Part shown: in pieces, positions 1-64,000 of the stretch
How positions within the stretch are numbered: position 1 is the first letter of the stretch
Layout: each line of letters begins with the position of its first letter
Source: Cryobacterium melibiosiphilum
GTDB lineage: Bacteria; Actinomycetota; Actinomycetes; Actinomycetales; Microbacteriaceae
Length of the DNA: 64,000 nt
Assembly (NCBI RefSeq): GCF_003602235.1
Contig: NZ_QZVS01000095.1
Coordinates: forward strand, 356-64,355
Direction of reading: 5' to 3'
Program-made: the position numbers and the translations under genes
The notes under the pieces: model-generated
Database searches by the model: none
Seen by the model: only the letters and a program-made list of their open reading frames with translations
Told to the model about the DNA's origin: nothing

Positions 1-118
1 ATTTTCAAACGGCGATACTGGCCCTATTTTCGGTCGGCGTTAACATTCCTTTCACTTCACGCGGAATCATCGCGTTCGAAACGATGCTTCCGCGTACCCA
101 ACCTACTTAGGGACTATC

Positions 119-1420
119 TTGTCTATTCACGGATTCCCTGCCTCGGCAGGAACTTTCATTTCAGTGGCGGCGCCAGCACGCTCCCGTCTGTTTCTCATCG
201 GTCGCGATAGCGCTCTTGGCTCGGCAGAGACGCTGACGCAGGTTGCCACGATCTCGGGACCAGGGGAACGAGCCCAACAGCTAGCTGCCGAACTCAATCA
301 TGCGGCGTGGACGGGAGATCGCCTGCGCCTCGCCGAGATCTTCACCGATTTGCCAGATCCTGTTATACAGGCGTGCGAGCGGGCACTTGACGGGTGTCCC
401 GAGCCCACTTCACTGGCTTTGGGATCTGACGGCAAACCGATGTCTGTGCTTCGAGAATCAATTTTCGCGAATGACCCCACCGACCTTGCTCGAGAAGCGA
501 ATGCCGCTATGGACGTCAGCCTGCAATTCCTTGTCGAGAACTCCATTGACGAAGATGGCCGGATCGAATTCACCGCCAAGCTTCTTTCCAATGAAGGCCA
601 AGTTGCGCCTGGAATAGTGTCGGATTGGTGGTCGCCCCCTCAGTCTGAGCTTTCGGAGCGAATACTCCCGGATCCAGTTGACCTCGTCAAGGCTTTCTCC
701 GACAGCCGATGGGCAACGAACGTCGCGCGAGCCCACTGGCTGTGGATCGAAGATGGAGGTGAGATACGCGACGACATAACATCAGCAACGGCGACGTGGG
801 TTGTTGAGTTCTTCGACGAATTACTCAGTCCGGAAACGAACTTCCGAGTTTTTCTGCAGGACGATGGCTTGGACGAGGAATCCCGGGGATTCCTCACACC
901 GCGCAACCGGTTTCTACTCTGGCTATCCCTGTGGAATATTGCGAGTGACCTCGACGGAAATCTCGCCATGGAAGTGGAGTCCATCGTAAAAGACGACATG
1001 CCCACCTCGGTGCGGGAGCAGCCCCGTACGTGGTGGAGCGAGATGCGTGCGTCTGCGAACCGCCTATGCGAGGCCGCTCGCCTGGGGGAAGTGTCTGCCC
1101 TCGAACCGCGCACTGTCGCGGAGGAGGCGCTAATCTCACTTGCGACTCGACAGAGCTATATCGACTGGGCAAGCGATTCTTTTGAGAACTCCAACTACCA
1201 AGAAATCTTCGACTCGCTCCCTCGCTCTCCATACGACGAGGCTTGGGAAGAAGTGTTGCCGGATCTCACTGGGGACGCGGACGTTGAGATGGTCTGGGAC
1301 CACCACCTGCAGGGAATTGGCGATCCCGATGATCTGACGAACAAGATTCTTGGAATCGGCGACTACCGCCCATCAGCGTGGCACACGAAGTTTGCTCGCG
1401 CTCAGGCAAATGGACAATGA
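119..1420 (+). CDS. Hypothetical protein, 433 aa, no recognised family
   Basis: I do not recognise this protein. It reads as one acidic, soluble chain with no signal peptide, no convincing membrane segment and no catalytic motif I can name; Trp and Asp/Glu are common (for example a WLWIEDGGE stretch near residue 205). The start is a TTG at 119, the first possible start after an in-frame TAA at 41-43, with AGGGA at 109-113 as a five-base-spaced ribosome binding site. Codon use is visibly more AT-tolerant than in most of the window (many TCG, CGA and GAT codons), which suggests acquisition. The stop overlaps or abuts a possible small downstream frame. It could be a defence or toxin-type accessory gene, but nothing in the sequence proves that. 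Confidence 0.7.
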   Translation: MSIHGFPASAGTFISVAAPARSRLFLIGRDSALGSAETLTQVATISGPGERAQQLAAELNHAAWTGDRLRLAEIFTDLPDPVIQACERALDGCPEPTSLALGSDGKPMSVLRESIFANDPTDLAREANAAMDVSLQFLVENSIDEDGRIEFTAKLLSNEGQVAPGIVSDWWSPPQSELSERILPDPVDLVKAFSDSRWATNVARAHWLWIEDGGEIRDDITSATATWVVEFFDELLSPETNFRVFLQDDGLDEESRGFLTPRNRFLLWLSLWNIASDLDGNLAMEVESIVKDDMPTSVREQPRTWWSEMRASANRLCEAARLGEVSALEPRTVAEEALISLATRQSYIDWASDSFENSNYQEIFDSLPRSPYDEAWEEVLPDLTGDADVEMVWDHHLQGIGDPDDLTNKILGIGDYRPSAWHTKFARAQANGQ

Positions 1421-1421
1421 G

Positions 1422-1568
1422 ATGACCGAGGTTGGGCGTCACGCGGCGGAGAACGACTCGAACCAAGTCAAACCTCCGAAAGAAACAGGGTCCGGCTCGG
1501 CGTCTTCAAGTAGTCAGATGAACTTCCGCAACAACTCAGGTTCAGCACGAAGCGACTCTGCCGAGTAG
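1422..1568 (+). CDS. Possible small hydrophilic protein, 48 aa
   Basis: A short frame opens two bases after the TGA of the 433-aa gene (ATG at 1422; another in-frame ATG at 1410 lies inside that gene) and runs to 1568. The product would be Ser/Asn/Glu-rich and low in complexity, with no motif. The tight junction suggests translational coupling, but the composition gives no further support. It may be a chance frame. Confidence 0.25.
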   Translation: MTEVGRHAAENDSNQVKPPKETGSGSASSSSQMNFRNNSGSARSDSAE

Positions 1569-2208
1569 CTAACTGGCATCGATGCCGACCGGTCCTCCGG
1601 AAACGCGCTGCCCCAGCGGAAAGGGGAGAGTGCTAACTACGGCTGGAGTAGCCACGAGAATCGATGGGATCTCCTCGACGGAAGCGCACGCGCGGCACCG
1701 GTGCTCTCCGATCCGAGCCTTGGGACCTTGCGAGTGAACCGCGAGTTGGACTCCCGCCCCAGCACCCGCGGCGCTCTGGCTTGCCGGAATGGCGACAGAG
1801 AGTAGCGAGTCTCCGATTGCGGCCTGGGGCGATTCGAGAAAATGGAGGAAAATCCAGAAACTTTGGAGGAAAAGGGTTTCTGGGATCTGGCTTGATCGCT
1901 GCCCTGCTGCCTTTCGTAAACAGCCCACCAAATGTCCCGGAAACTCACGAGTCTCCGGGACATTTTCGGATCTACGGGGATATCCCCATCGAAAACCCAT
2001 CATTGACTCCCTTCGGGGCTCTAGGGGCTGGGCTGTGCGAAAGGCCGGAGTTCCGGTCTTCACTCAGGTGCGCCCGGGGTGCCTAGTCGTGATGACGAAC
2101 AACACCGAGATTCCGTCCCAGTCTGCACCCCGATGTCCCGAAGTCTGGGGGCTGGAGGTGCTCATCGATATCGGCGAGCTCCCTCGCTATCCGGGTATCC
2201 CGCGCAGG
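1569..2208. other. 640-bp stretch without a supported gene
   Basis: Frames are open on both strands, but none gives a recognisable protein, a ribosome binding site or gene-like codon use. The AT-richer part around 1840-1990 contains a strong inverted repeat (1930-1965). Together with the odd composition of the upstream 433-aa gene, this looks like a degraded accessory segment. I see no transposase fragment. Confidence 0.5.
1930..1965. repeat. 36-nt near-perfect inverted repeat
   Basis: Arms AAATGTCCCGGA (1930-1941) and TCCGGGACATTT (1954-1965) are perfect complements. After one mismatch the stem continues as ACTC/GAGT around a two-base centre. The TGTCCCGG...CCGGGACA outline resembles an insertion-sequence end or a solo terminal repeat. 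It sits in the gene-poor spacer, so it could equally be a terminator for the upstream gene, although no T-run follows. Confidence 0.6.
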
Positions 2209-3036
2209 TCAGTGCCCGAACGACAGCGGGTCGAGATCGAGAGGCGTGCCGACGTCGAGCGCGGAGAGCGCGTCGAGTTCGGCCGCCGACAGCTCGAAGT
2301 CGAAGATGCTGATGTTCTCGGCCTGCCGCACGGCATTGGCGGACTTTGGCGTGGGAATGATGCCGTTCTGGGTGTGCCAGCGCAGCACCACCTGGCCCGG
2401 CGTGCGCCCGTGGGCAGCCGCGATGGCGACGATCTCCGGGGCGTCGATCATCCCGTTTCCCTGGCCGAGCGGGCTCCACGCCTCGGTGATGATTCCGTGC
2501 TCGGCGTGCTTGGCGCGCAGATCTGAGCGATTCTGCGTGGGGTCGAGCTTGATCTGGTTGACCTGCGGAACGAGGCCTTCGTCGAACAACTGCTGCAGAT
2601 GCTCCGGCAGAAAGTTCGATACACCGATCGCGCGCACCCGCCCCGAGTCCTGCAACGCCCGCAGCCCGCGAAATGCGTCGACATAGGTGTTCTGGTCGGG
2701 GTTCGGCCAGTGAATCAGGTACAGGTCGATCACGTCGAGGCCGAGCCGCTTCGAGCTCGCCTCGAACGCCCGCTGCACGCCGTCGTAACTGTGCCATTTC
2801 TTGTTCAGCTTGCTCGTGACGAAGACCTCGTCGCGGGGCAGCCCGCTGCGACGGATGCCTTCGCCCACGCCGGCCTCATTCTCGTAGTTTTCGGCGGTGT
2901 CGAACAACCGGTAGCCGGCGATGGCGGCGGTGGCCACGGCATCCGCTGTTTCTAAATTGTTCATCGGCCAGGTTCCGAGCCCGAGGGCGGGAATCGTCAC
3001 GCCGTTGTTGAGGGTGAGGGTGGGAGCCAGGGGCAT
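2209..3036 (-). CDS. Aldo/keto reductase, AKR5 / 2,5-diketo-D-gluconate reductase-like
   Basis: A 275-aa cytoplasmic NADPH-dependent carbonyl reductase of the single-domain TIM-barrel aldo/keto reductase superfamily. The catalytic tetrad is visible: Asp46 and Tyr51 in FDTAENY, Lys76 in VTSK and His109 in LIHWPNP. The C-terminal PTPKSANAVR segment is the usual NADPH 2'-phosphate binding region. Length fits the AKR5 group. I chose the ATG at 3036; an in-frame TTG four codons upstream is possible but has no ribosome binding site. Physiological substrate cannot be read from the sequence; small aldehydes or keto-sugars are usual for the family. It stands alone, divergent from the RibD-like pseudogene. 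Confidence 0.93.
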   Translation of the reverse strand: MPLAPTLTLNNGVTIPALGLGTWPMNNLETADAVATAAIAGYRLFDTAENYENEAGVGEGIRRSGLPRDEVFVTSKLNKKWHSYDGVQRAFEASSKRLGLDVIDLYLIHWPNPDQNTYVDAFRGLRALQDSGRVRAIGVSNFLPEHLQQLFDEGLVPQVNQIKLDPTQNRSDLRAKHAEHGIITEAWSPLGQGNGMIDAPEIVAIAAAHGRTPGQVVLRWHTQNGIIPTPKSANAVRQAENISIFDFELSAAELDALSALDVGTPLDLDPLSFGH

Positions 3037-3200
3037 GGTCGATTCCAATCTGCGAGGCCGCGGCGACCCCGACAGTTAAGCGTATTCCCGCCGCGGCGGG
3101 TGCGCCGGGATTGTGCCAGCGGCGCAATGTGGCCGAATGCGTGCCAAGGCGACAACTCACCACTGGCCACTATGGGGGCACCCGGACGAAGGAGGCGCCC

Positions 3201-3781
3201 GTGGGCACGATGGTTGTGTACGGCTCGGTGTCCGTGGACGGCTTCATCGCGGACGAGAACGACCAGCCCGGACCGCTGTTCGACTGGTTATCCAGCGGTG
3301 ACGTGCCGCTGGACGAGAGCGGCGAGCTGACGGTGTCACAGACGTCCTGTGACTACATTCGGCCGCACTGGCACCAGATCGGGGTGACCATCGTCGGACG
3401 CCACGTCTTCGACCTGACGGATGGCTGGGACGGCAAGGCTCCGAGCGGGATCGACCACGTGATCGTCGTGACCCATCGGCCGAGCCCTGACGGTTGGGAC
3501 CCCGAGTCGCCGTTTCACTTCGTCGACGGCATCGAGTCCGCTGTCGCGATGGCGCAGGAGCTTGCGGGCCACCGGACCGTCGAGGTTGCGCGGGCGGTGT
3601 CGGCGGCCAGGTGTTTGCCGCCGGTCTGGTCGACGAGGTGCGGATGGATGTCGTCCCCATCGTGTTCGGGTGCGGCAAGCGCTACTTCGGGTCGGTGCAC
3701 GAACAACACCTACTGGAGAAAGCCGACGTCGTGATTCAGGGCATCCGTGTGCTTCACCTGCGCTATCGGGTGCGCCGCTGA
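3201..3781 (+). pseudogene. Dihydrofolate reductase / RibD C-terminal-like protein, frameshifted
   Basis: The RibD C-terminal (DHFR-like) fold begins with MVVYGSVSVDGFIAD and includes VTIVGRHVFDLTDGW. Near 3590 the frame breaks: the first frame ends in nonsense (VARAVSAARC), while the next frame supplies the expected ending GGVGGQVFAAGLVDEVRMD then VPIVFGCGKRYFG. One missing G in the run around 3590 (GTTGCG-CGGGCGG) explains it exactly. The start is GTG at 3201, five bases after GGAGG at 3191-3195; ATG 3210 is the alternative. Intact relatives are about 190-aa NADPH-dependent reductases of uncertain substrate. Either a recent pseudogene or a one-base assembly error. Confidence 0.88.
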
Positions 3782-3820
3782 CCGCCCCGACCAACGCGCC
3801 CTGTTCAAAGCCAGACTCGG

Positions 3821-3896
3821 TGTCGATTTATGACAGCTGTGAGCGCGCCACCGCGTTATACGGGGGTGGCGCGCTGACAGCTGTCACTTATCGACA
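3821..3896. repeat. Long palindrome between convergent genes, 32-nt arms, 12-nt loop
   Basis: The left arm (3821-3852) and right arm (3865-3896) pair at 28 of 32 positions, with the inner 22 (TGACAGCTGT then GAGCGCGCCACC against its complement) broken by one mismatch. The loop is 3853-3864. It lies between the RibD-like gene (+) and terC (-), so a bidirectional terminator is plausible, but no T-tract follows and it is far longer than a terminator needs. No other gene is seen in 3782-4033. Confidence 0.85.
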
Positions 3897-4033
3897 AGCG
3901 GATGTCCCCTGACCGGCGCCCGTCGGGGAGCGACGCAGACGGCACCCGTTCAGGCCGGTGCCTTCCCACGTCGCCCTAGCCACGACAATCTGAAGGAGAA
4001 ATCCGCACGACCACGGCGCATGGTGCTTTCTGC

Positions 4034-5230
4034 TTAGCGGCGCTCCCGGGCCAGGTAATCTGCGTGCTGACGATGCGCTTCGGCCACCTGCTCGCGAATC
4101 TTGTCGACGTCCTTTGCCTTGTTGCGATACTTCAGATCCATGGCCAGAACCTGGGCCTCCTCGTCGGCCAGCATCTGGTAAATCCGCTCCCGCTCGGAGA
4201 TGTCAGCGGTGTAGTCCAGGTCGAGGTAGCTCACGGCGTGGCGGCGTGCGTTGTTGATGGCGGTCTGGGCCTTGCCGGCCTTGCTCAGCAGTGAGGCCAC
4301 CACGGTCACGATGAGCGTTCCGATGATCACGCTCAGGGACAGGCCGGTGCTGATTTCCACGACCGGCACCGGTTCGCCGTCGTTGATGAAGGGCAGGTTG
4401 TTCTCGTGCAGGGCGTGGAGCACGAGTTTGACGCCGATGAAGGCCAGAATCACCGCCAGCCCGTACGACAGGTAAATCAGGCGGTCGAGCAGTCCGTCGA
4501 TCAGGAAGTACAACTGCCGCAGTCCCATCAGCGAAAACGCGGTCGCGGTGAAGACGATGTAGACGTTCTGGGTCAGCCCGAAAATGGCGGGAATGGAGTC
4601 GAGCGCGAAGAGGATGTCGGTGCCGCCGATGGCGACCATGACCAGCAGCATGGGGGTCAGTGCCCGCTTGCCCTCGTGCATGGTGAACAGCTTGTCGCCG
4701 TCGTAGTGCTCGGTGGTGTGGAAGAGGCGCCGGGCGAGGCGGATCATCACGTTATCGGCCTGGTTGTCGCCGTGGGCCTCGGGCTTCAGCAGATTGCCGG
4801 CCGTGATCAGCAGGATTAGGCCAAAGATGTAGAAGACCCAGGCAAAGGAATTGATCAGTGCTGCGCCCAGAAAGATGAACCCGGTGCGGGCTATCAAGGA
4901 GAAGACGATGCCGAACAGCAGGACTTTTTGTTGGTCTTCGCGGGGAACCCGGAAACTCGCCATGATGATCAGGAACACGAACAGGTTATCGACGGAGAGC
5001 GCCTTCTCCGTGATGTAGCCGGCGAAGTATTCCGAGCCCATCGTGGCACCGCCGAAGATCAGCACCAGGATGCCGAAGAGGATGGCGATTCCCACGTAGA
5101 TGGACGACCAGAAGGCCGCCTCCTTCAGCGTGGGAACGTGGGCTTTGCGAATGTGAAAGAAATAGTCGAAGGCGAGCAGTGCCAGGATGACGATGATCGT
5201 GATGCCCCAGATGAGGGGGGAGACAGTCAT
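4034..5230 (-). CDS. TerC family integral membrane protein
   Basis: A 398-aa polytopic membrane protein of the TerC/Alx family, linked to tellurite resistance and, for Alx-type members, manganese export. It has about nine hydrophobic segments, the conserved EYFAGYITEKALSVDNLFVF region with its acidic intramembrane residues, and FALDSIPAIFGLT further on. The C-terminal about 90 residues are hydrophilic and charged (YLDLDYTADISERERIYQ onward). Start ATG at 5230 follows AAGG at a five-base distance. It is the downstream gene of a likely pair with the DUF808 gene (106-nt gap, same strand). Metal specificity is not visible. Confidence 0.93.
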   Translation of the reverse strand: MTVSPLIWGITIIVILALLAFDYFFHIRKAHVPTLKEAAFWSSIYVGIAILFGILVLIFGGATMGSEYFAGYITEKALSVDNLFVFLIIMASFRVPREDQQKVLLFGIVFSLIARTGFIFLGAALINSFAWVFYIFGLILLITAGNLLKPEAHGDNQADNVMIRLARRLFHTTEHYDGDKLFTMHEGKRALTPMLLVMVAIGGTDILFALDSIPAIFGLTQNVYIVFTATAFSLMGLRQLYFLIDGLLDRLIYLSYGLAVILAFIGVKLVLHALHENNLPFINDGEPVPVVEISTGLSLSVIIGTLIVTVVASLLSKAGKAQTAINNARRHAVSYLDLDYTADISERERIYQMLADEEAQVLAMDLKYRNKAKDVDKIREQVAEAHRQHADYLARERR

Positions 5231-5336
5231 GAGACCTTGCTTTCCGAGTGAGGTGATCGTGGCGTTGGGGCTACGATAACGCTTTCACCTGCATGCGGGT
5301 AGCCAGAAGGACGGGCTCCCGCTGCGGCGCATCCGC

Positions 5337-6227
5337 TCAGTGAGCGTCGGCGGGCTGCGTGCGCTTCAGCACTCGGGAGGCGCCGAGAACGATGCCGACG
5401 ACGATCATGCCCAGCACAAGACCGAAGACGGCGGATATCGCGGTGTCGGTGACCCAGACGAGGACCGGTCCGGCAGATTCGACCAGGGCCGTCACGGCGT
5501 GCAGCACGTCGGCGGGACCGTGCCAGAAGGTCTCGGCCAGGTTGGTGATCACCAGGTGGCCACCCACCCACAGCATGGCGACCGTGCCGATGACGCCGAT
5601 GATCGTGAATACCGCGGGCATGGATGCCACGATGCGGGCGCCGAGACGCCGCACCCCTCTGGCGGGGCTTTCCATCAGGGCCAGACCGACATCGTCGATC
5701 TTGACCAGGATGGCGACGGCGCCGTAGACGACCACGGTCATCACGAGTCCGATCACCAGCAGGGCCCCGAGCGTCAGCCAGATGCCGAAATCCGGGTCGA
5801 GGCTCGCCAGGGCGATGAGCATGATCTCAGTGCTCAGGATGAGGTCGGTGCGGATGGCGCCGAAGATGAGCTTGCCCTCGTCACGCGATTCGGTCTCGTC
5901 GGCGGCGTGGTGCACGCCGAACCATTCGGTGACCTTCTCGGCGCCCTCGAAGCAGAGATAGGCGCCGCCGAAAATCAGCAGGAACGGCAGCACGAAGGGC
6001 GCGAAGGCCGAGAGCAGCAGGGCCAGCGGGATGATGATGACGAACTTGTTGAAGATGCTGCCGAGTGCGATGCGCCACACCACGTGCAACTCGCGCGCGG
6101 GCGACAGCCCCTGCACGTACTGCGGGGTGACGGCCGCGTCGTCGATCACGACGCCGGCGGTCTTCGCGCTCGCCTTGAGCGCGGCGGTCAGGATGTCATC
6201 GACAACGGCTAGCAGGCCGACCGACAT
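5337..6227 (-). CDS. DUF808 family membrane protein (YedI-like)
   Basis: A 296-aa protein beginning MSVGLLAVVDDILTAALKAS, the typical DUF808 opening, with several long hydrophobic segments (for example around FVIIIPLALLLSAFAPFVLP) and a short hydrophilic tail. The start at 6227 is preceded by GAGGAGA at a good distance; an upstream in-frame ATG at 6263 lacks this. Function of the family is unknown; members are inner-membrane proteins. It sits directly upstream of terC on the same strand, which suggests a shared role in membrane or metal homeostasis, but this is inference. Confidence 0.9.
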   Translation of the reverse strand: MSVGLLAVVDDILTAALKASAKTAGVVIDDAAVTPQYVQGLSPARELHVVWRIALGSIFNKFVIIIPLALLLSAFAPFVLPFLLIFGGAYLCFEGAEKVTEWFGVHHAADETESRDEGKLIFGAIRTDLILSTEIMLIALASLDPDFGIWLTLGALLVIGLVMTVVVYGAVAILVKIDDVGLALMESPARGVRRLGARIVASMPAVFTIIGVIGTVAMLWVGGHLVITNLAETFWHGPADVLHAVTALVESAGPVLVWVTDTAISAVFGLVLGMIVVGIVLGASRVLKRTQPADAH

Positions 6228-6346
6228 GGAGTTCTCCTCGGATGGGGCGTCGTGCGTGTGCACCTGACGACAATGTGTTCAGAATACAGCGCGGCCGGAC
6301 AGCGACGGTATCAGCAGGCAGCGGGGACCTGCCCCCGCAGGACGGA

Positions 6347-6970
6347 TCAGTGGATGAGGGCCAGCAGGGCCGCGACGGCGATGAACAGCGATCCGAAGAC
6401 GCGGTTGAGAATCGTCTGGCCTCTCACGGTGTTCGTGAAGCGCTGAAAGGACTTCGCCGCTGCCGCGAAGAGCAGCCACATCACCACGATGTCGATGGCC
6501 ACGACGGTGACCGTGAGCACCAGGTACTGGGGCAGTAGCGGCTGTTCGGGCCGGATGAACTGCGGCATGAACGCGAGAAAGAACACCAGCGCTTTGGGGT
6601 TGAGCAGGTTGACCCAGAGTCCCCGGCGAAACATCGACCAGGCCGACTCCCGCACCGTCACGCTGGTCGCGCTCCGCGCGGCGGTGGGCTGCTGCAGCAG
6701 CAGGCGGATGCCGAGAAACACCAGGTACGCGGCCCCGGCATAGCGAATCACGTTGAACAGCACGGGAGACCCGGCCACAAGCACTCCGACACCGAGCGCC
6801 ACGACGATCACGTGTGCGATGAGCGCGACCTGCTGGCCCAGGATTCCCCAGATGGAGCGGCGAAACCCCGAGGTGAGGGAGTTGTTCATGGTGTTGATGG
6901 CGCCCGCGCCCGGAGTGAGGCTGATCAGCACGCCGGCACCCGCGAGGGCCAGCCAGAGGGAAAGTTGCAC
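6347..6970 (-). CDS. LysE/RhtB family amino-acid exporter
   Basis: A 207-aa protein with about six membrane segments. The N-terminal LISLTPGAGAINTMNNSL is the LysE/RhtB signature region, and the length is normal. It is predicted to export amino acids or derivatives with the proton gradient; the substrate cannot be assigned. The start is GTG at 6970 (VQLSLWLALAG). It lies 119 bp upstream of the DUF808 gene and 99 bp downstream of the alcohol dehydrogenase, all on the minus strand, but gaps of this size argue for separate units. Confidence 0.92.
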   Translation of the reverse strand: MQLSLWLALAGAGVLISLTPGAGAINTMNNSLTSGFRRSIWGILGQQVALIAHVIVVALGVGVLVAGSPVLFNVIRYAGAAYLVFLGIRLLLQQPTAARSATSVTVRESAWSMFRRGLWVNLLNPKALVFFLAFMPQFIRPEQPLLPQYLVLTVTVVAIDIVVMWLLFAAAAKSFQRFTNTVRGQTILNRVFGSLFIAVAALLALIH

Positions 6971-7069
6971 ACGCCAGCGTAACGCGCGGCCGCTCTGGCC
7001 CTGGCCAGCGGATGCCGTGGGCGCCGCGCTCGGGCGACCCGCGGCATCCGCTGAACGAAAACGTGCCTG

Positions 7070-8134
7070 TTAGGACGCGCGGGTCTCGTTCGCGAAGCTC
7101 GCCGTGTCGATGACGAAGCGGTAGCGCACATCGCTCGTGATGACGCGCTCGTAGGCCTCGTTGACCTGGTCGACGCTGATGACCTCCACGTCGGCGCCGA
7201 TGCCGTGGGCGGCGCAGAAATCGAGCATCTCCTGCGTCTGGCGGATGCCGCCGATCTTCGATCCGGCGATCGACCGGCGCTGCGAGGCGAGCCAGAACAT
7301 CTTCACCTGGTCGGGCTCGGTCGGGATGCCGACGTGCACGAGGGTGCCGTCGAGGGCGAGCAGGCCGAGGTAGCGCTCCATGTCGAGGTTGGCGGCGACC
7401 GTGTTCACGATGAGGTCAAAGTGGTTCTCAAGCTCGGTGAAGGTGGCCGGGTCGCTTGTCGCGAAGTAATGGTCGGCTCCGAAGCGCTTTCCGTCTTCCT
7501 GCTTGCTGAGCGTCTGGCTGAGCACGGTGACCTCGGCGCCGAGCGCGTGGGCGATCTTCACGCCCATGTGCCCGAGGCCGCCCATGCCGAGGATGGCGAC
7601 CTTCTTTCCGGGGCCGGCCTTCCAATTGGTCAGCGGGGAGTAGAGGGTGATGCCGGCGCAGAGCAAGGGTGCGGCTTCGGAGAGTTCGATGCCCTCGGGG
7701 ATGCCGAGCACGAAGTTCTCGTCGACGACGACTCCGGTGCTGTAGCCGCCGTTGGTGGCGGTGCCGTCGTAGTAGCGCGAGTTGTAGGTGCCGACCTCGC
7801 CCTTCAGGCAGTACTGCTCTTCGCCGGCGAGGCAGTTGGCGCACTCGCGGCAGCTGTCGACGAAGCAGCCCACGCCGACGCGGTCGCCCACGCGGTACTT
7901 GGTGACGTCGCTGCCGACGGCGGAGACGAAGCCGGCGATTTCGTGGCCGGGGACCATCGGGAACAGTCCCACGCCCCACTCGTCGCGGGCCTGGTGGATG
8001 TCGGAGTGGCAGATGCCGGCGAACTTGATGTCGATGGCCACATCGTGGGCGCCGGGGGTGCGCAGCTCGATCGTGGTGCGCACGAGGGGCTGGTTGGCCG
8101 CGGGGGCGGCGAGGGCGGGAACGGTGAGAGTCAA
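7070..8134 (-). CDS. Zinc-dependent NAD(P) alcohol dehydrogenase, cinnamyl-ADH/YahK type
   Basis: A 354-aa medium-chain dehydrogenase/reductase that interconverts alcohols and aldehydes in the cytoplasm. The catalytic zinc ligands are seen as Cys42 in AGICHSD and the His/Glu of GHE at 64-65. The structural zinc cysteines lie in the [16 protein letters not shown] loop. The Rossmann motif is [12 protein letters not shown] prefer the TTG at 8134 ([10 protein letters not shown]), preceded by GGATTGGA; a longer frame to 8197 has a basic, unrelated N-terminus without a binding site. Overall layout matches YahK/AdhC-type broad aldehyde reductases. Confidence 0.92.
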
Positions 8135-8368
8135 GAGAACGTCCAATCCGGGTTGAGGAAGCGGGCTTCGTCGTGCCACCCCACGACACCCGCACATCGA
8201 CGCTACGTGGTGCGTCCGACAAAATGCTGATCGAAGGGGGCCCTGACAGGGCCACCCACGGCGCCACGTGCATCAGTGGCCGTGCGGCTCCTCCGGGTCC
8301 GAGCGATGACCCCGCCTGTAGGCTCGACAATCATCGGTCGGCATGAAGCGCAGGGGAGAGACAGCACC

Positions 8369-10285
8369 ATGGCAGGTTCTACCTTCAAGACAAATCCGGT
8401 TTCACTCCAGAAACTTCTTGAAGAAGCCGAGTCGGGCAAGTTGCAACTCCCCGACTTTCAACGCAGCTGGGTTTGGGACGAAGAGCGAATTCGCAGCCTG
8501 ATCGCGTCGGTCTCTCGCGGTTTCCCAGTCGGAGCGATCATGACGTTGAGCGCCGGAAGCGACGTGGCATTCAAGCCTCGTCCGGTGGAGGGGGCCCCGG
8601 CCGCGGCGCTGGCCGTCATTCCCGACGCCTTGCTGTTGGACGGTCAGCAACGACTGACTTCGCTCTATCAGGTCACTTTGCGCAATGCTGTGGTCAGTAC
8701 GATCACGGCAAAGAAGAAGAGGGTGAAGCGCTGGTTTTACATTGACATGCGCAAGGCCTTGGACGCTTCTGAGGAGCGCGAGGCCGCGATCGTCTCCGTG
8801 CCGGAAGACAAGGTCATTCGCTCAGATTTCGGCCGCACCGTCGAACTCGATCTGTCGACTCGAGACGCTGAAATCGAGAATCTGATGTACCCCGTGTCCA
8901 TGCTCTTTGCCTGGGCGAAGTGGCAAGGCTCCTACATCTCGAAGTATGCCGGTGCTGATGATTTTGCCGAGCGATACAGCTTCATCAGTCGCTTTGACGA
9001 TGAGGTCGTGGGCGAGTTCACTGGGTACCAGATCCCGGTCATTGAACTGGACAAATCCACGAGCAAGGAGGCTGTCTGCGTCGTCTTCGAAAAAGTCAAC
9101 ACGGGTGGAAAACCTTTGGACGCGTTCGAGCTCATTACCGCGATGTATGCGGCCGATGGATATGAGCTTCGACGGGATTGGTACGGGGGCGCTGGCGCTA
9201 TCGGCCTGCACAAACAATTCACCGAGTATCTTCGGCTTCCCAATGCGCCGGAAGGTATCCTGGCGAACGTCGACAGCACTGACGTTCTGCACGTCATCTC
9301 GCTTTTCCACACACGAGACCGACGGGTTGCTGCGGAAGCGGCGGGAAAGGTCGGGAGGGACCTGCCGCAAATCATCGGGAATCGAGCCGCACTCCTGAAC
9401 CTGCCGCTTGCGGCATATGTCGAGCATCTGCCGCACGCGATTCGCGGATTTGAACTCGCCGCCAAGTTCCTGATGACATTGAGGATCTACCGTCCGTACG
9501 ATTTGCCCTATCAGACCCAAATTATTCCGCTCGCGGCGATCCTCGGTGAACACCCGGACATCATGGATCACATGGCGGACCGGGAGCGGCTGACCCGTTG
9601 GTATTGGAACGGCGTATTCGGCGAGTTGTACGGATCGACGACTGAATCTCGTATCGCGCGAGACTTCATCGATGTGCCTCTGTGGATGCGAGGCGGCGCA
9701 GCGCCCAGCACATTGGACGACGCGACGTTCCGGGCCGATCGTCTGTGGACCATGCGCATGCGGCTTTCCGCCGCTTACAAGGGTGTCAACGCCCTGCTGA
9801 TGGGAGAGGGGACGCGGGACTTCCGATCCGGTCAGGAGTACGCCAACGCGGTCTTTTTTGATGAGGGAGTGGACATTCACCATATTTTTCCGCAGAAATG
9901 GTGCCAGACCGCTGGAATTGACCGGGCCGTCTACGACTCGATCGTGAACAAGACTCCCTTGTCCGCCCGAACCAACCGGATCATCGGAGGAGTCGCGCCA
10001 AGCGACTATCTGGCGAAACTCGAGAGAGGGAGCAACGATTCACCGCCCGTTCCCGTCTCCGACCTCGATGCGTCCCTCAACTCGCACCTGATCGATGTCG
10101 ACAGAATTCGATGCGACGATTTCGACGGATTCATGTCGGCTCGCCACGAACGACTCATCTCGCTGATCGAGGGTGCCACCGGTCAGCGTGTCTATCGCGA
10201 ACACGTCGACGCAGACGAGCTCCTAGAGGAAGAGTTTGATGAGGCCGGCGACGAAGCCGAACACACTTTGTCCCCGGTGAGCTAG
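8369..10285 (+). CDS. DUF262 / HNH nuclease, GmrSD-like
   Basis: A 638-aa protein. The N-terminal DUF262 (ParB/sulfiredoxin-like nucleotidase) domain carries LQLPDFQRSWVWDEERIRSL and the hallmark DGQQRLT at 91-97. The C-terminal part has an HNH-like nuclease core: DIHHIFPQ at 502-509, then NKTPLSARTNRIIGG and PSDYL. This order is that of GmrSD-type (type IV, modification-dependent) restriction enzymes and of single-gene phage-defence proteins. ATG 8369 follows AGGGGAGAG with an eight-base spacer. No methylase or second subunit lies beside it, so it appears self-contained. It sits between a metabolic gene and an acetyltransferase, as single-gene defence cargo often does. Confidence 0.88.
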   Translation: MAGSTFKTNPVSLQKLLEEAESGKLQLPDFQRSWVWDEERIRSLIASVSRGFPVGAIMTLSAGSDVAFKPRPVEGAPAAALAVIPDALLLDGQQRLTSLYQVTLRNAVVSTITAKKKRVKRWFYIDMRKALDASEEREAAIVSVPEDKVIRSDFGRTVELDLSTRDAEIENLMYPVSMLFAWAKWQGSYISKYAGADDFAERYSFISRFDDEVVGEFTGYQIPVIELDKSTSKEAVCVVFEKVNTGGKPLDAFELITAMYAADGYELRRDWYGGAGAIGLHKQFTEYLRLPNAPEGILANVDSTDVLHVISLFHTRDRRVAAEAAGKVGRDLPQIIGNRAALLNLPLAAYVEHLPHAIRGFELAAKFLMTLRIYRPYDLPYQTQIIPLAAILGEHPDIMDHMADRERLTRWYWNGVFGELYGSTTESRIARDFIDVPLWMRGGAAPSTLDDATFRADRLWTMRMRLSAAYKGVNALLMGEGTRDFRSGQEYANAVFFDEGVDIHHIFPQKWCQTAGIDRAVYDSIVNKTPLSARTNRIIGGVAPSDYLAKLERGSNDSPPVPVSDLDASLNSHLIDVDRIRCDDFDGFMSARHERLISLIEGATGQRVYREHVDADELLEEEFDEAGDEAEHTLSPVS

Positions 10286-10385
10286 CCGCGACATCCTGAC
10301 CTGCAAGAAGCGCATCGCCGACGACGGCGAGGGTTCGCACGGGCACCGGCGCCGGCGCCGTGGTCTCTTAGGGCTGACAGGCCGC

Positions 10386-10410
10386 GGAGAGAGAGAGGGA
10401 GAGAGAGCAG
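10386..10410. repeat. GA-rich simple repeat
   Basis: A run of GAGAGA units with one GGG interruption in the 239-bp spacer between the DUF262 gene and the acetyltransferase. Such dinucleotide runs are rare in GC-rich actinobacteria and may slip in replication. The rest of 10286-10524 holds nothing I can identify. Confidence 0.7.
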
Positions 10411-10524
10411 GCGCCGATGGACTTCGTCACATCCGATGAATGCTGCAGCTTCGAGATTGTCCCGGGCGGGGGCACAATGGGGTGATTCCCTGCCTCAGCG
10501 AACACCCCAGACGTCGGAGATCCC

Positions 10525-10992
10525 ATGTTGCCGCCGAGCCCGTTGCCCCCGTGCCACACCCGGCGTCTCGGCGCCGGCGATCTCAGTCTCGCTCGTGTCA
10601 CTCTCAACGTGATGGCAAAGGTCTTCGAAACGGATGCCGTCGACGACCGCGACGCGCACCTGGTCGACCTGCTGCGCTCGCCGTATTTCTGGGCCTTCAC
10701 AGCGACGATCGAGGGCCGGGTGGTCGGCGGACTCACGGCCTATCTGCTGCCCATGGCCCGCACGGCTGCCCGTGAGCTGTTCATTTACGACCTCGCGGTG
10801 GATGCCGCCTTCCAGCGTCGCGGGGTCGCGACCGGCCTCATGGGCGCCATCCGTCAGGCGGCCGAGGTGGAGGGCATCCACGACATCTTCCTCGTGGCGG
10901 AGAACGAAGACGCGCACGCCCTCGCGTTCTACCGGGCGATCGGCATGACCGAGACCGCCACTACGACCTTCGCGTACGGCTCGACGGCGTGA
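10525..10992 (+). CDS. GNAT acetyltransferase, AAC(3)-I-like
   Basis: A 155-aa single-domain GNAT acetyltransferase that would transfer acetyl from acetyl-CoA to an amine. Motif A is ELFIYDLAVDAAFQRRGVATGLM, with the acetyl-CoA loop RRGVATG. The later VAENEDAHALAFYRAIGMTE matches the aminoglycoside 3-N-acetyltransferase AAC(3)-I group more closely than generic GNATs. ATG 10525 has GGAG six bases upstream. An antibiotic substrate is possible but unproven; many chromosomal relatives have other targets. Confidence 0.85.
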   Translation: MLPPSPLPPCHTRRLGAGDLSLARVTLNVMAKVFETDAVDDRDAHLVDLLRSPYFWAFTATIEGRVVGGLTAYLLPMARTAARELFIYDLAVDAAFQRRGVATGLMGAIRQAAEVEGIHDIFLVAENEDAHALAFYRAIGMTETATTTFAYGSTA

Positions 10993-11312
10993 CTCGCGTC
11001 GGGCGCGGGCGCGGCGAGGCTTCGGGGCAGCGGATGTCGCGGCATGGACAAGCGCACGTGCACGTTTTGGGCGCACGTGCAGGTTTGTGTCGCACGACGC
11101 CGCGCCCGTTTCTGACGCCGCAGCAGCTTTCAGGCGCACAACACCAAGCCACGTTCCAACGCAGTGGTCGGTCGCAGCACAATCACGTGCTTGGCAGCCG
11201 CGTCGCCGCGCCGGCGGGATTCGCCGTCGACAGTCGCGGTGTCCCGAACGAAAAGATGTCGCACCGGGAGTGATCAACGTCTGTGCTGACCCGATGTCGG
11301 TGCCCGCTCAGG
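10993..11312. other. 320-bp intergenic region with GCGCACGTGC repeats
   Basis: This space separates the convergent acetyltransferase (+) and MFS (-) genes. It holds two adjacent 19-nt copies of a GCGCACGTGCA-type unit (11052-11089) plus partial relatives after them (CGCACGACG at 11091). I see no coding frame with gene-like features and no T-tailed hairpin. Confidence 0.6.
11052..11089. repeat. Two tandem 19-nt GCGCACGTGC units
   Basis: Copies 11052-11070 and 11071-11089 share GCGCACGTGCA and GTTT with three differences. The core GCGCACGTGC plus GTTTTGGGCGCAC recalls the palindromic family at 28383-28442 and 40790-40854 and is probably a degenerate member. Confidence 0.65.
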
Positions 11313-12731
11313 TCAGCGCCGCAGCTGCGCCTCCGTCGTCGCATCCGGCGCGCCCTCGACCGGCACCGATTCGGTCTGGTCGAGGTACCGCGCCGAAATG
11401 CGGCGGTACGACCGGGTGAAGAATGCGGCGGTGGCCGCGAGCACCATCACGATGCCCGCGATCAGGAACACGAGTGCGATTCCCCGCGCCTGGCCGTCGC
11501 CCAGGAGCCAACCGAAATCGGCACGGCCGGAATCCGAGTCCATGAACGGAATGATGATGAACTCGGCGATCGGTGCGATCAGGAATGCGGTAACCGGGGC
11601 CGCCGCGGATTCGAATGCGGCCGCGAAACCGAACACGCGGCCCTGCTCGCCAAACGGCACCACCTTCTGGATGACGGTCTGCTCCGACGCTTCGACGGCG
11701 GGGATGAGGATCATGTAGAGCCAGATGCCCGCGGCATACAGCCACCACCAGTCGCGGATCGTGAACAGCGCCCCGAGCACGCCCATGAGAATGACCAGCA
11801 GCAGCATCGTGCGAATCGGGTTGCGGCCGAGGCCGAACTTCGCGATGAGCAGACCGCCGATGATGAACCCGGTCGAGCTGACGCCGAGCACGATGCCCCA
11901 CATTTCCACCGGAAAGAGTTCGAGTCCGTATGGGTCCATCAGCGCCATGTAGACGCCGCCGATGAAGTTGTTGAAGGTGGAGAAGATGATCAGCGCGAAC
12001 AGCCCGGTGGCCGCGCGTACGGCCGTGATGCTGCCGCGCAGGTCGATCAGCGGGCGCCGCTGGCCGTCCTGCTGCGGTTGGTCCTCGGGGATGCGCAGGA
12101 ACAGCAGGTGCAGCAGTGCAGCGGCCGACAGCGAGATGGCGATGACCAGCGTCCAGCCCATGCCGAGCAGGCCGATCGCGAGCCCGCTGAAGACGCTCGT
12201 GACCATGAACGCGAGCCCCTGTACCGTGCCGACCATCCCGTTCGCGTTCGCGTGCCGCTCCGTGGGGATCAGCAGCGTCACGACCGTGGAGAGCGCGATG
12301 TTGCGCATGTTCTCGATCACCGCTCCGAAGAGGATGATGCCGCTGAACAGCCAGAACCACGGCCCGCCCAGGTCGAGCAGGGCGGACTCCGGAAACACGA
12401 GATACAGCCCGCCGCCGATGCTGAACGCGATCAGGGTGGCCGCTCCGGCGAACACCATCACGAGATGCTTACGATGGCGGTCCACGAAGGTGCCGAACGC
12501 CATCGAGAATACGGCGACGAGCAGCATGTACGCGCCGCCGATGATGCCGGTGGCAAGCACCGAACGGGTCTCCAGATAGACCCAGAAAGTGAGGGCGAAC
12601 CAGAGAAAGCTCGTGGTGATGTTAGCGACCGCCGTGTTCACGAGCACCTGCGCGAACGTGCGGGCACCGCTGCCGGATCTTGGCTCGGTGCTCTTCTGGG
12701 ATGTCGCCGATGCGTCGTTCGTGGACGCCAT
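11313..12731 (-). CDS. MFS transporter
   Basis: A 472-aa major facilitator with about 12 membrane segments. The loop GTFVDRHRKHLVM between the second and third segments is the MFS motif A region, and a basic central loop is present (after LRIPEDQPQQDGQRR). The N-terminal about 30 residues are polar. The family (MFS_1/MFS_3 type, as in macrolide or siderophore exporters) mostly pumps drugs or secondary metabolites outward; the substrate is unknown. Start at 12731 has GGAGGCG eight bases upstream; the frame upstream of it is unsupported. Convergent with the acetyltransferase. Confidence 0.9.
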   Translation of the reverse strand: MASTNDASATSQKSTEPRSGSGARTFAQVLVNTAVANITTSFLWFALTFWVYLETRSVLATGIIGGAYMLLVAVFSMAFGTFVDRHRKHLVMVFAGAATLIAFSIGGGLYLVFPESALLDLGGPWFWLFSGIILFGAVIENMRNIALSTVVTLLIPTERHANANGMVGTVQGLAFMVTSVFSGLAIGLLGMGWTLVIAISLSAAALLHLLFLRIPEDQPQQDGQRRPLIDLRGSITAVRAATGLFALIIFSTFNNFIGGVYMALMDPYGLELFPVEMWGIVLGVSSTGFIIGGLLIAKFGLGRNPIRTMLLLVILMGVLGALFTIRDWWWLYAAGIWLYMILIPAVEASEQTVIQKVVPFGEQGRVFGFAAAFESAAAPVTAFLIAPIAEFIIIPFMDSDSGRADFGWLLGDGQARGIALVFLIAGIVMVLAATAAFFTRSYRRISARYLDQTESVPVEGAPDATTEAQLRR

Positions 12732-12981
12732 GTCATTCGCCTCCCGGGTGAACGCAGATAGAGGGATCGATGACAACATCGTAGACAGCGTGAACAGGTC
12801 CCGGGTAGTCTCGCCGAGCAATCCTCGGCTCGTGCGGCGGGTCCGGCTACAGGCCGTTGGATCTGCCGATCGCTGGGGCTGGGTGCTCGTACGCCGTCCG
12901 CGGCTAGCGGTGGGTGCTCAATCAGGGGCGCCGCGCGCTCAGGAGTGATGTCCAACAGGGATTTACTCAGGGCTCTAGGCT

Positions 12982-13803
12982 GTGGCTATGAGGGGGCAAC
13001 GCGCATCACGGGCCGTCTGCGTACTCACGCTGACGGGGTTGCTCGCGGGGTGCGCTCCCGTGGTCGTGAGCGCTCAGGATTCGCAGGCGCGCGCGATCGT
13101 CGCGGAGGTCGCGAAGTCGGTGTCCGGCAACCGGCCCGCTGACATCAACGGATTTGCGCGGTCCGCTGCCGTATCCATTGAGGGTGACGGGTCGAAGCGC
13201 GGTCGGGTGGACCTGGTCGGAATTGAAGAGCGGGTGCCCGCTTCGTTGGGCGATCCCTTCGGCACGCTGACATTTCGGGTGCAGTTGCCAGCAGGTGAGA
13301 CCGGATTCGATCCTGCGGACGCTTTCGACGCCTGCTTTACCGTGGAGTTCGACTAATACGGGGTGAGCGACGATCGCATCTGGGAGAATTCCCGCTATCT
13401 GCGTGAGCAGTCGTGCCCTGAAGGCGTGGCACCGGTCGTGCCGCCGATTGACACCAGCATCCAGTCTGTCGTGGCCACCAACGCGGAGGCCGCAGCGATG
13501 GAGGTGCTCGGCGACGAGACCTCAGTCGGCCAGGACGCCGCCGAGATCACGGCCCGGATCATGGCCCTGCTCGAGGTGCCCTCGGGGGAATATGAGGAGC
13601 TGGCCCGGCCAACCGTCCTCGTCGTCGACGGAAACGTGGGGGTGGCGATGGGACGATCCTCAGAAGACTGCGTTCTCGTGGCCCGCGTCGACGGCATGGT
13701 GTCACGCGTGATGCCGGCACCCATTTTGCTCGAGCCCGGAGAGCTGGGTTGCCAGCCGGGCACAGCGCTCGCAGACCCCGCGCAGCTCCGATCGCCGCAC
13801 TGA
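12982..13803 (+). pseudogene. Secreted lipoprotein gene interrupted by an in-frame TAA
   Basis: The frame opens at GTG 12982 (or ATG 12988) with a lipoprotein signal, LTGLLAGC then APVVVSA. It meets TAA at 13354-13356 and continues in the same frame without other stops to 13803. Across the stop the reading CFTVEFD-stop-YGVSDDRIWEN joins smoothly, and the downstream half ends naturally. A single TAC-to-TAA change would account for it. The 273-residue product would be an exported lipoprotein of a type common beside ECF loci in this family; function unknown. Pseudogene, assembly error or stop readthrough are the options; the first two are likelier. Confidence 0.8.
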
Positions 13804-13865
13804 CCGGTGCCGCTGGGTCGTTCAGCTCTTTGTCACGTTTGGCCGGCATCTCGACATGGGTAGGT

Positions 13866-14612
13866 ATGGACGATTTAGAGCGCGACGTAGAAGACCGGAT
13901 GCGGGAGCTCGGCCGGGTGCCGGTCTCCGCCGGAGCCCGCGGCGCAACGCAGGCGCTGACCAGGGCGCTCGAAGACCCCGCCGTGCGTGACGGGAGTGCG
14001 CCGGAACGGCGGCGGTGGTTCGCGGGGTTCTCCCGCCGACACCGCCTGGTCGTCGGCAGCCTCGTCGCGCTGGTTGGCATTGGTGTCGGGGTGCCGGCGG
14101 TTGCGACCTCGATGCTGGCCCGAACGGGGGAGTTCGGCGACCCGGCGACGAGCACCGAGGTGGACGACACCGAATGGCTCGACCCCGGAGCGGATGATCT
14201 GCCGCAGGTCATCATCGACGCCTACCCGGATTACCTCACGCTGCCGCCGGGCATGCCCGAGAATCTGGCGATCGCCGACACCTCCCGCCTGATGGGGGCG
14301 ATGGGCGCCGAACACGCCGTCGGCCAGGCCGTGGTGCAGGAGAGTTACGTGACGCAGGTCTACGAGACCTTCGCGATCTGCGCCTGGACCGATGCTTGGC
14401 TCGGCGCGCACGCATCGGCTGACTCGGACGCCGAGGCGCTCGCCACCGCGTGGATCGGCGACTTCGACAACTACCGGGCATTCTCACGCTCCGAAAGCGT
14501 GCGGGACAGAATGGCCGTCATCGCCACAGCAGCAGGCAACGGCAATCCGGGCATCGTCACGGGGGCGTACACCGAAAACGACTGCGCTGTGCGGCTCGGG
14601 GACAACCAGTGA
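13866..14612 (+). CDS. Single-pass membrane protein coupled to an ECF sigma factor
   Basis: A 248-aa protein. The N-terminal about 65 residues are charged and cytoplasmic (MDDLERDVEDRMRELGRVP), followed by one membrane segment (LVVGSLVALVGIGVGVPAVA) and an extracytoplasmic domain of about 155 residues. The TGA overlaps the ATG of the ECF sigma gene by one base. Topology and coupling suggest an anti-sigma or signal-sensing partner, although I see no zinc-binding HxxxCxxC motif. ATG 13866 begins the charged domain; longer readings start inside the preceding gene. Confidence 0.75.
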   Translation: MDDLERDVEDRMRELGRVPVSAGARGATQALTRALEDPAVRDGSAPERRRWFAGFSRRHRLVVGSLVALVGIGVGVPAVATSMLARTGEFGDPATSTEVDDTEWLDPGADDLPQVIIDAYPDYLTLPPGMPENLAIADTSRLMGAMGAEHAVGQAVVQESYVTQVYETFAICAWTDAWLGAHASADSDAEALATAWIGDFDNYRAFSRSESVRDRMAVIATAAGNGNPGIVTGAYTENDCAVRLGDNQ

Positions 14613-15121
14613 TGGGCGCAGAATCCGCCACGGATGCGCCCGTGCAGGCGGCGGCATCCGTCGCGGAGTTCATCCGGTCCGTCGCCGACGAACTGCTCGC
14701 CTACTTCGCCCGCCGGGTGACACCGCACGAGGATGCCGCGGACTGCCTCTCCGAGACGCTGCTGGTTCTCTGGCGCCGACGTGAGAGCCTGCCGACGGCC
14801 GCAGACGAGCGACGCGCCTGGACCTACGGTGTCGCCCACAACGTGCTCGCCGCCCACCGTCGTGGCGGCATGCGGCGCCTGGCGCTCAGCTCGCGGTTGC
14901 GCGACGAACTGCGCGTCGCGCCGATCGCGCCGTCGTCCGACGACGACCGCGCTATCACCGCGCTCGCGTCGCTCGGCGCGCGGGACCGGGAGCTGGTCTC
15001 CCTCGTCGTGTGGGAGGGGCTGAGCATCGCCGAGGCCGGCGCGGTCATCGGCGTGCGACCCGACGCCGCGCGGGCCCGGTACTCCCGGGCGCGGCGCACG
15101 CTGCGCGCGCGTCTGAAGTGA
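14612..15121 (+). CDS. ECF RNA polymerase sigma factor
   Basis: A 169-aa extracytoplasmic-function sigma factor. Region 2 is LLAYFARRVTPHEDAADCLSETLLVLWRR and region 4 ends with GLSIAEAGAVIGVRPDAARARYSRARRTLRARL, the helix-turn-helix that reads the -35 element. It would direct RNA polymerase to stress promoters. The ATG overlaps the stop of the membrane protein gene (TGATG), so both are made together. Order is reversed from the usual sigma/anti-sigma order. Target promoters are unknown. Confidence 0.9.
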   Translation: MGAESATDAPVQAAASVAEFIRSVADELLAYFARRVTPHEDAADCLSETLLVLWRRRESLPTAADERRAWTYGVAHNVLAAHRRGGMRRLALSSRLRDELRVAPIAPSSDDDRAITALASLGARDRELVSLVVWEGLSIAEAGAVIGVRPDAARARYSRARRTLRARLK

Positions 15122-15150
15122 GCGAGTTCGGGCCGCGCCCGGTCGCTTCG

Positions 15151-15873
15151 CTACGTGGTTTCGGGCAACTCGGCCGTCGCGACCACCGTGCCGGAGGCAT
15201 CCTGAATTTCGACGCTCGTGACGGCATCACGCATGACGGCAGCGTTCATCTCGCAGTCGATGGTGACCGTGCTGCCGAGGAATGAGCCGGAGGCGATCGT
15301 GTCACCGGCTTCGGTCACCAGCACCACGTTGTAGGGATCGTTCGCGGTCAAACCGATGACGCGAAGGATCGTCTCCGTGCCCCAGGTGTGGGCGATGAGA
15401 GACCCATCGATGTCCACGCCGTGCGCTTCACCATTGAAAGAGATCTGCTCGAGGGCGCCGAGGGTACCGGGAGGTCCGGTGGGTGAGGTGGGTGTTCCGG
15501 GTTGGCTGAGCAGCACCCCGCCGGCACCGATTCCCACGCACGCCGCCGCTGCGAGCCCCATCAGCCAGCGCCGTCGGCGTACGGGTGTGGTCGAGGCGTC
15601 GGCACCCGGCGCCGGGAAACGCGACACCGCGGCGACGGTGTCGTGCACCGCCAGGCTGCGCTCTCGCAGGCTCGGTGACGGTGCGGACGAGTCCCAGCCC
15701 GAGAGGGACGCCGCGGTCAGGGAGGAAACCGCCGACAGCTCGCGAATCTCGTCGTCGATGGTGGCATCGCCGGCACGAAGGGCCTGCAGCTCGGTCTGCT
15801 CGGCCGGTGACAGGTCGCCGCTGATGGCTCCGGCGATGAGCGTGGCTCGGCGTTCGCCGGGGGTGTCAGGCAT
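15151..15873 (-). CDS. rskA: RskA-like anti-sigma factor
   Basis: A 240-aa regulated anti-sigma factor. The N-terminal domain (residues 1-100) faces the cytoplasm and should bind the sigma factor encoded just upstream; a membrane segment is seen at WLMGLAAAACVGIGAGGVLL; the extracytoplasmic RskA domain follows, with its NGEAHGVDIDGSLIAHTWGT and GDTIASGSFLG strands. The gene overlaps the sigma gene by eight bases, as expected for stoichiometric production. Release of the sigma factor probably needs regulated proteolysis, by analogy with mycobacterial SigK/RskA. The symbol is by family resemblance. Confidence 0.87.
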   Translation of the reverse strand: MPDTPGERRATLIAGAISGDLSPAEQTELQALRAGDATIDDEIRELSAVSSLTAASLSGWDSSAPSPSLRERSLAVHDTVAAVSRFPAPGADASTTPVRRRRWLMGLAAAACVGIGAGGVLLSQPGTPTSPTGPPGTLGALEQISFNGEAHGVDIDGSLIAHTWGTETILRVIGLTANDPYNVVLVTEAGDTIASGSFLGSTVTIDCEMNAAVMRDAVTSVEIQDASGTVVATAELPETT

Positions 15874-16510
15874 GGGGGTTCTTTCGAATCGTGAGGTGAT
15901 CGCGCATGGCGCGCAGAGCATAAAAAGAACGGGAGCGCAGCGTCGCAGCCGACACTCCGGACTCGGCGGATACTTCCGCATAGCTGCGACCCTCAAGGTG
16001 AATTTCAATGAGCACGGATCGGTGTTCCGGGCTCAGCTTGGCGAGCCCCTCGATGACGCTCAGTCGGTCGAGGGGGTCGCCGTCGTCGGTGACGGCGTCG
16101 TCGAGCAGGTCCGGGGGCAGCACCCGCGGCATCCGCTGGATCGAGCGTTGCACATCGATGATGACGTGACGTTCAATGGCGAAGAGCCATGTTTTCAGGC
16201 TGGCCCGGTGCGGGGAAAACTGGTCGCGAGCGCGCCAGGCCCGCAAGAAAGTCTCTTGCACGCAGTCTTCAGCGAGGGTTCGATCGCGCAGCGCGTTCAC
16301 GGCGAAACCGAACAGGGAATGGCCGTGCTCGTCGTAGGCGGCGGCCAAATCGAAGGGCTGGGGCACCGACTCGGCGGCCGGGCTTGGGCCTGAAGGGCTG
16401 GGGGCGGCCGGGCTGGGGGCTGACGGGTCGGGTGTCATGTCTGCCATGCCTCGCCCTTCGTCGCGCAACTGCCCTCGCGCGGTGACCGGGCTTTTCAGTT
16501 GCGCAGCCAT
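15866..16510 (-). CDS. sigK: ECF sigma factor, SigK-like
   Basis: A 214-aa ECF sigma factor with a Pro/Ala/Ser-rich N-terminal tail, region 2 (AYDEHGHSLFGFAVNALRD then RTLAEDCVQETFLRAW) and region 4 (LSPEHRSVLIEIHLEG then RSYAEVSAESGVSAATLRSR). It is followed by rskA with overlap and is divergent from the CHRD/sortase pair. In mycobacteria SigK/RskA controls secreted surface antigens, and the layout here is alike. I chose ATG 16510 with AAAGGGG upstream; ATG 16447 would remove the tail. Symbol by context and resemblance. Confidence 0.85.
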   Translation of the reverse strand: MAAQLKSPVTARGQLRDEGRGMADMTPDPSAPSPAAPSPSGPSPAAESVPQPFDLAAAYDEHGHSLFGFAVNALRDRTLAEDCVQETFLRAWRARDQFSPHRASLKTWLFAIERHVIIDVQRSIQRMPRVLPPDLLDDAVTDDGDPLDRLSVIEGLAKLSPEHRSVLIEIHLEGRSYAEVSAESGVSAATLRSRSFYALRAMRDHLTIRKNPHA

Positions 16511-16758
16511 CACCGACCCCTTTCACTCTACTTGCCGGTTCTCGTCGGCGACCAGGGCCTACCTTCGCGCCCAATTCACCGGGAGTCACACGACGCCCAC
16601 AGAGGGGTATACGACCGAGGAGCCCGATTCGTTCAGTCGCGATCCGAACATGTGAAACAGCTGACAGTGTGATTATCGCCCTGAACGCGGATGCCGCCCC
16701 GATCGTATATCCCTGCATCGGGCTCACTCTGGTGCTCGCCAACTCGAAAGGCACTGCG

Positions 16759-17505
16759 ATGTCAACTATCCCCTTCCTTCGCCCCCTCACCTGTGGCGCC
16801 GCGGCTGCCGTCGCGGCCGTCGCCGTGTTCGGGCTCGCCGCACCGGCCAGTGCCGAAACCACCGTCGCTGAGCCCAGCACCTTCACCAGCGCATTCACGG
16901 TGATGGCCACCCCCGATCAGGTCGTCAATCCCGACGGGGTCTTCACCCCGGGGGAAGCCGGCGCCACCGGGGAATTCAACTTCCGGGTCAACTCCGATCT
17001 CGACATCATCTGTTACGACATCACCCTCACGAACGTCACCGGCGACTATCAGAGCCCAGCCAAGACAGCCACTCACGTGCATGAGGCCGAGCTGGGCAAG
17101 CCCGGCCCGCCGCGCATCGCGTTTCCGAACCCTGCTCCGGTCGGTGATGGCCCTCGCACGAGTTCCGGCTGCCTGCAGGGACCGTTCACCACCGGGGTCG
17201 TCGTGAACGGTGCGGACACCGGCGCCGGGTTCACCCTCAAAGCCCTCGAAGCGAACGCCGCTGGGTTCGCGGGAGATTCGCACACCGTGAATTCCCCTGC
17301 GGGAGTCGTGCGGGGACAGTTAAGCCAGATGCCCGTGGGCGGCTTGCAGACCGGCGGCGGTGCGACGGCGGCGGCCGCTGACGGCGGGAGCCAGACCTCC
17401 GCGGTGCTGACCGTTGGCGCGGGGGCCGCGGTCGTTCTCGGCCTCGGCGGATTCGCGCTCTATCGTCGCCGGTCCGTTCAGCCTGAGCCGACACCCTCGC
17501 GATGA
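16759..17505 (+). CDS. CHRD-domain surface protein with C-terminal anchor
   Basis: A 248-aa secreted protein. It has a signal peptide ending ASAE, then a CHRD domain (about residues 40-190) with FNFRVNSDLDIICYDIT, ATHVHEAELGKPGPP and SPAGVVRGQLSQMP. The C-terminus has a small Gly/Ala linker containing LQTGGG, a hydrophobic helix and RRR, which is the layout of a sortase substrate, although LQTG is not a classical LPXTG box. The sortase gene overlaps its stop by four bases. ATG 16759 has AAAGG upstream. It is probably displayed on the cell wall under control of the divergent SigK-like factor. Ligand unknown. Confidence 0.85.
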   Translation: MSTIPFLRPLTCGAAAAVAAVAVFGLAAPASAETTVAEPSTFTSAFTVMATPDQVVNPDGVFTPGEAGATGEFNFRVNSDLDIICYDITLTNVTGDYQSPAKTATHVHEAELGKPGPPRIAFPNPAPVGDGPRTSSGCLQGPFTTGVVVNGADTGAGFTLKALEANAAGFAGDSHTVNSPAGVVRGQLSQMPVGGLQTGGGATAAAADGGSQTSAVLTVGAGAAVVLGLGGFALYRRRSVQPEPTPSR

Positions 17506-18221
17506 CCGTCGTGGCCTCCCGCGTGCTGCGCCGGAGCGGCAGCGTCCCTCCGGCGCGGCGTCGCGGAGGTTCCACGCTCATCGGTGTCCTGGCGCTGGTC
17601 GCGGGGGCACTCGTCCTGACCGGGTGCAGCACGGCGTCTCTGGCGAGTTCGGACGCTGGCGCGGATGCGACCGTCCCGCCGGCCGCATCCCCCGACCTCT
17701 CAGCGGCAACGCCCACGCCCTCGCCCTCGCCCTCGAGTGTGACGCCGCAGCCTGATGAAGCTCCCGCCACGCTCGGCCGCGGGATCGAACCGGCGAGCCT
17801 CACCGTGCCCAAACTCGGGCTGACCGAGGCCCTCGTTCCCCTCGGCATCCAGGCCGACGGAACGATGGAGGTGCCCGCCGACTACGACGATGTGGGGTAC
17901 TTCACCGGTGGCGGCCGGCCCGGCGGTATCGGCCCGACGGTCATCGCCGGGCACGTGGATTCACGGTCGGGGCCTGCCGTGTTCTTCCGACTGGGCGAGC
18001 TGGTGCCCGGCGATCGGTTCACGCTCACGGGAGTCGACGGCACAGGATACGAGTACGAGGTCGTCAAAGTCGAAGACCACGCCAAGGCCGCGTTTCCGAC
18101 CGTCGACGTATTTGGGGCGATCATGCGCGACGAGGTTCGCCTGATCACGTGCGGCGGCGAATACAACGAGGCAATCGGCCGCTACGTCGACAACCTGGTG
18201 GTGTTCGCGGCCCGCGTCTGA
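17502..18221 (+). CDS. Class F sortase
   Basis: A 239-aa membrane- or lipid-anchored transpeptidase. The N-terminus is basic, then hydrophobic with LTGC (a possible lipobox), followed by a Pro/Thr/Ser linker and the sortase beta-barrel from about residue 95. The catalytic triad is visible: His151 in AGHVDS, Cys217 in LITCGGE and Arg227 in GRYVDN. Its gene overlaps the CHRD gene (ATGA), so the CHRD protein is the obvious substrate. Class F sortases are typical of actinobacteria and their sorting signals are poorly defined. Confidence 0.92.
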   Translation: MTVVASRVLRRSGSVPPARRRGGSTLIGVLALVAGALVLTGCSTASLASSDAGADATVPPAASPDLSAATPTPSPSPSSVTPQPDEAPATLGRGIEPASLTVPKLGLTEALVPLGIQADGTMEVPADYDDVGYFTGGGRPGGIGPTVIAGHVDSRSGPAVFFRLGELVPGDRFTLTGVDGTGYEYEVVKVEDHAKAAFPTVDVFGAIMRDEVRLITCGGEYNEAIGRYVDNLVVFAARV

Positions 18222-18258
18222 GCCCGCGGCTCAGCACCCCGGGCAGCGCGCGCCGCGG

Positions 18259-18318
18259 GGCACTCGTTGTGCAAGCCGGCACTTGTCGTATCAGGTGCCG
18301 GCTTGCACAACGAGTGCC
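18259..18318. repeat. Perfect 24-bp palindrome with 12-nt loop
   Basis: Arms 18259-18282 and 18295-18318 are exact complements (core ACTCGTTGTGCAAGCCGGCA); the loop is 18283-18294. It lies between the convergent sortase and NYN genes, 38 bp after one stop and 32 bp after the other. It may terminate both, but a T-run is absent and the length exceeds ordinary terminators. Confidence 0.9.
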
Positions 18319-18350
18319 GCGACGGGGTAGCGGCGCTGGGGTGGCGGCGC

Positions 18351-19394
18351 TTAGCGCTTGCTGTCGGCGTCGGGACGCAGCCGGATGAGCCGCTGGGGGC
18401 CATCCTCTTTCAGCTCCGCCAGATGGCCGTGCGAGGCGAGAAAATCGGTGAACGAGCGAAAGCCGAGCGGCTTCTCGTTGAACGACGGGTCCATGCGGCG
18501 CATCTGGTTCTTGATCATGCCGGTGTTCAGCCATTCGTCGCCGTCGCCCTTGGCCTGGGCGATCTGCAAGGCGCGCAGCAGCAGCTCGGTCGCCAGCACC
18601 TGCGGGTCGATGTCGTCACCGGCGCCGGCCTCCTCGAACGGTGCGTCTTCGAGGTGCGAGAACAGGGGGATGCGGGTGAACTTGCGGGATTCCGGTGGCG
18701 CCGTGGCTGGTTCGGGCTCGGCCGGTTCGGCGACCTTGGAGCTGGCCCTGGAGCGCCCGCCGGATGCCGATGCCGCCGACGATGCGGTGGCCGCGACGGC
18801 GGCTGCCGCGGCGGTCTTGTCGATTCCGGGCAGCGAGTCGTAGTCTTCGAACTCGTCGCAGGCGGCGGCCAGCGACGTGCTCGTGGAGCCGGCGACGCCG
18901 ATTCCCACCACGAAACGGCCGAGGCGCTTGGACTTCTGAGCGAGGGCGATATAGTCCGAGTCCCCGGCGATGATGATGACGTGGGTCAGGTCGGGCAGGC
19001 GAAAGAGGTCTTCCACCACGTCGACGGCCAGGCGGATGTCGGCGCCATTCTTGGTGCCGCGGGTGGTCGTGGTGAACAGCTGGGTCAGGTCGACCGCTCG
19101 GGACATGAGCTGGCGCTGGTAGGCGGCGTTGACGGGCACGGACCAGTCCGCGTATGCCCGGTTGACGACGAGGGTGCCAAAGGACGCGGCGAAGTCGATG
19201 ATGGCGTTGAAATCGACCGTCGCGGCGGCGAGCTTCGCGGCGACCTCGGGGTCGGCATCCCGGCTGAATTTGTCAAAATCACGGATGCCGTCGCGCTGGA
19301 AGGCATTACGCCCGTGCAGCTGCTGATAGCGGGAGATGACGATGTTGTCGAAGTCGATGTACAGGCCGACGCGAGCGTCGTTTGGTTCAGTGAT
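18351..19394 (-). CDS. NYN-domain RNase-like protein with OST-HTH/LOTUS domain, apparent ATC start
   Basis: A 347-aa protein. The NYN (PIN-like) domain covers about residues 8-160, with acidic metal ligands in LYIDFDN and IIAGDSDYIAL; an Ala/Ser-rich linker follows; the C-terminal LOTUS/OST-HTH-like part includes WLNTGMIKNQMRRMDPSF. Such proteins are predicted RNA-directed nucleases. The conserved N-terminus (VGLYIDFDNIVISRYQQ) is open, but there is no ATG, GTG or TTG from the in-frame upstream stop until GTG 19139, which would delete half the domain. GAGGAG lies exactly six bases before an ATC at 19394-19392, reading ITEPNDARVGLY. Translation from ATC, a start-codon mutation or a base error are possible. 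Confidence 0.85.
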   Translation of the reverse strand: MTEPNDARVGLYIDFDNIVISRYQQLHGRNAFQRDGIRDFDKFSRDADPEVAAKLAAATVDFNAIIDFAASFGTLVVNRAYADWSVPVNAAYQRQLMSRAVDLTQLFTTTTRGTKNGADIRLAVDVVEDLFRLPDLTHVIIIAGDSDYIALAQKSKRLGRFVVGIGVAGSTSTSLAAACDEFEDYDSLPGIDKTAAAAAVAATASSAASASGGRSRASSKVAEPAEPEPATAPPESRKFTRIPLFSHLEDAPFEEAGAGDDIDPQVLATELLLRALQIAQAKGDGDEWLNTGMIKNQMRRMDPSFNEKPLGFRSFTDFLASHGHLAELKEDGPQRLIRLRPDADSKR

Positions 19395-19567
19395 GGTGAG
19401 CTCCTCAGCCGCGCGGATGACTCAGTAGCAATCCGGTACCTCTAGTCTGCGCGGAGCGGCACGGTCAGGGCAACTCGGGGTGCGGGCCCGCGCGGGACCG
19501 TCCCCTTGCGAGAAGCGGCATTCTGGGTACGGTTGCCCCGAAGCGAGCCGACGACAAGGAGCAGCAC

Positions 19568-21403
19568 ATGACCACACCAACCGTGAGCGACTTTCTGGTG
19601 CAACGACTCAAGGAGTGGGGCGTCAGCCGGATTTTCGGCTTTCCCGGCGACGGTATCGGTGAATTCGACGGTGCCCTCGGGCGCGCCGACCGCCGCGGTG
19701 ACGGCCTGGACTATGTGCGACCCACCCACGAAGAGGTCTGCGCGCTGATGGCCGTGGCCCATGCCAAATTCACGGGCGAGGTCGGGGTGTGCGTGGCGAC
19801 ATCGAGCCCGGGTGCATTTCACCTGATCAACGGTCTGTACGACGCGAAAATGGACAACCAGCCGGTCGTAGCGATCGTCGGTCAACAGGGACTCGCGTCG
19901 CTCGGCACCTTCACCCAGCAGGAGAACAACCTCGAGCGCGCCTTCTCCGACGTGGCGGCCTACGTGCAGACCATCGTGTCGCCCGAGCAGGCCCAGGCGG
20001 TCGTCGACACGGCATTCCGCATTGCCATCACCCGACTCCAGCCCACCGTCATCGTGCTGCCGCATGACGTGCAGGGCATGGCTGCGGTAGATCCGACCCC
20101 GGCGCACTGGGTGTCGCGCTCGAGCAGTGGAGCGCCGTCGGCGGCGATCCTGCCGCCCGCTGACGAGATCGCCCGGGCGGCGCAGATCATCAACGCCGGC
20201 CAGAAGGTCACCTTCCTGGTCGGCGCCGGCGCGCGCGGGGCGACGGCGGACGTGATCCGCGCCGCCGAGATCTCTGGGGCGGGCATCATTACCGCGCTCC
20301 GCGGCAAAGACGTCGTACCGTCGGACGTGCCCCACCACACCCAGCAGCTCGGCCTGCTCGGGTCGCTTCCGAGCCTGCACCAGATGCAGCGCTGTGACAC
20401 GCTCGTGCTGCTCGGCACGAACTATCCCTACGGCGAATACCTGCCGAAGACGGGCCAGGCCCGCGCCATCCAGGTCGACCTCAAGCCGGAGCACATGGGC
20501 CTGCGATATCCGACCGAGGTGAACCTGTGGGGCGACGTCAGGTGCACCCTCGCCGCGCTGATTCCGCTACTCGACCAGAAGGCCGACCTCTCCTGGCAAC
20601 ACGGCATCGCCGAGGAGATGCGCGGTTGGGAACGCGAGATGGAATCCCAGGCGATGCTGACCTTCGACGGGGGCGCCAACCCCCGGCGGGTGTTCCACGA
20701 ACTCAACAAGCGGCTGCCGGTTGATGCGATCGTGACAGCGGATGCCGGCACCACCGCCGATTGGTACGGTCACCACATTCGCCTGCGGCAGGGCATGCGC
20801 GGCGACCTGTCCGGCCTCCTGGCCACCATGCTCGCCTCGATGCCTTACGCGATGGCAGCAAAGTTCGCCTACCCGGAACGCACGGTAGTCTGCACGATCG
20901 GGGACGGGGCTTTTCAGATGCTCGGCATGAACGAGCTGATCACCCTCAAGAAATACCTGTCGGGGTGGAGCAACCCCCGATTCATCATCGTCGTCATGCA
21001 CAACGATGACCTCGCGCAGGTGACGTGGGAGATGCGCACCGAAGACGGCAACCCGTCGTGGCCGGCGTCGCAGGATGTCGAGTCGGTCGACTACGCCGGC
21101 TGGGCCGAACTCCTGGGCTTTCGAGCCGTCCGGCTCCGCACCGACGAAGCCGTGGGCGCGGCGTTGGACGAAGCCTTCGCCCACCCTGGAGTGACGCTGA
21201 TCGATGCCTACGTGAGCAAGAACGTGCCGCCGCTGCCCCCACAGATCACCGCGGAATACGCGGTCAACACGGCCAAAGCGCTCCTGAAGGGCGATCCCAA
21301 CGAATTCGCCGTGATCCGGGATTCCGCCGAGGCGCTCGCGGCGGAGGGCCTCTCCCGGGTGAAGGACGCCCTGCACCTGCGGCGTTCCACCGACACGGAG
21401 TGA
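19568..21403 (+). CDS. Thiamine-diphosphate enzyme, pyruvate oxidase/dehydrogenase-like
   Basis: A 611-aa three-domain ThDP enzyme. The N-terminal Pyr domain has the catalytic Glu in PTHEEVCAL (residues 55-56) and the FGFPGDGI opening; the middle FAD/UDP-like domain includes FLVGAGARGA; the C-terminal PP domain has the ThDP/Mg motif GDGAFQMLG from 445 with Asn in HNDDLAQV. Length and order fit pyruvate oxidase/quinone-dependent pyruvate dehydrogenase (PoxB-like), which turns pyruvate into acetate or acetyl phosphate, better than acetolactate synthase. ATG 19568 has AAGGA eight bases upstream. Single gene. Confidence 0.87.
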   Translation: MTTPTVSDFLVQRLKEWGVSRIFGFPGDGIGEFDGALGRADRRGDGLDYVRPTHEEVCALMAVAHAKFTGEVGVCVATSSPGAFHLINGLYDAKMDNQPVVAIVGQQGLASLGTFTQQENNLERAFSDVAAYVQTIVSPEQAQAVVDTAFRIAITRLQPTVIVLPHDVQGMAAVDPTPAHWVSRSSSGAPSAAILPPADEIARAAQIINAGQKVTFLVGAGARGATADVIRAAEISGAGIITALRGKDVVPSDVPHHTQQLGLLGSLPSLHQMQRCDTLVLLGTNYPYGEYLPKTGQARAIQVDLKPEHMGLRYPTEVNLWGDVRCTLAALIPLLDQKADLSWQHGIAEEMRGWEREMESQAMLTFDGGANPRRVFHELNKRLPVDAIVTADAGTTADWYGHHIRLRQGMRGDLSGLLATMLASMPYAMAAKFAYPERTVVCTIGDGAFQMLGMNELITLKKYLSGWSNPRFIIVVMHNDDLAQVTWEMRTEDGNPSWPASQDVESVDYAGWAELLGFRAVRLRTDEAVGAALDEAFAHPGVTLIDAYVSKNVPPLPPQITAEYAVNTAKALLKGDPNEFAVIRDSAEALAAEGLSRVKDALHLRRSTDTE

Positions 21404-21575
21404 TTTCGGCAGTCGTGCCGACGTGATTGACGCTCGCGGCGCAGGGTCGCGTCGCGGGCGCAGGAAAGAAGGTGCTCCCGCGTCGACGCCCTGCGCCGGC
21501 AGCTGTGGTGCCGGCGGGAACGGGCCGAACTCGGTGGAGAACACTGTCGCCCGCTCACAAGCTCGCTGACGCAGA

Positions 21576-21605
21576 GCAGGCCGTGCCCTCGCGGGCACGG
21601 CCTGC
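21576..21605. terminator. Strong hairpin between convergent genes
   Basis: Arms GCAGGCCGTGCCC (21576-21588) and GGGCACGGCCTGC (21593-21605) are perfect, loop TCGC. The hairpin lies nine bases past the stop of the DUF4386 gene (-) and also downstream of the ThDP enzyme (+). It has no T-run, as is common for actinobacterial terminators. Confidence 0.75.
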
Positions 21606-21613
21606 GGGTGGGG

Positions 21614-22342
21614 CTACAGGGTGACGCGGTCAGCGGATGCCGTCAGGCCGGCCGTGATCGGCGCCGGACGGAATCCCCGCACGACCAGGTACACGCCGAG
21701 TGAGAACTCCCAGAGCGCGATCGGGATGGCGGCCAGGCCGGTCACGGTGGAGACCGGCTCCCAGAAGCCGAAGAGCACGCCGACGTCGGACGCCACGAGC
21801 AGGGGTGCTCCGATGAGGCCGACGATCGGCAGCACGCGCGGCACCAGGCGCGACCGGTAGAGGAGCGTTCCCAGCAGCAGGGCGTTCATCGCGGGGATGA
21901 AGCCCTGTCCGAGCAGCGTCGTCCATTCACGCAGGGCGACGACGGCCTGGGCAGTGATCGCCCCCTCGGCGCCGACCCCCGCCTGCCGCAGGGTGACCAC
22001 GGCGAGCAGGGTGACGACGCCGGCGAAGATCATGGCGGCCTCGAGGGTGCGCGAGGCGACGAAGCCCAGCGCCAGCCCCTCGTTCTGCCGGCGCACCACC
22101 GGGTAGAGCGCGAGGGCCGTGCCGATGCCGGCGAGGGCGACGATGACTTCGAGCATGCCGCCGATCAGGATCGGTGTGTCGGGGCCGGGTCCGACGATGA
22201 ACCCCGGGGCGAGCGCGGGGGCGAACAGGGCCAGGGTGGGGATGGAGACGAAGGTGATCAGGTAGAGCACGCCGGCGGCGAGCGAGTGCCGGCGCAGCGA
22301 GGTCATCGGGGGTCGAGTGGCGGATGTTCGGGTGGTGGTCAT
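21614..22342 (-). CDS. DUF4386 membrane protein
   Basis: A 242-aa protein with about six membrane segments. It opens with a polar N-terminus and SLAAGVLYLITFVSIPTLALF, typical of DUF4386; later come ALREWTTLLGQGFIPAMNALLLG and GVLFGFWEPVSTVTGL. Function of the family is unknown. Start 22342 has GGAGA seven bases upstream. It follows a 72-aa gene by 35 nt on the same strand, and both lie downstream of a LAL regulator that may control them. Confidence 0.87.
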   Translation of the reverse strand: MTTTRTSATRPPMTSLRRHSLAAGVLYLITFVSIPTLALFAPALAPGFIVGPGPDTPILIGGMLEVIVALAGIGTALALYPVVRRQNEGLALGFVASRTLEAAMIFAGVVTLLAVVTLRQAGVGAEGAITAQAVVALREWTTLLGQGFIPAMNALLLGTLLYRSRLVPRVLPIVGLIGAPLLVASDVGVLFGFWEPVSTVTGLAAIPIALWEFSLGVYLVVRGFRPAPITAGLTASADRVTL

Positions 22343-22377
22343 GATGCGTCTCCTGAGGTGTGGGGTGTGGTGGCGTT

Positions 22378-22596
22378 CTATTCGGGCTCGTCGACCGGGA
22401 TGACCGACACGAGCGGCAGGCCCACGTCGCGCACCTTCTGCAGCAGCCCGTGCAGGGCTGCCTGGTCGAGGGCCCGACCGTGGATGACGGCGGTGCCGTC
22501 CGGCGCGTTGGTGACGGTGCATCCGTCGAACCAGTCGGCCCAGCGGAAATCAAGGTGACCGGCCAGACGGATGTCGTAGGTCGCGTTCTCAGTCAT
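22378..22596 (-). CDS. Small conserved-looking protein, 72 aa
   Basis: The product begins MTENATYDIRLAGHLDFRWA and is acidic, with no signal peptide. Sequence features (FDGCTVTNAPDGTAVIHG, ALHGLLQKVRDVGLPLVSV) suggest a compact alpha/beta fold. GGAGGA precedes ATG 22596 at a short distance. I know proteins of this kind as frequent neighbours of LAL regulators and DUF4386 genes, without assigned function. Likely co-transcribed with the downstream membrane gene. Confidence 0.8.
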   Translation of the reverse strand: MTENATYDIRLAGHLDFRWADWFDGCTVTNAPDGTAVIHGRALDQAALHGLLQKVRDVGLPLVSVIPVDEPE

Positions 22597-22647
22597 GGGT
22601 CCTCCCGCCGGGGTCATTCGATCTACCTGCACGGTAGAAGCGGGCAT

Positions 22648-22675
22648 GGTGAGCGCGCGTCACCACATCTGGTGA
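22648..22675. promoter_or_regulatory. Overlapping GGTGA/TCACC inverted repeats
   Basis: GGTGA-N7-TCACC (22648-22664) overlaps TCACCA-N4-TGGTGA (22660-22675), so three TCACC-type half-sites alternate. They lie in the 125-bp space between the LAL regulator stop and the 72-aa gene start, a natural place for an operator of the small DUF4386 operon. A role as terminator of the regulator gene is the alternative. Confidence 0.4.
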
Positions 22676-22721
22676 TCGCGGGGGTGATTGGCGGGGTGAT
22701 TCGGCGCGGGGCGTCGACGGG

Positions 22722-25448
22722 TTAGAGCAAGCCGAGCTCGCGGGCGCGGCGTACGGCGGCGACCCGGCTGTTCACGGCGAGCTTGCCGAAGATGTGCCGG
22801 GTGTGGGTGCGCAGGGTGTTGACGGAGACGAACAATTCGCCGGCGATCTGCGGGCCGCTCAGCTCGGTCCCGAGCAGGCGCAGCACGTGCAGTTCCCGCT
22901 CGCTGAGGGCGTTCTCGCCCGGCTCCGGTGCCGGGCCGTCTCCCGCGTGAGGCAGCAGCGCCCGGCGCAGCCGACGCACGTACTCTGGGCGGATGCCGCG
23001 GTGCAGGGCCGCGCGCAGCAGGGCATCCATGGGCGCCCCCTCGTCGGCGAACAGCCGAACGTAGCCGTCGGGCTCGGCCTGCCGGAGGGCCCTTTCCAGG
23101 GGCACGAGGGCGAGGTCAGTGCGCCCGGCGGCGCCCTGCAGGAGAGCCTGCAGCACGAGGATCTCGGTCGCGCTGCCGGTGCGGCCGCCAGTTTGCGCGG
23201 CGGTCAGCAGTCGGTCGAGCAGAGTTCGCGCCGTGTGCAGTGTGGCCGGCAGCTGACCCTGTCGATACTCGGCCAGCAGCAGCCGGGCCAGGGTGACGTG
23301 CTCGAACTCGGTGCGGTAGGTGAGCGCATCCGTCGCGGTGAGACCGTGGGACGCGGCCCAGGAGCGCGCCTCACGCAGCCGGCCCTGGCGAATCCAAACC
23401 CGGGCCGTCAGGGCAGCAATCGGTGCCACGTCGGGGAAAAAACCACGCGCATACAGCCGATCGGCCTCCGCGAGCGACTGCAGCGCGGCATCGAATTCGC
23501 CCTCGGAATCGTGGATTCGGGCTTTCGCGGTGAACCAGCGATACCGATTCTCGGGCAGTGAGGCGCGCTCGCCGAGGGCCTGCGCGGCCCGCAGATGCTC
23601 GGTGGCGACGGTCAACTCACCGTGTTGCCAGTGCAGGCCGCTGAGGCCCACGTGCAGGTCGGCCACGGGCTGCGTGATCGCATCGCCGAGCGCGGCAGCA
23701 TCGCGCAGTGCCTGCTCGAAGGCGCGTTGGGCCTCAGACAGGCGGCCGAGCGGAATCATCATGTCGGCCAACACGACCGTGGTGCCGAGCACATCGGCGG
23801 CATTGCCCGCCAGCGCCAGGTTCGTTCTGACCTCGCCGAAGGCGCGGAGTCCGGCCTCGAGGTCGCCCTGGGCCCAGGCCGCCAGTCCCAGGAATCCGCC
23901 GGCCGCCGCACTCGCGAAATGGTCGTCGGGCTCGGCCAGGTCGAGGGCGCGGCGGGCGTGCTGCTGCTGGCCGGAGACGTCGTTGTGCGCCTGCGCGAGC
24001 GCGGCCCGATAGACCTCGATCATCACGGGCAGGGTGCGCAACTCCTCGCCGTCCGGTACCTCGACGCCCTGGCTCGTGCCGCCGTCGTTGCCGGTCCCGG
24101 TGGCGCGCAGCGCACGCTCGGCATCGGCCAGGCTCAGCTCGACACCCGGCAGATCCCCGGCGATCAACAGCGACCAGGCGTAGTGCACGCTGAGCACGGG
24201 GTGGGCCGCCAGCGTCTCGCGAGGCAGACGGCGGATCCAGTCGAGCAGCGTGACGTCCCGTCTTCGCCGACGCAAGACCGGCAGGGCCTGCTCGATCAGG
24301 CGCGCCGCCCGCTCGACGTCGGCGGCGGCCAGCGCGTGATGCACCGCGTCCTCGGGCAGATTGTGGTCTTCGTACCACGAGCTGGCGAGCACGTGCAGGG
24401 CCGGCGCCTGCTGGCGACCTTCGCGCAGCATCCGTGCCCGCAGCACGTCGACGAACAGGTGGTGGTAGCGGAACCACTCCCGCCGATCGTCGAGCGGCAC
24501 CACGAACAGGTTGTTGCGTTCGAGCTCCTCCAGCATGGCGCTGCCCGTGGTGAGCCCGGTGACGGCGTCGCACAGGCTTCCGCTGAGCCGGTCGAGAATG
24601 GAAGTCTGAAGGAGAAAGTCGCGCACCGATTCCGCTTGGCGCTGCAGCACCTCCTCGGCCAGATAATCGATCACGAAGCGGTGGCTGCCGGTGAATGCCT
24701 GCACGAACGCGGTCGGGTCGGAGCGGCCCTGCAACGACAGGCCGGCCAGCTGCAGGCCGGCGATCCAGCCCTCCGTGCGCGCTTCCAGGGCGGAGACGTC
24801 GGAGGCCTCCAGCTGCAGGTGCATCACCTGGCTCAGAAAAGCGGATGCCTCGGCCGAAGTGAATCGCAGGTCGGCCGCGCGCACCTCGGTCAGGTCGCCG
24901 CGTGCCCGCAGCCGGGCCAGTGGCAGCGGCGGATCGGAGCGGCTCGCAACGACCAGGTGCATCCGCTCGGGCAGGTGGTCGACCAGAAATGCGAGGGCCC
25001 GGCGCACGGGCAGCGCGTCGATGTAGTGGAAGTCGTCCAGCACCAGCACGATTCTCGTCGTGGCCTGCGTGACATCGTTGATGAGCGCGGTGAGCGCGGT
25101 TTCACTGGCTTCGGGTGAGTGTGAGGGCAGCGTGAGAGCGGCCGACCCGATCGAGGCGTCGATGCGCTGCAGGGCGGCCACGAGGTGCGTGAGAAAGCGT
25201 ACCGGGTCGTTGTCGCCGGGGTCGAGTGAGAGCCAGGCGACCTGCACGGGAGGGGCGTTGTGCTCGAGGGTGGCGACCCAGTCCGCGACGAGGGTGGTCT
25301 TGCCGCAGCCGGCGGGCGCGGAGACGATCGTGAGGGTGCGGCCCGAGTCGAAGGCCTGCTGCAGGCGGGCGATCAGGTGCGGGCGGGCGACCGCGTCGGT
25401 GCGACGCGGCGGTACGAACAGCTTCGTGGCCAGGACCGGCGTCACCAT
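22722..25448 (-). CDS. LuxR-family ATP-binding regulator (LAL / MalT-like)
   Basis: A 908-aa transcription activator. It has an N-terminal NTPase with Walker A APAGCGKTT (44-52) and Walker B IVLVLDDFHYID, a winged-helix part, a long region of helical TPR-like repeats (about 350-820) and a C-terminal LuxR helix-turn-helix (ALSERELHVLRLLGTELS then GPQIAGELFVSVNTLRTHTR). LAL proteins bind an inducer and ATP, oligomerise and activate nearby genes. Start ATG 25448 gives the canonical ATKLFVPP opening; the frame upstream is antisense to the next gene. The downstream 72-aa and DUF4386 genes are candidate targets. Confidence 0.92.
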   Translation of the reverse strand: MVTPVLATKLFVPPRRTDAVARPHLIARLQQAFDSGRTLTIVSAPAGCGKTTLVADWVATLEHNAPPVQVAWLSLDPGDNDPVRFLTHLVAALQRIDASIGSAALTLPSHSPEASETALTALINDVTQATTRIVLVLDDFHYIDALPVRRALAFLVDHLPERMHLVVASRSDPPLPLARLRARGDLTEVRAADLRFTSAEASAFLSQVMHLQLEASDVSALEARTEGWIAGLQLAGLSLQGRSDPTAFVQAFTGSHRFVIDYLAEEVLQRQAESVRDFLLQTSILDRLSGSLCDAVTGLTTGSAMLEELERNNLFVVPLDDRREWFRYHHLFVDVLRARMLREGRQQAPALHVLASSWYEDHNLPEDAVHHALAAADVERAARLIEQALPVLRRRRRDVTLLDWIRRLPRETLAAHPVLSVHYAWSLLIAGDLPGVELSLADAERALRATGTGNDGGTSQGVEVPDGEELRTLPVMIEVYRAALAQAHNDVSGQQQHARRALDLAEPDDHFASAAAGGFLGLAAWAQGDLEAGLRAFGEVRTNLALAGNAADVLGTTVVLADMMIPLGRLSEAQRAFEQALRDAAALGDAITQPVADLHVGLSGLHWQHGELTVATEHLRAAQALGERASLPENRYRWFTAKARIHDSEGEFDAALQSLAEADRLYARGFFPDVAPIAALTARVWIRQGRLREARSWAASHGLTATDALTYRTEFEHVTLARLLLAEYRQGQLPATLHTARTLLDRLLTAAQTGGRTGSATEILVLQALLQGAAGRTDLALVPLERALRQAEPDGYVRLFADEGAPMDALLRAALHRGIRPEYVRRLRRALLPHAGDGPAPEPGENALSERELHVLRLLGTELSGPQIAGELFVSVNTLRTHTRHIFGKLAVNSRVAAVRRARELGLL

Positions 25449-25613
25449 GCGGCCATCATAGGTCCGCCCACCGACCTGCCCGCCGGTCACCGCGACCAAA
25501 AGCGGATGAAACGGCCGGTGCATGCTGAACAGCGGTCGAATCGACCGCGTGTCAATCGCGCATCCGCTTTTCGGCACGCGCGACGGATGCCGCGGGCGAC
25601 GTACGATCAAGGG

Positions 25614-26534
25614 GTGCCACCCCGTTCCCCCCTCCCGCAGCGACACGGGCTCGATGCGGCCTGGGTCGGCACCCCGGAGCGCTCGCCGCATCCGCGCTGG
25701 ACGACGATGGGCGACTGGCTCGAGGAGCGTTTGTCGGAGCGCGTGGATGTCGTCGAGTTTCTGACCCAGGGCCGGTTCGCCTATGAGTCGGGGGCTCTGG
25801 TCGACGGCGGCGACCCCTACCGGCCCTACACGTTCATCTGGTTTCACCGTGACTTGGCCGAGGAAAAGGTCGTGCCGGGGGAGATCCACGTGGTCTTCCG
25901 CGACGACCGGATCGTGGTGGTCGACAAGCCGGCCTTTCTCTCGACCATTCCTCGCGGGCAGCACGTTGTGCAGAGCGTCGTGGTGCGGCTGCGCGCCGAA
26001 CTGGGGCTGCCGGAGCTCTCGCCGCTGCACCGCCTCGACCGGGGGACCTCTGGCCTGCTCGTGCTCGCGACGGAGCGCCGGTGGCGCGGGGCGTACCAGA
26101 GCATGTTCCAGCGCCAGGAGATGCACAAAACGTACCGGGCCCTCGCGCCGCTGCTGCCGGGCCTCGAGCTGCCGGTGACGGTGCGCAACCACCTCGCCTC
26201 ACGTCGCGGGCAGTTGCAGGCCGAAGTGCTCGCCGATGCCCCGGTGAACGCCGAGTCGCTGGTCGAACTCGACTCGGTGATCGACGGGATGGGCGTTTAC
26301 ACCCTGACCCCGCGCACCGGCCGCACCCACCAGCTGCGCAGGCACATGCTGGGACTCGGCATTCCGATCACCGACGATCCGCTGTATCCGGTCGTGCGCG
26401 ACGTCTCCCTGGACGACTTCAGCCGGCCCCTGCAGCTGCTGGCGAACGAGGTGCGCTTCACCGACCCGGTCGACGGGTCGGCGCGGCACTTCACGAGCGT
26501 GCGCACCCTGCCGCTGGTCAGCGACGTCGTTTGA
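25614..26534 (+). CDS. RluA-family pseudouridine synthase
   Basis: A 306-aa RNA pseudouridine synthase of the RluA/RsuA superfamily. The active-site motif is LHRLDRGTSGLLVLA with catalytic Asp142; the conserved HKTYRAL and GRTHQLRRHM motifs follow. An N-terminal about 90-residue extension with an S4-like or related fold precedes the core (VDVVEFLTQGRFAYESG). It would isomerise uridine in rRNA or tRNA. I start at GTG 25614; GTG codons are common starts here, but the binding site is weak. Divergent from the LAL gene. Confidence 0.88.
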   Translation: MPPRSPLPQRHGLDAAWVGTPERSPHPRWTTMGDWLEERLSERVDVVEFLTQGRFAYESGALVDGGDPYRPYTFIWFHRDLAEEKVVPGEIHVVFRDDRIVVVDKPAFLSTIPRGQHVVQSVVVRLRAELGLPELSPLHRLDRGTSGLLVLATERRWRGAYQSMFQRQEMHKTYRALAPLLPGLELPVTVRNHLASRRGQLQAEVLADAPVNAESLVELDSVIDGMGVYTLTPRTGRTHQLRRHMLGLGIPITDDPLYPVVRDVSLDDFSRPLQLLANEVRFTDPVDGSARHFTSVRTLPLVSDVV

Positions 26535-26591
26535 CCAGCACGACCCGGCTACGGATGCGAGGATGGATGAGCGCGCCCGCCTGATGGTGGC

Positions 26592-26675
26592 GCGGCACCA
26601 CGATGTCTGCAGCACCACGATGTCCGCAGCACAACCGTATCCGCGGCACCACCAAATCCGCGCACCACCATATCC
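26592..26675. repeat. Five tandem 16-17-nt units upstream of the FBP gene
   Basis: Units start at 26592, 26609, 26626, 26643 (17 nt each) and 26660 (16 nt). Consensus is GCRGCACCACNATRTCC, followed by a worn sixth copy. The array ends 24 bp before the FBP start, so it may serve as a repeated operator; it may also be a simple minisatellite. Confidence 0.85.
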
Positions 26676-26699
26676 GTAGTACCCGACAGACAAGGCACC

Positions 26700-27191
26700 A
26701 TGCTCCCGCTGACCGATCCAGAGATCCGTGCCTCGCTCGTGAACGTGTCCATGCGGGAACGCAAAGGCCTCACGCTGCCCACCAACTTCGCCGCCCTTCC
26801 GTGGGACAGTCTGGACTTTCTCGGCTGGCGAGACCCGAAAATTCCGGGCATCGGCTACGTCATCACGGCGCTCGACGACGCGCCCGTCGGGATTCTGCTG
26901 ACCCAGGCGAAAGGCCGGATGCAGACGCGGCCCCAATGCTCGTGGTGCACCGACGTGCAGCTGCCGAACGAGGTTGTGCTTTTCAGCGCCAAGCGCGCCG
27001 GTGCGGCCGGACGCAACGGCGATACCGTGGCGACCCTCGCATGCGCCAACTTCGAGTGCTGCGCCAACGTGCGTAAGCTCCCCTCGATGGCCTACATCGG
27101 CTTCGACGTGGAGGCGGCCCGCCGCGACCGCATCGCCTCGCTGGGCGAGCACGTGGGCAACTTCGTGCAAGACGTGCGCGACGGGAACTGA
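26700..27191 (+). CDS. FBP-type elongation factor G-binding zinc-finger protein
   Basis: A 163-aa protein with the FBP/FusB C-terminal treble-clef zinc finger: cysteines in QCSWCTD and in CANFECCANVRK, about 45 residues apart. The N-terminal part (SMRERKGLTLPTNFAALPWDSLDFLGW) matches actinobacterial FBP-domain proteins. The FusB relatives bind elongation factor G and free stalled ribosomes, giving fusidic-acid tolerance. The start is ATG 26700, and the upstream 165 bp contain the tandem array. Role in this organism is inferred from the family. Confidence 0.88.
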   Translation: MLPLTDPEIRASLVNVSMRERKGLTLPTNFAALPWDSLDFLGWRDPKIPGIGYVITALDDAPVGILLTQAKGRMQTRPQCSWCTDVQLPNEVVLFSAKRAGAAGRNGDTVATLACANFECCANVRKLPSMAYIGFDVEAARRDRIASLGEHVGNFVQDVRDGN

Positions 27192-27232
27192 CCAGCCTCT
27201 CGTCAGGCGGGCGGCGGCAATAAACTGGCGTG

Positions 27233-28273
27233 GTGAGCAACGCCGAGGTCGAACCCGATGAGGTCCTGTGCCAGGCGTCGGCCGTGGCCGCTGACCTGCA
27301 GATCCTGGCGCCGCGAGACGTGCCGCTCGGCGGCCTGCGGTCGATGAACGTGCGGCGCACCCTGCCCCAGCGGCACCGTTCCCTGATCGGAGCCTGGTGC
27401 TTTCTCGATCATTACGGTCCCGACCTCCTGAGTGAGATCGGCGGAATGCGGGTGCCGCGGCATCCGCACACCGGATTGCAGACCGTGAGCTGGTTGTTCA
27501 CCGGCGAGATCGAACACCGGGACTCGGCCGGTTTTCACGCGATCGTACGGCCCGGCGAGCTCAACCTGATGACCGCCGGCCGCGGCATCAGCCACTCGGA
27601 ATTCTCGACCCCCGACACGACGGTCTTGCACGGCGCGCAACTCTGGGTGGCGCTGCCCGACGGCGCCCGCCAGATGGAGCCCACCTTCGAGCATTTCCGG
27701 CCCGAGCCGCTGCACGGTGACGGTTTTACGATGCGGGTATTCCTTGGCTCGCTCGGCGGCAGCACCTCGCCGGTCGTCACGCATACCCCGCTGCTCGGCG
27801 CCGAGATTCTGCTCGAAGCGGATGCCCACCTCACCCTGCAGCTCGACCCCACGTTCGAGCATGGCCTGCTCGTCGACACCGGCGTGCTCACCCTCGACGG
27901 CACCGTCGTCGCGCAGGATCACCTGGCCTATCAGCCGGTCGGGCGCTCGTCGCTGACCCTGGTCGCCGGAGCGGATGGCGCGCGTCTGCTGCTCATCGGC
28001 GGCGCGCCGCTCGGCGAACAGATCTTGATGTGGTGGAACTTCGTCGCACGAAGCCACGACGAGATCGTCGCCTACCGCGCCCAGTGGCAGGCCGAGATCG
28101 GCGCGGCCGAGCCCGCTACGGCAGCCTCGGACGGCGGCGGCCCGCCGGGCGTTGTGCCCGGCGGTGGCGCGGCATCCGCTGATGGCCCACGATTTGGCAC
28201 GTTCCCCGCAGGCCAGCCCGCGCCGATCCCCGCACCATCGCTGCCGACGGTGCGCCTGCGACCCCGCGGCTGA
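27233..28273 (+). CDS. Pirin family protein
   Basis: A 346-aa bicupin. The N-terminal cupin has MRVPRHPHTGLQTVSWLFTGE and later AGRGISHSEFS, giving the metal-binding His/His/His/Glu set; the C-terminal cupin follows from about residue 180. The tail is Gly/Pro/Ala-rich and longer than in most pirins. Family members are iron proteins, some with quercetinase activity; the role here is unknown. Two tandem GTG codons (27230, 27233) could start it, and the binding site is weak. Confidence 0.9.
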   Translation: MSNAEVEPDEVLCQASAVAADLQILAPRDVPLGGLRSMNVRRTLPQRHRSLIGAWCFLDHYGPDLLSEIGGMRVPRHPHTGLQTVSWLFTGEIEHRDSAGFHAIVRPGELNLMTAGRGISHSEFSTPDTTVLHGAQLWVALPDGARQMEPTFEHFRPEPLHGDGFTMRVFLGSLGGSTSPVVTHTPLLGAEILLEADAHLTLQLDPTFEHGLLVDTGVLTLDGTVVAQDHLAYQPVGRSSLTLVAGADGARLLLIGGAPLGEQILMWWNFVARSHDEIVAYRAQWQAEIGAAEPATAASDGGGPPGVVPGGGAASADGPRFGTFPAGQPAPIPAPSLPTVRLRPRG

Positions 28274-28285
28274 CCTAGCGAGCAG

Positions 28286-28442
28286 CGTCGTGCGCCCGAA
28301 GGCTGCAGGTGCCCGAAACCTGCGCCCTCTCGTGCGCCGGCAAGCTGCTTGTGCGCCCAGAACCTGCACTCCGGCGCGCTCATGCGCCCAAAAACTGCAC
28401 GTGCGCTTGGCAGGCCCGGCGCACGAGCAGTTTTTGGGCGCA
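28286..28442. repeat. Degenerate repeat cluster ending in a long palindrome (24-nt arms, 12-nt loop)
   Basis: A core GTGCGCCCAAAAACTGC recurs in worn copies at about 28288, 28309, 28331 and 28349, then forms a palindrome with arms 28383-28406 and 28419-28442 (one mismatch) and loop 28407-28418. The A-run and T-run lie inside the stem. It fills the space between the pirin and phosphatase genes, both on the plus strand. A close copy is at 40790-40854. Confidence 0.88.
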
Positions 28443-28544
28443 CGAGCCCGGGTGCCGCCGCATCAGGCGCACCGAGCGCCCGCGCTGAGCGGGCAGCGCG
28501 GCGCCATGTCGGCGGTGTCAGAGCGGATCTATAGGCTGGAGCGC

Positions 28545-29252
28545 ATGGCCACAGTCATCCTCGTGCGGCACGGCCGCACCACCGCCAATGCCACCGGAAT
28601 GCTCGCCGGGCGCACCCCCGGGGTCACGCTCGACCCGGTCGGCCGCGACCAGGCCACGCTGGTGGGAGCGCGGCTCGCCCTGGTGACGCTCGTCGGCGTC
28701 GTGAGCAGCCCGCTCGAACGCTGCCGGGAGACCGCGCAGCTGATCCTCGACCACGGCACGGGCTCGCAGGTCACGCTGCTCGAACCCGACCTCACCGAGT
28801 GCGACTACGGAGACTGGCAGGGCCGGGCGCTGAGTGAGCTCAGTACCGAGAAGCTCTGGTCGGTTGTTCAGAGCCAACCCTCGGCGGTCACCTTTCCCAG
28901 CGGCGAGTCGATGGCCGCGATGCAGGCCCGATCCGTCGCGGCGATCCGGCGCCATGACGCCGCCTTCGAAGCCCAACACGGCCCCGGCGCGGTGTGGCTC
29001 GCGGTCAGCCACGGCGACATCATCAAATCGGTGCTCGCCGATGCCCTCGGCATGCACCTGGACCTGTTCCAGCGCATCAACGTGGGGCCGGCATCCGTAT
29101 CGATCGTGCACTACGGGCCGACCCGGCCGAGCGTCTACGCCACCAACACCGATGGCGGCGACCTGTCGTGGCTCGGCGCGAGCGCCCCGGCGGCCGAGGC
29201 CGCGGTCGGTGGCGGGGCCGGGCATCCCTCGCCGCAGACGGCGCGGGCCTGA
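28545..29252 (+). CDS. Histidine phosphatase (phosphoglycerate mutase-like)
   Basis: A 235-aa enzyme with the phosphohistidine motif LVRHGRTTAN (His9), the Arg in SSPLERCRETA, the acidic LTECDYGDW and the second His in VSHGDIIKS. It belongs to the group of MSMEG_4193-like phosphatases that stand beside DUF3090 and SCO1664-type genes in many actinobacteria. Substrate unknown. ATG 28545 has CTGGAG upstream; ATG 28506 is possible but weaker. First gene of a probable three-gene operon. Confidence 0.9.
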   Translation: MATVILVRHGRTTANATGMLAGRTPGVTLDPVGRDQATLVGARLALVTLVGVVSSPLERCRETAQLILDHGTGSQVTLLEPDLTECDYGDWQGRALSELSTEKLWSVVQSQPSAVTFPSGESMAAMQARSVAAIRRHDAAFEAQHGPGAVWLAVSHGDIIKSVLADALGMHLDLFQRINVGPASVSIVHYGPTRPSVYATNTDGGDLSWLGASAPAAEAAVGGGAGHPSPQTARA

Positions 29253-29302
29253 GTTGCCGGCGCCACGCGTTGCACGCCTCAATGCTCGTCTAAAATAGAA
29301 CC

Positions 29303-29842
29303 ATGCCCACAATCGTGCACGAGTTCGCCTGGCCCGATCGGGTCGTCATCGGCACCATCGGACTGCCCGGTGACCGTACCTTCTACCTGCAGGCGCGCGC
29401 CGGGTCCAAGCTCGTCAGCATCGCCCTCGAGAAGCAGCAGTCGGCGCTGCTGGCCGAGAAAATCGACGCAGCCCTCGATGAGCTGATGTCGACCACCGGC
29501 AACCCGTTCAGCATTCCGACCACAACGCCCATCGAGCTCGTCGACAACGACCCGCTCGAACCGGTCGTGGAAGAATTTCGCGCCGGCATGATGGGCCTCG
29601 GCTGGGACCCCTCGACCGTGCAGTTCGTCATCGAGGCGTACCCGATCGTCGACGACGAAGACGAAGACGGGCCCGCCGGGGAACCGGCCGAAAAACTGCT
29701 GCTGCGCATCCCGGTCGGCACCGCCCGGGCCTTCGCCAAGCGCACCCGTGAGATCGTGGGTGCCGGCCGTCCGATGTGCCCGCTCTGCGGCAACCCGGTC
29801 GACGCCGACGGGCACACCTGCACTCTGCCCGGCGTTTCCTGA
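29303..29842 (+). CDS. DUF3090 family protein
   Basis: A 179-aa acidic cytoplasmic protein with the DUF3090 opening (MPTIVHEFAWPDRVVIGTI) and a C-terminal CPLCGNPVDADGHTC, a four-ligand zinc knuckle. It resembles YjbR-type or proteasome-linked factors only loosely; function is unknown. Its conserved neighbours are the histidine phosphatase upstream and the SCO1664-like gene 28 nt downstream, so the three probably act together. Confidence 0.92.
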   Translation: MPTIVHEFAWPDRVVIGTIGLPGDRTFYLQARAGSKLVSIALEKQQSALLAEKIDAALDELMSTTGNPFSIPTTTPIELVDNDPLEPVVEEFRAGMMGLGWDPSTVQFVIEAYPIVDDEDEDGPAGEPAEKLLLRIPVGTARAFAKRTREIVGAGRPMCPLCGNPVDADGHTCTLPGVS

Positions 29843-29870
29843 CGATGGCGCTTCCGTGAGCGAGGTCTCG

Positions 29871-30641
29871 ATGACGACGGATGCCGCGCTGCCGGCCGGT
29901 CAGATCGAGCTCACCGGACGCATCCGTACCGCTTCGAACGCGACGTTTCTTGGAACCATCGGCGGCGTCACCGTGGTGTACAAGCCGATCGCGGGGGAGC
30001 ATCCGCTCTGGGACTTTCCCGACGGCAATCTTGCCAGCCGGGAATCCGCGGCATTCCTGGTCTCCGAGGCCCTCGGCTGGAACGTCGTGCCGCGCACCTG
30101 GCTGCGTGACGGCCCGATGGGCCCCGGAATGGTGCAGCTGTGGCAGCACGTCGACCCTGACCAGTCGGCGGTTGACCTCGTCGCGACCGACGCGGTGCCC
30201 GTGCACGGCTGGCGCCACGTGCTCGAGGGCACCGACGAAGACGGTGAGCCGGTCGCGCTGATCCACGAGGACTCGGCTGCCCTCCGCCGCATGGCCGTCT
30301 TCGACGTCATCGTCAACAACGCCGACCGCAAGGGCGACCACATTCTGGCGATGCCCGACGGGCACCGCCACGGAGTCGACCACGGCCTCACCTTCCACGC
30401 GGAGCACAAGCTACGCACAGTGCTCTGGGGATGGCTCGGCGACGACCTCGACGCCGAGGAACTGGCTGGCATAGACCAGATCAGCGCGCAGCTGTCCGGC
30501 GACCTCGGCAGGGCCCTCGCCGAGCTGCTGACCCCGGTCGAAATCGCCGCCCTGGCCGCCCGCTGCGCTGCGCTGCGGGCCGCAGGAACGTTTCCAGCCC
30601 CGCACGGTGAGATGCCGGCCGTGCCCTGGCCGCTGTTCTAG
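29871..30641 (+). CDS. SCO1664 family kinase-fold protein
   Basis: A 256-aa protein. It has VTVVYKPIAGEHPLWDFPDG near the N-terminus (Lys in a kinase-like beta strand), then FDVIVNNADRKGDHIL and HGVDHGLTFH, which correspond to the HxD-like and metal-binding motifs of the PI3/4-kinase and HipA-like fold. Function is unknown. ATG 29871 has GCGAGG five bases away; GTG 29856 is the alternative. In related genomes mshC of mycothiol synthesis often follows, but it does not here. Confidence 0.88.
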   Translation: MTTDAALPAGQIELTGRIRTASNATFLGTIGGVTVVYKPIAGEHPLWDFPDGNLASRESAAFLVSEALGWNVVPRTWLRDGPMGPGMVQLWQHVDPDQSAVDLVATDAVPVHGWRHVLEGTDEDGEPVALIHEDSAALRRMAVFDVIVNNADRKGDHILAMPDGHRHGVDHGLTFHAEHKLRTVLWGWLGDDLDAEELAGIDQISAQLSGDLGRALAELLTPVEIAALAARCAALRAAGTFPAPHGEMPAVPWPLF

Positions 30642-30653
30642 GCCCGCTTGACG

Positions 30654-31412
30654 ATGATGCAGATTCGAAACATCGGAGTGTCGGTGCTCAAGGGCGGGCG
30701 GCACACGCCCGCGCAGCGGGTGGACCTGAGATCCGACGGCCCGGTCGATGACCGGGTCTTCGCGGTGGTCGACCTGGCCGCGGGCCGGGTGCTGAAGACG
30801 GTGGACAATCCGTCGCTGGTGGGCTGCGAGGCGCATTGGCAGGCAGGTGAGCTCGTGGTGGAGGTCGTCGGGCAGCAGCTTGCCGCGACCCCGGGGACGG
30901 ATGGCCGCCGCGTCACCCTGGACTACTGGGGTCGCGCGGTGACGATGACGGTCGTCGATGGCCCGTGGGCGCCTGCCTTGAGCCGGTTGCTCGGGCGCGG
31001 CGTCGCGCTCGCCCGCATCGAGGCGCCGGGCGGGGTCGTCTACGGCGACACCGTGGCGCTCGTGTCGACGGGTTCCCTCGAGCGGCTCGCGCTCGAGAGC
31101 GGAATACCCGTCGACTCGCGGCGGTTCCGGTCGACGTTCACCATCGACACCGGCGACGCGGATGCCCACACCGAGGACTTCTGGAATGGCCGAAAACTCG
31201 AGGTGGGCGGCGCGACGCTGCTGGTGGGCGCGGGCATCCCGCGCTGCGCGGTGATCGACCTGGATCCCGACACCGGCGACCGTGGCTCGAACCTATTGAA
31301 GACCCTCGGCGGCTATCGGCTCGAGGCGGGCGAGATCAACTTCGGCGTGTATGCCCGTGTCGTGCGCCCGGGTGTCGTCTCGGTCGGCGACCACGTGCGC
31401 CTGGCGCCGTAA
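30654..31412 (+). CDS. MOSC domain protein
   Basis: A 252-aa protein with the N-terminal MOSC beta-barrel (IRNIGVSVLKGGRHTPAQ) and the MOSC core, including SRRFRSTFTID, GDADAHTEDFWNG and IPRCAVIDLDPDTGD with its Cys. MOSC proteins carry sulfur or bind the molybdenum cofactor, as in YiiM/YcbX or mARC. It begins 12 nt after the SCO1664-like stop and may be read in the same transcript. Start is ATG 30654 or 30657; TTG 30648 is less likely. Confidence 0.88.
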   Translation: MMQIRNIGVSVLKGGRHTPAQRVDLRSDGPVDDRVFAVVDLAAGRVLKTVDNPSLVGCEAHWQAGELVVEVVGQQLAATPGTDGRRVTLDYWGRAVTMTVVDGPWAPALSRLLGRGVALARIEAPGGVVYGDTVALVSTGSLERLALESGIPVDSRRFRSTFTIDTGDADAHTEDFWNGRKLEVGGATLLVGAGIPRCAVIDLDPDTGDRGSNLLKTLGGYRLEAGEINFGVYARVVRPGVVSVGDHVRLAP

Positions 31413-31454
31413 CCCGTACACCTGTCCCACCCTGCACCCATCATCTGGAGTCCC

Positions 31455-32561
31455 ATGCCCTTCGCCGACGAACTCATCGGAGTTCAGACCGCGCGCGCTC
31501 TCGCCGCGGCCATCCACGCGGCCGCCCCGCAGGCCGAACTCGCGGCGCTGAACGCCGCCGCCGAGGTTCTGGCTCCGCTGTCGCTGCGGCAACGCAGCGA
31601 CCTGCTGCGCGACGCGCTGCTGACCGACCTGCCCGGCGACTACGAGACGTTCGCGGGCGTCATCCGCACGGCCGCGGCCGGCGCCGCGCCGTTCACGGGC
31701 TGGCTGATCTGGCCGGTCACGAGCGCCATTGCCCTCAAGGCGATCGCGGAAGGCACCGACACGGCGTTCGACGACGGCATGGCCATGCTCGCCGCCCTCA
31801 CTCCGCGCCTCACCTCGGAGTTCGCGATCCGTCTGCTGCTCGCTCACGACTTCGCCCGGGCCATGCCGATCGTGCTCGAGTGGACCACCTCCGCCGATCC
31901 GGATGTGCGGCGGCTCGCCTCCGAGGGTACCCGCCCGTTCCTGCCGTGGGCGATCCGGGTGCCGGCGATCCTGGCCGACCCCGCCGCGACCCTGCCCGTG
32001 CTGCACGCCCTCTACCGCGACGACAACGAGGTCGTGCGCCGCTCGGTCGCCAACCACCTCAACGACCTCAGCCGGCAGCAGCCCGAGCTCGTCGTCACAA
32101 CAACCGCGGCCTGGCTGGCGGCGCCCGACGAGAACACGGCTCAGCTCGTGCGCCACGCGCTGCGCACCCTGATCAAGAAGGGCAACCCGCAGGCGCTCGC
32201 CCAGCAGGGTTTCCATCCGGCCGAAGTGGATGTCGTCGGCCCCGATCTCGACGCGGCCACCGTCGTCTTCGGCGGCACAATCGGATTCGCCGTGGGCATC
32301 CGAAACATCGGGGCGGAGCCCGCACGGCTGGCAGTCGATTACGTGGTGCACCATCAGAAGGCCAACGGCACCCTCACCGGCAAGACGTTCAAGCTCACCA
32401 CGGTGACTCTGGCGCCGGGGGAGCGGGTGGAGCTGAGTCGCACGCACTCCTTCCGGGCGATCACGACGCGGCGCTACCACCCGGGCGCGCACGCCTTCGA
32501 GGTGCAGGTGAACGGGGTGCTCTCGGGCCGGGCCGACTTCGTGCTGCTGCCCGGAGACTGA
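31455..32561 (+). CDS. AlkC-like DNA alkylation repair protein
   Basis: A 368-aa HEAT-repeat DNA glycosylase-family protein. The first about 270 residues are helical repeats (VVRRSVANHLNDLSRQQPEL is a typical one); the C-terminal about 95 residues form an Ig-like beta domain (FGGTIGFAVGIRNIGAEPAR, GERVELSRTHSFRAIT). That fusion is the AlkC layout, not AlkD. AlkC removes 3-methyladenine. ATG 31455 has CTGGAG upstream. Separate from the MOSC gene by 42 nt, same strand. Confidence 0.85.
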   Translation: MPFADELIGVQTARALAAAIHAAAPQAELAALNAAAEVLAPLSLRQRSDLLRDALLTDLPGDYETFAGVIRTAAAGAAPFTGWLIWPVTSAIALKAIAEGTDTAFDDGMAMLAALTPRLTSEFAIRLLLAHDFARAMPIVLEWTTSADPDVRRLASEGTRPFLPWAIRVPAILADPAATLPVLHALYRDDNEVVRRSVANHLNDLSRQQPELVVTTTAAWLAAPDENTAQLVRHALRTLIKKGNPQALAQQGFHPAEVDVVGPDLDAATVVFGGTIGFAVGIRNIGAEPARLAVDYVVHHQKANGTLTGKTFKLTTVTLAPGERVELSRTHSFRAITTRRYHPGAHAFEVQVNGVLSGRADFVLLPGD

Positions 32562-32576
32562 CCTCGGGCTGCCGAA

Positions 32577-32606
32577 CTGATGTCACTATTCCTGATGTCA
32601 CTATTC
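32577..32606. promoter_or_regulatory. Two tandem 15-nt direct repeats next to a promoter
   Basis: CTGATGTCACTATTC occurs twice without a gap (32577-32591, 32592-32606), ending one base before the TTGACA of the promoter. Position and exactness suggest operator half-sites for a dimer, perhaps the HTH protein itself. Confidence 0.6.
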
Positions 32607-32607
32607 A

Positions 32608-32636
32608 TTGACACCCTGGAGGCGTCAATCTAAGCT
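32608..32636 (+). promoter_or_regulatory. Sigma-70 promoter, probably leaderless
   Basis: TTGACA at 32608-32613 (perfect -35), 17-nt spacer, TAAGCT at 32631-32636 as -10. The expected transcription start falls at about the A of ATG 32643, so the small HTH gene is probably read from a leaderless mRNA; indeed no ribosome binding site precedes it. Confidence 0.65.
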
Positions 32637-32642
32637 GACAGC

Positions 32643-32876
32643 ATGGTGGACACCACGACAAACGACCCGAACGATCCGGTCGGTCATCTGGTCGCGCTGC
32701 GGGCTGTGGCCGAGGCACGCCGTGACCTGGACGACCGCGAGTATTTTCACGTGTTGCAGGCCCGAGCCCTCGGGGTGAGCTGGGAGGGCATTGCCTCCGC
32801 TCTCGGAGTCTCCCGGCAGGCCGTGCACCGCCGATTCCGTCGCCGCATCGCCGGTGACGCGCTCGCGACATCGTGA
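32643..32876 (+). CDS. Small helix-turn-helix protein, 77 aa
   Basis: The C-terminal half is a sigma-region-4-like helix-turn-helix: LGVSWEGIASALGVSRQAVHRRFRRR. The N-terminal part (HLVALRAVAEARRDLDDRE) is helical and may dimerise. It should bind DNA; the two 15-nt repeats just upstream of its promoter are candidate sites, implying autoregulation. It ends four bases before the DUF1801 gene, so both form an operon. Confidence 0.85.
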   Translation: MVDTTTNDPNDPVGHLVALRAVAEARRDLDDREYFHVLQARALGVSWEGIASALGVSRQAVHRRFRRRIAGDALATS

Positions 32877-32880
32877 CAAG

Positions 32881-33264
32881 ATGATCAATCGCTCCGGCGA
32901 CGTCGACACTTTCATGCGCTCCCTCGATCACCCCCTGGACGCGGTCGTTCAGCAGCTGCGGCTGGCCATTCTGCAGGCCGAACCCAAGCTGACCGAGCAC
33001 ATCAAGTGGAACGCCCCGAGTTTCTGCCGCGACGGCATCGACCGCATCACCTTCAATCTGCGGGCGACCGATCGAGTGCAGATCATCTTTCATCGGGGAG
33101 CCAAGTCCGTCGTGGACGCGACGCCCTTTCACTTCGAGGATGTCACCGGCCTGCTGCAGATGATCAGCGCGGAGCGCGGCCAGGTCGTGTTTTCTGATGC
33201 GCTGACCGCGCGGGCCCAGCAGAAGGCGTTCCTGTTGCTGGTTCACGCCTGGATCAGGGCCTGA
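32881..33264 (+). CDS. DUF1801 family protein
   Basis: A 127-aa protein with the YdhG/DUF1801 features: LRLAILQAEPKLTEHIKWNAPSF, then ITFNLRATDRVQIIFHRG. These are small cytoplasmic alpha/beta proteins of unknown function, related in fold to frataxin/Nqo15-like domains. ATG 32881 lies four bases after the HTH gene stop; the two are likely co-expressed. Confidence 0.87.
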   Translation: MINRSGDVDTFMRSLDHPLDAVVQQLRLAILQAEPKLTEHIKWNAPSFCRDGIDRITFNLRATDRVQIIFHRGAKSVVDATPFHFEDVTGLLQMISAERGQVVFSDALTARAQQKAFLLLVHAWIRA

Positions 33265-33318
33265 CGCGACCCGGGGAACCCACTCCTCCGGGAAAAGCCG
33301 CGATCAGGTCGGCAGCGC

Positions 33319-34092
33319 CTAGTTCGGGCTCTGGCCGATGGTCAGCCAGGCGTCGGGTTCGGTGCCACGCCCGCCTGAGGCCTGCCCTCGGTTCGTGGAG
33401 CGGGCATCCTTCATCGATTGCAACTGCCGGTCAACGGCCGACTGCGTGGCGCCCGCCGACAGCTGACGGTCGAGGTCGGCGTCGGGCGTGGCGGTCGCGT
33501 CGTTGAGGGCCCCGCTGGCGATCAGGTCGTCGGTGGCCGCGGCGCGGGCCTGCATCTGGGCGACCCGGTCCCGCGCCCGGTCGAGGTTGGCACCGACGTT
33601 GCTGATCTCGGAGCCGATGTTGGCGGCGGCCTCGTTGGCCTGTACCCGCGCCCGGGAGGCGGCGTAGGTGGCCTTCATCGTCTCTTTCTCGGTGCGGAAC
33701 GCGGCCACCCGCTGCGCCAGGCGACGCTCGTTGTCCTGCAGTTGGGCCTGCTGGGTGCGCAGCGCGGCGTACTGGTCGCGCAGCGAGGCGACTTCGGTCT
33801 CGACCAGCACCCGGCGTTCCAGCGCCGTGCGGGCCAGGTCATCGCGCCCCTGGTTGAGGGCCTCCTCGGCCTGGTCGGCCAGTCGCCGGTGGCGGGTGCC
33901 CAGTTCCTGACCTTGCAGCTCGAGCCGCTTGCCGGCCGTGGCCACCTCCGCGAGTCCCTGCCGAACCTTCTGCAGCATCTTGAGCTGCTGTTCGTAGCTG
34001 TCGTCGAGGGCCTCCCGCGGGTCTTCCATGCGGTCGAGTGCCTGGTTGGCCTTGCTGCGGAACACTACGCGCAGTCTCGATGCGAAACTCAT
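33319..34092 (-). CDS. pspA: PspA/IM30 family protein
   Basis: A 257-aa coiled-coil protein that begins MSFASRLRVVFRSKANQALDR, with an amphipathic N-terminal helix and long heptad stretches (about 25-185); the C-terminal about 60 residues are disordered. PspA polymers bind and repair stressed membranes. Its start overlaps the stop of the 215-aa membrane gene (ATGA), so that protein is probably a partner. No PspBC homologues are present. Confidence 0.92.
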   Translation of the reverse strand: MSFASRLRVVFRSKANQALDRMEDPREALDDSYEQQLKMLQKVRQGLAEVATAGKRLELQGQELGTRHRRLADQAEEALNQGRDDLARTALERRVLVETEVASLRDQYAALRTQQAQLQDNERRLAQRVAAFRTEKETMKATYAASRARVQANEAAANIGSEISNVGANLDRARDRVAQMQARAAATDDLIASGALNDATATPDADLDRQLSAGATQSAVDRQLQSMKDARSTNRGQASGGRGTEPDAWLTIGQSPN

Positions 34093-34736
34093 AACTTGTT
34101 CCCTCTGTTCTGGTGGTCCAGGCTGGTCGGTCGGGACCCGAGCGGATGCGGGGGGTACAGGTCGTCGGCACCGTTCAGCAGCCGCAGCTCCTGAACGCCG
34201 GCGTCGAGGGCGGCGACCTCGCGGTCGACTTCGGCATGAAGGGAGTCGAGGGTGTCGCCGCCGAGGTCGTTCAGGCCAGCGGTCACGGAGGAGCGCAGGC
34301 GCCCGACCATCCCGGCCACCTGGTCGACCTGGCGCGTGGCGTCGGCGATACTGTTCGCCAACGCCCGGGCGTCGTGCTCGCTCTCCATGAGCTTGAGCTG
34401 GGACTCCAGCACCAGGCCCTGGCGGTGAATGCGGCGAAAGAGCTGCGGCAACTCGCCCTTCGGACCGTCGCTGCGTGCGGCCAGGGTATATGCCGCCTGG
34501 GCGCTGTCGAGGGTCTCGCGCAGTCGCACCCGCAGTTTCAGTACCTTACGCCGCGGACCGGTGCTGACGCGGGCACGAGTGCGCAACGCGGCTGACGACA
34601 GGGCCGAATTACGCCGAATGCGGCGGTACAGCATCCGTGTGATGAGGACGACCGTCACCGTGGACACGAGGCCCGTCACCGCGAGGGCAATCAGAATTTC
34701 GGCGAGCACGCTCACGTCGACCTCCTCGAGACTCAT
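34089..34736 (-). CDS. Membrane-anchored coiled-coil protein upstream of pspA
   Basis: A 215-aa protein with one N-terminal membrane segment (VLAEILIALAVTGLVSTVTVVLIT), a basic stretch, and a helical cytoplasmic domain with probable coiled coils (LESQLKLMESEHDARALANS). It is translationally coupled to pspA. I do not recognise a named family. The context suggests a membrane dock or regulator for PspA. ATG 34736 has an AGGAGG-like element only weakly, and the next possible start is a GTG seven codons in. Confidence 0.75.
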   Translation of the reverse strand: MSLEEVDVSVLAEILIALAVTGLVSTVTVVLITRMLYRRIRRNSALSSAALRTRARVSTGPRRKVLKLRVRLRETLDSAQAAYTLAARSDGPKGELPQLFRRIHRQGLVLESQLKLMESEHDARALANSIADATRQVDQVAGMVGRLRSSVTAGLNDLGGDTLDSLHAEVDREVAALDAGVQELRLLNGADDLYPPHPLGSRPTSLDHQNRGNKL

Positions 34737-34814
34737 GTCGGTGTCTGGGTGCGATTGTAGCAAGGAAGCGGTTCGCGAGGCCTGCCACCGGCCCGATCGT
34801 GCAAGGCTGGGGGC

Positions 34815-35237
34815 ATGGACCTGGAGGTATCGCCCGCGCTGACCATTCCCGAGCGCGAACTCGGCTGGCGGTTCTCCCGGTCGTCGGGGCCGGGCGGCCA
34901 GCACGTCAACACCTCGGACAGTCGTGTCGAGCTGTTCTGGAATGTCACCGAATCGACGGTGCTCTCCGATGACCAGCGGATGCTGCTACTCACCCGTCTC
35001 GAGCGGCGCCTCGTCGCCGGGGTGGTCACGGTGACCGCCTCCGAGCAGCGCTCCCAGTTGCGCAACCGGGAGAGTGCCCTGCGCAAACTCGCGGAGATCG
35101 TGGCCGGCGGGCTCGCCCCCGAAGCGCCGAGTCGCCGCAGGACGAAGCCGACCCGTGGCTCCGCCCGACGGCACCTCGCCGCCAAGCAGCAGCGCTCGGC
35201 CACGAAACAGCAGCGCCGGCGCCCGCCGTCCGATTAG
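34815..35237 (+). CDS. arfB: Peptidyl-tRNA hydrolase ArfB
   Basis: A 140-aa rescue factor that hydrolyses peptidyl-tRNA on stalled ribosomes. The catalytic GGQ is in SSGPGGQHVNTSDSRVEL (Gln29), and the C-terminal tail is basic and disordered (SRRRTKPTRGSARRHL), as needed to enter the empty mRNA channel. ATG 34815 follows CTGGGGGC. The stop overlaps the end of the convergent epimerase frame by four bases. With FBP at 26.7 kb this gives two ribosome-rescue-type genes in the window. Confidence 0.93.
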   Translation: MDLEVSPALTIPERELGWRFSRSSGPGGQHVNTSDSRVELFWNVTESTVLSDDQRMLLLTRLERRLVAGVVTVTASEQRSQLRNRESALRKLAEIVAGGLAPEAPSRRRTKPTRGSARRHLAAKQQRSATKQQRRRPPSD

Positions 35238-36288
35238 TCGGTGCGGGCGGCGAGGTAGCGGTCTTCGGCGGTGTAGTCGAGCAGGGGGCCGAAGAATGGG
35301 TCGCCTGCCCCGGGCGTGAAGCCAACGCGGTCGAGGAAGAGCAGCCAGTTGATCTCGTCGGGAATGGTCTCGGCGAAGGTGCCGACCGGAACGTAGCCGA
35401 GGTCGACGGATGCCGTGGTGTTCAGGATGATCGGCGGGCGGGCGTCCCCGGGGTGCCCGCCGAGCGACGGGTCTGCGGCCGAGTCCTGGGACTCGTCGAG
35501 AAGAATCTCCTCCCAGACGTGGTCGTACCACGTGAACTGGGTGAAGTGGGCTGCGATGGCGCGGGTGATCTGCAGGGCGGTCGGCGCGTCGGGATCGGCG
35601 CTGTTCAGGATGCGGCTGCCGGGCACGGCCGCGACCCGCTCGATGAGCGCGGCGGTGTTGACGGCCGCCGTCGTGTGGTCGATGCCGACGCCGCCGGGCG
35701 CCAGAAAGACGGCGGGACGGCGCTCGAGGGCGCGCTTGATGAACATCCACTCACGGGGGCGGGCCGCGCCCTCTCCGTGCACCGTGGAGGCGCGGATGAC
35801 CGTGACGGGCATCCGCTGTCGAGCAGCAGCGTTTCGGCGGCGACCTTGTTGGCGCCGTAGCCCTCGCGGGAATCCTGGTCGCCGTGGCCGGCACTCATAG
35901 TGGGTTGGTCTTCGCGGATCGGTGCGGTGAAGCGCGGGGCGACGTCGGAGTTCACGTGGTTGCCGTGCTCGTCGACGTAGACGGCCTTGCTCGAGAGCAT
36001 CACCGCGGATGTAACGCCCGGCAGCAAGGGGAGGAGCGTGCGGGCATCCGCTTCGGTGAAACAGAGCGCGTCGACGAGCAGGTCGGCGCCGTCGCCGAGC
36101 AGAGCGGCGAGGCCGGCGCTGTTATGACGATCGAGGGTGTGAAACCGAGCGCCGGACTCCCTCAGATCCCGCGGAAGGTGGGACTCCTGGCGGCCGGTGA
36201 TGTCCAGTTGCCACCCCGCGCTCATCAGCCGGCGTGCGGTGGCGCGCCCCAGGGCGCCCGTTCCTCCGAGAATGACGGCTCGCTTCAT
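35234..36288 (-). pseudogene. NAD-dependent epimerase/dehydratase, frameshifted
   Basis: The N-terminal Rossmann half (MKRAVILGGTGALGRATARRL, residues 1 to about 158) ends at AAETLLLDSG; the C-terminal half continues in another frame from MPVTVIRASTVHGEG. One missing base at about 35812 on the plus strand (GGGCAT-CCGC; GGGCATGCCGC restores SGMPVTVIR) explains the break. The SDR YxxxK motif would be GYGANK. Intact it would be an about 350-aa extended SDR with GGTGALG. Pseudogene or sequence error. Start at 36288; divergent from the VOC gene. Confidence 0.88.
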
Positions 36289-36326
36289 CGTTCCAGCGTA
36301 GGTGCCCGTTGCGGATGTCAGAGCCC

Positions 36327-36355
36327 TTGACAAGTTGCTTGCTTTTAACAAGTAT
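36327..36355 (+). promoter_or_regulatory. Promoter/operator region of the VOC-HxlR pair
   Basis: TTGACA (36327-36332) is a perfect -35; AAGTAT at 36350-36355 sits at 17 nt. ACAAGT occurs at 36330 and 36348, and CTTG-N7-CAAG (36338-36352) forms an inverted repeat over the spacer, so a repressor such as the HxlR protein could cover the promoter. The -10 element is weak. Confidence 0.5.
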
Positions 36356-36407
36356 GTGGGTGTGCTCGCAGATGGCGGGCCGACCCATCGACGGATGAGG
36401 AGTCACC

Positions 36408-36851
36408 ATGGTCACCAGTATTTTCGTCAACTTTTCCACTCGCGACCTCGACCGGGCCAAGGCCTTCTACGAGGGACTCGGGTGGAGCATCAACCCGAAT
36501 TTCACCGATGAGAACGCGGCCTGCATCGTCATCGACGAGAACGTCTTCTTGATGGTGCTCACCCGCGAGTTCTTCCAGACGTTCAGCGACAAGCCGATCG
36601 GCGATCCGCTCGTCGACGTGCAGGTGCAGACGGCTTTCAGCCGGGATTCCCGGGAAGAGGTTGATGAGATCCTCGAAAAGGCCATCAAAGGCGGCGGCAC
36701 CGAGCAGCGCACCGCCCAGGATTACGGGTTCATGTATTCGCGCGACTTCGAAGATCCCGACGGCAACCTGCTCAGCGCCCTGTGGATGGACCCCGTCGCC
36801 GCCGAGATCGGCCCGGAGGCCTACATGGCCCAGCAAAGCACGGACGCCTGA
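36408..36851 (+). CDS. VOC (glyoxalase/bleomycin-resistance-like) protein
   Basis: A 147-aa vicinal-oxygen-chelate fold protein of the YraH/lactoylglutathione-lyase-like type, beginning MVTSIFVNFSTRDLDRAKAFYEGLGW and ending with the second beta-alpha-beta unit YSRDFEDPDGNLLSALWMDP. Metal ligands are partly preserved; the activity is not assignable. GAGGAG stands six bases before ATG 36408. It is followed after six bases by the HxlR gene. Confidence 0.92.
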   Translation: MVTSIFVNFSTRDLDRAKAFYEGLGWSINPNFTDENAACIVIDENVFLMVLTREFFQTFSDKPIGDPLVDVQVQTAFSRDSREEVDEILEKAIKGGGTEQRTAQDYGFMYSRDFEDPDGNLLSALWMDPVAAEIGPEAYMAQQSTDA

Positions 36852-36857
36852 TCCCGG

Positions 36858-37688
36858 GTGGCCGCTCGCAGTTACGGCCAACACTCGGCGGTCGTCGCCG
36901 CCCTCGAGCTGGTCGGCGAACGGTGGGCGCTGCTCATCGTTCGCGACCTGCTCGTGGGGCCGCGCCGCTACACCGACCTGAAGACGGGGCTGCCGCGCAT
37001 CCCCACCAACATCCTGAGCACCCGACTCAAGGAATTGCAGCAGGCCGGCGTCGTGCGGCGGCTTCCTTTGGCGCACGGGCTCGGTTACATGCTCACTGAC
37101 TACGGCCGCGACCTCGAACCGGTCATCCTGGCTCTCGGGCGCTGGGGCTTTCGGGCGCTCGGTGAACGAGCCGACGGCGAGAACGCGACGACCGAGTCGC
37201 TGACGATCGACCTCCGCAGTGCCTTTCACGCGGATGCCGCCCGCGCACTTCCCGCAACGACCTACGGCGTGCACGTCGGTAACGTTGCTCTCATCGTGTT
37301 GGTCGATGCCGGCGTGCTGACGGTGCGCACTGCCGCGCCCTCCGCCGCGCTGTCGGCCCCCCTTGCGGCCGTCGGCGTCCCAAGCGTCCAGCGTGTGTCG
37401 GGCGTCACTGGAGTACTCGTTGCGGACCTAGTGGTCATGGCGGACGATGTCTGCAGCCTGCTGGCGGGTGAGTGGCAGACCGGAACCACCACCCTGCGCG
37501 TGCTCGCGGGGGATGCCCGGCTGCTGACGCGTTTCTCGGCAACCTTCCAACTCGAGCGGGAACCGGCCGCCTCGGTCGAGACCACCGCAAGCGCACTTCG
37601 GGTGAGCGTGGCCGTTCGGGTAGGCGAGACGCCCAGCCATCCCGCCTCGCCATCAGGCCGTCGCGGGCGCGCAACCTACTACATTTGA
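36858..37688 (+). CDS. HxlR-type regulator with a long C-terminal domain
   Basis: A 276-aa protein. The first about 95 residues are an HxlR winged helix (VVAALELVGERWALLIVRDLLVGPRRYTDLKTGLP), without the usual N-terminal redox Cys. The rest contains a region (about 115-235) reminiscent of the SCP2-like domain that some HxlR proteins carry, and a Ser/Ala/Arg-rich tail. It starts with GTG 36858 and is an operon partner of the VOC gene, which it may repress through the repeats at 36330-36353. Confidence 0.87.
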   Translation: MAARSYGQHSAVVAALELVGERWALLIVRDLLVGPRRYTDLKTGLPRIPTNILSTRLKELQQAGVVRRLPLAHGLGYMLTDYGRDLEPVILALGRWGFRALGERADGENATTESLTIDLRSAFHADAARALPATTYGVHVGNVALIVLVDAGVLTVRTAAPSAALSAPLAAVGVPSVQRVSGVTGVLVADLVVMADDVCSLLAGEWQTGTTTLRVLAGDARLLTRFSATFQLEREPAASVETTASALRVSVAVRVGETPSHPASPSGRRGRATYYI

Positions 37689-37716
37689 CCAGGCACCTGA
37701 CGGGACAGCTCCGCCG

Positions 37717-39229
37717 CTAACCGAGCCGGAAGGGTGAACCGAGTTTCAGCGGTGACTTGCTCTGCAGCGGCATGGGTGTTCGGTCGGGGTCGGTGGTGGC
37801 CGGTGGAATCAGAAAATAGCGGCCGTGTTTTAGGATGACCCTCCAGTGGTCGTTGTGGATGCGCAGGTGGTGGGTGGCGCAGAACAGCATTCCGACGTCG
37901 ATATCGGTTTGCCCGTTTTCGGTGGAGTACAGGTCGAGGTGGTGGGTCTCGGTCCACGACGGTGGCATCAGGCAGCCCGGCATCATGCAGCCGCCGTCAC
38001 GGACGGCCAGGGCCTGACGCTGCTCTTTGTTGAACAGGCGCAGCGCCCGGCCCACGTCCAGGGGTTTCCCGTCGAAGCTGAACAGAACCGGCGTGAACCC
38101 GCTGTCGCAGATCAGCGTCTCGATCACGGCGGCTGGCGCCGGGTCGCTGCCACCCTCGACGAATCCGTTTCCGACGACCAGCCGGCCACGGTGCCCGGTT
38201 TCCGGCGGTCCGCCCGGGTGCACGCCGGGGTGCTCGCTGGGTTGCTCGGCCGTCGCGACGATCTTCAGGGCTGGCTCCCGCACGAACATTTCGTTCGGGT
38301 TCGCCGACGCGGCCACTTTCAGCGCTTCGATCAGGAACTCGGCCCGAATCCGCCCGGTCGAGCGCGGGTCATTGATCAGTGCTTCCGCCCGGGCTTTCTC
38401 CTCCTTGATGGTGAACCGCGGCCCACCGGTGCGCGGCCCCGTCACCTGCAGCAGGAAGCTGTTATGTCTCGACAGGCTCGACAACCGACGCGCCGTTGAC
38501 GGGGTCGAGTTCGAAGTCGCCGTGCAGCATGCCGTCGGGCTTGATGTAGGTGCGCACATACTGCCGGTCGCGCATGGCTTCGGCTCGACTGGCGATACCG
38601 GCCGCGTCGATGGTGTTGCGCGCGTGCCGGGCCGCGGTCGCGGCCTGGTCCGCGTTCAGGGTGCGGCACTCCGTGATCAACCCGGCGAGGGCCTCGCGCA
38701 GCATGTCATCGGTCACGCCCTCGGCCGGCTCGCCGAGGCCGGTGCGAATTAGATACGCCGCATTCGTGCCCAGCGTGCCGTCTGCGACGGCATCTCCCAG
38801 TGCGGAGTACCACGGCGTCTCAACCACAGTGTGCGGGAGCTCGGGATTCTCCACGGCGATCAGGTCGGCTTCGAGCTGTCGCAGCCGGGCGGTCTCGGCC
38901 TCAGCGGCCATCAACCCGGCGCTGATCAGGTGGCGCTGCTCCGACCGGGTGCCGGCGCCACCGCCGTCGAGGGACTGCAACAACTCTTCCGTGCCTCTGA
39001 ACCCTTTACGGCGAGCGAGGCCGGCGGCTTTGAGCTGCCAGTCGGAGCGTTTGTGAATATTCGCTGCGGACAGGGCTTGGTAGGTTGTGGCTTCGCGGAC
39101 GAAGTGGGAGATTGCGGTGTGGGTGCGCTCCGATTCTTCATCGGATAGCTCCGCGAACAGGGCCGCGGACGGCTGACACCGGTGTAATACACCGGCTACT
39201 TCCTCAAATACAGCTTCCATGCTGGTCAT
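37717..39229 (-). pseudogene. DUF222/HNH endonuclease interrupted by a 28-nt insertion
   Basis: The N-terminal DUF222 part (MTSMEAVFEEVAGVLHRCQP, about 245 residues) runs into VVEPVET and a stop. The remainder, in a different frame, has FLLQVTGPRTGGPRFT and the C-terminal HNH nuclease (DGGCMMPGCLMPPSWTETHH, HHLRIHNDHW). Removing exactly 38461-38488 rejoins both halves in frame as NGASFLLQVTGP. Such genes are abundant in actinobacteria and are thought to be mobile-element-like. The insertion inactivates this copy. Confidence 0.87.
38461..38488. mobile_element. 28-nt REP-like insertion within the HNH gene
   Basis: The segment holds GTCTCGACAGGCTCGACAACC, close to the GGTTTCGACAGGCTCAACCACC element seen scattered in actinobacterial genomes (my recollection; not checked). 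It contains TCGACAGGCTCGA, an imperfect palindrome. 28 is not a multiple of three, and the insert brings a stop codon (TAA) in the gene's reading frame. Confidence 0.65.
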
Positions 39230-39455
39230 GAGAACAGTGTGTCAGCATCCTCCGACACTCCCCGCTTTGGCCGGCGGTGGCTGCGCGGTCTGAGGAGTGC
39301 CCCGCGATTCCTGCGGCTTTCCGAGTGCTGTGGCCAATTATTCGAAGGTAACGGGCGCCACGTCCGGGCCATCCGGGCTGCACCTAGCCTTCCCCCCGGA
39401 TCGGGGCGATGATGGCCGACATGACGGAACGGACCCTTTCACGCGGTGCCGGATC

Positions 39456-40730
39456 GTGACCCCCGCGGCCCGGCGCGTGCAGCGCATCTACCTGACCCTG
39501 CTGCTCGGAAACACCCTCGCAGCGTCGTTCATCTGGGGCATCAACACGCTGTTTCTGCTCGACGCGGGGCTGTCGAACTTCGAGGCCTTCGCGGCCAACG
39601 CGTTCTTCACCGCGGGCATGGTCATCTTCGAAATTCCCACCGGGGTCGTCGCCGACACGGTCGGCCGCAAGGCGTCATACCTGCTCGGAACCATCACTTT
39701 GTCGGTCACGACGGCCCTGTACTGGCTGCTGTGGCTCTGGCAGGCGCCCTTCGTGTGGTGGGCGATCGTGTCCGTGCTGCTCGGGCTCGGCTTCACCTTC
39801 TTTTCCGGCGCGGTCGAGGCCTGGCTCGTCGACGCGCTCACCGCGACGGGCTACACCGGCAGCCTCGAGGCGGTCTTCGGCCGCGGCCTCGTCGTCGCCG
39901 GCATCGCGATGTTCGCCGGTTCGGTGCTCGGCGGGGTCATCGCCCAGGCCACCAACCTGGGCGTGCCGTTCCTGATTCGGGCGGCCGTGCTGGTGGCGAT
40001 GTTCGTATTCGCGTTCGTCGTCATGCGAGACCTTGGCTTCACCCCGGATCGCTCCGCGGGCCCGATCACGGCGACGCGCAACGTGTTGACGCAGTCGATC
40101 GAGCACGGCCTCAGGAAGCGCTCGGTGCGCTACGTGATACTCTCCGCTCCGTTCGCCGGTGGGGTCGGCATCTACGCTTTCTACGCCCTGCAGCCGTACC
40201 TGCTCGAGCTCTACGGCGACCCGTCCGCGTACTCCATCGCCGGGTTGGCCGCCGCGGCACTCTCGCTCGCCCAGATCGCCGGGGGAGTGCTCGCACCGCG
40301 CATCCGTGCGCTCTTCGTGCGGCGCACGACCGCGGTGATCGGGGCATCCGTCGCCAGCATCGCGGTACTCATCGTGCTGGGCGTGAACCGTTCCTTCTGG
40401 TTCGCCCTCGTGCTGCTGGTGGTCTGGGGGTTCGTCTTCGCCGTCGCGACGCCGGTGCGACAGGCCTACCTGAACGACATGATCCCGTCGAAACAGCGCG
40501 CGACCGTTCTGTCGTTCGACTCGCTGTTCGGCAGCCTCGGCGGGGTGTTCATCCAGCCGGGTCTCGGCCGGGCCGCCGACCTCGGCGGCTACGGCACCTC
40601 GCTCGTGATCGGCGGCATCGTGGAGGTGATCGGCGTGCCCTTCCTGCTCGCGAGCCGCCGCCAACGCGACCCCGCCGACAGCAAGACGGCCGCAGCGGAT
40701 GCCGCGGCGCCCTCCTCCGACACGGCCTAG
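39456..40730 (+). CDS. MFS transporter
   Basis: A 424-aa major facilitator with about 12 membrane segments. Motif A is seen as EIPTGVVADTVGRKASYL; later VRQAYLNDMIPSKQRATVLSF is typical of a group of actinobacterial MFS exporters. Substrate unknown. I chose GTG 39456 (VTPAARRVQRIYLTLL); no strong binding site is visible, and longer readings have no membrane-protein character. Followed by a long palindrome. Confidence 0.88.
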   Translation: MTPAARRVQRIYLTLLLGNTLAASFIWGINTLFLLDAGLSNFEAFAANAFFTAGMVIFEIPTGVVADTVGRKASYLLGTITLSVTTALYWLLWLWQAPFVWWAIVSVLLGLGFTFFSGAVEAWLVDALTATGYTGSLEAVFGRGLVVAGIAMFAGSVLGGVIAQATNLGVPFLIRAAVLVAMFVFAFVVMRDLGFTPDRSAGPITATRNVLTQSIEHGLRKRSVRYVILSAPFAGGVGIYAFYALQPYLLELYGDPSAYSIAGLAAAALSLAQIAGGVLAPRIRALFVRRTTAVIGASVASIAVLIVLGVNRSFWFALVLLVVWGFVFAVATPVRQAYLNDMIPSKQRATVLSFDSLFGSLGGVFIQPGLGRAADLGGYGTSLVIGGIVEVIGVPFLLASRRQRDPADSKTAAADAAAPSSDTA

Positions 40731-40789
40731 CTCCCGCCGCGCGACGAAAACCTGCTCGTGCGCCCCTACGCTGCGGGCTCTGTCGTTCA

Positions 40790-40854
40790 TGCGCTCAAAA
40801 ACTGCTCGTGCGCCTGGCCTGGCCTGCCACGCGCACGAGCAGTTTTGGGGCGCA
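40790..40854. repeat. Long palindrome, second copy of the CAAAAACTGC family
   Basis: Arms 40790-40813 and 40831-40854 pair at 22 of 24 positions; the loop is 17 nt. The arm core CAAAAACTGCTCGTGCGC is shared with 28383-28442. A worn half-copy (GTGCGCCCCTACGCTGC) precedes it at 40759. It lies between the MFS and cyclase-like genes, both plus strand. Confidence 0.88.
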
Positions 40855-40932
40855 CGGGCCGCGTCTCCTCCGCACGGGCGACTCTGTCAACTCGCCTGCA
40901 CGGTGTCGCACGTGGCGGGTAGCCTGCTGGTC

Positions 40933-41976
40933 ATGACCCTCGACCCGATTCTGCTCGCTTGGCTCCTCGACTCCGACCCCGCCCTGCGCTGGCAGGTCGA
41001 ACGCGACCTGGTCGGCGCGCCAGCCGAAGTCTGGACCGCGACCCGTGCCCGGGTGGCCACCGAGGGCTTCGGCGCGCGGCTGCTCGCGCTGCAGGATGCC
41101 GACGGCCAGTGGGCGGGCGGGGCGTACTTTCCCGGGGACTTCGATTTCGAGGGCCCCGAGGCAGCGGATGACGCCGGCCAGCCGTACACGGCCACCACCT
41201 GGTCCCTGAACTCCCTGCGGGACTGGGGTGTCGACGCGAACGCCCTCGCCGGAACGGCCGAGCTGCTCGCGGCGAACAGCCGGTGGGAATACGAAAACCT
41301 GCCGTACTGGAACGGTGAGGTCGACGCCTGCATCAACGCGTTCACGCTCGCCAACGGTGCTTGGCTGGGAGCAAACGTCTCGGGCCTCGCCCAGTGGTTC
41401 GTGGATCACCAGATGACGGAGGGCGGCTGGAACTGCGAGTGGGTTGAGGGGTCGACCCGATCGTCGTTCCACTCCACGATCAACTCGCTGCGCGGTCTGC
41501 TCTACTACGAAGAGGTGACTGGCGGTATCGTCAACGGAACACCCGACGAACTCCGCGCGGCTCGGCACGCCGGCGAGGAATACCTGCTGAAACGTCGCCT
41601 GCTGCACCGCCTGTCGACCGGCGACGTCGTGGCGCCGTGGGCGCCGACGTTCGTCTACCCGTTCCGCTGGTTCTACAGCGCTGTCAACGCGGCCGACTAC
41701 TTTCGGCAGGCCGCCCTGCACGATGGCGTCGCACCAGACCCGCGCCTCGCGGACGCCATCGACCTGATCCGCGCCGCCCGTCAGCCTGACGGAACCTGGC
41801 AGCAGGAACGCCGCCACCCCGGACGCGTCTGGTTCGAGATCGACGTGCCGGCCGGCGAACCGTCGAAGTGGCTCACCTTCTACGGCACCCGCGTTCTCGC
41901 CTGGTGGGACGCCGCCGCCGGCTCAGACCCGTCGTCAGGCCCAGCGCGGTCTGACCCGCCGGCGGCGACCCGTTGA
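40933..41976 (+). CDS. Squalene-cyclase / prenyltransferase-fold protein
   Basis: A 347-aa helical protein built from alpha/alpha-barrel repeats: LQDADGQWAGGAYFPGDF, MTEGGWNCEWVEGSTRSSFH and ARQPDGTWQQERRHPGRVWF are QW-like motifs. It is much shorter than squalene-hopene cyclase (about 630 aa) and lacks the DXDD acid motif, so it is likely not a cyclase but a related fold of unknown role. ATG 40933. Its 3' end overlaps the convergent ABC permease by 42 bp. Confidence 0.82.
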   Translation: MTLDPILLAWLLDSDPALRWQVERDLVGAPAEVWTATRARVATEGFGARLLALQDADGQWAGGAYFPGDFDFEGPEAADDAGQPYTATTWSLNSLRDWGVDANALAGTAELLAANSRWEYENLPYWNGEVDACINAFTLANGAWLGANVSGLAQWFVDHQMTEGGWNCEWVEGSTRSSFHSTINSLRGLLYYEEVTGGIVNGTPDELRAARHAGEEYLLKRRLLHRLSTGDVVAPWAPTFVYPFRWFYSAVNAADYFRQAALHDGVAPDPRLADAIDLIRAARQPDGTWQQERRHPGRVWFEIDVPAGEPSKWLTFYGTRVLAWWDAAAGSDPSSGPARSDPPAATR

Positions 41977-43671
41977 GGCCCGGCCACGTCCGTAGACGAG
42001 GTACATCGCCAGGCCCATGATGATCATCAGCAGCACCGTGTAGACGAACGTGATCGACATTGAGTCGAGATTGTTTTCGCCCTCCGTGCTGAGCTTGATC
42101 GCAATTCCGAGCGGCTGATACAGCGGGTGGTAGAGGAACACGGCGGCGTCATAGTCGTCGAGGAGGCTGTTGAAGTTGAGCGCCATAATCGCCGCAGCGG
42201 TGGGGATGACGAGCGGAAACAGCACCGTGCGCAGCGTGAAGAGCGGCCCGGCCCCGAGAATTCGGGCAGCGTCCTCGAGGGACTCCGGCACTGACGCAAA
42301 TGCGGCCTTCAGCAGGCGCAGCGTGAACGGGATCTTGACGATGATGTAGGCGATCAAGAGGATGCTGGTGGTTCCGGTGAGTACCTGGCCCCCCACGAGG
42401 GCCTGCGGCCGGTCAAAGGTCATGACCAGAGCGAGCGCGATCAGGATCGTGGGCAGGATCCACGGGATGTGCAGCAGATACTCGATCAGCGTGGTCACCG
42501 GATTGCGGTGTTTGTGCACAACCCGCGCGACGAACAGCATGCCGACGACCACGATCGCGGAGGCGAGGGCGCTGTAGACGACGCTCACGACGAACGGGCG
42601 CAGCACCGACGGAGTACCGAACACGGTTGCGTAATTGCCCAGGGTGAAGGCATCCCAGGTGATCGTGCCGGTCAGAATCGCGCTCGAATCAAGGAACGAG
42701 AACATCACGATCAAGACCACGGGAGCGGCGTACACAAGGAACAGCGCGTACGCCACGATGTGCACCGTGACGTTGGCGGCCCGGTTGGGAATCTTCTGCT
42801 TCGTGAGCGGCGTCGCCACCTTCGCCACCGAGAAGTACACCCCCGATTTCTCCACGCGGTTCATCATGGCGAGCAGCACGATCGTGGCCAGGCCCAGGAT
42901 GATGGCCAGCAGTGCTGCCAGGTCGCGGGACCCGCTGCTCTTCGAGAACGTCAGGATCATGGGGGCGATGGTTTGAAAATCGGTGCCGCCCAACACCAGG
43001 GGCGCGGTCAGTGCCCCGAGCCCGGTGAGGAAGGTGAGCACGGTGACCGCGAAGATCATCGGCCGGAGGGCCGGCAGCACGATGCGCCAGAGGATGCGCA
43101 GGGTTCCGGCCCCCATATTGCGGGCCGCTTCGATGGTCTGGTAGTCGATTTTCGCGAGCGACGAACCGAGGAAGAGCATGTGGTTCGTGGTCGTGGCGAG
43201 GGTCATCACGACGACCACGGCGAAGTAGCCTGAGAACCAGTCGCGGTCGATGTCGGGAAACCAGTTACCGACCGCATTGGTGACGAAGCCGTAACGACCG
43301 TAGATGAAGTTGTATCCGGCGGCAAGCACGATTCCGCCGTAGATCAGGGTCGTCGCATAGCCGAGCCAGAGCATCCGTGCGCCTCGAATGGCGAAGTAGT
43401 CGGTGACCAGCACGATGAAGATGCCCACGACGTTGACCGTCACCGCGAGGGTGCCGGCGAGCAGAAAGCTGTGCCACAGGCTGTTCATGGCCCGGTCGGA
43501 GCTGACGAGCTTCTCCAACGCGCGGAAGCTGAATCGGCCGTCGGGAAAGAACGTTCCGATCAGCAGGGTGGCGTTGGGAAACACCAGGAAGGTGGCGATG
43601 AACCACAGGGTGACGAGGGCGACGACCAGCACGAGGGGCGAGCGCAGCAGGGAGCGCCAGGAATTGCGCAT
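41935..43671 (-). CDS. ABC transporter permease, duplicated (iron-type)
   Basis: A 578-aa permease with about 12 membrane segments: two BPD_transp_1 halves, each with an EAA loop (EAARNMGAGTLRILWRIVLPALRP and EDAARILGAGPLFTLRTVLFPL). Fused two-domain permeases of this size are typical for Fe3+ (FbpB/AfuB), thiamine and related uptake systems. Start ATG 43671 lies one base after the ATPase stop. Upstream in-frame sequence is shadow of the ATPase gene. Inferred to import the same ligand as the neighbouring ATPase/binding protein. Confidence 0.9.
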   Translation of the reverse strand: MRNSWRSLLRSPLVLVVALVTLWFIATFLVFPNATLLIGTFFPDGRFSFRALEKLVSSDRAMNSLWHSFLLAGTLAVTVNVVGIFIVLVTDYFAIRGARMLWLGYATTLIYGGIVLAAGYNFIYGRYGFVTNAVGNWFPDIDRDWFSGYFAVVVVMTLATTTNHMLFLGSSLAKIDYQTIEAARNMGAGTLRILWRIVLPALRPMIFAVTVLTFLTGLGALTAPLVLGGTDFQTIAPMILTFSKSSGSRDLAALLAIILGLATIVLLAMMNRVEKSGVYFSVAKVATPLTKQKIPNRAANVTVHIVAYALFLVYAAPVVLIVMFSFLDSSAILTGTITWDAFTLGNYATVFGTPSVLRPFVVSVVYSALASAIVVVGMLFVARVVHKHRNPVTTLIEYLLHIPWILPTILIALALVMTFDRPQALVGGQVLTGTTSILLIAYIIVKIPFTLRLLKAAFASVPESLEDAARILGAGPLFTLRTVLFPLVIPTAAAIMALNFNSLLDDYDAAVFLYHPLYQPLGIAIKLSTEGENNLDSMSITFVYTVLLMIIMGLAMYLVYGRGRASTGRRRRVRPRWA

Positions 43672-43672
43672 G

Positions 43673-44683
43673 CTAGTACTGCAAAACCGAGGCGGGATCG
43701 ATATACAGCTCTGCGTGCGACCCGGCGACCAGCGGCGCCGCGCCGCCCTCCGCAACGAGTGCGCGAATCGAGCTGCCGTGGCTGTGAATCGTGTAGGTGC
43801 TGTGGGCTCCGTGATAGGACCGTTCGGCCACAATGCCGTCGAGACGGATGCTGTCGCTCGCCTCGGTGGGCCGCTGCAAGGCCACTTTTTCAAGCCGCAG
43901 GTAGGAGGCCTTGTCGGCCTCGAGGGCGGCGCCGGCATCGCGGAGCCGCTGCATCACCTCGACGGACAGTCTGTTCATCGCTCCCACGAACGTGCAGACG
44001 AACTCGGTTGCCGACCGGTTGTAGATCTCTTCGGGAGTTCCGACCTGCTCGACGACGCCGCGGTTGAACACGGCGATGCGGTCGCTCATCGTCAGGGCTT
44101 CTTCCTGGTCATGGGTCACGTACACCGTCGTGATGCCGAGCTCACGCTGCAGGTTCTTGAGCTGTTCGCGTAACTGCACGCGCAGTTTGGCGTCGAGATT
44201 GGAGAGCGGCTCGTCGAGCAGCAGGATGCGCGGCTTCAGCACGAGGGCACGGGCGATGGCGACCCGCTGCTGCTGCCCGCCCGAGAGCTCAGACACGTTC
44301 TTGTCGAGCTGCTCGGAAGTGAGTTCCACCTGACCGGCGATTTCATCGACGAGCGCGCGGGTCTCGGCCTTGTGGGTCTTGCGCACCTTCAAGCCGAATG
44401 CGATGTTCTCCCACACGCTCATGCTCGGAAAGAGGGCGTAGTTCTGAAATACCATCCCCACACTGCGCTTCTCGCTCGGCAGCCTCGTCGCCGCGGTGCC
44501 GTCGATATGGATCTCCCCCTGCGAAGGCTCGATGAAACCGGCGAGGGTGCGCAGGGCGGTGGTTTTGCCGCAACCGCTCGGCCCCAGCAAGGTGAAGAAT
44601 TCACCCTGCTTCACCTCCAGATTGAGGCCCGGGATGGCGGTGTGGTCGCCGAAGCGCACCTGAATGTTGTCGAACCTGATCAT
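43673..44683 (-). CDS. ABC transporter ATPase, FbpC-like
   Basis: A 336-aa ABC ATPase. Walker A is GPSGCGKTT, the Q-loop is VFQNYALFP, the signature is LSGGQQQRVAIARAL, Walker B is ILLLDEPLSNLD, and the H-loop is VTHDQEE. A C-terminal TOBE-like regulatory domain covers about the last 100 residues. This is the CUT1/ferric-type layout. ATG 44683 has GGGAG six bases upstream. Middle gene of a binding-protein, ATPase, permease operon. Confidence 0.93.
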   Translation of the reverse strand: MIRFDNIQVRFGDHTAIPGLNLEVKQGEFFTLLGPSGCGKTTALRTLAGFIEPSQGEIHIDGTAATRLPSEKRSVGMVFQNYALFPSMSVWENIAFGLKVRKTHKAETRALVDEIAGQVELTSEQLDKNVSELSGGQQQRVAIARALVLKPRILLLDEPLSNLDAKLRVQLREQLKNLQRELGITTVYVTHDQEEALTMSDRIAVFNRGVVEQVGTPEEIYNRSATEFVCTFVGAMNRLSVEVMQRLRDAGAALEADKASYLRLEKVALQRPTEASDSIRLDGIVAERSYHGAHSTYTIHSHGSSIRALVAEGGAAPLVAGSHAELYIDPASVLQY

Positions 44684-44762
44684 GGCTGCTCCCACCGGGC
44701 ACCGAGACTCGGCAGCGGTGCCCGGCGAATCGTAGGGCGGGCGAGGGGCGTCGGGCGGACCG

Positions 44763-45830
44763 TTACGGCAGGTACTCGAGCTCAGTCTTCTCGACCCAGG
44801 AGCCGATGTTCTCGCGGGTGAGCGCCCAGTCGATGTCCTGTTTGGGCAGCGACTCGATGAGCTCGACGACTTCGGGGAGCGCCTCGGCGCGGGCGGCTTC
44901 GTTGACCGGGTAGGCGGCGAACTCGGCCGCGAACGCGCCCTGCACGTCGGCGCTGCCGAACCAATCGATGAATTCCTCGGCCGCGGCCTCACGCGGGGTG
45001 CCGTTGATGACGGCGATTTGCTCGGTGACGTAGGGAACGCCGTCTTCGGGGCTGATCACGCCGGTGACGGTGCCGTATTCGGCGTCGCGGCTCGTGATTC
45101 CGCTGCTCGGGATGACGCCGAAATCGACCTCGTCGCGCGTGAGGCGGGCGTAGAGGTCCGTGCCCTCGACGACGGGGGAGCCGTGCTCGAAGTAGGCCTC
45201 GACCTGATCCCAGCCGGCGTCAGAGATTCCCAGTTCGCCGTCTTCGTCGGCGTACGACGCCAGCAGGCCCGCGAGCACCAGCTGCGGGGTCGCCTGCCCG
45301 AGCGCGGTATTCACCTCGTACCGGCCGCTGTACTGGTCGTCGTTCCAGAGATCCTCGATCTCGGTGGGGGCATCCGCTGCGCTGATGGTGTTGGTGTCTT
45401 AGACGGTGACGATGGCCTGCTCGACGAGCGGCCAGAAGGCGCCGTCGGCCGCGTCGCCGGCCGCGCTGTCGACCTCGCCCGACCAGGCGGGGGTGTAGGC
45501 CGCGATGGCGTCTTCGGACTTCAGGGTCTCGAAGAACATGTTGTTCAGGCCGAACACCACGTCGCCGACGGGATTGTTCTTTTCGGCCACGATGCGATTG
45601 GCGAGGTCGGCGCCGCCGAGGCCGACGATTTCGATGTCCAGGCCGGCGGCGGATGCCTGCTCGATGATCCACTCTCCGCGTCCGTCGGAGTTGGAGTTGG
45701 TGTAGACGATGAGGGTGCCGGCGTCGTCGCCCGAAGCCGACGTGTCGGCGGCAGCGCTGCAGGAGGTCAGCGCGATGGTGCCCAGCAGAACGAGCGCAAC
45801 GGAACTGACGGTGGTAGTGCGCTTGTGCAA
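44763..45830 (-). pseudogene. Substrate-binding lipoprotein of the ABC operon, in-frame TAA
   Basis: The frame opens at TTG 45830 (AAGGAA six bases before) with a lipoprotein signal ending LTSC and a type-2 periplasmic-binding fold (LIVYTNSNSDGRGEWIIEQ, KNNPVGDVVFGLNNMFF). It meets TAA at 45401-45399, between EQAIVTV and DTNTISAADAP, then stays open in the same frame to 44763. A TAC codon would give VTVYDTNTI. If real, the transporter lacks its binding protein; otherwise it is a base error. Ligand is probably ferric iron or a similar small anion/metal complex. Confidence 0.85.
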
Positions 45831-45994
45831 TGTGGTTCCTTCTGTGGCTCGGCGCAACCACAGAAGGCGCCCGAACCGATTCGGTTAAATCGACAGTGAC
45901 ATCACCACGCTATGACCCGCTGCGAGGTCGCGCGGTCGATCTGACCCAGTCTTCGCTTACCGTTCATCAGCTGTGCAGATAAGGCACGTCGGGG

Positions 45995-46050
45995 ACGACG
46001 AACGGCATCCGTTCCTGGCCGTATTGGCCGAGGCGGATGCCGTTCGTCGT
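45995..46050 (-). terminator. 17-bp perfect hairpin downstream of putP
   Basis: Arms 45995-46011 and 46034-46050 (ACGACGAACGGCATCCG and complement) are perfect; the loop contains a further GGCC/GGCC stem. It lies 26 bp past the putP stop. No long T-run is present. The remaining space to the binding-protein start (45831-45994) should hold that operon's promoter; I cannot name it with confidence. Confidence 0.75.
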
Positions 46051-46075
46051 GCGTGGTGCGGGTGGAGCAGCGGAG

Positions 46076-47581
46076 TTAGGCCGAGACCTTCTCCGGAGCC
46101 GTGTAGGCGTGGTGTGCCTGCTCGACGGCGGCGTCAAACTCCGCTTCGATCTCGGCGTTGGGCTTGTACGTGGCGAGCGACACGATGACGGCCACCAGCA
46201 AGCTGGCCGCGAAGCCGGGGATGATCTCGTACAGGGTGTCGCCGACGGGCAGGTTGCCCCAGACGAAGACGACGATCGCGCCGGTCAGCATCGACGTGAT
46301 GGCGCCCGACGTGGTGAGCTTCTTCCAGTACAGCGAGAGCAGCACGACCGGGCCGAAGGCGGCACCGAAACCGGCCCAGGCGAACCCGACCAGGTCGAGG
46401 ATGCTGGAGCTCTGCTGCAGCGCGATCAGGCCGGCGACGACGGCGACGATCAGCACGCCGAAGCGGCCGAGGATCATCATCTGCTTCGGGGTGGCGTCCT
46501 TCTTGCCGACGATCTTGTAGAGGTCCTCGACGAGGGCCGACGAGCACACGATCAGCTGCGATGAAATCGTGCTCATGATCGCGGCAAGTACGGCGGCCAG
46601 AACGAGGCCGGCGATGAAGGGGTGGAACAGCGTCTGCGAGAGCAGCAGGAACACCGTCTCGGGGTTGCCGAGCGACAGGTCGGGGTTCTGCTGAAAGTAC
46701 GCGATGCCGATGAGTGCGGTGGCGATGGCGCCGGCGGCGGTCAGGATCATCCAGCCGATGCCGATGCGGCGACCGGCCTTGGCGTCCTGCGGGGTGCGCA
46801 GGGCCATGAAGCGCACGATGATGTGCGGCTGGCCGACATAGCCGAGGCCCCAGGCCGCGGCCGAGATCACGCCGAGCACGGATCCGCCGGCGGTCAGTGA
46901 CAGCAGGTTCGGGTCGACTTCCCGAATGGAGTCGAGGGTCGGGCCAACTCCGCCGGTGGCGCTGAGGGCCATGAGCGGAACGGCGATCAGCGCGATGAGC
47001 ATCAGGATGCCCTGGGCCACGTCGGTGAGCGTGGCGCCGAGGAACCCGCCGAACAGCGTGTAGAGCAGGGTGACACCGGCGACGATCAGCATGCCGACCA
47101 GGAAGGTCGAGCCGAAGGACTCCTCGAAGAACACGCCGCCGGCGACCATGCCGGACGAAACGTAGAACGTGAAGAACACGAGGATGATGAGGCCGGAGAC
47201 GATCCGCAGCAGGCGGGACTTGTCCTTGAGCCGGTTCTCGAAGAAGCTCGGCAGCGTGATGGAGTTCTGCGAGACCTCGGTGTACGAACGCAGTCGCGGG
47301 GCGATGAACTTCCAGTTCAGCCAGGCGCCGATGGTGAGGCCGATGGCGATCCAGGCCTCGACCAGGCCGGAGACGTAGATGGCGCCGGGAAGGCCGAGGA
47401 GAAGCCAACCGGACATGTCCGAGGCTCCGGCGCTGAGTGCTGCGGTGCCGGGCTTGAGGTTGCGGCCGGCGAGCATATAGTCGTCAAGATCTTTGGTCTG
47501 ACGAAAGGCAAAGTAGCCGATGGCGACCATGCCGATGAGGTATAAAACGATAGCAATTAACTGAAAAGTCTGATCCGTCAT
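46076..47581 (-). CDS. putP: Sodium/proline symporter
   Basis: A 501-aa SSS-family transporter with about 13 membrane segments. The sequence DLDDYMLAGRNLKPGTAALSAGASDMSGWLLLG contains the Na+ and substrate sites typical of PutP, and GWMILTAAGAIATALIGIAYF follows later. It takes up proline with sodium, for nutrition or osmoprotection. AGAGGAAACCCA precedes ATG 47581. Single gene with a hairpin downstream and an AT-rich inverted repeat upstream. Confidence 0.92.
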   Translation of the reverse strand: MTDQTFQLIAIVLYLIGMVAIGYFAFRQTKDLDDYMLAGRNLKPGTAALSAGASDMSGWLLLGLPGAIYVSGLVEAWIAIGLTIGAWLNWKFIAPRLRSYTEVSQNSITLPSFFENRLKDKSRLLRIVSGLIILVFFTFYVSSGMVAGGVFFEESFGSTFLVGMLIVAGVTLLYTLFGGFLGATLTDVAQGILMLIALIAVPLMALSATGGVGPTLDSIREVDPNLLSLTAGGSVLGVISAAAWGLGYVGQPHIIVRFMALRTPQDAKAGRRIGIGWMILTAAGAIATALIGIAYFQQNPDLSLGNPETVFLLLSQTLFHPFIAGLVLAAVLAAIMSTISSQLIVCSSALVEDLYKIVGKKDATPKQMMILGRFGVLIVAVVAGLIALQQSSSILDLVGFAWAGFGAAFGPVVLLSLYWKKLTTSGAITSMLTGAIVVFVWGNLPVGDTLYEIIPGFAASLLVAVIVSLATYKPNAEIEAEFDAAVEQAHHAYTAPEKVSA

Positions 47582-47641
47582 TGGGTTTCCTCTAAGTGGA
47601 TGCCCGTTGTGTGGGTCTTCGGATGGCTATGAGTACAGGCC

Positions 47642-47672
47642 ATATATCAGATCTCCAGTATCGCAGATATAT
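47642..47672. promoter_or_regulatory. AT-rich inverted repeat upstream of putP
   Basis: ATATATC (47642-47648) and GATATAT (47666-47672) are complementary arms around a 17-nt centre, within an AT-rich patch in a GC-rich genome, about 60-90 bp before putP. It may be an operator or part of the promoter. The rest of the 201-bp gap (47582-47782) has no gene. Confidence 0.4.
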
Positions 47673-47782
47673 TGAGTGACTGTGTCGGCACAGATTCACA
47701 GGTACATTTCTGGGGCGTTCCGACCCTGACAGTGCGTTCGCAGGCGATGCTGCCCACGCCCTAGTGCACCTGAAGGTTTTTC

Positions 47783-49186
47783 TCACGCACTAGTGGACCC
47801 GGGCGCCGTGGCGAAGGTGACGGATGCGTCGAGGCCGGGCCCCGAGCGCGGCGTGAGCTGGGCGCGGGCCCGGCTCGCCACGGCCAGCTGGGTGACGATG
47901 GCGAGGCCGAGTCCACTGCCGGCCATGTCGGAGGTCGCGCGCCAGAACCGGTCGAAGGCCCGAGTACAGTCCTCCGGCGAGAGGCCGGGGCCCGCGTCGA
48001 GCACGTGCACGGTCGTTGCCGGGCCGTCCACCACCACCCGCACCACGATCGTGCTGCCCTCAGGGCTGACCGTGAGGGCGTTGTCGACGAAATTGTCCAC
48101 GATCTGTTCGGCGGCATCGATGATCGCCTGCACCGGAGCGTCAGCCGGCCCCTCGTAGCGGATCTCCACGCCACTTTCCGCAGCGAGCGCCGCCCACTGC
48201 TCCACCCGCTCGCCCGCAATGGCGGCCAGATCGACCGTGATGAGCGGCGCCGAGTGCCCTTCGGTGCGGCTCAGCAGCAGCAGGCCCTCGACGATGTTGC
48301 CGAGCCGGTCGACCTCGCTCTCGGCCGCGGCAAGCCGCTCCGCGGCGCCGTCCGGGTCGGCGTGCAGCAGGTCGCGGGCCCGTTCGAGCCTGAGGCGCAG
48401 GGCGGTGAGCGGCGTGCGCAACTGATGGGAGGCATCCGCCGCGAAGGTGCGCTGCTGTTGGATGAGCGTGTTCAGGCGCTCGGCCATGCGGTTGAACGAG
48501 CGCGACAGCGCGCGGATCTCGGGGGCGCCGGCGGTCTCGTCGGCGCGCGAGGCCAGGTCGCCCTCGGCGAGGCGTTCGGTGGCTTCGCGCAGCAGGTGCA
48601 GCCGCCGCGTCACGGTGCTCGAGAAGATGAACCCGACGATGCCGGCCAGTAGCACGGTCGTGAGGGCCACGATGCCGAGCACGCGCAGCTGATCGTTGAC
48701 GGCATCCGTCACCACCTGTGAGGGATAGGTGAGGCGCACCGCGCCGAGCACCTCGGTGCCGCTGAACACCGGCACGGTCACGTAGAGCAGGTTCTGCTGC
48801 AGCGTGTCGGAGTAGCGGGTGCCCGTGGTGATGGTGCCGGTCAGGGATTCGATGATCTCCGGCCGCGACGCGTAGGAGACGCCGACACGGGACTGGTCGT
48901 CGTCACTGGTGACGACCGCATCGCCCTGCGCATTGACGATCACGACGCGGGCGCCGCCGGCATCCCGGTAGGTGCGGGCCATGTCGGTCAGGGCGGTGTC
49001 GTCGGTCGTGTCGGCGCTCTCGAGGGCCTCCTCGCTGCGCCCGGCGAGCACGAACGCGTCACGCTCGAGGGCGGTCACGATGCGGTCGTTTTCGACGCCG
49101 CGCAGGTAGAAACTCAGCGGCACGTCCTGCACCAGCAGCACGAGCAGGGTCACGCCGATGAAGGCGGCCATCAGGCGCCACTTCAT
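47783..49186 (-). CDS. Sensor histidine kinase
   Basis: A 467-aa membrane kinase. Two membrane segments (LMAAFIGVTLLVLLVQDVPL and LRVLGIVALTTVLLAGIVGF) flank an extracytoplasmic sensor domain (about 30-160); HAMP follows, then HisKA with the phospho-His in ADASHQLRTPLTALRL, and HATPase with DNFVDNAL, GPGLS and GSGLGLAI. It overlaps the regulator gene by four bases. The pair is divergent from the ApbE operon and is a good candidate to control it. Sensed signal unknown. Confidence 0.92.
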   Translation of the reverse strand: MKWRLMAAFIGVTLLVLLVQDVPLSFYLRGVENDRIVTALERDAFVLAGRSEEALESADTTDDTALTDMARTYRDAGGARVVIVNAQGDAVVTSDDDQSRVGVSYASRPEIIESLTGTITTGTRYSDTLQQNLLYVTVPVFSGTEVLGAVRLTYPSQVVTDAVNDQLRVLGIVALTTVLLAGIVGFIFSSTVTRRLHLLREATERLAEGDLASRADETAGAPEIRALSRSFNRMAERLNTLIQQQRTFAADASHQLRTPLTALRLRLERARDLLHADPDGAAERLAAAESEVDRLGNIVEGLLLLSRTEGHSAPLITVDLAAIAGERVEQWAALAAESGVEIRYEGPADAPVQAIIDAAEQIVDNFVDNALTVSPEGSTIVVRVVVDGPATTVHVLDAGPGLSPEDCTRAFDRFWRATSDMAGSGLGLAIVTQLAVASRARAQLTPRSGPGLDASVTFATAPGSTSA

Positions 49187-49878
49187 GCGCGTGACCCCGG
49201 GAGGGGGACCCCGAATCGAAACCCGACGCCGCGCACGGATTCGATCCAGCCGGGGTGCCCGAGCTTCTTTCGGATCGCCGCGATGTGGGCGTCGAGGGTC
49301 TTGGTGGTGCCGTACCAGTTGGTGTCCCAGACATCGTGCAGGATGTCCGCCCGGCGAAACACCGCGCCCGGGTCGTCAGACAGGTAGACGAGCAGGGCGA
49401 ATTCCTTCGGCGTGAGGTACACGACCGCGTCGCCGAGCGTGACGCGTTGGGCGCGGATATCGATGACGAGCTCGCCGAAGCGGCGCTCGGTCGATTCCGG
49501 CTCGGCTTCGGGCGCATTCTGGCCGAAACGCCGGTGCACGGCACGGATGCGCGCCACGAGTTCGCGCATTCCGAACGGCTTCACGACGTAGTCGTCGGCG
49601 CCGATCTCGAGGGCGATCACCCGGTCGATCTCGCCGTCTCGGGCGCTGACGACGATGATCGGCGTGTCGCTGTCTGAGCGGATGGCGCGGCAGACGTCGA
49701 TTCCGTCCATGTCGGGCAGTCCGAGGTCGAGCAGCACGAGGTCCGGGCGAAATTCAGCCATCGCGGCGAGGCACCCTCTGCCCGTGCTCACGTGGCGGGT
49801 TGTGAACTGCGCGCTGCCGAGGCCGTCGATGATTCCGTCCGCGACGGATGCGTCGTCCTCCACCACCAGTACTCGCAT
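49183..49878 (-). CDS. OmpR/PhoB-type response regulator
   Basis: A 231-aa regulator: receiver domain with acidic pocket EDDAS, phospho-Asp in LVLLDLGLPDMDG, and Lys in VVKPFG; then a winged helix (LTPKEFALLVYLSDDPGAVF). ATG 49878 begins MRVLVVEDD; upstream sequence is not conserved-looking. Divergent from the secreted-protein/ApbE operon with 122 bp between, where shared operators should lie. Confidence 0.92.
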   Translation of the reverse strand: MRVLVVEDDASVADGIIDGLGSAQFTTRHVSTGRGCLAAMAEFRPDLVLLDLGLPDMDGIDVCRAIRSDSDTPIIVVSARDGEIDRVIALEIGADDYVVKPFGMRELVARIRAVHRRFGQNAPEAEPESTERRFGELVIDIRAQRVTLGDAVVYLTPKEFALLVYLSDDPGAVFRRADILHDVWDTNWYGTTKTLDAHIAAIRKKLGHPGWIESVRGVGFRFGVPLPGSRA

Positions 49879-50000
49879 GATCTCAGTGTGCCCGCTGCGG
49901 CGGGCGTCGGCGAACTGCGGGGTGGGTGGCGGGTTCTTCTTGGACAAGTCTTGGATGTTCGCGGGCCGAAACTAGAGGGGCATATTCGTACTGTCGAGGT

Positions 50001-50387
50001 ATGAAGCTGAATCTCACGACATCGAAGACAGTCACGATCCTCTCCATCCTCGGAGTACTGGGCACGGCATCCGTCGCCATGGCGGTCAACGCCGACACGC
50101 TGAACTCCGCGAACAGCGGCACCATCGGCCGGGCCACCGACGTGCTCGTGCCGGTCAGCACGAACACGCAGATGCCGACTCCTACTGTGCCGTCGAGCGC
50201 GCCCGAACCGTCGGGCGACGCGTCGCCGACACCCGTCGTGGTCGCTCCGAGCCTTCCGGCAACGGATGCGACCTCCGGCGGCTCGGGCACGTACTCCGGC
50301 TCCGATGATGACGACGACGGTGACGGCGAATATGCCGACGAACAGGATGACGATGATGAGTCAGGCGAAAGTGACGACGATGACTGA
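50001..50387 (+). CDS. Secreted acidic low-complexity protein
   Basis: A 128-aa exported protein. A signal peptide (ILSILGVLGTASVAMA) is followed by Ser/Thr/Pro-rich sequence, then DATSGGSGTYSGS and an Asp/Glu tail of about 35 residues (runs of DDDD). No known domain. It heads an operon with a Pro/Ala protein, apbE and a membrane reductase. In like loci an FMN_bind protein stands here, and DATSGGSGT vaguely recalls the flavinylation site (D-A-x-S-G-A-T); this is speculative. ATG 50001 has GAGG upstream. Confidence 0.8.
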   Translation: MKLNLTTSKTVTILSILGVLGTASVAMAVNADTLNSANSGTIGRATDVLVPVSTNTQMPTPTVPSSAPEPSGDASPTPVVVAPSLPATDATSGGSGTYSGSDDDDDGDGEYADEQDDDDESGESDDDD

Positions 50388-50751
50388 GCCGATGAACCGG
50401 CGGGTTCGGCGAGCCCACCCGGCCCGCAACGCTCGGGTGATCACCGGGGCACTGTCCGCGATGGCCTTGATGGGCATGGTCGCCGGTTTCCAGGTCTCGG
50501 CGAGCGCTCACACGACGGAGCTGGCCGTGTCGGCACCGCTGTCGCCGGCAGCTGCTCCGGCCGTTCCGGCCGCCGTCGAGGCTCCCGTGGTGCCGGTTCC
50601 GGTGCCGGATGCACAGACTCCTGCTCCGGCCCAACCTGCTCCGGCAGTGCCTGCTCCGGCCCTACCTGCTCCGGCGCAACCTGCTCCGGCAGTGCCTGCA
50701 CCGGCCGCTCCGGCTCCGGTGAACGGCACCTCGGGCGGGTCGGGGGGCTGA
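50380..50751 (+). CDS. Secreted Pro/Ala repeat protein
   Basis: A 123-aa protein with a signal-like segment (VITGALSAMALMGMVAGFQV) and then Pro/Ala/Val repeats, mainly six PAPAx units (PAPAQ, PAPAV, PAPAL), ending NGTSGGSGG. It overlaps the acidic protein's gene by eight bases. The C-terminal TSGGSG also occurs in the acidic protein. It may act as a spacer through the cell wall, or as a flavin-acceptor peptide; no domain is present to decide. ATG 50380; GTG 50371 is possible. Confidence 0.75.
   Translation: MTEPMNRRVRRAHPARNARVITGALSAMALMGMVAGFQVSASAHTTELAVSAPLSPAAAPAVPAAVEAPVVPVPVPDAQTPAPAQPAPAVPAPALPAPAQPAPAVPAPAAPAPVNGTSGGSGG
50620..50709 (+). repeat. Six tandem 15-nt units coding PAPAx
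   Basis: Units of the form CCTGCTCCGGCxxxx start at 50620, 50635, 50650, 50665, 50680 and 50695; the last has CCTGCACCGGC. The nucleotide identity is much higher than synonymous coding needs, so the array has probably expanded recently and its copy number may vary. Confidence 0.85.
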
Positions 50752-50756
50752 CGGTC

Positions 50757-51740
50757 ATGCCTGCACCAGCCCACGACTCGATCGCCCGCGACGCTCTGCG
50801 CGCCGTCTTTCACAACACCGACACGAGCCCGCGCAGCGTGTCCCGTCGGCAGCGCCTGATGGGCGGCGGAGCAACGATCACCCTGGTGGGGGCATCCGCT
50901 GGCCTGCTGGACGACTGCTTCGATCTGGCCGACCGCTGCGAACAGCGCTGGAGCAGATTTCAGCCGACAAGCGACATCTCGCGGCTGAACTGGGCCGAAG
51001 GTCGGCCCGTGGAGGTCGATCCGCTGACCGTAGGGCTGCTCGAAAGCATGCGCCACGCGGCGCGACTGACCCTGGGCGCCTACGATCCCACGCTACTGCC
51101 GTTGCTGCTCGAGGCCGGCTACACCACCTCGGCGGTCGATCCCACCCGGGTCACGCGCCTGCCCGCATCCGCTCGGGCGCCCGGAAATCTGGCCGCGATC
51201 GAGATCCGCGACGGCGTCATCCGGATGCCGGTGGGCATGACCCTCGACCCCGGCGGCGTCGGCAAGGGCCTGACCGCCGACCTGATCTGCGAGCTGGCGC
51301 TCGCCTCCGGTGCCTGGGGTGTCATGGCGGAGATTGGCGGCGATATCGCCGTCGCCGGAACGGCGCCCGACGGCACGGCCTGGCGGCTCGGTGTCGAGAA
51401 CCCGTTCGACCTCTCCGCCCATTCGGCCGTCGTGCGCCTGCAACAGGGAGCCCTGGCCACCTCGAGCCAGCGCAAGAAACGCTTCGGCACCGAGCCGGGG
51501 CACGCGGGGGAGCGCCATCACCTGCTCGACCCGGCCGGCCTCAGGAGTGCGGTGACCCCGATTCAAACGGTGTCAGTGATCGCGTCTTCGGGAGCTCGTG
51601 CCGAGGCCCTCACCAAACCCGGATTTCTGCGTGACCCCCGCGACTACCTGGCCTGGCTTCCCACGGTCGGCGCGGCGGGACTGATGATCGACGACACGGG
51701 AGCCCTCATGGCCTCCGAGAACTGGACGCTCTACGCATGA
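50757..51740 (+). CDS. apbE: FAD:protein FMN transferase ApbE
   Basis: A 327-aa flavin transferase that links FMN covalently to Thr/Ser of target proteins outside or at the membrane. Conserved parts are WSRFQPTSDISRLN, GAYDPTLLPLL, LDPGGVGKGLTADLI, AEIGGDIAVAG and the HHLLDPAG segment. No signal peptide is evident. It overlaps the reductase gene (ATGA). Its expected acceptor, an FMN_bind protein, is not in the window; the membrane reductase or the two secreted proteins are the only nearby candidates. Confidence 0.9.
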   Translation: MPAPAHDSIARDALRAVFHNTDTSPRSVSRRQRLMGGGATITLVGASAGLLDDCFDLADRCEQRWSRFQPTSDISRLNWAEGRPVEVDPLTVGLLESMRHAARLTLGAYDPTLLPLLLEAGYTTSAVDPTRVTRLPASARAPGNLAAIEIRDGVIRMPVGMTLDPGGVGKGLTADLICELALASGAWGVMAEIGGDIAVAGTAPDGTAWRLGVENPFDLSAHSAVVRLQQGALATSSQRKKRFGTEPGHAGERHHLLDPAGLRSAVTPIQTVSVIASSGARAEALTKPGFLRDPRDYLAWLPTVGAAGLMIDDTGALMASENWTLYA

Positions 51741-51781
51741 TCCAAACAGGCATGATTCAGACAGCCATGATTCAGACAGCC
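51737..51781 (+). repeat. Three tandem 15-nt units, each with an ATG start
   Basis: ATGATYCARACAGSC occurs at 51737, 51752 and 51767, in frame, coding MIQTG/MIQTA/MIQTA. The last two copies are identical. Translation may begin at any of them; only the first overlaps the apbE stop. Confidence 0.9.
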
Positions 51782-53314
51782 CTGATCGACCCACACCTCT
51801 GGTGGTACGTGACCCGCGCCAGCGCCATCATCGCCTGGGCGCTCATGACGGCGTCCGTGCTCTGGGGCATCCTGCTCTCCACCCGCGTGCTGCGCCGTAT
51901 CGACAGCCCCGCCTGGCTGCAGGACCTGCACCGCTACCTCGGCGGCGCCGCGCTCGTGATGGTCGGGCTGCACATGGTGTCGCTCATGCTCGACCAGTGG
52001 CTGAAGTTCTCGGCGGTCGAGGTGCTCGTGCCGTTCGCGACGGACTTCAAGCCCCTGCCAGTGGCCCTCGGCATCCTGGCTTTCTACCTGCTGGTTGCCG
52101 TGCAGGGCTCGTCGCTGCTGATGCAGCGGCTGCCACGCAGATTCTGGAAAATCCTGCACTACGCGAGCTACCTCACGGTGCTGCTGGTCTCCTTCCACGC
52201 CGGGTTCACCGGCACCGACGTGGGCACCTGGTGGTATCGAGCGGTGGCGATCACGCTCATCGGTCTCACCACGGTCGCGGTCATCGTGCGGATGGTCACG
52301 GGCACGCGGTCGGGCCGCTCGCGCACGCCCGTGGTGCGGTCGGGGGCGACTGATGTGTCGGTCGGCGAACCCGCGCACGTGCAGGAGAAGCGGAGCATGG
52401 TCGTTGCCAGCGTGACGACCGTCGCCGACGGGGTGCTCGGCATCCGCTTGGAGATGCATGAGTGGGAGCGACTGCCGCTGTGGCAGCCGGGAGCGCACCT
52501 GACCCTGCACCTGCCCAACGGCCTGCAACGGCAGTACTCGCTGTGCGGAGACCCGGCGGAACGCAATCACTACGACATAGCTGTGTTGCACACCCGTGAA
52601 TCGGCCGGCGGCAGTGCCTGGATTCATAAGAACCTGCTGCCCGGAATGACCGTCGAGGTATCGGGGCCGCAGAACCATTTCGCGCTCGAACCGGCCTCCG
52701 AATACCTGTTCGTCGCCGGTGGAATCGGTATCACGCCGATTAAGGCCATGATCGAGTCGCTGCCGGCACACCGGGTCTGGCGGCTCGTCTATGCGGGCCG
52801 CAGTCGCAGCACGATGGCCTTCGCCGATGAGCTGGTGGCGCGCTACCCGGGCCGGGTACGCATCCATGCCGGCGATGAGAGTGACGCGGCGCTCAATCTG
52901 GCCGCCATCGTCACGCACGGATTGCCCGAAGCCGAGGTCTATGCCTGCGGGCCCGAATCGCTCATGACCGCGGTCGCGGCGCTCGTACCGGCGCGGCACC
53001 TGCACCTCGAACGCTTCGTCGCCTTGCTGCGGGTAGCACCGGCGGCGCAGCCGGTGCTCGTGACGTGCCGCAAAAGTCGGCAGGACGTGCTCGTGCCTGC
53101 GGGCCAGAGCATCCTGACCGCGTTGGAGGAGCGCGGGCTGCCGGTGCTCGGGTCGTGCCGCACCGGGGTCTGCGGCACCTGCGAGCTGCGGGTGCTCGCG
53201 GGAACACCGCAGCACCTCGACTCGGTGATGGATGACGCCGAGAAAGACCGCCTGCGCATCATCTACCCCTGCGTCAGCCGTGCGAGCACGAGTACCCTCG
53301 TGCTCGACGTCTGA
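51737..53314 (+). CDS. Membrane flavocytochrome reductase: ferric-reductase, FAD/NAD and 2Fe-2S domains fused
   Basis: A 525-aa protein. Residues about 15-195 hold six membrane segments with His pairs (LHRYLGGAALVMVGLHMV; ILHYASYLTVLLVSFHAGF), likely haem ligands; about 210-430 is a ferredoxin-NADP-reductase module (RQYSLCGDP for FAD, VAGGIGITPIKAM for NAD); about 440-525 is a plant-type ferredoxin with Cys474, Cys479, Cys482 and Cys512. It would pass NAD(P)H electrons through FAD, Fe-S and haem across the membrane. The start has three ATGs in 15-nt repeats. Together with apbE it forms a probable electron-export system. Confidence 0.9.
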   Translation: MIQTGMIQTAMIQTALIDPHLWWYVTRASAIIAWALMTASVLWGILLSTRVLRRIDSPAWLQDLHRYLGGAALVMVGLHMVSLMLDQWLKFSAVEVLVPFATDFKPLPVALGILAFYLLVAVQGSSLLMQRLPRRFWKILHYASYLTVLLVSFHAGFTGTDVGTWWYRAVAITLIGLTTVAVIVRMVTGTRSGRSRTPVVRSGATDVSVGEPAHVQEKRSMVVASVTTVADGVLGIRLEMHEWERLPLWQPGAHLTLHLPNGLQRQYSLCGDPAERNHYDIAVLHTRESAGGSAWIHKNLLPGMTVEVSGPQNHFALEPASEYLFVAGGIGITPIKAMIESLPAHRVWRLVYAGRSRSTMAFADELVARYPGRVRIHAGDESDAALNLAAIVTHGLPEAEVYACGPESLMTAVAALVPARHLHLERFVALLRVAPAAQPVLVTCRKSRQDVLVPAGQSILTALEERGLPVLGSCRTGVCGTCELRVLAGTPQHLDSVMDDAEKDRLRIIYPCVSRASTSTLVLDV

Positions 53315-53345
53315 GCGGGCTGGTGACACGGATAGGGCGAACTGC

Positions 53346-54011
53346 CTAACCACCGAAGGCGACGAGGTGCCGCTCGGAGCCGGTCAGCAGGTGGTCGTAG
53401 ACCGCGAGCACATCGGGGGCCGTGACCCCCTCCGCGGCGGCCGTGAGATCCGCGATGTCGAGCTCTTCCACGGTGCGGGCGGCCTCCATCGCCGCGTCGA
53501 GGCTGACCGAGCCGTCGGCGAGCAGGGTGTCGTAGAGATCCTGGGTCACGTCGGTGGAGAACACTCCGGCGGCCAGGCCGATGGTCGGGTCGGCGATGTC
53601 GTAGCGCTCGAGGAGCATGCTCACCGCGTCGAGATGCTTCGTCTCGGCGGAGGCGATGCGGGTGAACACCGCGGCGTCGTACTGGTCGGCGAAGGCGACG
53701 TAGAGGTCGTGGGCGAGCTTTTCCTCCGCGGCCATCGCGGCGAGGGCGTCGGTCTGCTCGGCCGTGACGGTTCCGCTGGCGACATCGATGAGGCACGTGC
53801 CGGTTTTGGTACCGGACATTCCCGAGCCGGCTCCCTTCTGGCTGTTCGTTCCGCTGCCCATCCCGGCGCCCTGTCGCTCTGCCATCGTGGTGGTGGCGTT
53901 GCCGGCCGCGTCGCCGTTGCGCGGGCCGGCGGCCAGGCTCGGTGTCGCGATGAGGGCGGTGAGGACGACGCCGGTGGCGATCGCCGAGGTGATGATGACT
54001 GACTTACGCAT
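53346..54011 (-). CDS. Secreted DUF2202 (ferritin-like) protein
   Basis: A 221-aa exported protein with a signal peptide (VIITSAIATGVVLTALIATP then SLAA), a Gly/Thr/Met-rich linker and a four-helix DUF2202 domain (about 80-215) with ferritin-like EEKLAHDLY and ETKHLDAVSMLLERY, which supply Glu/His metal ligands. Possibly binds iron or another metal outside the cell. GGAG precedes ATG 54011. It is convergent with the reductase gene and divergent from the next two-component system. Confidence 0.87.
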   Translation of the reverse strand: MRKSVIITSAIATGVVLTALIATPSLAAGPRNGDAAGNATTTMAERQGAGMGSGTNSQKGAGSGMSGTKTGTCLIDVASGTVTAEQTDALAAMAAEEKLAHDLYVAFADQYDAAVFTRIASAETKHLDAVSMLLERYDIADPTIGLAAGVFSTDVTQDLYDTLLADGSVSLDAAMEAARTVEELDIADLTAAAEGVTAPDVLAVYDHLLTGSERHLVAFGG

Positions 54012-54170
54012 GGTGTGCTCCTGTATGTGGTCCGGGGCGCTCTGCCTCGGTAATGAAACGATGACGCGGGGGCGTGCAGGCGGGTTGGCGACCGTGTGGA
54101 GACGGTGTGGAGATCACGCCGGCCGGGCCGGGCGGCGGCATCCGTTTCTGCGCCGGAGCTAGGGTGAAGT

Positions 54171-54860
54171 ATGCCCACGGTGCTGGTAGTCGAAGACGAA
54201 CGAGACATTCGCGAACTGCTGCGTCGCTACCTGGAACGCGCCGGGTTTTTTGCCCTCACGACCGCATCGGGCGCCGAGGCACTGACCCTGCTGACCGCGG
54301 CCGACCTCGTGATTCTCGACCTGGGCCTGCCCGACATCGACGGCACCGATATTCTGCGGGAGATCCACGCGCTCGGCAGCCTGCCGGTGATCGTGTTGAC
54401 CGCGCGCAGCAGCACGGAGGACCGCATCCACGGCCTCGAGCTCGGTGCCGACGACTACGTGACCAAACCGTTCAGCCCGGCCGAGGTCGTGTTGCGCGTG
54501 CAGGCGGTGCTGCACCGCTACAGCGGTGCTCCGGCCGATGCCGGGCCGGTCAGCTACGGCGACCGCCGGCTGCGCATCGACGAGGGCACCCACCGGGCCT
54601 GGTTCGACGGGGCCGCCCTCGATCTCACTCCGACCGAGTGGGGGCTGCTGGCCGCCGTCGCGACCGCGCCCGGACGGGTCTATTCGCGCTATGAGCTGGT
54701 GAACCGGGTGCGCGGCTACGAATATGCCGGCTACGAGCGCACCATCGATTCGCACATCAAGAATCTGCGCCGCAAGCTCGGTGCCTCAGGAGCGGATGTC
54801 GTGCAGACGGTTCTCGGCGTCGGCTATCGGCTGGGACTGACGCAGGATTCCCCGTCATGA
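54171..54860 (+). CDS. OmpR-type response regulator
   Basis: A 229-aa regulator with receiver (VVEDERDIRELL, phospho-Asp in LVILDLGLPDIDG, Lys in VTKPFSPAEV) and winged-helix domain (LDLTPTEWGLLAAVATAPGR). It overlaps the kinase gene by four bases. Divergent from the DUF2202 gene with 159 bp between; that gene is its most likely local target. Confidence 0.92.
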   Translation: MPTVLVVEDERDIRELLRRYLERAGFFALTTASGAEALTLLTAADLVILDLGLPDIDGTDILREIHALGSLPVIVLTARSSTEDRIHGLELGADDYVTKPFSPAEVVLRVQAVLHRYSGAPADAGPVSYGDRRLRIDEGTHRAWFDGAALDLTPTEWGLLAAVATAPGRVYSRYELVNRVRGYEYAGYERTIDSHIKNLRRKLGASGADVVQTVLGVGYRLGLTQDSPS

Positions 54861-56227
54861 CGGGCCTCGGCTCGATCGGGCGGCGCCTGCTGCTCGCGTT
54901 CGTCCTCGTGGCCGTGTCGTCGGTGCTCGTGCAGAGCGGAGCGGCGCTGATCGGGGTCGACCGCGGCGTGCAGGTCGCCCTGCAGGACGATCGGGCACGC
55001 ATCGCCGCTTCGGCCGCATCGGCGGGTGCCGAGGCATACCGGCAGGCCGACGGCTGGGAGGCCGCGGACCTCAGCCGGGTCCTCGCGATCGGGGCAGCGG
55101 CATCCGCCCGCGTCACGGTGCTGGATGCGAGCGGCGCGACCCTCCAGGAGGGGGCGGGATCAGGCTCAGGCGGCATGGGCGGCCTGGGCCAGGGCAGCGG
55201 GATGGGGCAGAACGCGGTCACGGCGTCGATCGTGGTCGACGCGGTCGAGGTCGGCGAGGTGCGCCTGAGCTTCGGCGGCAACTCGGCCTCCGGGGTGCGA
55301 AACGTGGCGTGGACTTGGATCGCCGTCGCCGCGGTTGTCGCGCTCGCCCTTGCGTTCGCCGCGAGCTGGCTGGTCACGCGCCGCCTGGTGCGTCCGATTC
55401 GCACCCTGACGGATGCCGCCCGCTCGTTCACGGCCGGTGACCGGCAGTCCCGGGTCACGCCGCGGGCGGTGTCCCGAGCTCCGGGGGAGCTCGGCGAACT
55501 CGCCGTCGCCTTCAACGGCATGGCGGATTCGGTCGTGCGCTCCGAGCATGATCGGCGCACGCTCACCGCCGATGTCGCGCACGAGCTGCGCACGCCCCTG
55601 GCCGCGCTGCAGGCCGGCCTGGAAGAACTGCGGGACGGACTCGTGGATCCCACCCCCGAAGGGCTGGCCGGCCTGCACGACCAGTCGCTGCGCCTCGGCC
55701 GGGTCGTGGCGGATCTGGCCGAGCTGTCGGCGGTTGAAACGGCGGAAATGTCGCTGCGGCTGGCATCGGTCGACCTGGCGCAGATCGCCCGGCAAGAATC
55801 CGACCTGCACGAACCAGAGCTGCGAGCCGCGGAGCTGCGGGTGAGCGTCGACGCCGTCGAGGCGGTCTGGGTGCGAGCGGATGCCGACCGGCTGCATCAG
55901 GCCATCGGTAACCTGCTCGCCAATGCCGCTCGGTATTGTCGCCCGGGCGACACCGTCGTGCTGAGCGTGTCCGCGGGCGCCGCTGACGGCCGACCCGACG
56001 CTGTTTTGACGGTCACCGACAGCGGACCCGGCATTGCCGTCGATGAGCTGCCGCACATTTTCGAGCGGTTGTGGCGAGGCCGTTCCGCCCGGCAGGTCAC
56101 CGGTTCGGGTATCGGCCTCGCCCTCGTGCGGGAGATCGTGACGCGTCACGGCGGCACCATCGGCGCGACCTCAGTGCTGGGCGAGGGCACGACAATCACG
56201 GTCCGGCTGCCGGGCGCACCGCAGTAA
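54857..56227 (+). CDS. Sensor histidine kinase
   Basis: A 456-aa kinase with two membrane segments (LLLAFVLVAVSSVLVQSGAA; WIAVAAVVALALAFAASWLV), a sensor domain containing a Gly/Ser/Met-rich stretch (GSGSGGMGGLGQGSGMGQN, about 100-118), HAMP, HisKA with LTADVAHELRTPLAAL and HATPase with NLLANAARY, DSGPG and GSGIGLAL. The Met-rich loop is unusual and might bind a metal such as copper. Pairs with the upstream regulator. Confidence 0.92.
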   Translation: MTGLGSIGRRLLLAFVLVAVSSVLVQSGAALIGVDRGVQVALQDDRARIAASAASAGAEAYRQADGWEAADLSRVLAIGAAASARVTVLDASGATLQEGAGSGSGGMGGLGQGSGMGQNAVTASIVVDAVEVGEVRLSFGGNSASGVRNVAWTWIAVAAVVALALAFAASWLVTRRLVRPIRTLTDAARSFTAGDRQSRVTPRAVSRAPGELGELAVAFNGMADSVVRSEHDRRTLTADVAHELRTPLAALQAGLEELRDGLVDPTPEGLAGLHDQSLRLGRVVADLAELSAVETAEMSLRLASVDLAQIARQESDLHEPELRAAELRVSVDAVEAVWVRADADRLHQAIGNLLANAARYCRPGDTVVLSVSAGAADGRPDAVLTVTDSGPGIAVDELPHIFERLWRGRSARQVTGSGIGLALVREIVTRHGGTIGATSVLGEGTTITVRLPGAPQ

Positions 56228-56252
56228 GCGGCGGATGCGCGAGACTGGGAGC

Positions 56253-56906
56253 ATGGCCGATCTCACCCTGCACGGCGGCGCCGGCAGCCGCGTTGACGCC
56301 GAGATCGATGTCAAGCACTCCCGTTTTCTCTGCCGTCTCGTTCGAACGGAGAGCGAAGACGACGCGCATGCCGTGGTCGAGGACGCACGGAAGGAACACT
56401 ACAAGGCCCGCCACCACTGCTCGGCGTTCGTGCTCGGGCCGACGGGTGTCCCCGATCAGGTGCGCCGGGGCAACGATGATGGCGAACCCTCCGGAACGGC
56501 CGGCCGGCCCATGCTCGAGGCATTGGACGGACGCGGGTTCGTCGACTGCGTCGCCGTCGTCACCCGCTACTTCGGCGGCACCCTGCTCGGTGCCGGCGGG
56601 CTCGTTCGGGCGTATTCGGAGGCCGTGCTGACGACGATCGACCAGGCGCAGCAGCTCGGCCTGGTCGTCGAGCGTGAACGCCGCGAACTCTTCACGCTTG
56701 CGCTCTCGCACGCGGATGCCGGGCGCATCGAGGCGGAGCTCCGCCAGCGCGGGGTGCTGGTGTTGGGAACGGACTACGGGCGCGAGGCCGTGCTGCGGAT
56801 CGCGGACGATGACGCCGAACGGCTGGCCGCGATCGTCGCCGGGGTCACGGCCGGCGGCGCCACGGTGGAATCGCTCGGCCACGAATGGGTCGACGTCAAG
56901 CGCTAA
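56253..56906 (+). CDS. YigZ/IMPACT family protein
   Basis: A 217-aa two-domain protein: the N-terminal IMPACT domain has KHSRFLCRLVR, HHCSAFVLG, NDDGEPSGTAGRPML and VVTRYFGGTLLGAGGLVRAYS; the C-terminal ferredoxin-like domain is shorter. Family function is linked to translation regulation, but the bacterial role is unclear. Start ATG 56253 or 56235; neither has an ideal binding site. Its end overlaps the convergent CGNR gene by four bases. Confidence 0.92.
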   Translation: MADLTLHGGAGSRVDAEIDVKHSRFLCRLVRTESEDDAHAVVEDARKEHYKARHHCSAFVLGPTGVPDQVRRGNDDGEPSGTAGRPMLEALDGRGFVDCVAVVTRYFGGTLLGAGGLVRAYSEAVLTTIDQAQQLGLVVERERRELFTLALSHADAGRIEAELRQRGVLVLGTDYGREAVLRIADDDAERLAAIVAGVTAGGATVESLGHEWVDVKR

Positions 56907-57463
56907 TCTGTGGTGTCGGCGGCCTGCCGCTCGCGAAACGCGATCATGTTCATGCGATTGCCGCACCGCACGCTGCAGAAACGCTTGGACCCGTTGCGCG
57001 AGAGATCGAGCACCAGGCCGGTGCAGTCATCCGCTTCGCAGAGCCGCAGGCGGCCCATCTCATTGCTGCGAATCACGTCGATCAGCGCGAGGGCGGCCTC
57101 GACGCGCATCCGTTCGCCCAGGGGGGCCTCGGGAACCGTCGCGTGCAGGTGCCAGTCCGACACGTCATGGCGGGCGAGCTGGGGGAGAGCCTTCGCCTCG
57201 CGCAGCATGCGGTTGACCTCGGTGACGGCGTCGTCGCGGCCGAGGGTCCAGACCCGGCGCAGCAGGTCGCGGGTCTGCCGCACGTCGGCGAGTTCGGCAT
57301 CATCGCCGTCGATGCGCCCGGTGAACGGGATGGGAGTGAGCAGGGCGGCGAGGTCGGCGAGCGTTTCGAGTTCGTCCCGGCCGCTACGGGAGGCGCCGGG
57401 GTCGGTGTCGCCGAGCATCACCACAAATTCAAGAGCCTCTTCGGTGTCAGGGGCAAAATGCAA
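56903..57463 (-). CDS. CGNR zinc-finger / ABATE-domain protein
   Basis: A 186-aa protein with an N-terminal ABATE domain and a C-terminal CGNR finger: RLRLCEADDCTGLVLDLSRN then GSKRFCSVRCGNRMNMIAFRER. Proteins of this type are presumed DNA-binding transcription regulators in actinobacteria. The start is TTG 57463 with AAGGAG five bases upstream, a strong signal for this rare codon. Divergent from the EamA transporter gene with 54-81 bp between; that gene is a likely target. Confidence 0.9.
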   Translation of the reverse strand: MHFAPDTEEALEFVVMLGDTDPGASRSGRDELETLADLAALLTPIPFTGRIDGDDAELADVRQTRDLLRRVWTLGRDDAVTEVNRMLREAKALPQLARHDVSDWHLHATVPEAPLGERMRVEAALALIDVIRSNEMGRLRLCEADDCTGLVLDLSRNGSKRFCSVRCGNRMNMIAFRERQAADTTD

Positions 57464-57464
57464 G

Positions 57465-57493
57465 TTGACTCCTTATCGGTTCAGTCCTACTGT
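57465..57493 (+). promoter_or_regulatory. Promoter of the EamA transporter gene
   Basis: TTGACT (57465-57470), 17-nt spacer and TACTGT (57488-57493) form a plausible sigma-70 promoter. The -35 overlaps the strong ribosome binding site and start region of the divergent CGNR gene, so the CGNR protein could regulate both from here. Confidence 0.5.
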
Positions 57494-57544
57494 CAGTGGT
57501 ATCAGCCAGTTTAGACCATGACAGGCGCGACCGAAGGGCTCACG

Positions 57545-58534
57545 ATGCAGCCGACAACCCTCAAGCTCACCTCGATACCGGGCGGCCTCGCCGTTGCGGT
57601 TCTCTCCGCCGTGTCCTTCGGCACCTCGGGCGCCCTTGTGAAGCCGCTGCTGGAGGCCGGTTGGTCGCCGACGGCCGCGGTCACCGTGCGCGCCTTCACC
57701 GCCGGGCTCGTGCTGCTGCCCCTGGCGATCATGGCCCTGCGCGGGCGCTGGGCGGCGCTCTGGCTCGGCCGCTGGCGCGTGCTGGGCATGGGCGTCGTCG
57801 GCGTCGCTGTCACCCAGCTCGCGTACTTCGCGGCGATCCAGACCATTCCGGTCTCGACGGCGCTGCTCGTGGAATTTCTAGCGCCACTGATCCTCGTCGG
57901 CGTCGCCTGGGCCGTCTCCCGGCGGATGCCCCGCCCCGCCGTCTTCCTCGGCTCCGCTCTCGCGGTCGGTGGCCTGGTGCTCGTGATCGGGCCCGGAGCC
58001 CTGCAGGTCGTCGACCCGGTCGGCCTGACGTTCGCGTTCCTCGCCGCGATCGGCTGCGCGACCTACTTCTTCATCGCGGCCCGGCCCGACCGCGACCTGC
58101 CACCCGTTGCCCTCGCGGCCTTCGGCCTGATCGTGGGCGGTGTCATCCTGGGGGTGCTCGGGCTGACCGGAGTGCTCTCGTTCACCGCGACCTTCGGCGA
58201 GCTGCCGCTGTTCGGCGCGCTCCTGCCCTGGTGGGTGCCGATCATCCTGCTCGTGGTCGTCAGTACCGCGGTGGCCTACGGCACCGGAATCGCCGCCGCC
58301 GGAGTGCTCGGCTCCCGGCTGGCCTCGTTCGTCGGGCTGCTCGAAGTGGTCTTCGCCTCGCTCTTCGCATGGTTGCTGCTCGGGGAGCAGCTCACCCCGC
58401 TGCAGCTGCTCGGCGGACTGCTGATCCTCGGGGGGATCACCGCGGTGCGGTCCGAGCGGGCTGAGGTGCTGCTGCCACCGCTGCCTGCTGCCGCGGTGAG
58501 GCCGGAGCCCGAGACCGCGGCATCCGCTCGCTGA
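57545..58534 (+). CDS. EamA/DMT family transporter
   Basis: A 329-aa drug/metabolite transporter with ten membrane segments in two EamA halves (GGLAVAVLSAVSFGTSGALV; LTFAFLAAIGCATYFFIAA), the second with the usual SRLASFVGLLEVVFASLFAWLLLGE ending. Metabolite export is likely; substrate unknown. ATG 57545 has GAAGGG six bases upstream; ATG 57518 lacks a site. Divergent from CGNR. Confidence 0.92.
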   Translation: MQPTTLKLTSIPGGLAVAVLSAVSFGTSGALVKPLLEAGWSPTAAVTVRAFTAGLVLLPLAIMALRGRWAALWLGRWRVLGMGVVGVAVTQLAYFAAIQTIPVSTALLVEFLAPLILVGVAWAVSRRMPRPAVFLGSALAVGGLVLVIGPGALQVVDPVGLTFAFLAAIGCATYFFIAARPDRDLPPVALAAFGLIVGGVILGVLGLTGVLSFTATFGELPLFGALLPWWVPIILLVVVSTAVAYGTGIAAAGVLGSRLASFVGLLEVVFASLFAWLLLGEQLTPLQLLGGLLILGGITAVRSERAEVLLPPLPAAAVRPEPETAASAR

Positions 58535-58539
58535 GTGGG

Positions 58540-59178
58540 TCAGACCGTTACGACCGGGGCGGGGTCCGTGATGGTCGGTGGGTTGAGCACGACGTCGAGG
58601 ACGTCGTCGCGGCTGAGTGAACCGGGGAAGTTATAGCGGGCGAATCGGCCCGCGGGATCGTCACTCGAATGCGGCACGGCGATGGTCGACCGGCGAATGA
58701 TTTCTGCGACGACCGCGGTGACCGAGGCGGCGGATGTCTGCCCCCGGCGATTGCGCAGGCGAACGGATGCCCGTGGGCCGCTTTCGGCGCCGAACCGCAG
58801 CGTGAGCATGCGGGTGTGACTGCGCTGCCGGTCGAGCATGTCGAGGCGGGCCCAGGTGATGGTGCCCAGCGGCACGACCCGGCGGCCGGCTCGCAGCTCT
58901 CCGGTGTCGAAGTTGACCCAGGGCTGCGGGTAGCGCAGCCGCTGCACGAAATAGAGCAGTGCGACCAGCGGCACGATCGAGCCGACCGCGAGCAGCAGCC
59001 CCCACCAGGCCGAGATATCCACGGCGCGAGCGACAGCGGAGCCGAGGTTGATGGGCACGATGGCCACGAGCACGACGTTGCCCGGGCCTGCCGCGAAGGT
59101 AGCCCACCAGCCCGCCCGATCGAGTCGCGCCCAACCGTGAGGAAGTGGATCCGACGCGCCCCCGCTGATTTCACTCAT
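58540..59178 (-). CDS. Hypothetical two-helix membrane protein
   Basis: A 212-aa protein with two membrane segments near the N-terminus (AGPGNVVLVAIVPINLGSAV; WWGLLLAVGSIVPLVALLYF) and a cytoplasmic beta-rich part with VNFDTGELRAGRRVVPLGTITWARLDML, which resembles a PH-like fold. I do not recognise a named family. ATG 59178 was chosen; longer readings run back into repeat DNA (59231-59325). Confidence 0.75.
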   Translation of the reverse strand: MSEISGGASDPLPHGWARLDRAGWWATFAAGPGNVVLVAIVPINLGSAVARAVDISAWWGLLLAVGSIVPLVALLYFVQRLRYPQPWVNFDTGELRAGRRVVPLGTITWARLDMLDRQRSHTRMLTLRFGAESGPRASVRLRNRRGQTSAASVTAVVAEIIRRSTIAVPHSSDDPAGRFARYNFPGSLSRDDVLDVVLNPPTITDPAPVVTV

Positions 59179-59230
59179 CAAAACAACATACCACTCGCCC
59201 CGATTCTCGTTCTCGGGGCTAGAAAGCGAC

Positions 59231-59325
59231 CTCAAGGGGCCATCTCTGGCACCTCGTGAGCGAGGTGTCACAGATGGCCCCTTGAGGAGAAAATCCCTCC
59301 GCGAGGTGTCACAGATGGCCCCTTG
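59231..59325. repeat. Three copies of a 25-nt unit, two inverted
   Basis: Copies 59231-59256 and 59261-59286 form a stem with 24 of 26 pairs and a TGAG loop; a third copy, in the same orientation as the second, lies at 59302-59325. The shared core is AGGTGTCACAGATGGCCCC. The array sits just past the stop of the response regulator gene (59352) and may end its transcription. Confidence 0.88.
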
Positions 59326-59351
59326 GGGCAAGCCACCGGGTTGTCAGGCGG

Positions 59352-60002
59352 TCAGGCGAGGCCCGCATCGTGGATGCAGCGGGCGATCTGCACCCGATTG
59401 GCCGCGTCGAGCTTGGTGAACAGGTGCCCGACGTGCGTTTTCACCGTCGCGACGCCCATGAACAGTTCGGCGGCGATCTCGGCGTTCGAGAGCCCGCGCT
59501 CGATCGCGATCGCGACCTCGGTTTCGCGGTCGGTCAGTCGACCGAGCAGTTCACGGGCCCGCTGCCGGCGGTCGTCGGGAGCGGCGACGACGGATGCGAT
59601 CAGTTGCGCGGTCACGCTCGGCGAGAGCATGGGCTCCCCGTTCGCGACCCGGTGCACGGCGGCAACGAGCTGGGCCGGCGGGGTGTCCTTCAGCAGAAAG
59701 CCTGCGGCACCGTGCCGCAGAGCGGTGAACACCATGTCGTCGGTGTCGAACGTGGTGAGCACGATCACGCGGGCGCGATCGCCGCGCTCCTGCAGGGCGC
59801 GGGTGGCTGCGAGACCGTCCATGCGCGGCATCCGGATGTCCATAAGCACCACATCCGGTACCTCACTGCTGATGAGGTCCAGCGCCGCGCGCCCGTCGCT
59901 GGCTTCGCCGACGATCTCCAGCGCCGGGTCGCCGCCGAGAATCATGCGCAGCCCGGCCCGCACCAACGCGTCGTCGTCGACGAGGGCCACGCGGATGGTC
60001 AT
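59352..60002 (-). CDS. NarL/FixJ-type response regulator
   Basis: A 216-aa regulator: receiver with DDDALVRAGL and phospho-Asp in VVLMDIRMPRMDG, then LuxR helix-turn-helix (LTDREVEVAIAIERG-like; LSNAEIAAELFMGVATVKTHV). ATG 60002 overlaps the kinase gene stop (ATGA). The two-component pair is divergent from the ABC exporter. Confidence 0.92.
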   Translation of the reverse strand: MTIRVALVDDDALVRAGLRMILGGDPALEIVGEASDGRAALDLISSEVPDVVLMDIRMPRMDGLAATRALQERGDRARVIVLTTFDTDDMVFTALRHGAAGFLLKDTPPAQLVAAVHRVANGEPMLSPSVTAQLIASVVAAPDDRRQRARELLGRLTDRETEVAIAIERGLSNAEIAAELFMGVATVKTHVGHLFTKLDAANRVQIARCIHDAGLA

Positions 60003-61288
60003 TCCCACGGCAGCCATGCTTTCAGTATGAAGGTGCCGCCGTCGGTGCCGTGTTCGATGCGGCCGCCGGCGAGCTCGGCCCGTTCTCGCAGGCCGATCAG
60101 GCCGACCCCGCCGCTGCCCGGTCCGCGTGCCGTCAGGCGCTCCGGCAGGGCATTACTCACCTCGAGGTGCAGGAGATCTCCGGCTTGCTCGATCAAGAGG
60201 ACCACCGGCTGGCCCGGCGCATGCTTGCGAGCGTTCGTCAGGGCTTCCTGAACGATTCGGTACGCGGTGCGGGAGACGGTTTTCGACGGGTCGCCGTCGG
60301 TTGGGCTGCTGGCTCCGAAGGCGTCAGCCAGGGCGGAACACGGGGCATCCGTCGCCGCGATCGTGACGGTCGTTCCGGCCTCGCGGGCGTCAGCCAGCAG
60401 CGCGGGCAGGTCGACGAGCGTGGGCTGGGCGGGTTCGGGCGGGTCCGAGTCCAGGCTGGCCGGCCCGCCGCGCAGCACGCCGAGCACCTGTCGCAACTCG
60501 GTCAGGGCGAGGTGGGCGTTGTCCTGGATGATGCCGGCGGCCTGGGCGGTTTCTTCCCGGCTGAGGTCGGTGCGATAGGTGAGCGCGCCGGCGTGCAGGG
60601 CGACGAGCGAAATGCGGTGCGCGAGCACATCGTGCATCTCGCGGGCAATGCGGGTGCGCTCGGCGTCGCGGGCCGATGCGGCTCGCAGCACCTGCTCGCG
60701 CTCGGCGTTCTCGGCCCGTTCGCGCAGGGTGGCGAGCAGGGCGCGGCGGGCACCGACGTAGAAGCCGGTCGCCACGCAGATGACATAAATCGCCAGCGCA
60801 AGGCTCCCGGATGCCCATACCGCCGGGTACATCTCGATGTCGGGCACACTCCCGCGCAGGACCAGTTCGTAGAAAACGGTGGCCAGCGCCCAGATGACGC
60901 CCACGAAGACCACGCCTGGCCACCGGCGATGGGTGCTCATCGAGATCGTGGCCCAGACGGCCGAGGCGAGGGCTGACGCCGACAGTCCGGAGAGCGCGGA
61001 CGTGATGGCGGCCGTCACAACCGGGTGCCGCCGGCGTAACCGTAGCAGGCACAGCGCGACGATTCCGACGACGACATCGAGGAAGATGAGGCCGCCGACG
61101 TGAATCTCGATGTCGGGCGGAACATTGTCTAAATCGGCACCGAGAAAATCGGCAGAGGCAAAAACGAGAAACAAGAGGCCGGTCACCGCGGTGGCGAGAT
61201 ACCGCCAGACCCGTGACCACGGCCGCAACTGTGTCGCCTGCATCCCTTCAGGTTCCCGGGGTGCAGCGGGCGGAGGCCAGGGGATCAT
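59999..61288 (-). CDS. NarX/DesK-type sensor histidine kinase
   Basis: A 429-aa kinase with about six membrane segments in the N-terminal half, a HisKA_3 dimerisation helix with phospho-His in IAREMHDVLAHRIS, and an HATPase domain (VQEALTNARKHAPGQ, GVGLIGLRERAELAGG). ATG 61288 gives MIPWPPPAAP; upstream sequence is antisense to the ABC gene. It likely senses cell-envelope or antibiotic stress, as such kinases beside ABC exporters do. Confidence 0.9.
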   Translation of the reverse strand: MIPWPPPAAPREPEGMQATQLRPWSRVWRYLATAVTGLLFLVFASADFLGADLDNVPPDIEIHVGGLIFLDVVVGIVALCLLRLRRRHPVVTAAITSALSGLSASALASAVWATISMSTHRRWPGVVFVGVIWALATVFYELVLRGSVPDIEMYPAVWASGSLALAIYVICVATGFYVGARRALLATLRERAENAEREQVLRAASARDAERTRIAREMHDVLAHRISLVALHAGALTYRTDLSREETAQAAGIIQDNAHLALTELRQVLGVLRGGPASLDSDPPEPAQPTLVDLPALLADAREAGTTVTIAATDAPCSALADAFGASSPTDGDPSKTVSRTAYRIVQEALTNARKHAPGQPVVLLIEQAGDLLHLEVSNALPERLTARGPGSGGVGLIGLRERAELAGGRIEHGTDGGTFILKAWLPWE

Positions 61289-61326
61289 GCTTCCCAGCGT
61301 ATGGGGGTGCGAACCGGCCGACCTCC

Positions 61327-61380
61327 ACCCCGCGTCCCTCGCACCTGCGACTTTAGGGGGAGGCGCGAGGGACGCGGGGT
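61327..61380. promoter_or_regulatory. 16-bp perfect palindrome between divergent genes
   Basis: Arms ACCCCGCGTCCCTCGC (61327-61342) and complement (61365-61380) flank a 22-nt centre. It lies in the 129-bp space between the kinase and ABC exporter starts, where a terminator makes no sense, so an operator or recombination remnant is likelier. Confidence 0.6.
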
Positions 61381-61417
61381 CGATCCGCTCGGCCCCGGCG
61401 AGCGAAAACATGGAGAC

Positions 61418-62140
61418 ATGATTAACGCAGAGCACCTCACCAAGCGCTACGGCCGCCATCTGGTTGTCGACGACGTCTCCTTCATCTCCCGCCCCGGCCG
61501 CGTCACCGGCTTCCTCGGCCCCAACGGCGCTGGCAAATCCACCACGATGCGCATGCTGTGCGCCCTGACCACACCGACCTCCGGGCGCAGCCTGGTGCTG
61601 GAGCATCCGTTTCGAGAGCTCACCAATCCGGGCCGCCATGTCGGCGTGCTGCTCGATGCGAGCGCGCAGCACGGCGGCCGTACCGGCCGCGAAATTCTCA
61701 CCCTGTCGAGCACGCTCATGGGCCTGCCCCGGGCCCGCGTGCACGAGGTCGTCGACCTCGTCGGACTCACCCGGCGGGAAGCGGATGCCCGCGCCCGCAC
61801 CTATTCCCTCGGCATGCGCCAGCGCCTCGGCCTCGCCCATGCCCTGCTCGGTGACCCTCAGGTGCTCATTCTCGACGAACCGGCGAACGGACCGGACCCG
61901 GCTGGCATCCGCTGGATGCGTGGCCTGCTGCGCTCCTTCGCGGAGGCCGGCGGCACCGTATTGCTCTCCTCCCACCTGCTGCACGAGGTCGAGGCCATCG
62001 CCGACGACCTCATCATCATCGGCGGCGGGCGCATCCTCGCCCAGGGCAGCCAGACCGAGCTGCTCGCCGGAGTCTCCGGGCTCGAAGAACTGTTCCTCGA
62101 CCTGACGGCCGACACCGCTCGAGAGGGCGTGGCCGCATGA
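61418..62140 (+). CDS. ABC exporter ATPase (BcrA/NatA type)
   Basis: A 240-aa ATPase: Walker A GPNGAGKST, signature region YSLGMRQRLGLAHAL, Walker B LILDEPANGPD. In the D-loop the usual NGLDP reads NGPDP, a Leu-to-Pro change that is rare. It forms an operon with the permease by a four-base overlap, opposite the NarL-type two-component pair, as in peptide-antibiotic detoxification or two-component-controlled exporters. Confidence 0.9.
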   Translation: MINAEHLTKRYGRHLVVDDVSFISRPGRVTGFLGPNGAGKSTTMRMLCALTTPTSGRSLVLEHPFRELTNPGRHVGVLLDASAQHGGRTGREILTLSSTLMGLPRARVHEVVDLVGLTRREADARARTYSLGMRQRLGLAHALLGDPQVLILDEPANGPDPAGIRWMRGLLRSFAEAGGTVLLSSHLLHEVEAIADDLIIIGGGRILAQGSQTELLAGVSGLEELFLDLTADTAREGVAA

Positions 62141-62922
62141 GTACCCTGACCATGACGATTCCTTCCCGGCAGCGCAGCGCCACCACCGGCATCCCCTTCG
62201 CCCGACTCTGCGGGGTCGAACTGCGCAAACAGGTCGACACCCGCGCCGGACTCTGGCTGCTGATCGTGATCGCCCTGGTGAACACGGCGCTGCTCGTGCT
62301 GACGCTGACCACCGCGCCACCCGCGGAGCTGACCTGGTCCAACCTGACGTCGGCTGCGTCGCTGGCGCAATTCGTGCTCTTGCCACTCATCGGCGTGATG
62401 GCCGCAACGAGCGAATGGTCCCAACGTACGGGCCTCACGACCTTCGCCCTCGAACCGCGGCGTACCCGGGTGAACCTGGCCAAGCTGGCATCCGCCGGCC
62501 TGCTCGGGCTGCTCGTCATGCTGCTCACCGCTGTCATCGGCGCCGTGCTCAACGTGGTCGGCATCGTCTTTCGCGGGGGAGACGGATCGTGGGCGATGGA
62601 CTGGTCACTGCTCGCCGGCGCCGCGCTGGCCTTGCTGTTGCTCGTCGCGCAGGGTGTGGCCTTCGGTCTGGCGTTTCTGAGCACGCCGATTGCGATCGTG
62701 GCCTACCTCGCGCTGCCGATCGTCTGGACCACGCTCACCGTGTTCATTTCCGGGCTGGTCGGGCCGTCGAAATGGCTTGACATGAACGTCACGATGCTGC
62801 CACTCATGATGGGCGAGATGAGCGCGACGGGCTGGGCGCAGCTGGCCACATCCGTCGCAGTGTGGGTCGGGGTGCCGCTCGCTGTGGGCCTCTGGCGCAC
62901 GTCCCGCCGTGACGTGGCCTAG
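62137..62922 (+). CDS. ABC exporter permease
   Basis: A 261-aa permease with about six membrane segments (LWLLIVIALVNTALLVLTLT; FVLLPLIGVMAATSEW; LLGLLVMLLTAVIGAVLNVV). WSQRTGLTTFALEPRRTRV is the conserved loop of ABC-2-like permeases. Overlaps the ATPase gene by ATGA. Substrate unknown. Confidence 0.88.
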   Translation: MSTLTMTIPSRQRSATTGIPFARLCGVELRKQVDTRAGLWLLIVIALVNTALLVLTLTTAPPAELTWSNLTSAASLAQFVLLPLIGVMAATSEWSQRTGLTTFALEPRRTRVNLAKLASAGLLGLLVMLLTAVIGAVLNVVGIVFRGGDGSWAMDWSLLAGAALALLLLVAQGVAFGLAFLSTPIAIVAYLALPIVWTTLTVFISGLVGPSKWLDMNVTMLPLMMGEMSATGWAQLATSVAVWVGVPLAVGLWRTSRRDVA

Positions 62923-62928
62923 CGTGAT

Positions 62929-63513
62929 GTGGACCACGAAGGCGGGCCGATCGTGATCCTGTCTGTTCTCATCGCCTGTGAAATCGCCTTGTGGGTCGTC
63001 ATCGTGTTGGGCCTGCTCGCCCGATACCTTCTCAAGGCCCGCACGCTCGGACTCATTCTGCTGGCTGTGGCGCCGGTCATCGACCTGGTCCTGCTGATCA
63101 CGACCGCCGTGCATCTTCGATCCGGGGCCGAAGCGGAGTGGGTGCACGGCCTGGCCGCGGTTTACGTCGGGTTCTCGGTCGCGTACGGACACCAGATGAT
63201 CCGCTGGGCCGACATCCACTTTGCCCACCGGTTCGCCGATGGCCCGGCACCGATTCGGCTTGCGGGAACCGAATACACCCTGGCCTGCTGGCAAGACGTC
63301 GCACGAACCCTGCTCGCCGCAGCGATCTCCGCCCTCGTCTTGGTGGGCCTGACCTGGTTGGTCGGCAACGCCGCGCAGACGGTCGCCCTGCAAGGCTTGT
63401 ACCGCATTCTGCTGCTGATCTGCGGTATTGAGCTGCTCTGGGCCGTGGGATACACGATTTGGCCCCGGGTCGGCTTTCGGCCCAAACCGGGTGCTGCGAG
63501 AACGGATGCCTAA
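62929..63513 (+). CDS. Hypothetical membrane protein, 194 aa
   Basis: Five or so membrane segments, with YGHQMIRWADIHFAHRFADG between the third and fourth. The start GTG 62929 lies six bases past the permease stop; GTG 62953 is an alternative. It may belong to the ABC operon, but it could be a separate gene. Resembles YmcC-type uncharacterised proteins of Bacillus, without known role. Confidence 0.8.
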   Translation: MDHEGGPIVILSVLIACEIALWVVIVLGLLARYLLKARTLGLILLAVAPVIDLVLLITTAVHLRSGAEAEWVHGLAAVYVGFSVAYGHQMIRWADIHFAHRFADGPAPIRLAGTEYTLACWQDVARTLLAAAISALVLVGLTWLVGNAAQTVALQGLYRILLLICGIELLWAVGYTIWPRVGFRPKPGAARTDA

Positions 63514-63522
63514 ACTGGGGCG

Positions 63523-64000
63523 ATGCTCTCCGGTCACGACGCGCTGCCTCATCGACCTCGACGGGTGCTCGTGGCCGGGGTGTCCGGCGCCGGAAAAACC
63601 ACACTCGCCCGACGGATCGCGGCCGTCACGGGAGGACTACACACCGAGATTGACGCTCCATACCACGGCCCGGGCTGGGTTGCCCGGCCGGAATTCGTCG
63701 CCGACGTGCACGCGTTCATGAACGCGGAGTCCTGGACAACCGAGTGGCAGTACACCGAGGCGCGTCCGCTTCTGGCCGAACGGGCGGACCTGCTGGTCTG
63801 GCTTGATCTGCCGTTCGTGAGGGTGACGCTGCCCCGGGTGGTGGGGCGCACCATCCGTCGTCGAATTCGGCGTTCGCAACTGTGGAACGGCAATATCGAG
63901 CCGCCGTTTCGGACGATCTTCACGGATCCGGAGCACATCGTGCGCTGGGCGATCTCGACGCGGCGTTCCTACGACCAGCGGGTGCCGCCGTTGGAGGCCC
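63523..64000 (+). CDS. P-loop nucleoside/adenylate-kinase-like protein, 3' end outside window
   Basis: The first 159 residues begin MLSGHDALPHRPRRVLVAGV with Walker A AGVSGAGKTTLAR, then EIDAPYHGPGW, RADLLVWLDLP and RTIRRRIRRSQLWNGNIEPP. These match the FlaR/topology-modulation-type small kinases that phosphorylate nucleotides or nucleosides. ATG 63523 follows CTGGGG. The gene is truncated by the window, not by mutation. Confidence 0.83.
   Translation, partial: MLSGHDALPHRPRRVLVAGVSGAGKTTLARRIAAVTGGLHTEIDAPYHGPGWVARPEFVADVHAFMNAESWTTEWQYTEARPLLAERADLLVWLDLPFVRVTLPRVVGRTIRRRIRRSQLWNGNIEPPFRTIFTDPEHIVRWAISTRRSYDQRVPPLEA

Follow-up and report, generated by a model that had tools for sequence, protein, structure and literature searches.

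A lone DUF262-HNH gene in Cryobacterium melibiosiphilum as a candidate single-gene phage restriction nuclease

Does a DUF262-HNH gene standing alone in a Cryobacterium melibiosiphilum genome encode a defense against viruses, and which of the known enzymes does it resemble? The window analyzed here, a 64,000-nucleotide stretch of contig NZ_QZVS01000095.1, drew attention in a first-pass annotation because one chain appeared to carry both a DGQQRLT and an HHIFP element with no partner, as in single-gene systems of the GmrSD type. The analysis presented below describes a virus-defense candidate that is sound, if fairly ordinary, and that looks newly acquired.

Gene, active-site residues and predicted fold

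Both elements are indeed located in one chain. The open reading frame at 8369-10285 of the forward strand is uninterrupted over 638 codons, with DGQQRLT at residues 91-97 and HHIFP at residues 504-508, and the gene is the sole match in its own genome. A longer frame opening with GTG at 8276 is less likely than the preferred start at 8369, since alignments to relatives start at residue 1-6 in most rows. The features of the gene are the following:

8369-10285, forward strand: DUF262-HNH gene (P0001) with a 638-aa product, from the reading frame list, translation and Pfam
8405-9148, forward strand: GmrSD_N/DUF262 domain, residues 13-260, from Pfam PF03235 and ParB/sulfiredoxin-like matches
8507-8509, forward strand: S47, at the position of BrxU S42 (dimer switch), from profile alignment and BrxU mutants
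8639-8653, forward strand: DGQQR, residues 91-95, predicted NTP binding/hydrolysis, in 84/84 rows
9764-10129, forward strand: HNH fold region, residues 466-587, from alignment to Cas9 HNH domains in VIA-align, with Z about 5-6, where the tool gives a warning about common arrangements
9878-9892, forward strand: HHIFP, residues 504-508, with H504, H505, F507 and P508 in 84/84 rows and I506 in 81
9947-9976, forward strand: N527 to N536, spanning both HNH-core Asn residues, each in 84/84 rows

The N-terminal domain matched PF03235 (GmrSD_N) far beyond chance (4.4e-29; 102.5 bits against a Pfam cut-off of 33.2), and the same family was matched in 60/60 relatives. For the C-terminal half Pfam names no family, and an NCBIfam search of the whole protein gave no match. 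Several DUF262 proteins of PADLOC matched the product, with PDC-M55C at the top (2.5e-23). PDC-M55C, HEC-05 and NsnA also matched 60/60 relatives at 1e-5, and their strongest stretches of similarity to the window protein are N-terminal only.

Conservation was read from 84 alignment and tree rows (87 minus the fragmentary relatives L071, L075 and L080), and a second alignment (A1) held 60 sequences, the window protein and 59 others. The residues D91-G-Q-Q-R95, F240, N244, H504, H505, F507, P508, N527 and N536 are invariant in 84/84 rows, while the QR pair (Q31 and R32) is kept in 83/84. F30 is Phe in 83/84 rows, the other row having a gap or another letter, and the S47 column holds 70 Ser and 13 Thr among the 83 rows bearing a letter. 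H504 and H505 are predicted to act as metal ligand and general base. The name "nucleotidase" first given to the DGQQRLT element needs correction, as the element is present but should be called an NTP-binding/NTPase motif (PMC4619093).

GmrSD enzymes are defined by PF03235 plus PF07510 with an E/D-H-N-N set, and their reported motifs are DGQQR, a QR pair and FxxxN, followed by a C-terminal (I/L/V)(E/D)H(I/L/V)xPQ (PMC4619093). A further trait of the family is that it cleaves DNA with modified cytosine, using NTP and a metal. The DUF262 motifs (DGQQR, QR and FxxxN) are common to GmrSD, Eco94GmrSD and the window protein. The C-terminal motif differs, however, since the window protein reads I-H-H-I-F-P-Q, with the H and two N present. 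Moreover, PF07510 (DUF1524) at E 0.01 had no match in the window protein and matched 5/60 relatives weakly (best 7.4e-4). The missing PF07510 match and the H-H pair in place of E/D-H set the protein outside strict GmrSD, and sequence and model together point to a BrxU-like or GmrSD-like enzyme. The original GmrSD-type label is thus supported as to a single DUF262-HNH chain, for which a BrxU fold is predicted, but the protein is not a strict GmrSD.

An AlphaFold2 model of the protein, built from 60 natural sequences, reached a mean pLDDT of 88.8 and a pTM of 0.79. BrxU, a Type IV enzyme of the GmrSD family with the same two-domain DUF262 plus HNH chain (PDB 7p9k/7p9m), was the top PDB match both by profile (4.9e-11) and by fold (Foldseek 3.1e-14, then SspE at 1.4e-5). 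In VIA-align the likeness to BrxU covered most of the chain (Z 18.8 over 490 residues, rmsd 17.7 Å; Z 18.4 over 506 residues, rmsd 16.5 Å), whereas the next rows only reached Z 9.7 (SspE at 6.5-9.7 and DndI at 9.3, both with the same domain order as the window protein). The model therefore supports a BrxU fold for this single-chain protein, and rmsd values of 16.5-17.7 Å suggest that the arrangement of the two domains may differ from that in BrxU. ParB and sulfiredoxin align to the N-terminal part of the model at Z about 5-6, where the tool again warns of common arrangements.

The identity between BrxU and the window protein is about 15%, and BrxU has DHIYP where the window protein has HHIFP. 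Phage defense was reported as lost in the BrxU mutants S42A, S42D, Q101A, R102A, D474A and H475A, weak in N519A and E528A, and like wild type in Q35A, R38A and N485A (PMC8565348). BrxU S42, Q101, R102, D474 and H475 correspond to S47, Q94, R95, H504 and H505, all conserved in relatives, and BrxU Q35 and R38 correspond to R40 (R in 76/84 rows) and S43 (S in 41/84 rows). S47, R40 and S43 were placed by profile alignment, and D474-H475 onto H504-H505 by motif order. Consequently, the positions essential in BrxU are kept with one change from Asp to His, and the R38 position at least tolerates variation. The presence of H504 in place of an essential Asp counts against the BrxU-like reading; HNH sites, those of colicins among them, can use a His to bind the metal.

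Distribution in the genus and the syntenic slot

Among 57 genomes of the genus, including its own, a match at 1e-50 occurred only in the genome of the window and in one other (83% complete). A full-length homologue was found in 1/56 other congeners, at only 42% identity and hence from a different subfamily, and four further congeners gave short N-terminal matches only, to other DUF262 proteins. The gene is accessory in the genus, and its rarity among congeners rules out a housekeeping gene common to all relatives.

The congener G067, the closest syntenic sister, keeps the TerC, DUF808, LysE, dehydrogenase, GNAT and MFS genes in the same order, on one contig and with 84-90% DNA identity. Similarity to it ends at window position 8263 and restarts at 10552, leaving the following stretch:

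8264-10551, no strand assigned: stretch without DNA similarity to G067, the DUF262-HNH gene being the sole recognized gene within

The slot in G067 measures 1945 bp and holds a 504-aa DUF222 protein (PF02720, 1.2e-20) on the opposite strand (L168:7785-9299, reverse strand), and several other intervals of the same region carry extra DNA. Rearrangement of the right-hand flank was seen in 13 other congeners, and the roughly 3.5 kb upstream of the dehydrogenase contained no homologue either in G067 or in these 13 (n = 14). The gene is therefore not at the same place in all relatives. The comparison supports a slot that was acquired or swapped relative to the syntenic G067, which may be a place where nuclease-like genes are exchanged. 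The insertion for which synteny was to be checked is seen as a difference from G067 but not as a clean empty site, as the G067 slot is filled by the DUF222 gene and the 13 congeners are rearranged on the right.

Base composition was also distinctive. The GC content of the gene is 0.582 versus 0.671 for the window, and one in 311 sliding stretches of the gene's length is as low; its GC3 is 0.696 versus 0.79-0.91 in nine other reading frames, with the frame at 119-1420 lower still. These low values fit a foreign origin. Direct repeats of at least 14 bp were not found around the gene, the two inverted pairs (one within the gene, one a palindrome downstream) do not flank it, and a tRNA search of the window found none. 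Insertion by a recognizable element was rejected on account of the lack of flanking repeats and of tRNA in the window. The accessory gene initially noted 7 kb away is probably the frame at 119-1420 (forward strand; GC 0.575, GC3 0.613), which has no Pfam, PADLOC or NCBIfam family. A further feature of the window is a strong palindrome at 3805-3920 (RNA fold -65.2 kcal/mol, z -6.4). It takes 26/44 matches of window 1-10300 in G067, on both strands and several contigs, and is a dispersed palindromic repeat.

The neighbors named by Pfam are TerC, DUF808, LysE, zinc alcohol dehydrogenase, GNAT, MFS, aldo-keto reductase and CHRD. The immediate flanks are the dehydrogenase and GNAT genes, which are not core housekeeping genes as had been supposed. 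The GNAT acetyltransferase (10525-10992, forward strand) scores 95.6 bits with the AAC(3)-I model NF033083, whose cut-off is 200, and is not callable as a resistance gene. The absence of a partner was upheld within the range searched: none was recognized among the Pfam-named neighbors or by PADLOC on 8 neighbor frames (nine further frames were examined with Pfam only), and 15 defense-type query genes gave no match in window 369-18285, that is, no helicase, methylase or ATPase neighbor. The BREX association of BrxU-type enzymes was likewise not found, no defense gene being recognized beside the gene. Several neighbor frames have no Pfam family (e.g., 119-1420, 3111-3734, 13363-13803, 13749-14612, 15151-16008 and 18267-19445), so a partner of an undescribed kind may lie among them.

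Relatives and their genomic neighborhoods

Of 88 loci from the scan of genome contigs, 80 were retained; these come from many phyla and share 38-63% identity. Plasmid records matched in 43/72,556 cases (21 covering at least 80% of the protein), phage records in 4/50,697 (best 40%), and five viral contigs matched as well. The neighbors on these five contigs are Mod/Res/UvrD in three, Res/UvrD in one and a DruE-like gene in one, so that the copies are probably integrated islands. A phage-borne gene was rejected, given the 4/50,697 phage records and the restriction-type genes beside the viral-contig copies.

The tree of 84 rows was a quick one, made without bootstrap and containing long branches that meet. 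It places the window protein within a clade of seven actinobacterial rows (SH-aLRT 98), nested in 55 rows that span Pseudomonadota, Planctomycetota, Bacillota and others. From this mixture of phyla we infer a pattern that fits repeated horizontal transfer. A genome of the same order (G059) and Pseudarthrobacter sp. C4D7 carry identical homologues.

It is necessary to bear in mind that neighbor frames were called mechanically, some being antisense frames at GC-rich loci where some true genes were missed. A defense-type match within 8 kb was found in 37/58 loci that extend 3 kb or more on each side (47 of all 86) and in 2/16 control stretches, both to HsdR. Since the 15 queries were chosen from the same loci (13/15 checked by Pfam or PADLOC), stricter counts were made: 32/58 loci with the own query omitted, and 16/40 after dereplication at 90%. 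The link to defense is plain at many loci, but over the whole set it is moderate. In the window's clade, 5/6 relatives have a defense-type neighbor, the sixth locus ending 252 bp upstream. Each of these five loci had supplied a query, and with own queries omitted 1/6 remains (L011), so the link in this clade comes from the PADLOC scan and is weak for L003. Among the closest loci, the proportion with a defense-type neighbor is 8/23.

The kinds of neighbor vary widely. A Type I R protein adjoins the relative in Microbacterium flavescens, a PADLOC Type IV enzyme in Williamsia, MzaC in Rhodococcus koreensis and a Type II methylase in Kribbia. On a Nostoc plasmid (L150:2876-10839), the relative follows drmC of an annotated DISARM locus after 7 bp, as if it were the last gene; other relatives adjoin HmaB and HmaC, and Mod/Res, DruE-like helicase and WYL genes abut the homologue in some loci. 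Solo-looking copies also recur, next to elongation-factor/ribosomal-protein genes (L002), his (L015) and adk/leuD-like genes (L019), all named by eye. The neighbor-family tallies are partial (25 of 232 and 25 of 107 families listed), and histidinol dehydrogenase is present among the 25 of 107. Two sphingomonad plasmids (L146:6789-8981 and L147:3078-5258) encode a 726-730-aa protein 19-28 bp upstream of the relative, with an N-terminal helix-turn-helix and a remainder without a Pfam name. Our search found no paper on the H-H DUF262-HNH family, which may be in print elsewhere. The frequent defense neighbors of relatives, together with the acquired or swapped slot, sustain the proposal of a candidate defense gene.

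Proposed function and alternatives

The analysis shows which domains and conserved motifs the protein has, the fold predicted for it, its accessory status in the genus and the frequent defense context of relatives. As an explanation we favor, at somewhat better than an even chance, a restriction nuclease with BrxU/GmrSD architecture that works as one gene and was gained by horizontal transfer, for which NTPase activity, nuclease activity, phage restriction and Type IV behavior would be expected. If the protein works as BrxU does, its N-terminal DUF262 domain would bind and hydrolyze NTP via DGQQR, and this would shift the dimer or domain arrangement. The trigger would be a feature that host DNA lacks, most probably a modified base in the invading DNA, and the C-terminal HNH site (H504, H505, N527 and N536) would then cut DNA with a divalent metal.

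The modifications carried by the host bear on this target. A PF00145 C5-cytosine methylase was not found in the host genome, which fits the cutting of modified DNA. The same family occurs in 11/20 genomes with a close relative versus 10/14 control genomes, no clear depletion (the completeness of the 20 not being given). Thus, 5mC is disfavored as the general target, and blanket 5mC cutting by the subfamily is unlikely.

The protein could instead be an orphaned effector of an Hma-, DISARM- or R-M-like system, whose partners were lost or whose methylase lies elsewhere, and which cuts DNA without the self mark. Relatives abut such operons, DndI is reported to cut DNA without its mark (PMC11662687), and N6/N4-methylase matches exist elsewhere in the host genome (5 PF02384 and 2 PF01555). 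However, none of the operon genes was recognized in window 369-18285, solo relatives recur, and the gene is intact despite standing alone, so we regard this origin as rather unlikely.

An abortive-infection or toxin-type nuclease, damaging host DNA upon infection, seems improbable. The reported toxicity of DndI to unmarked cells (PMC11662687) favors it, and several DUF262-carrying systems are reported to have an undescribed mode of action (PMC10952713). Nevertheless, the closest solved relative, BrxU, is reported to cut modified phage DNA directly (PMC8565348), and no antitoxin-like neighbor was recognized.

We give very little credence to an enzyme of the SspE or DndI kind, which would sense phosphorothioate and be gated by sulfur modification of host DNA. 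SspE and DndI share the DUF262-HNH layout and come next after BrxU in the fold ranking, and F30 is aromatic at the position of the phosphorothioate-sensing Tyr of DndI (Y25, P-x-Y-Q). That residue is nonetheless Phe rather than Tyr, no dnd or ssp genes were recognized in the listed neighbor clusters of relatives, and the host gave no DndC match, weak evidence because the same model passed its cut-off in 0/14 control genomes. Equally remote is a selfish or non-defense HNH gene in a variable slot, for although the G067 slot carries a different HNH-like gene and the extra DNA in other G067 intervals means that the region simply varies, both active sites are strictly conserved across many phyla and relatives have defense neighbors.

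The favored reading, a self-contained restriction nuclease, gives an actinobacterium a small candidate for restricting phages. It also draws attention to a wide subfamily with poor naming, whose members stand alone at some loci and are joined to very different defense operons at others. A more speculative view, which we hold doubtful, is that the widespread subfamily with the invariant catalytic H-H pair is an interchangeable plug-in with the BrxU fold, restricting marked DNA when solo and acting as a nuclease gated by the self mark when next to Hma, DISARM, Type III R-M or Druantia-like operons. If this were true, one enzyme core would serve opposite rules of self and non-self. With both solo and operon-linked copies, this one family can be used to study whether partners are required by a GmrSD-like nuclease and what mark on DNA is recognized.
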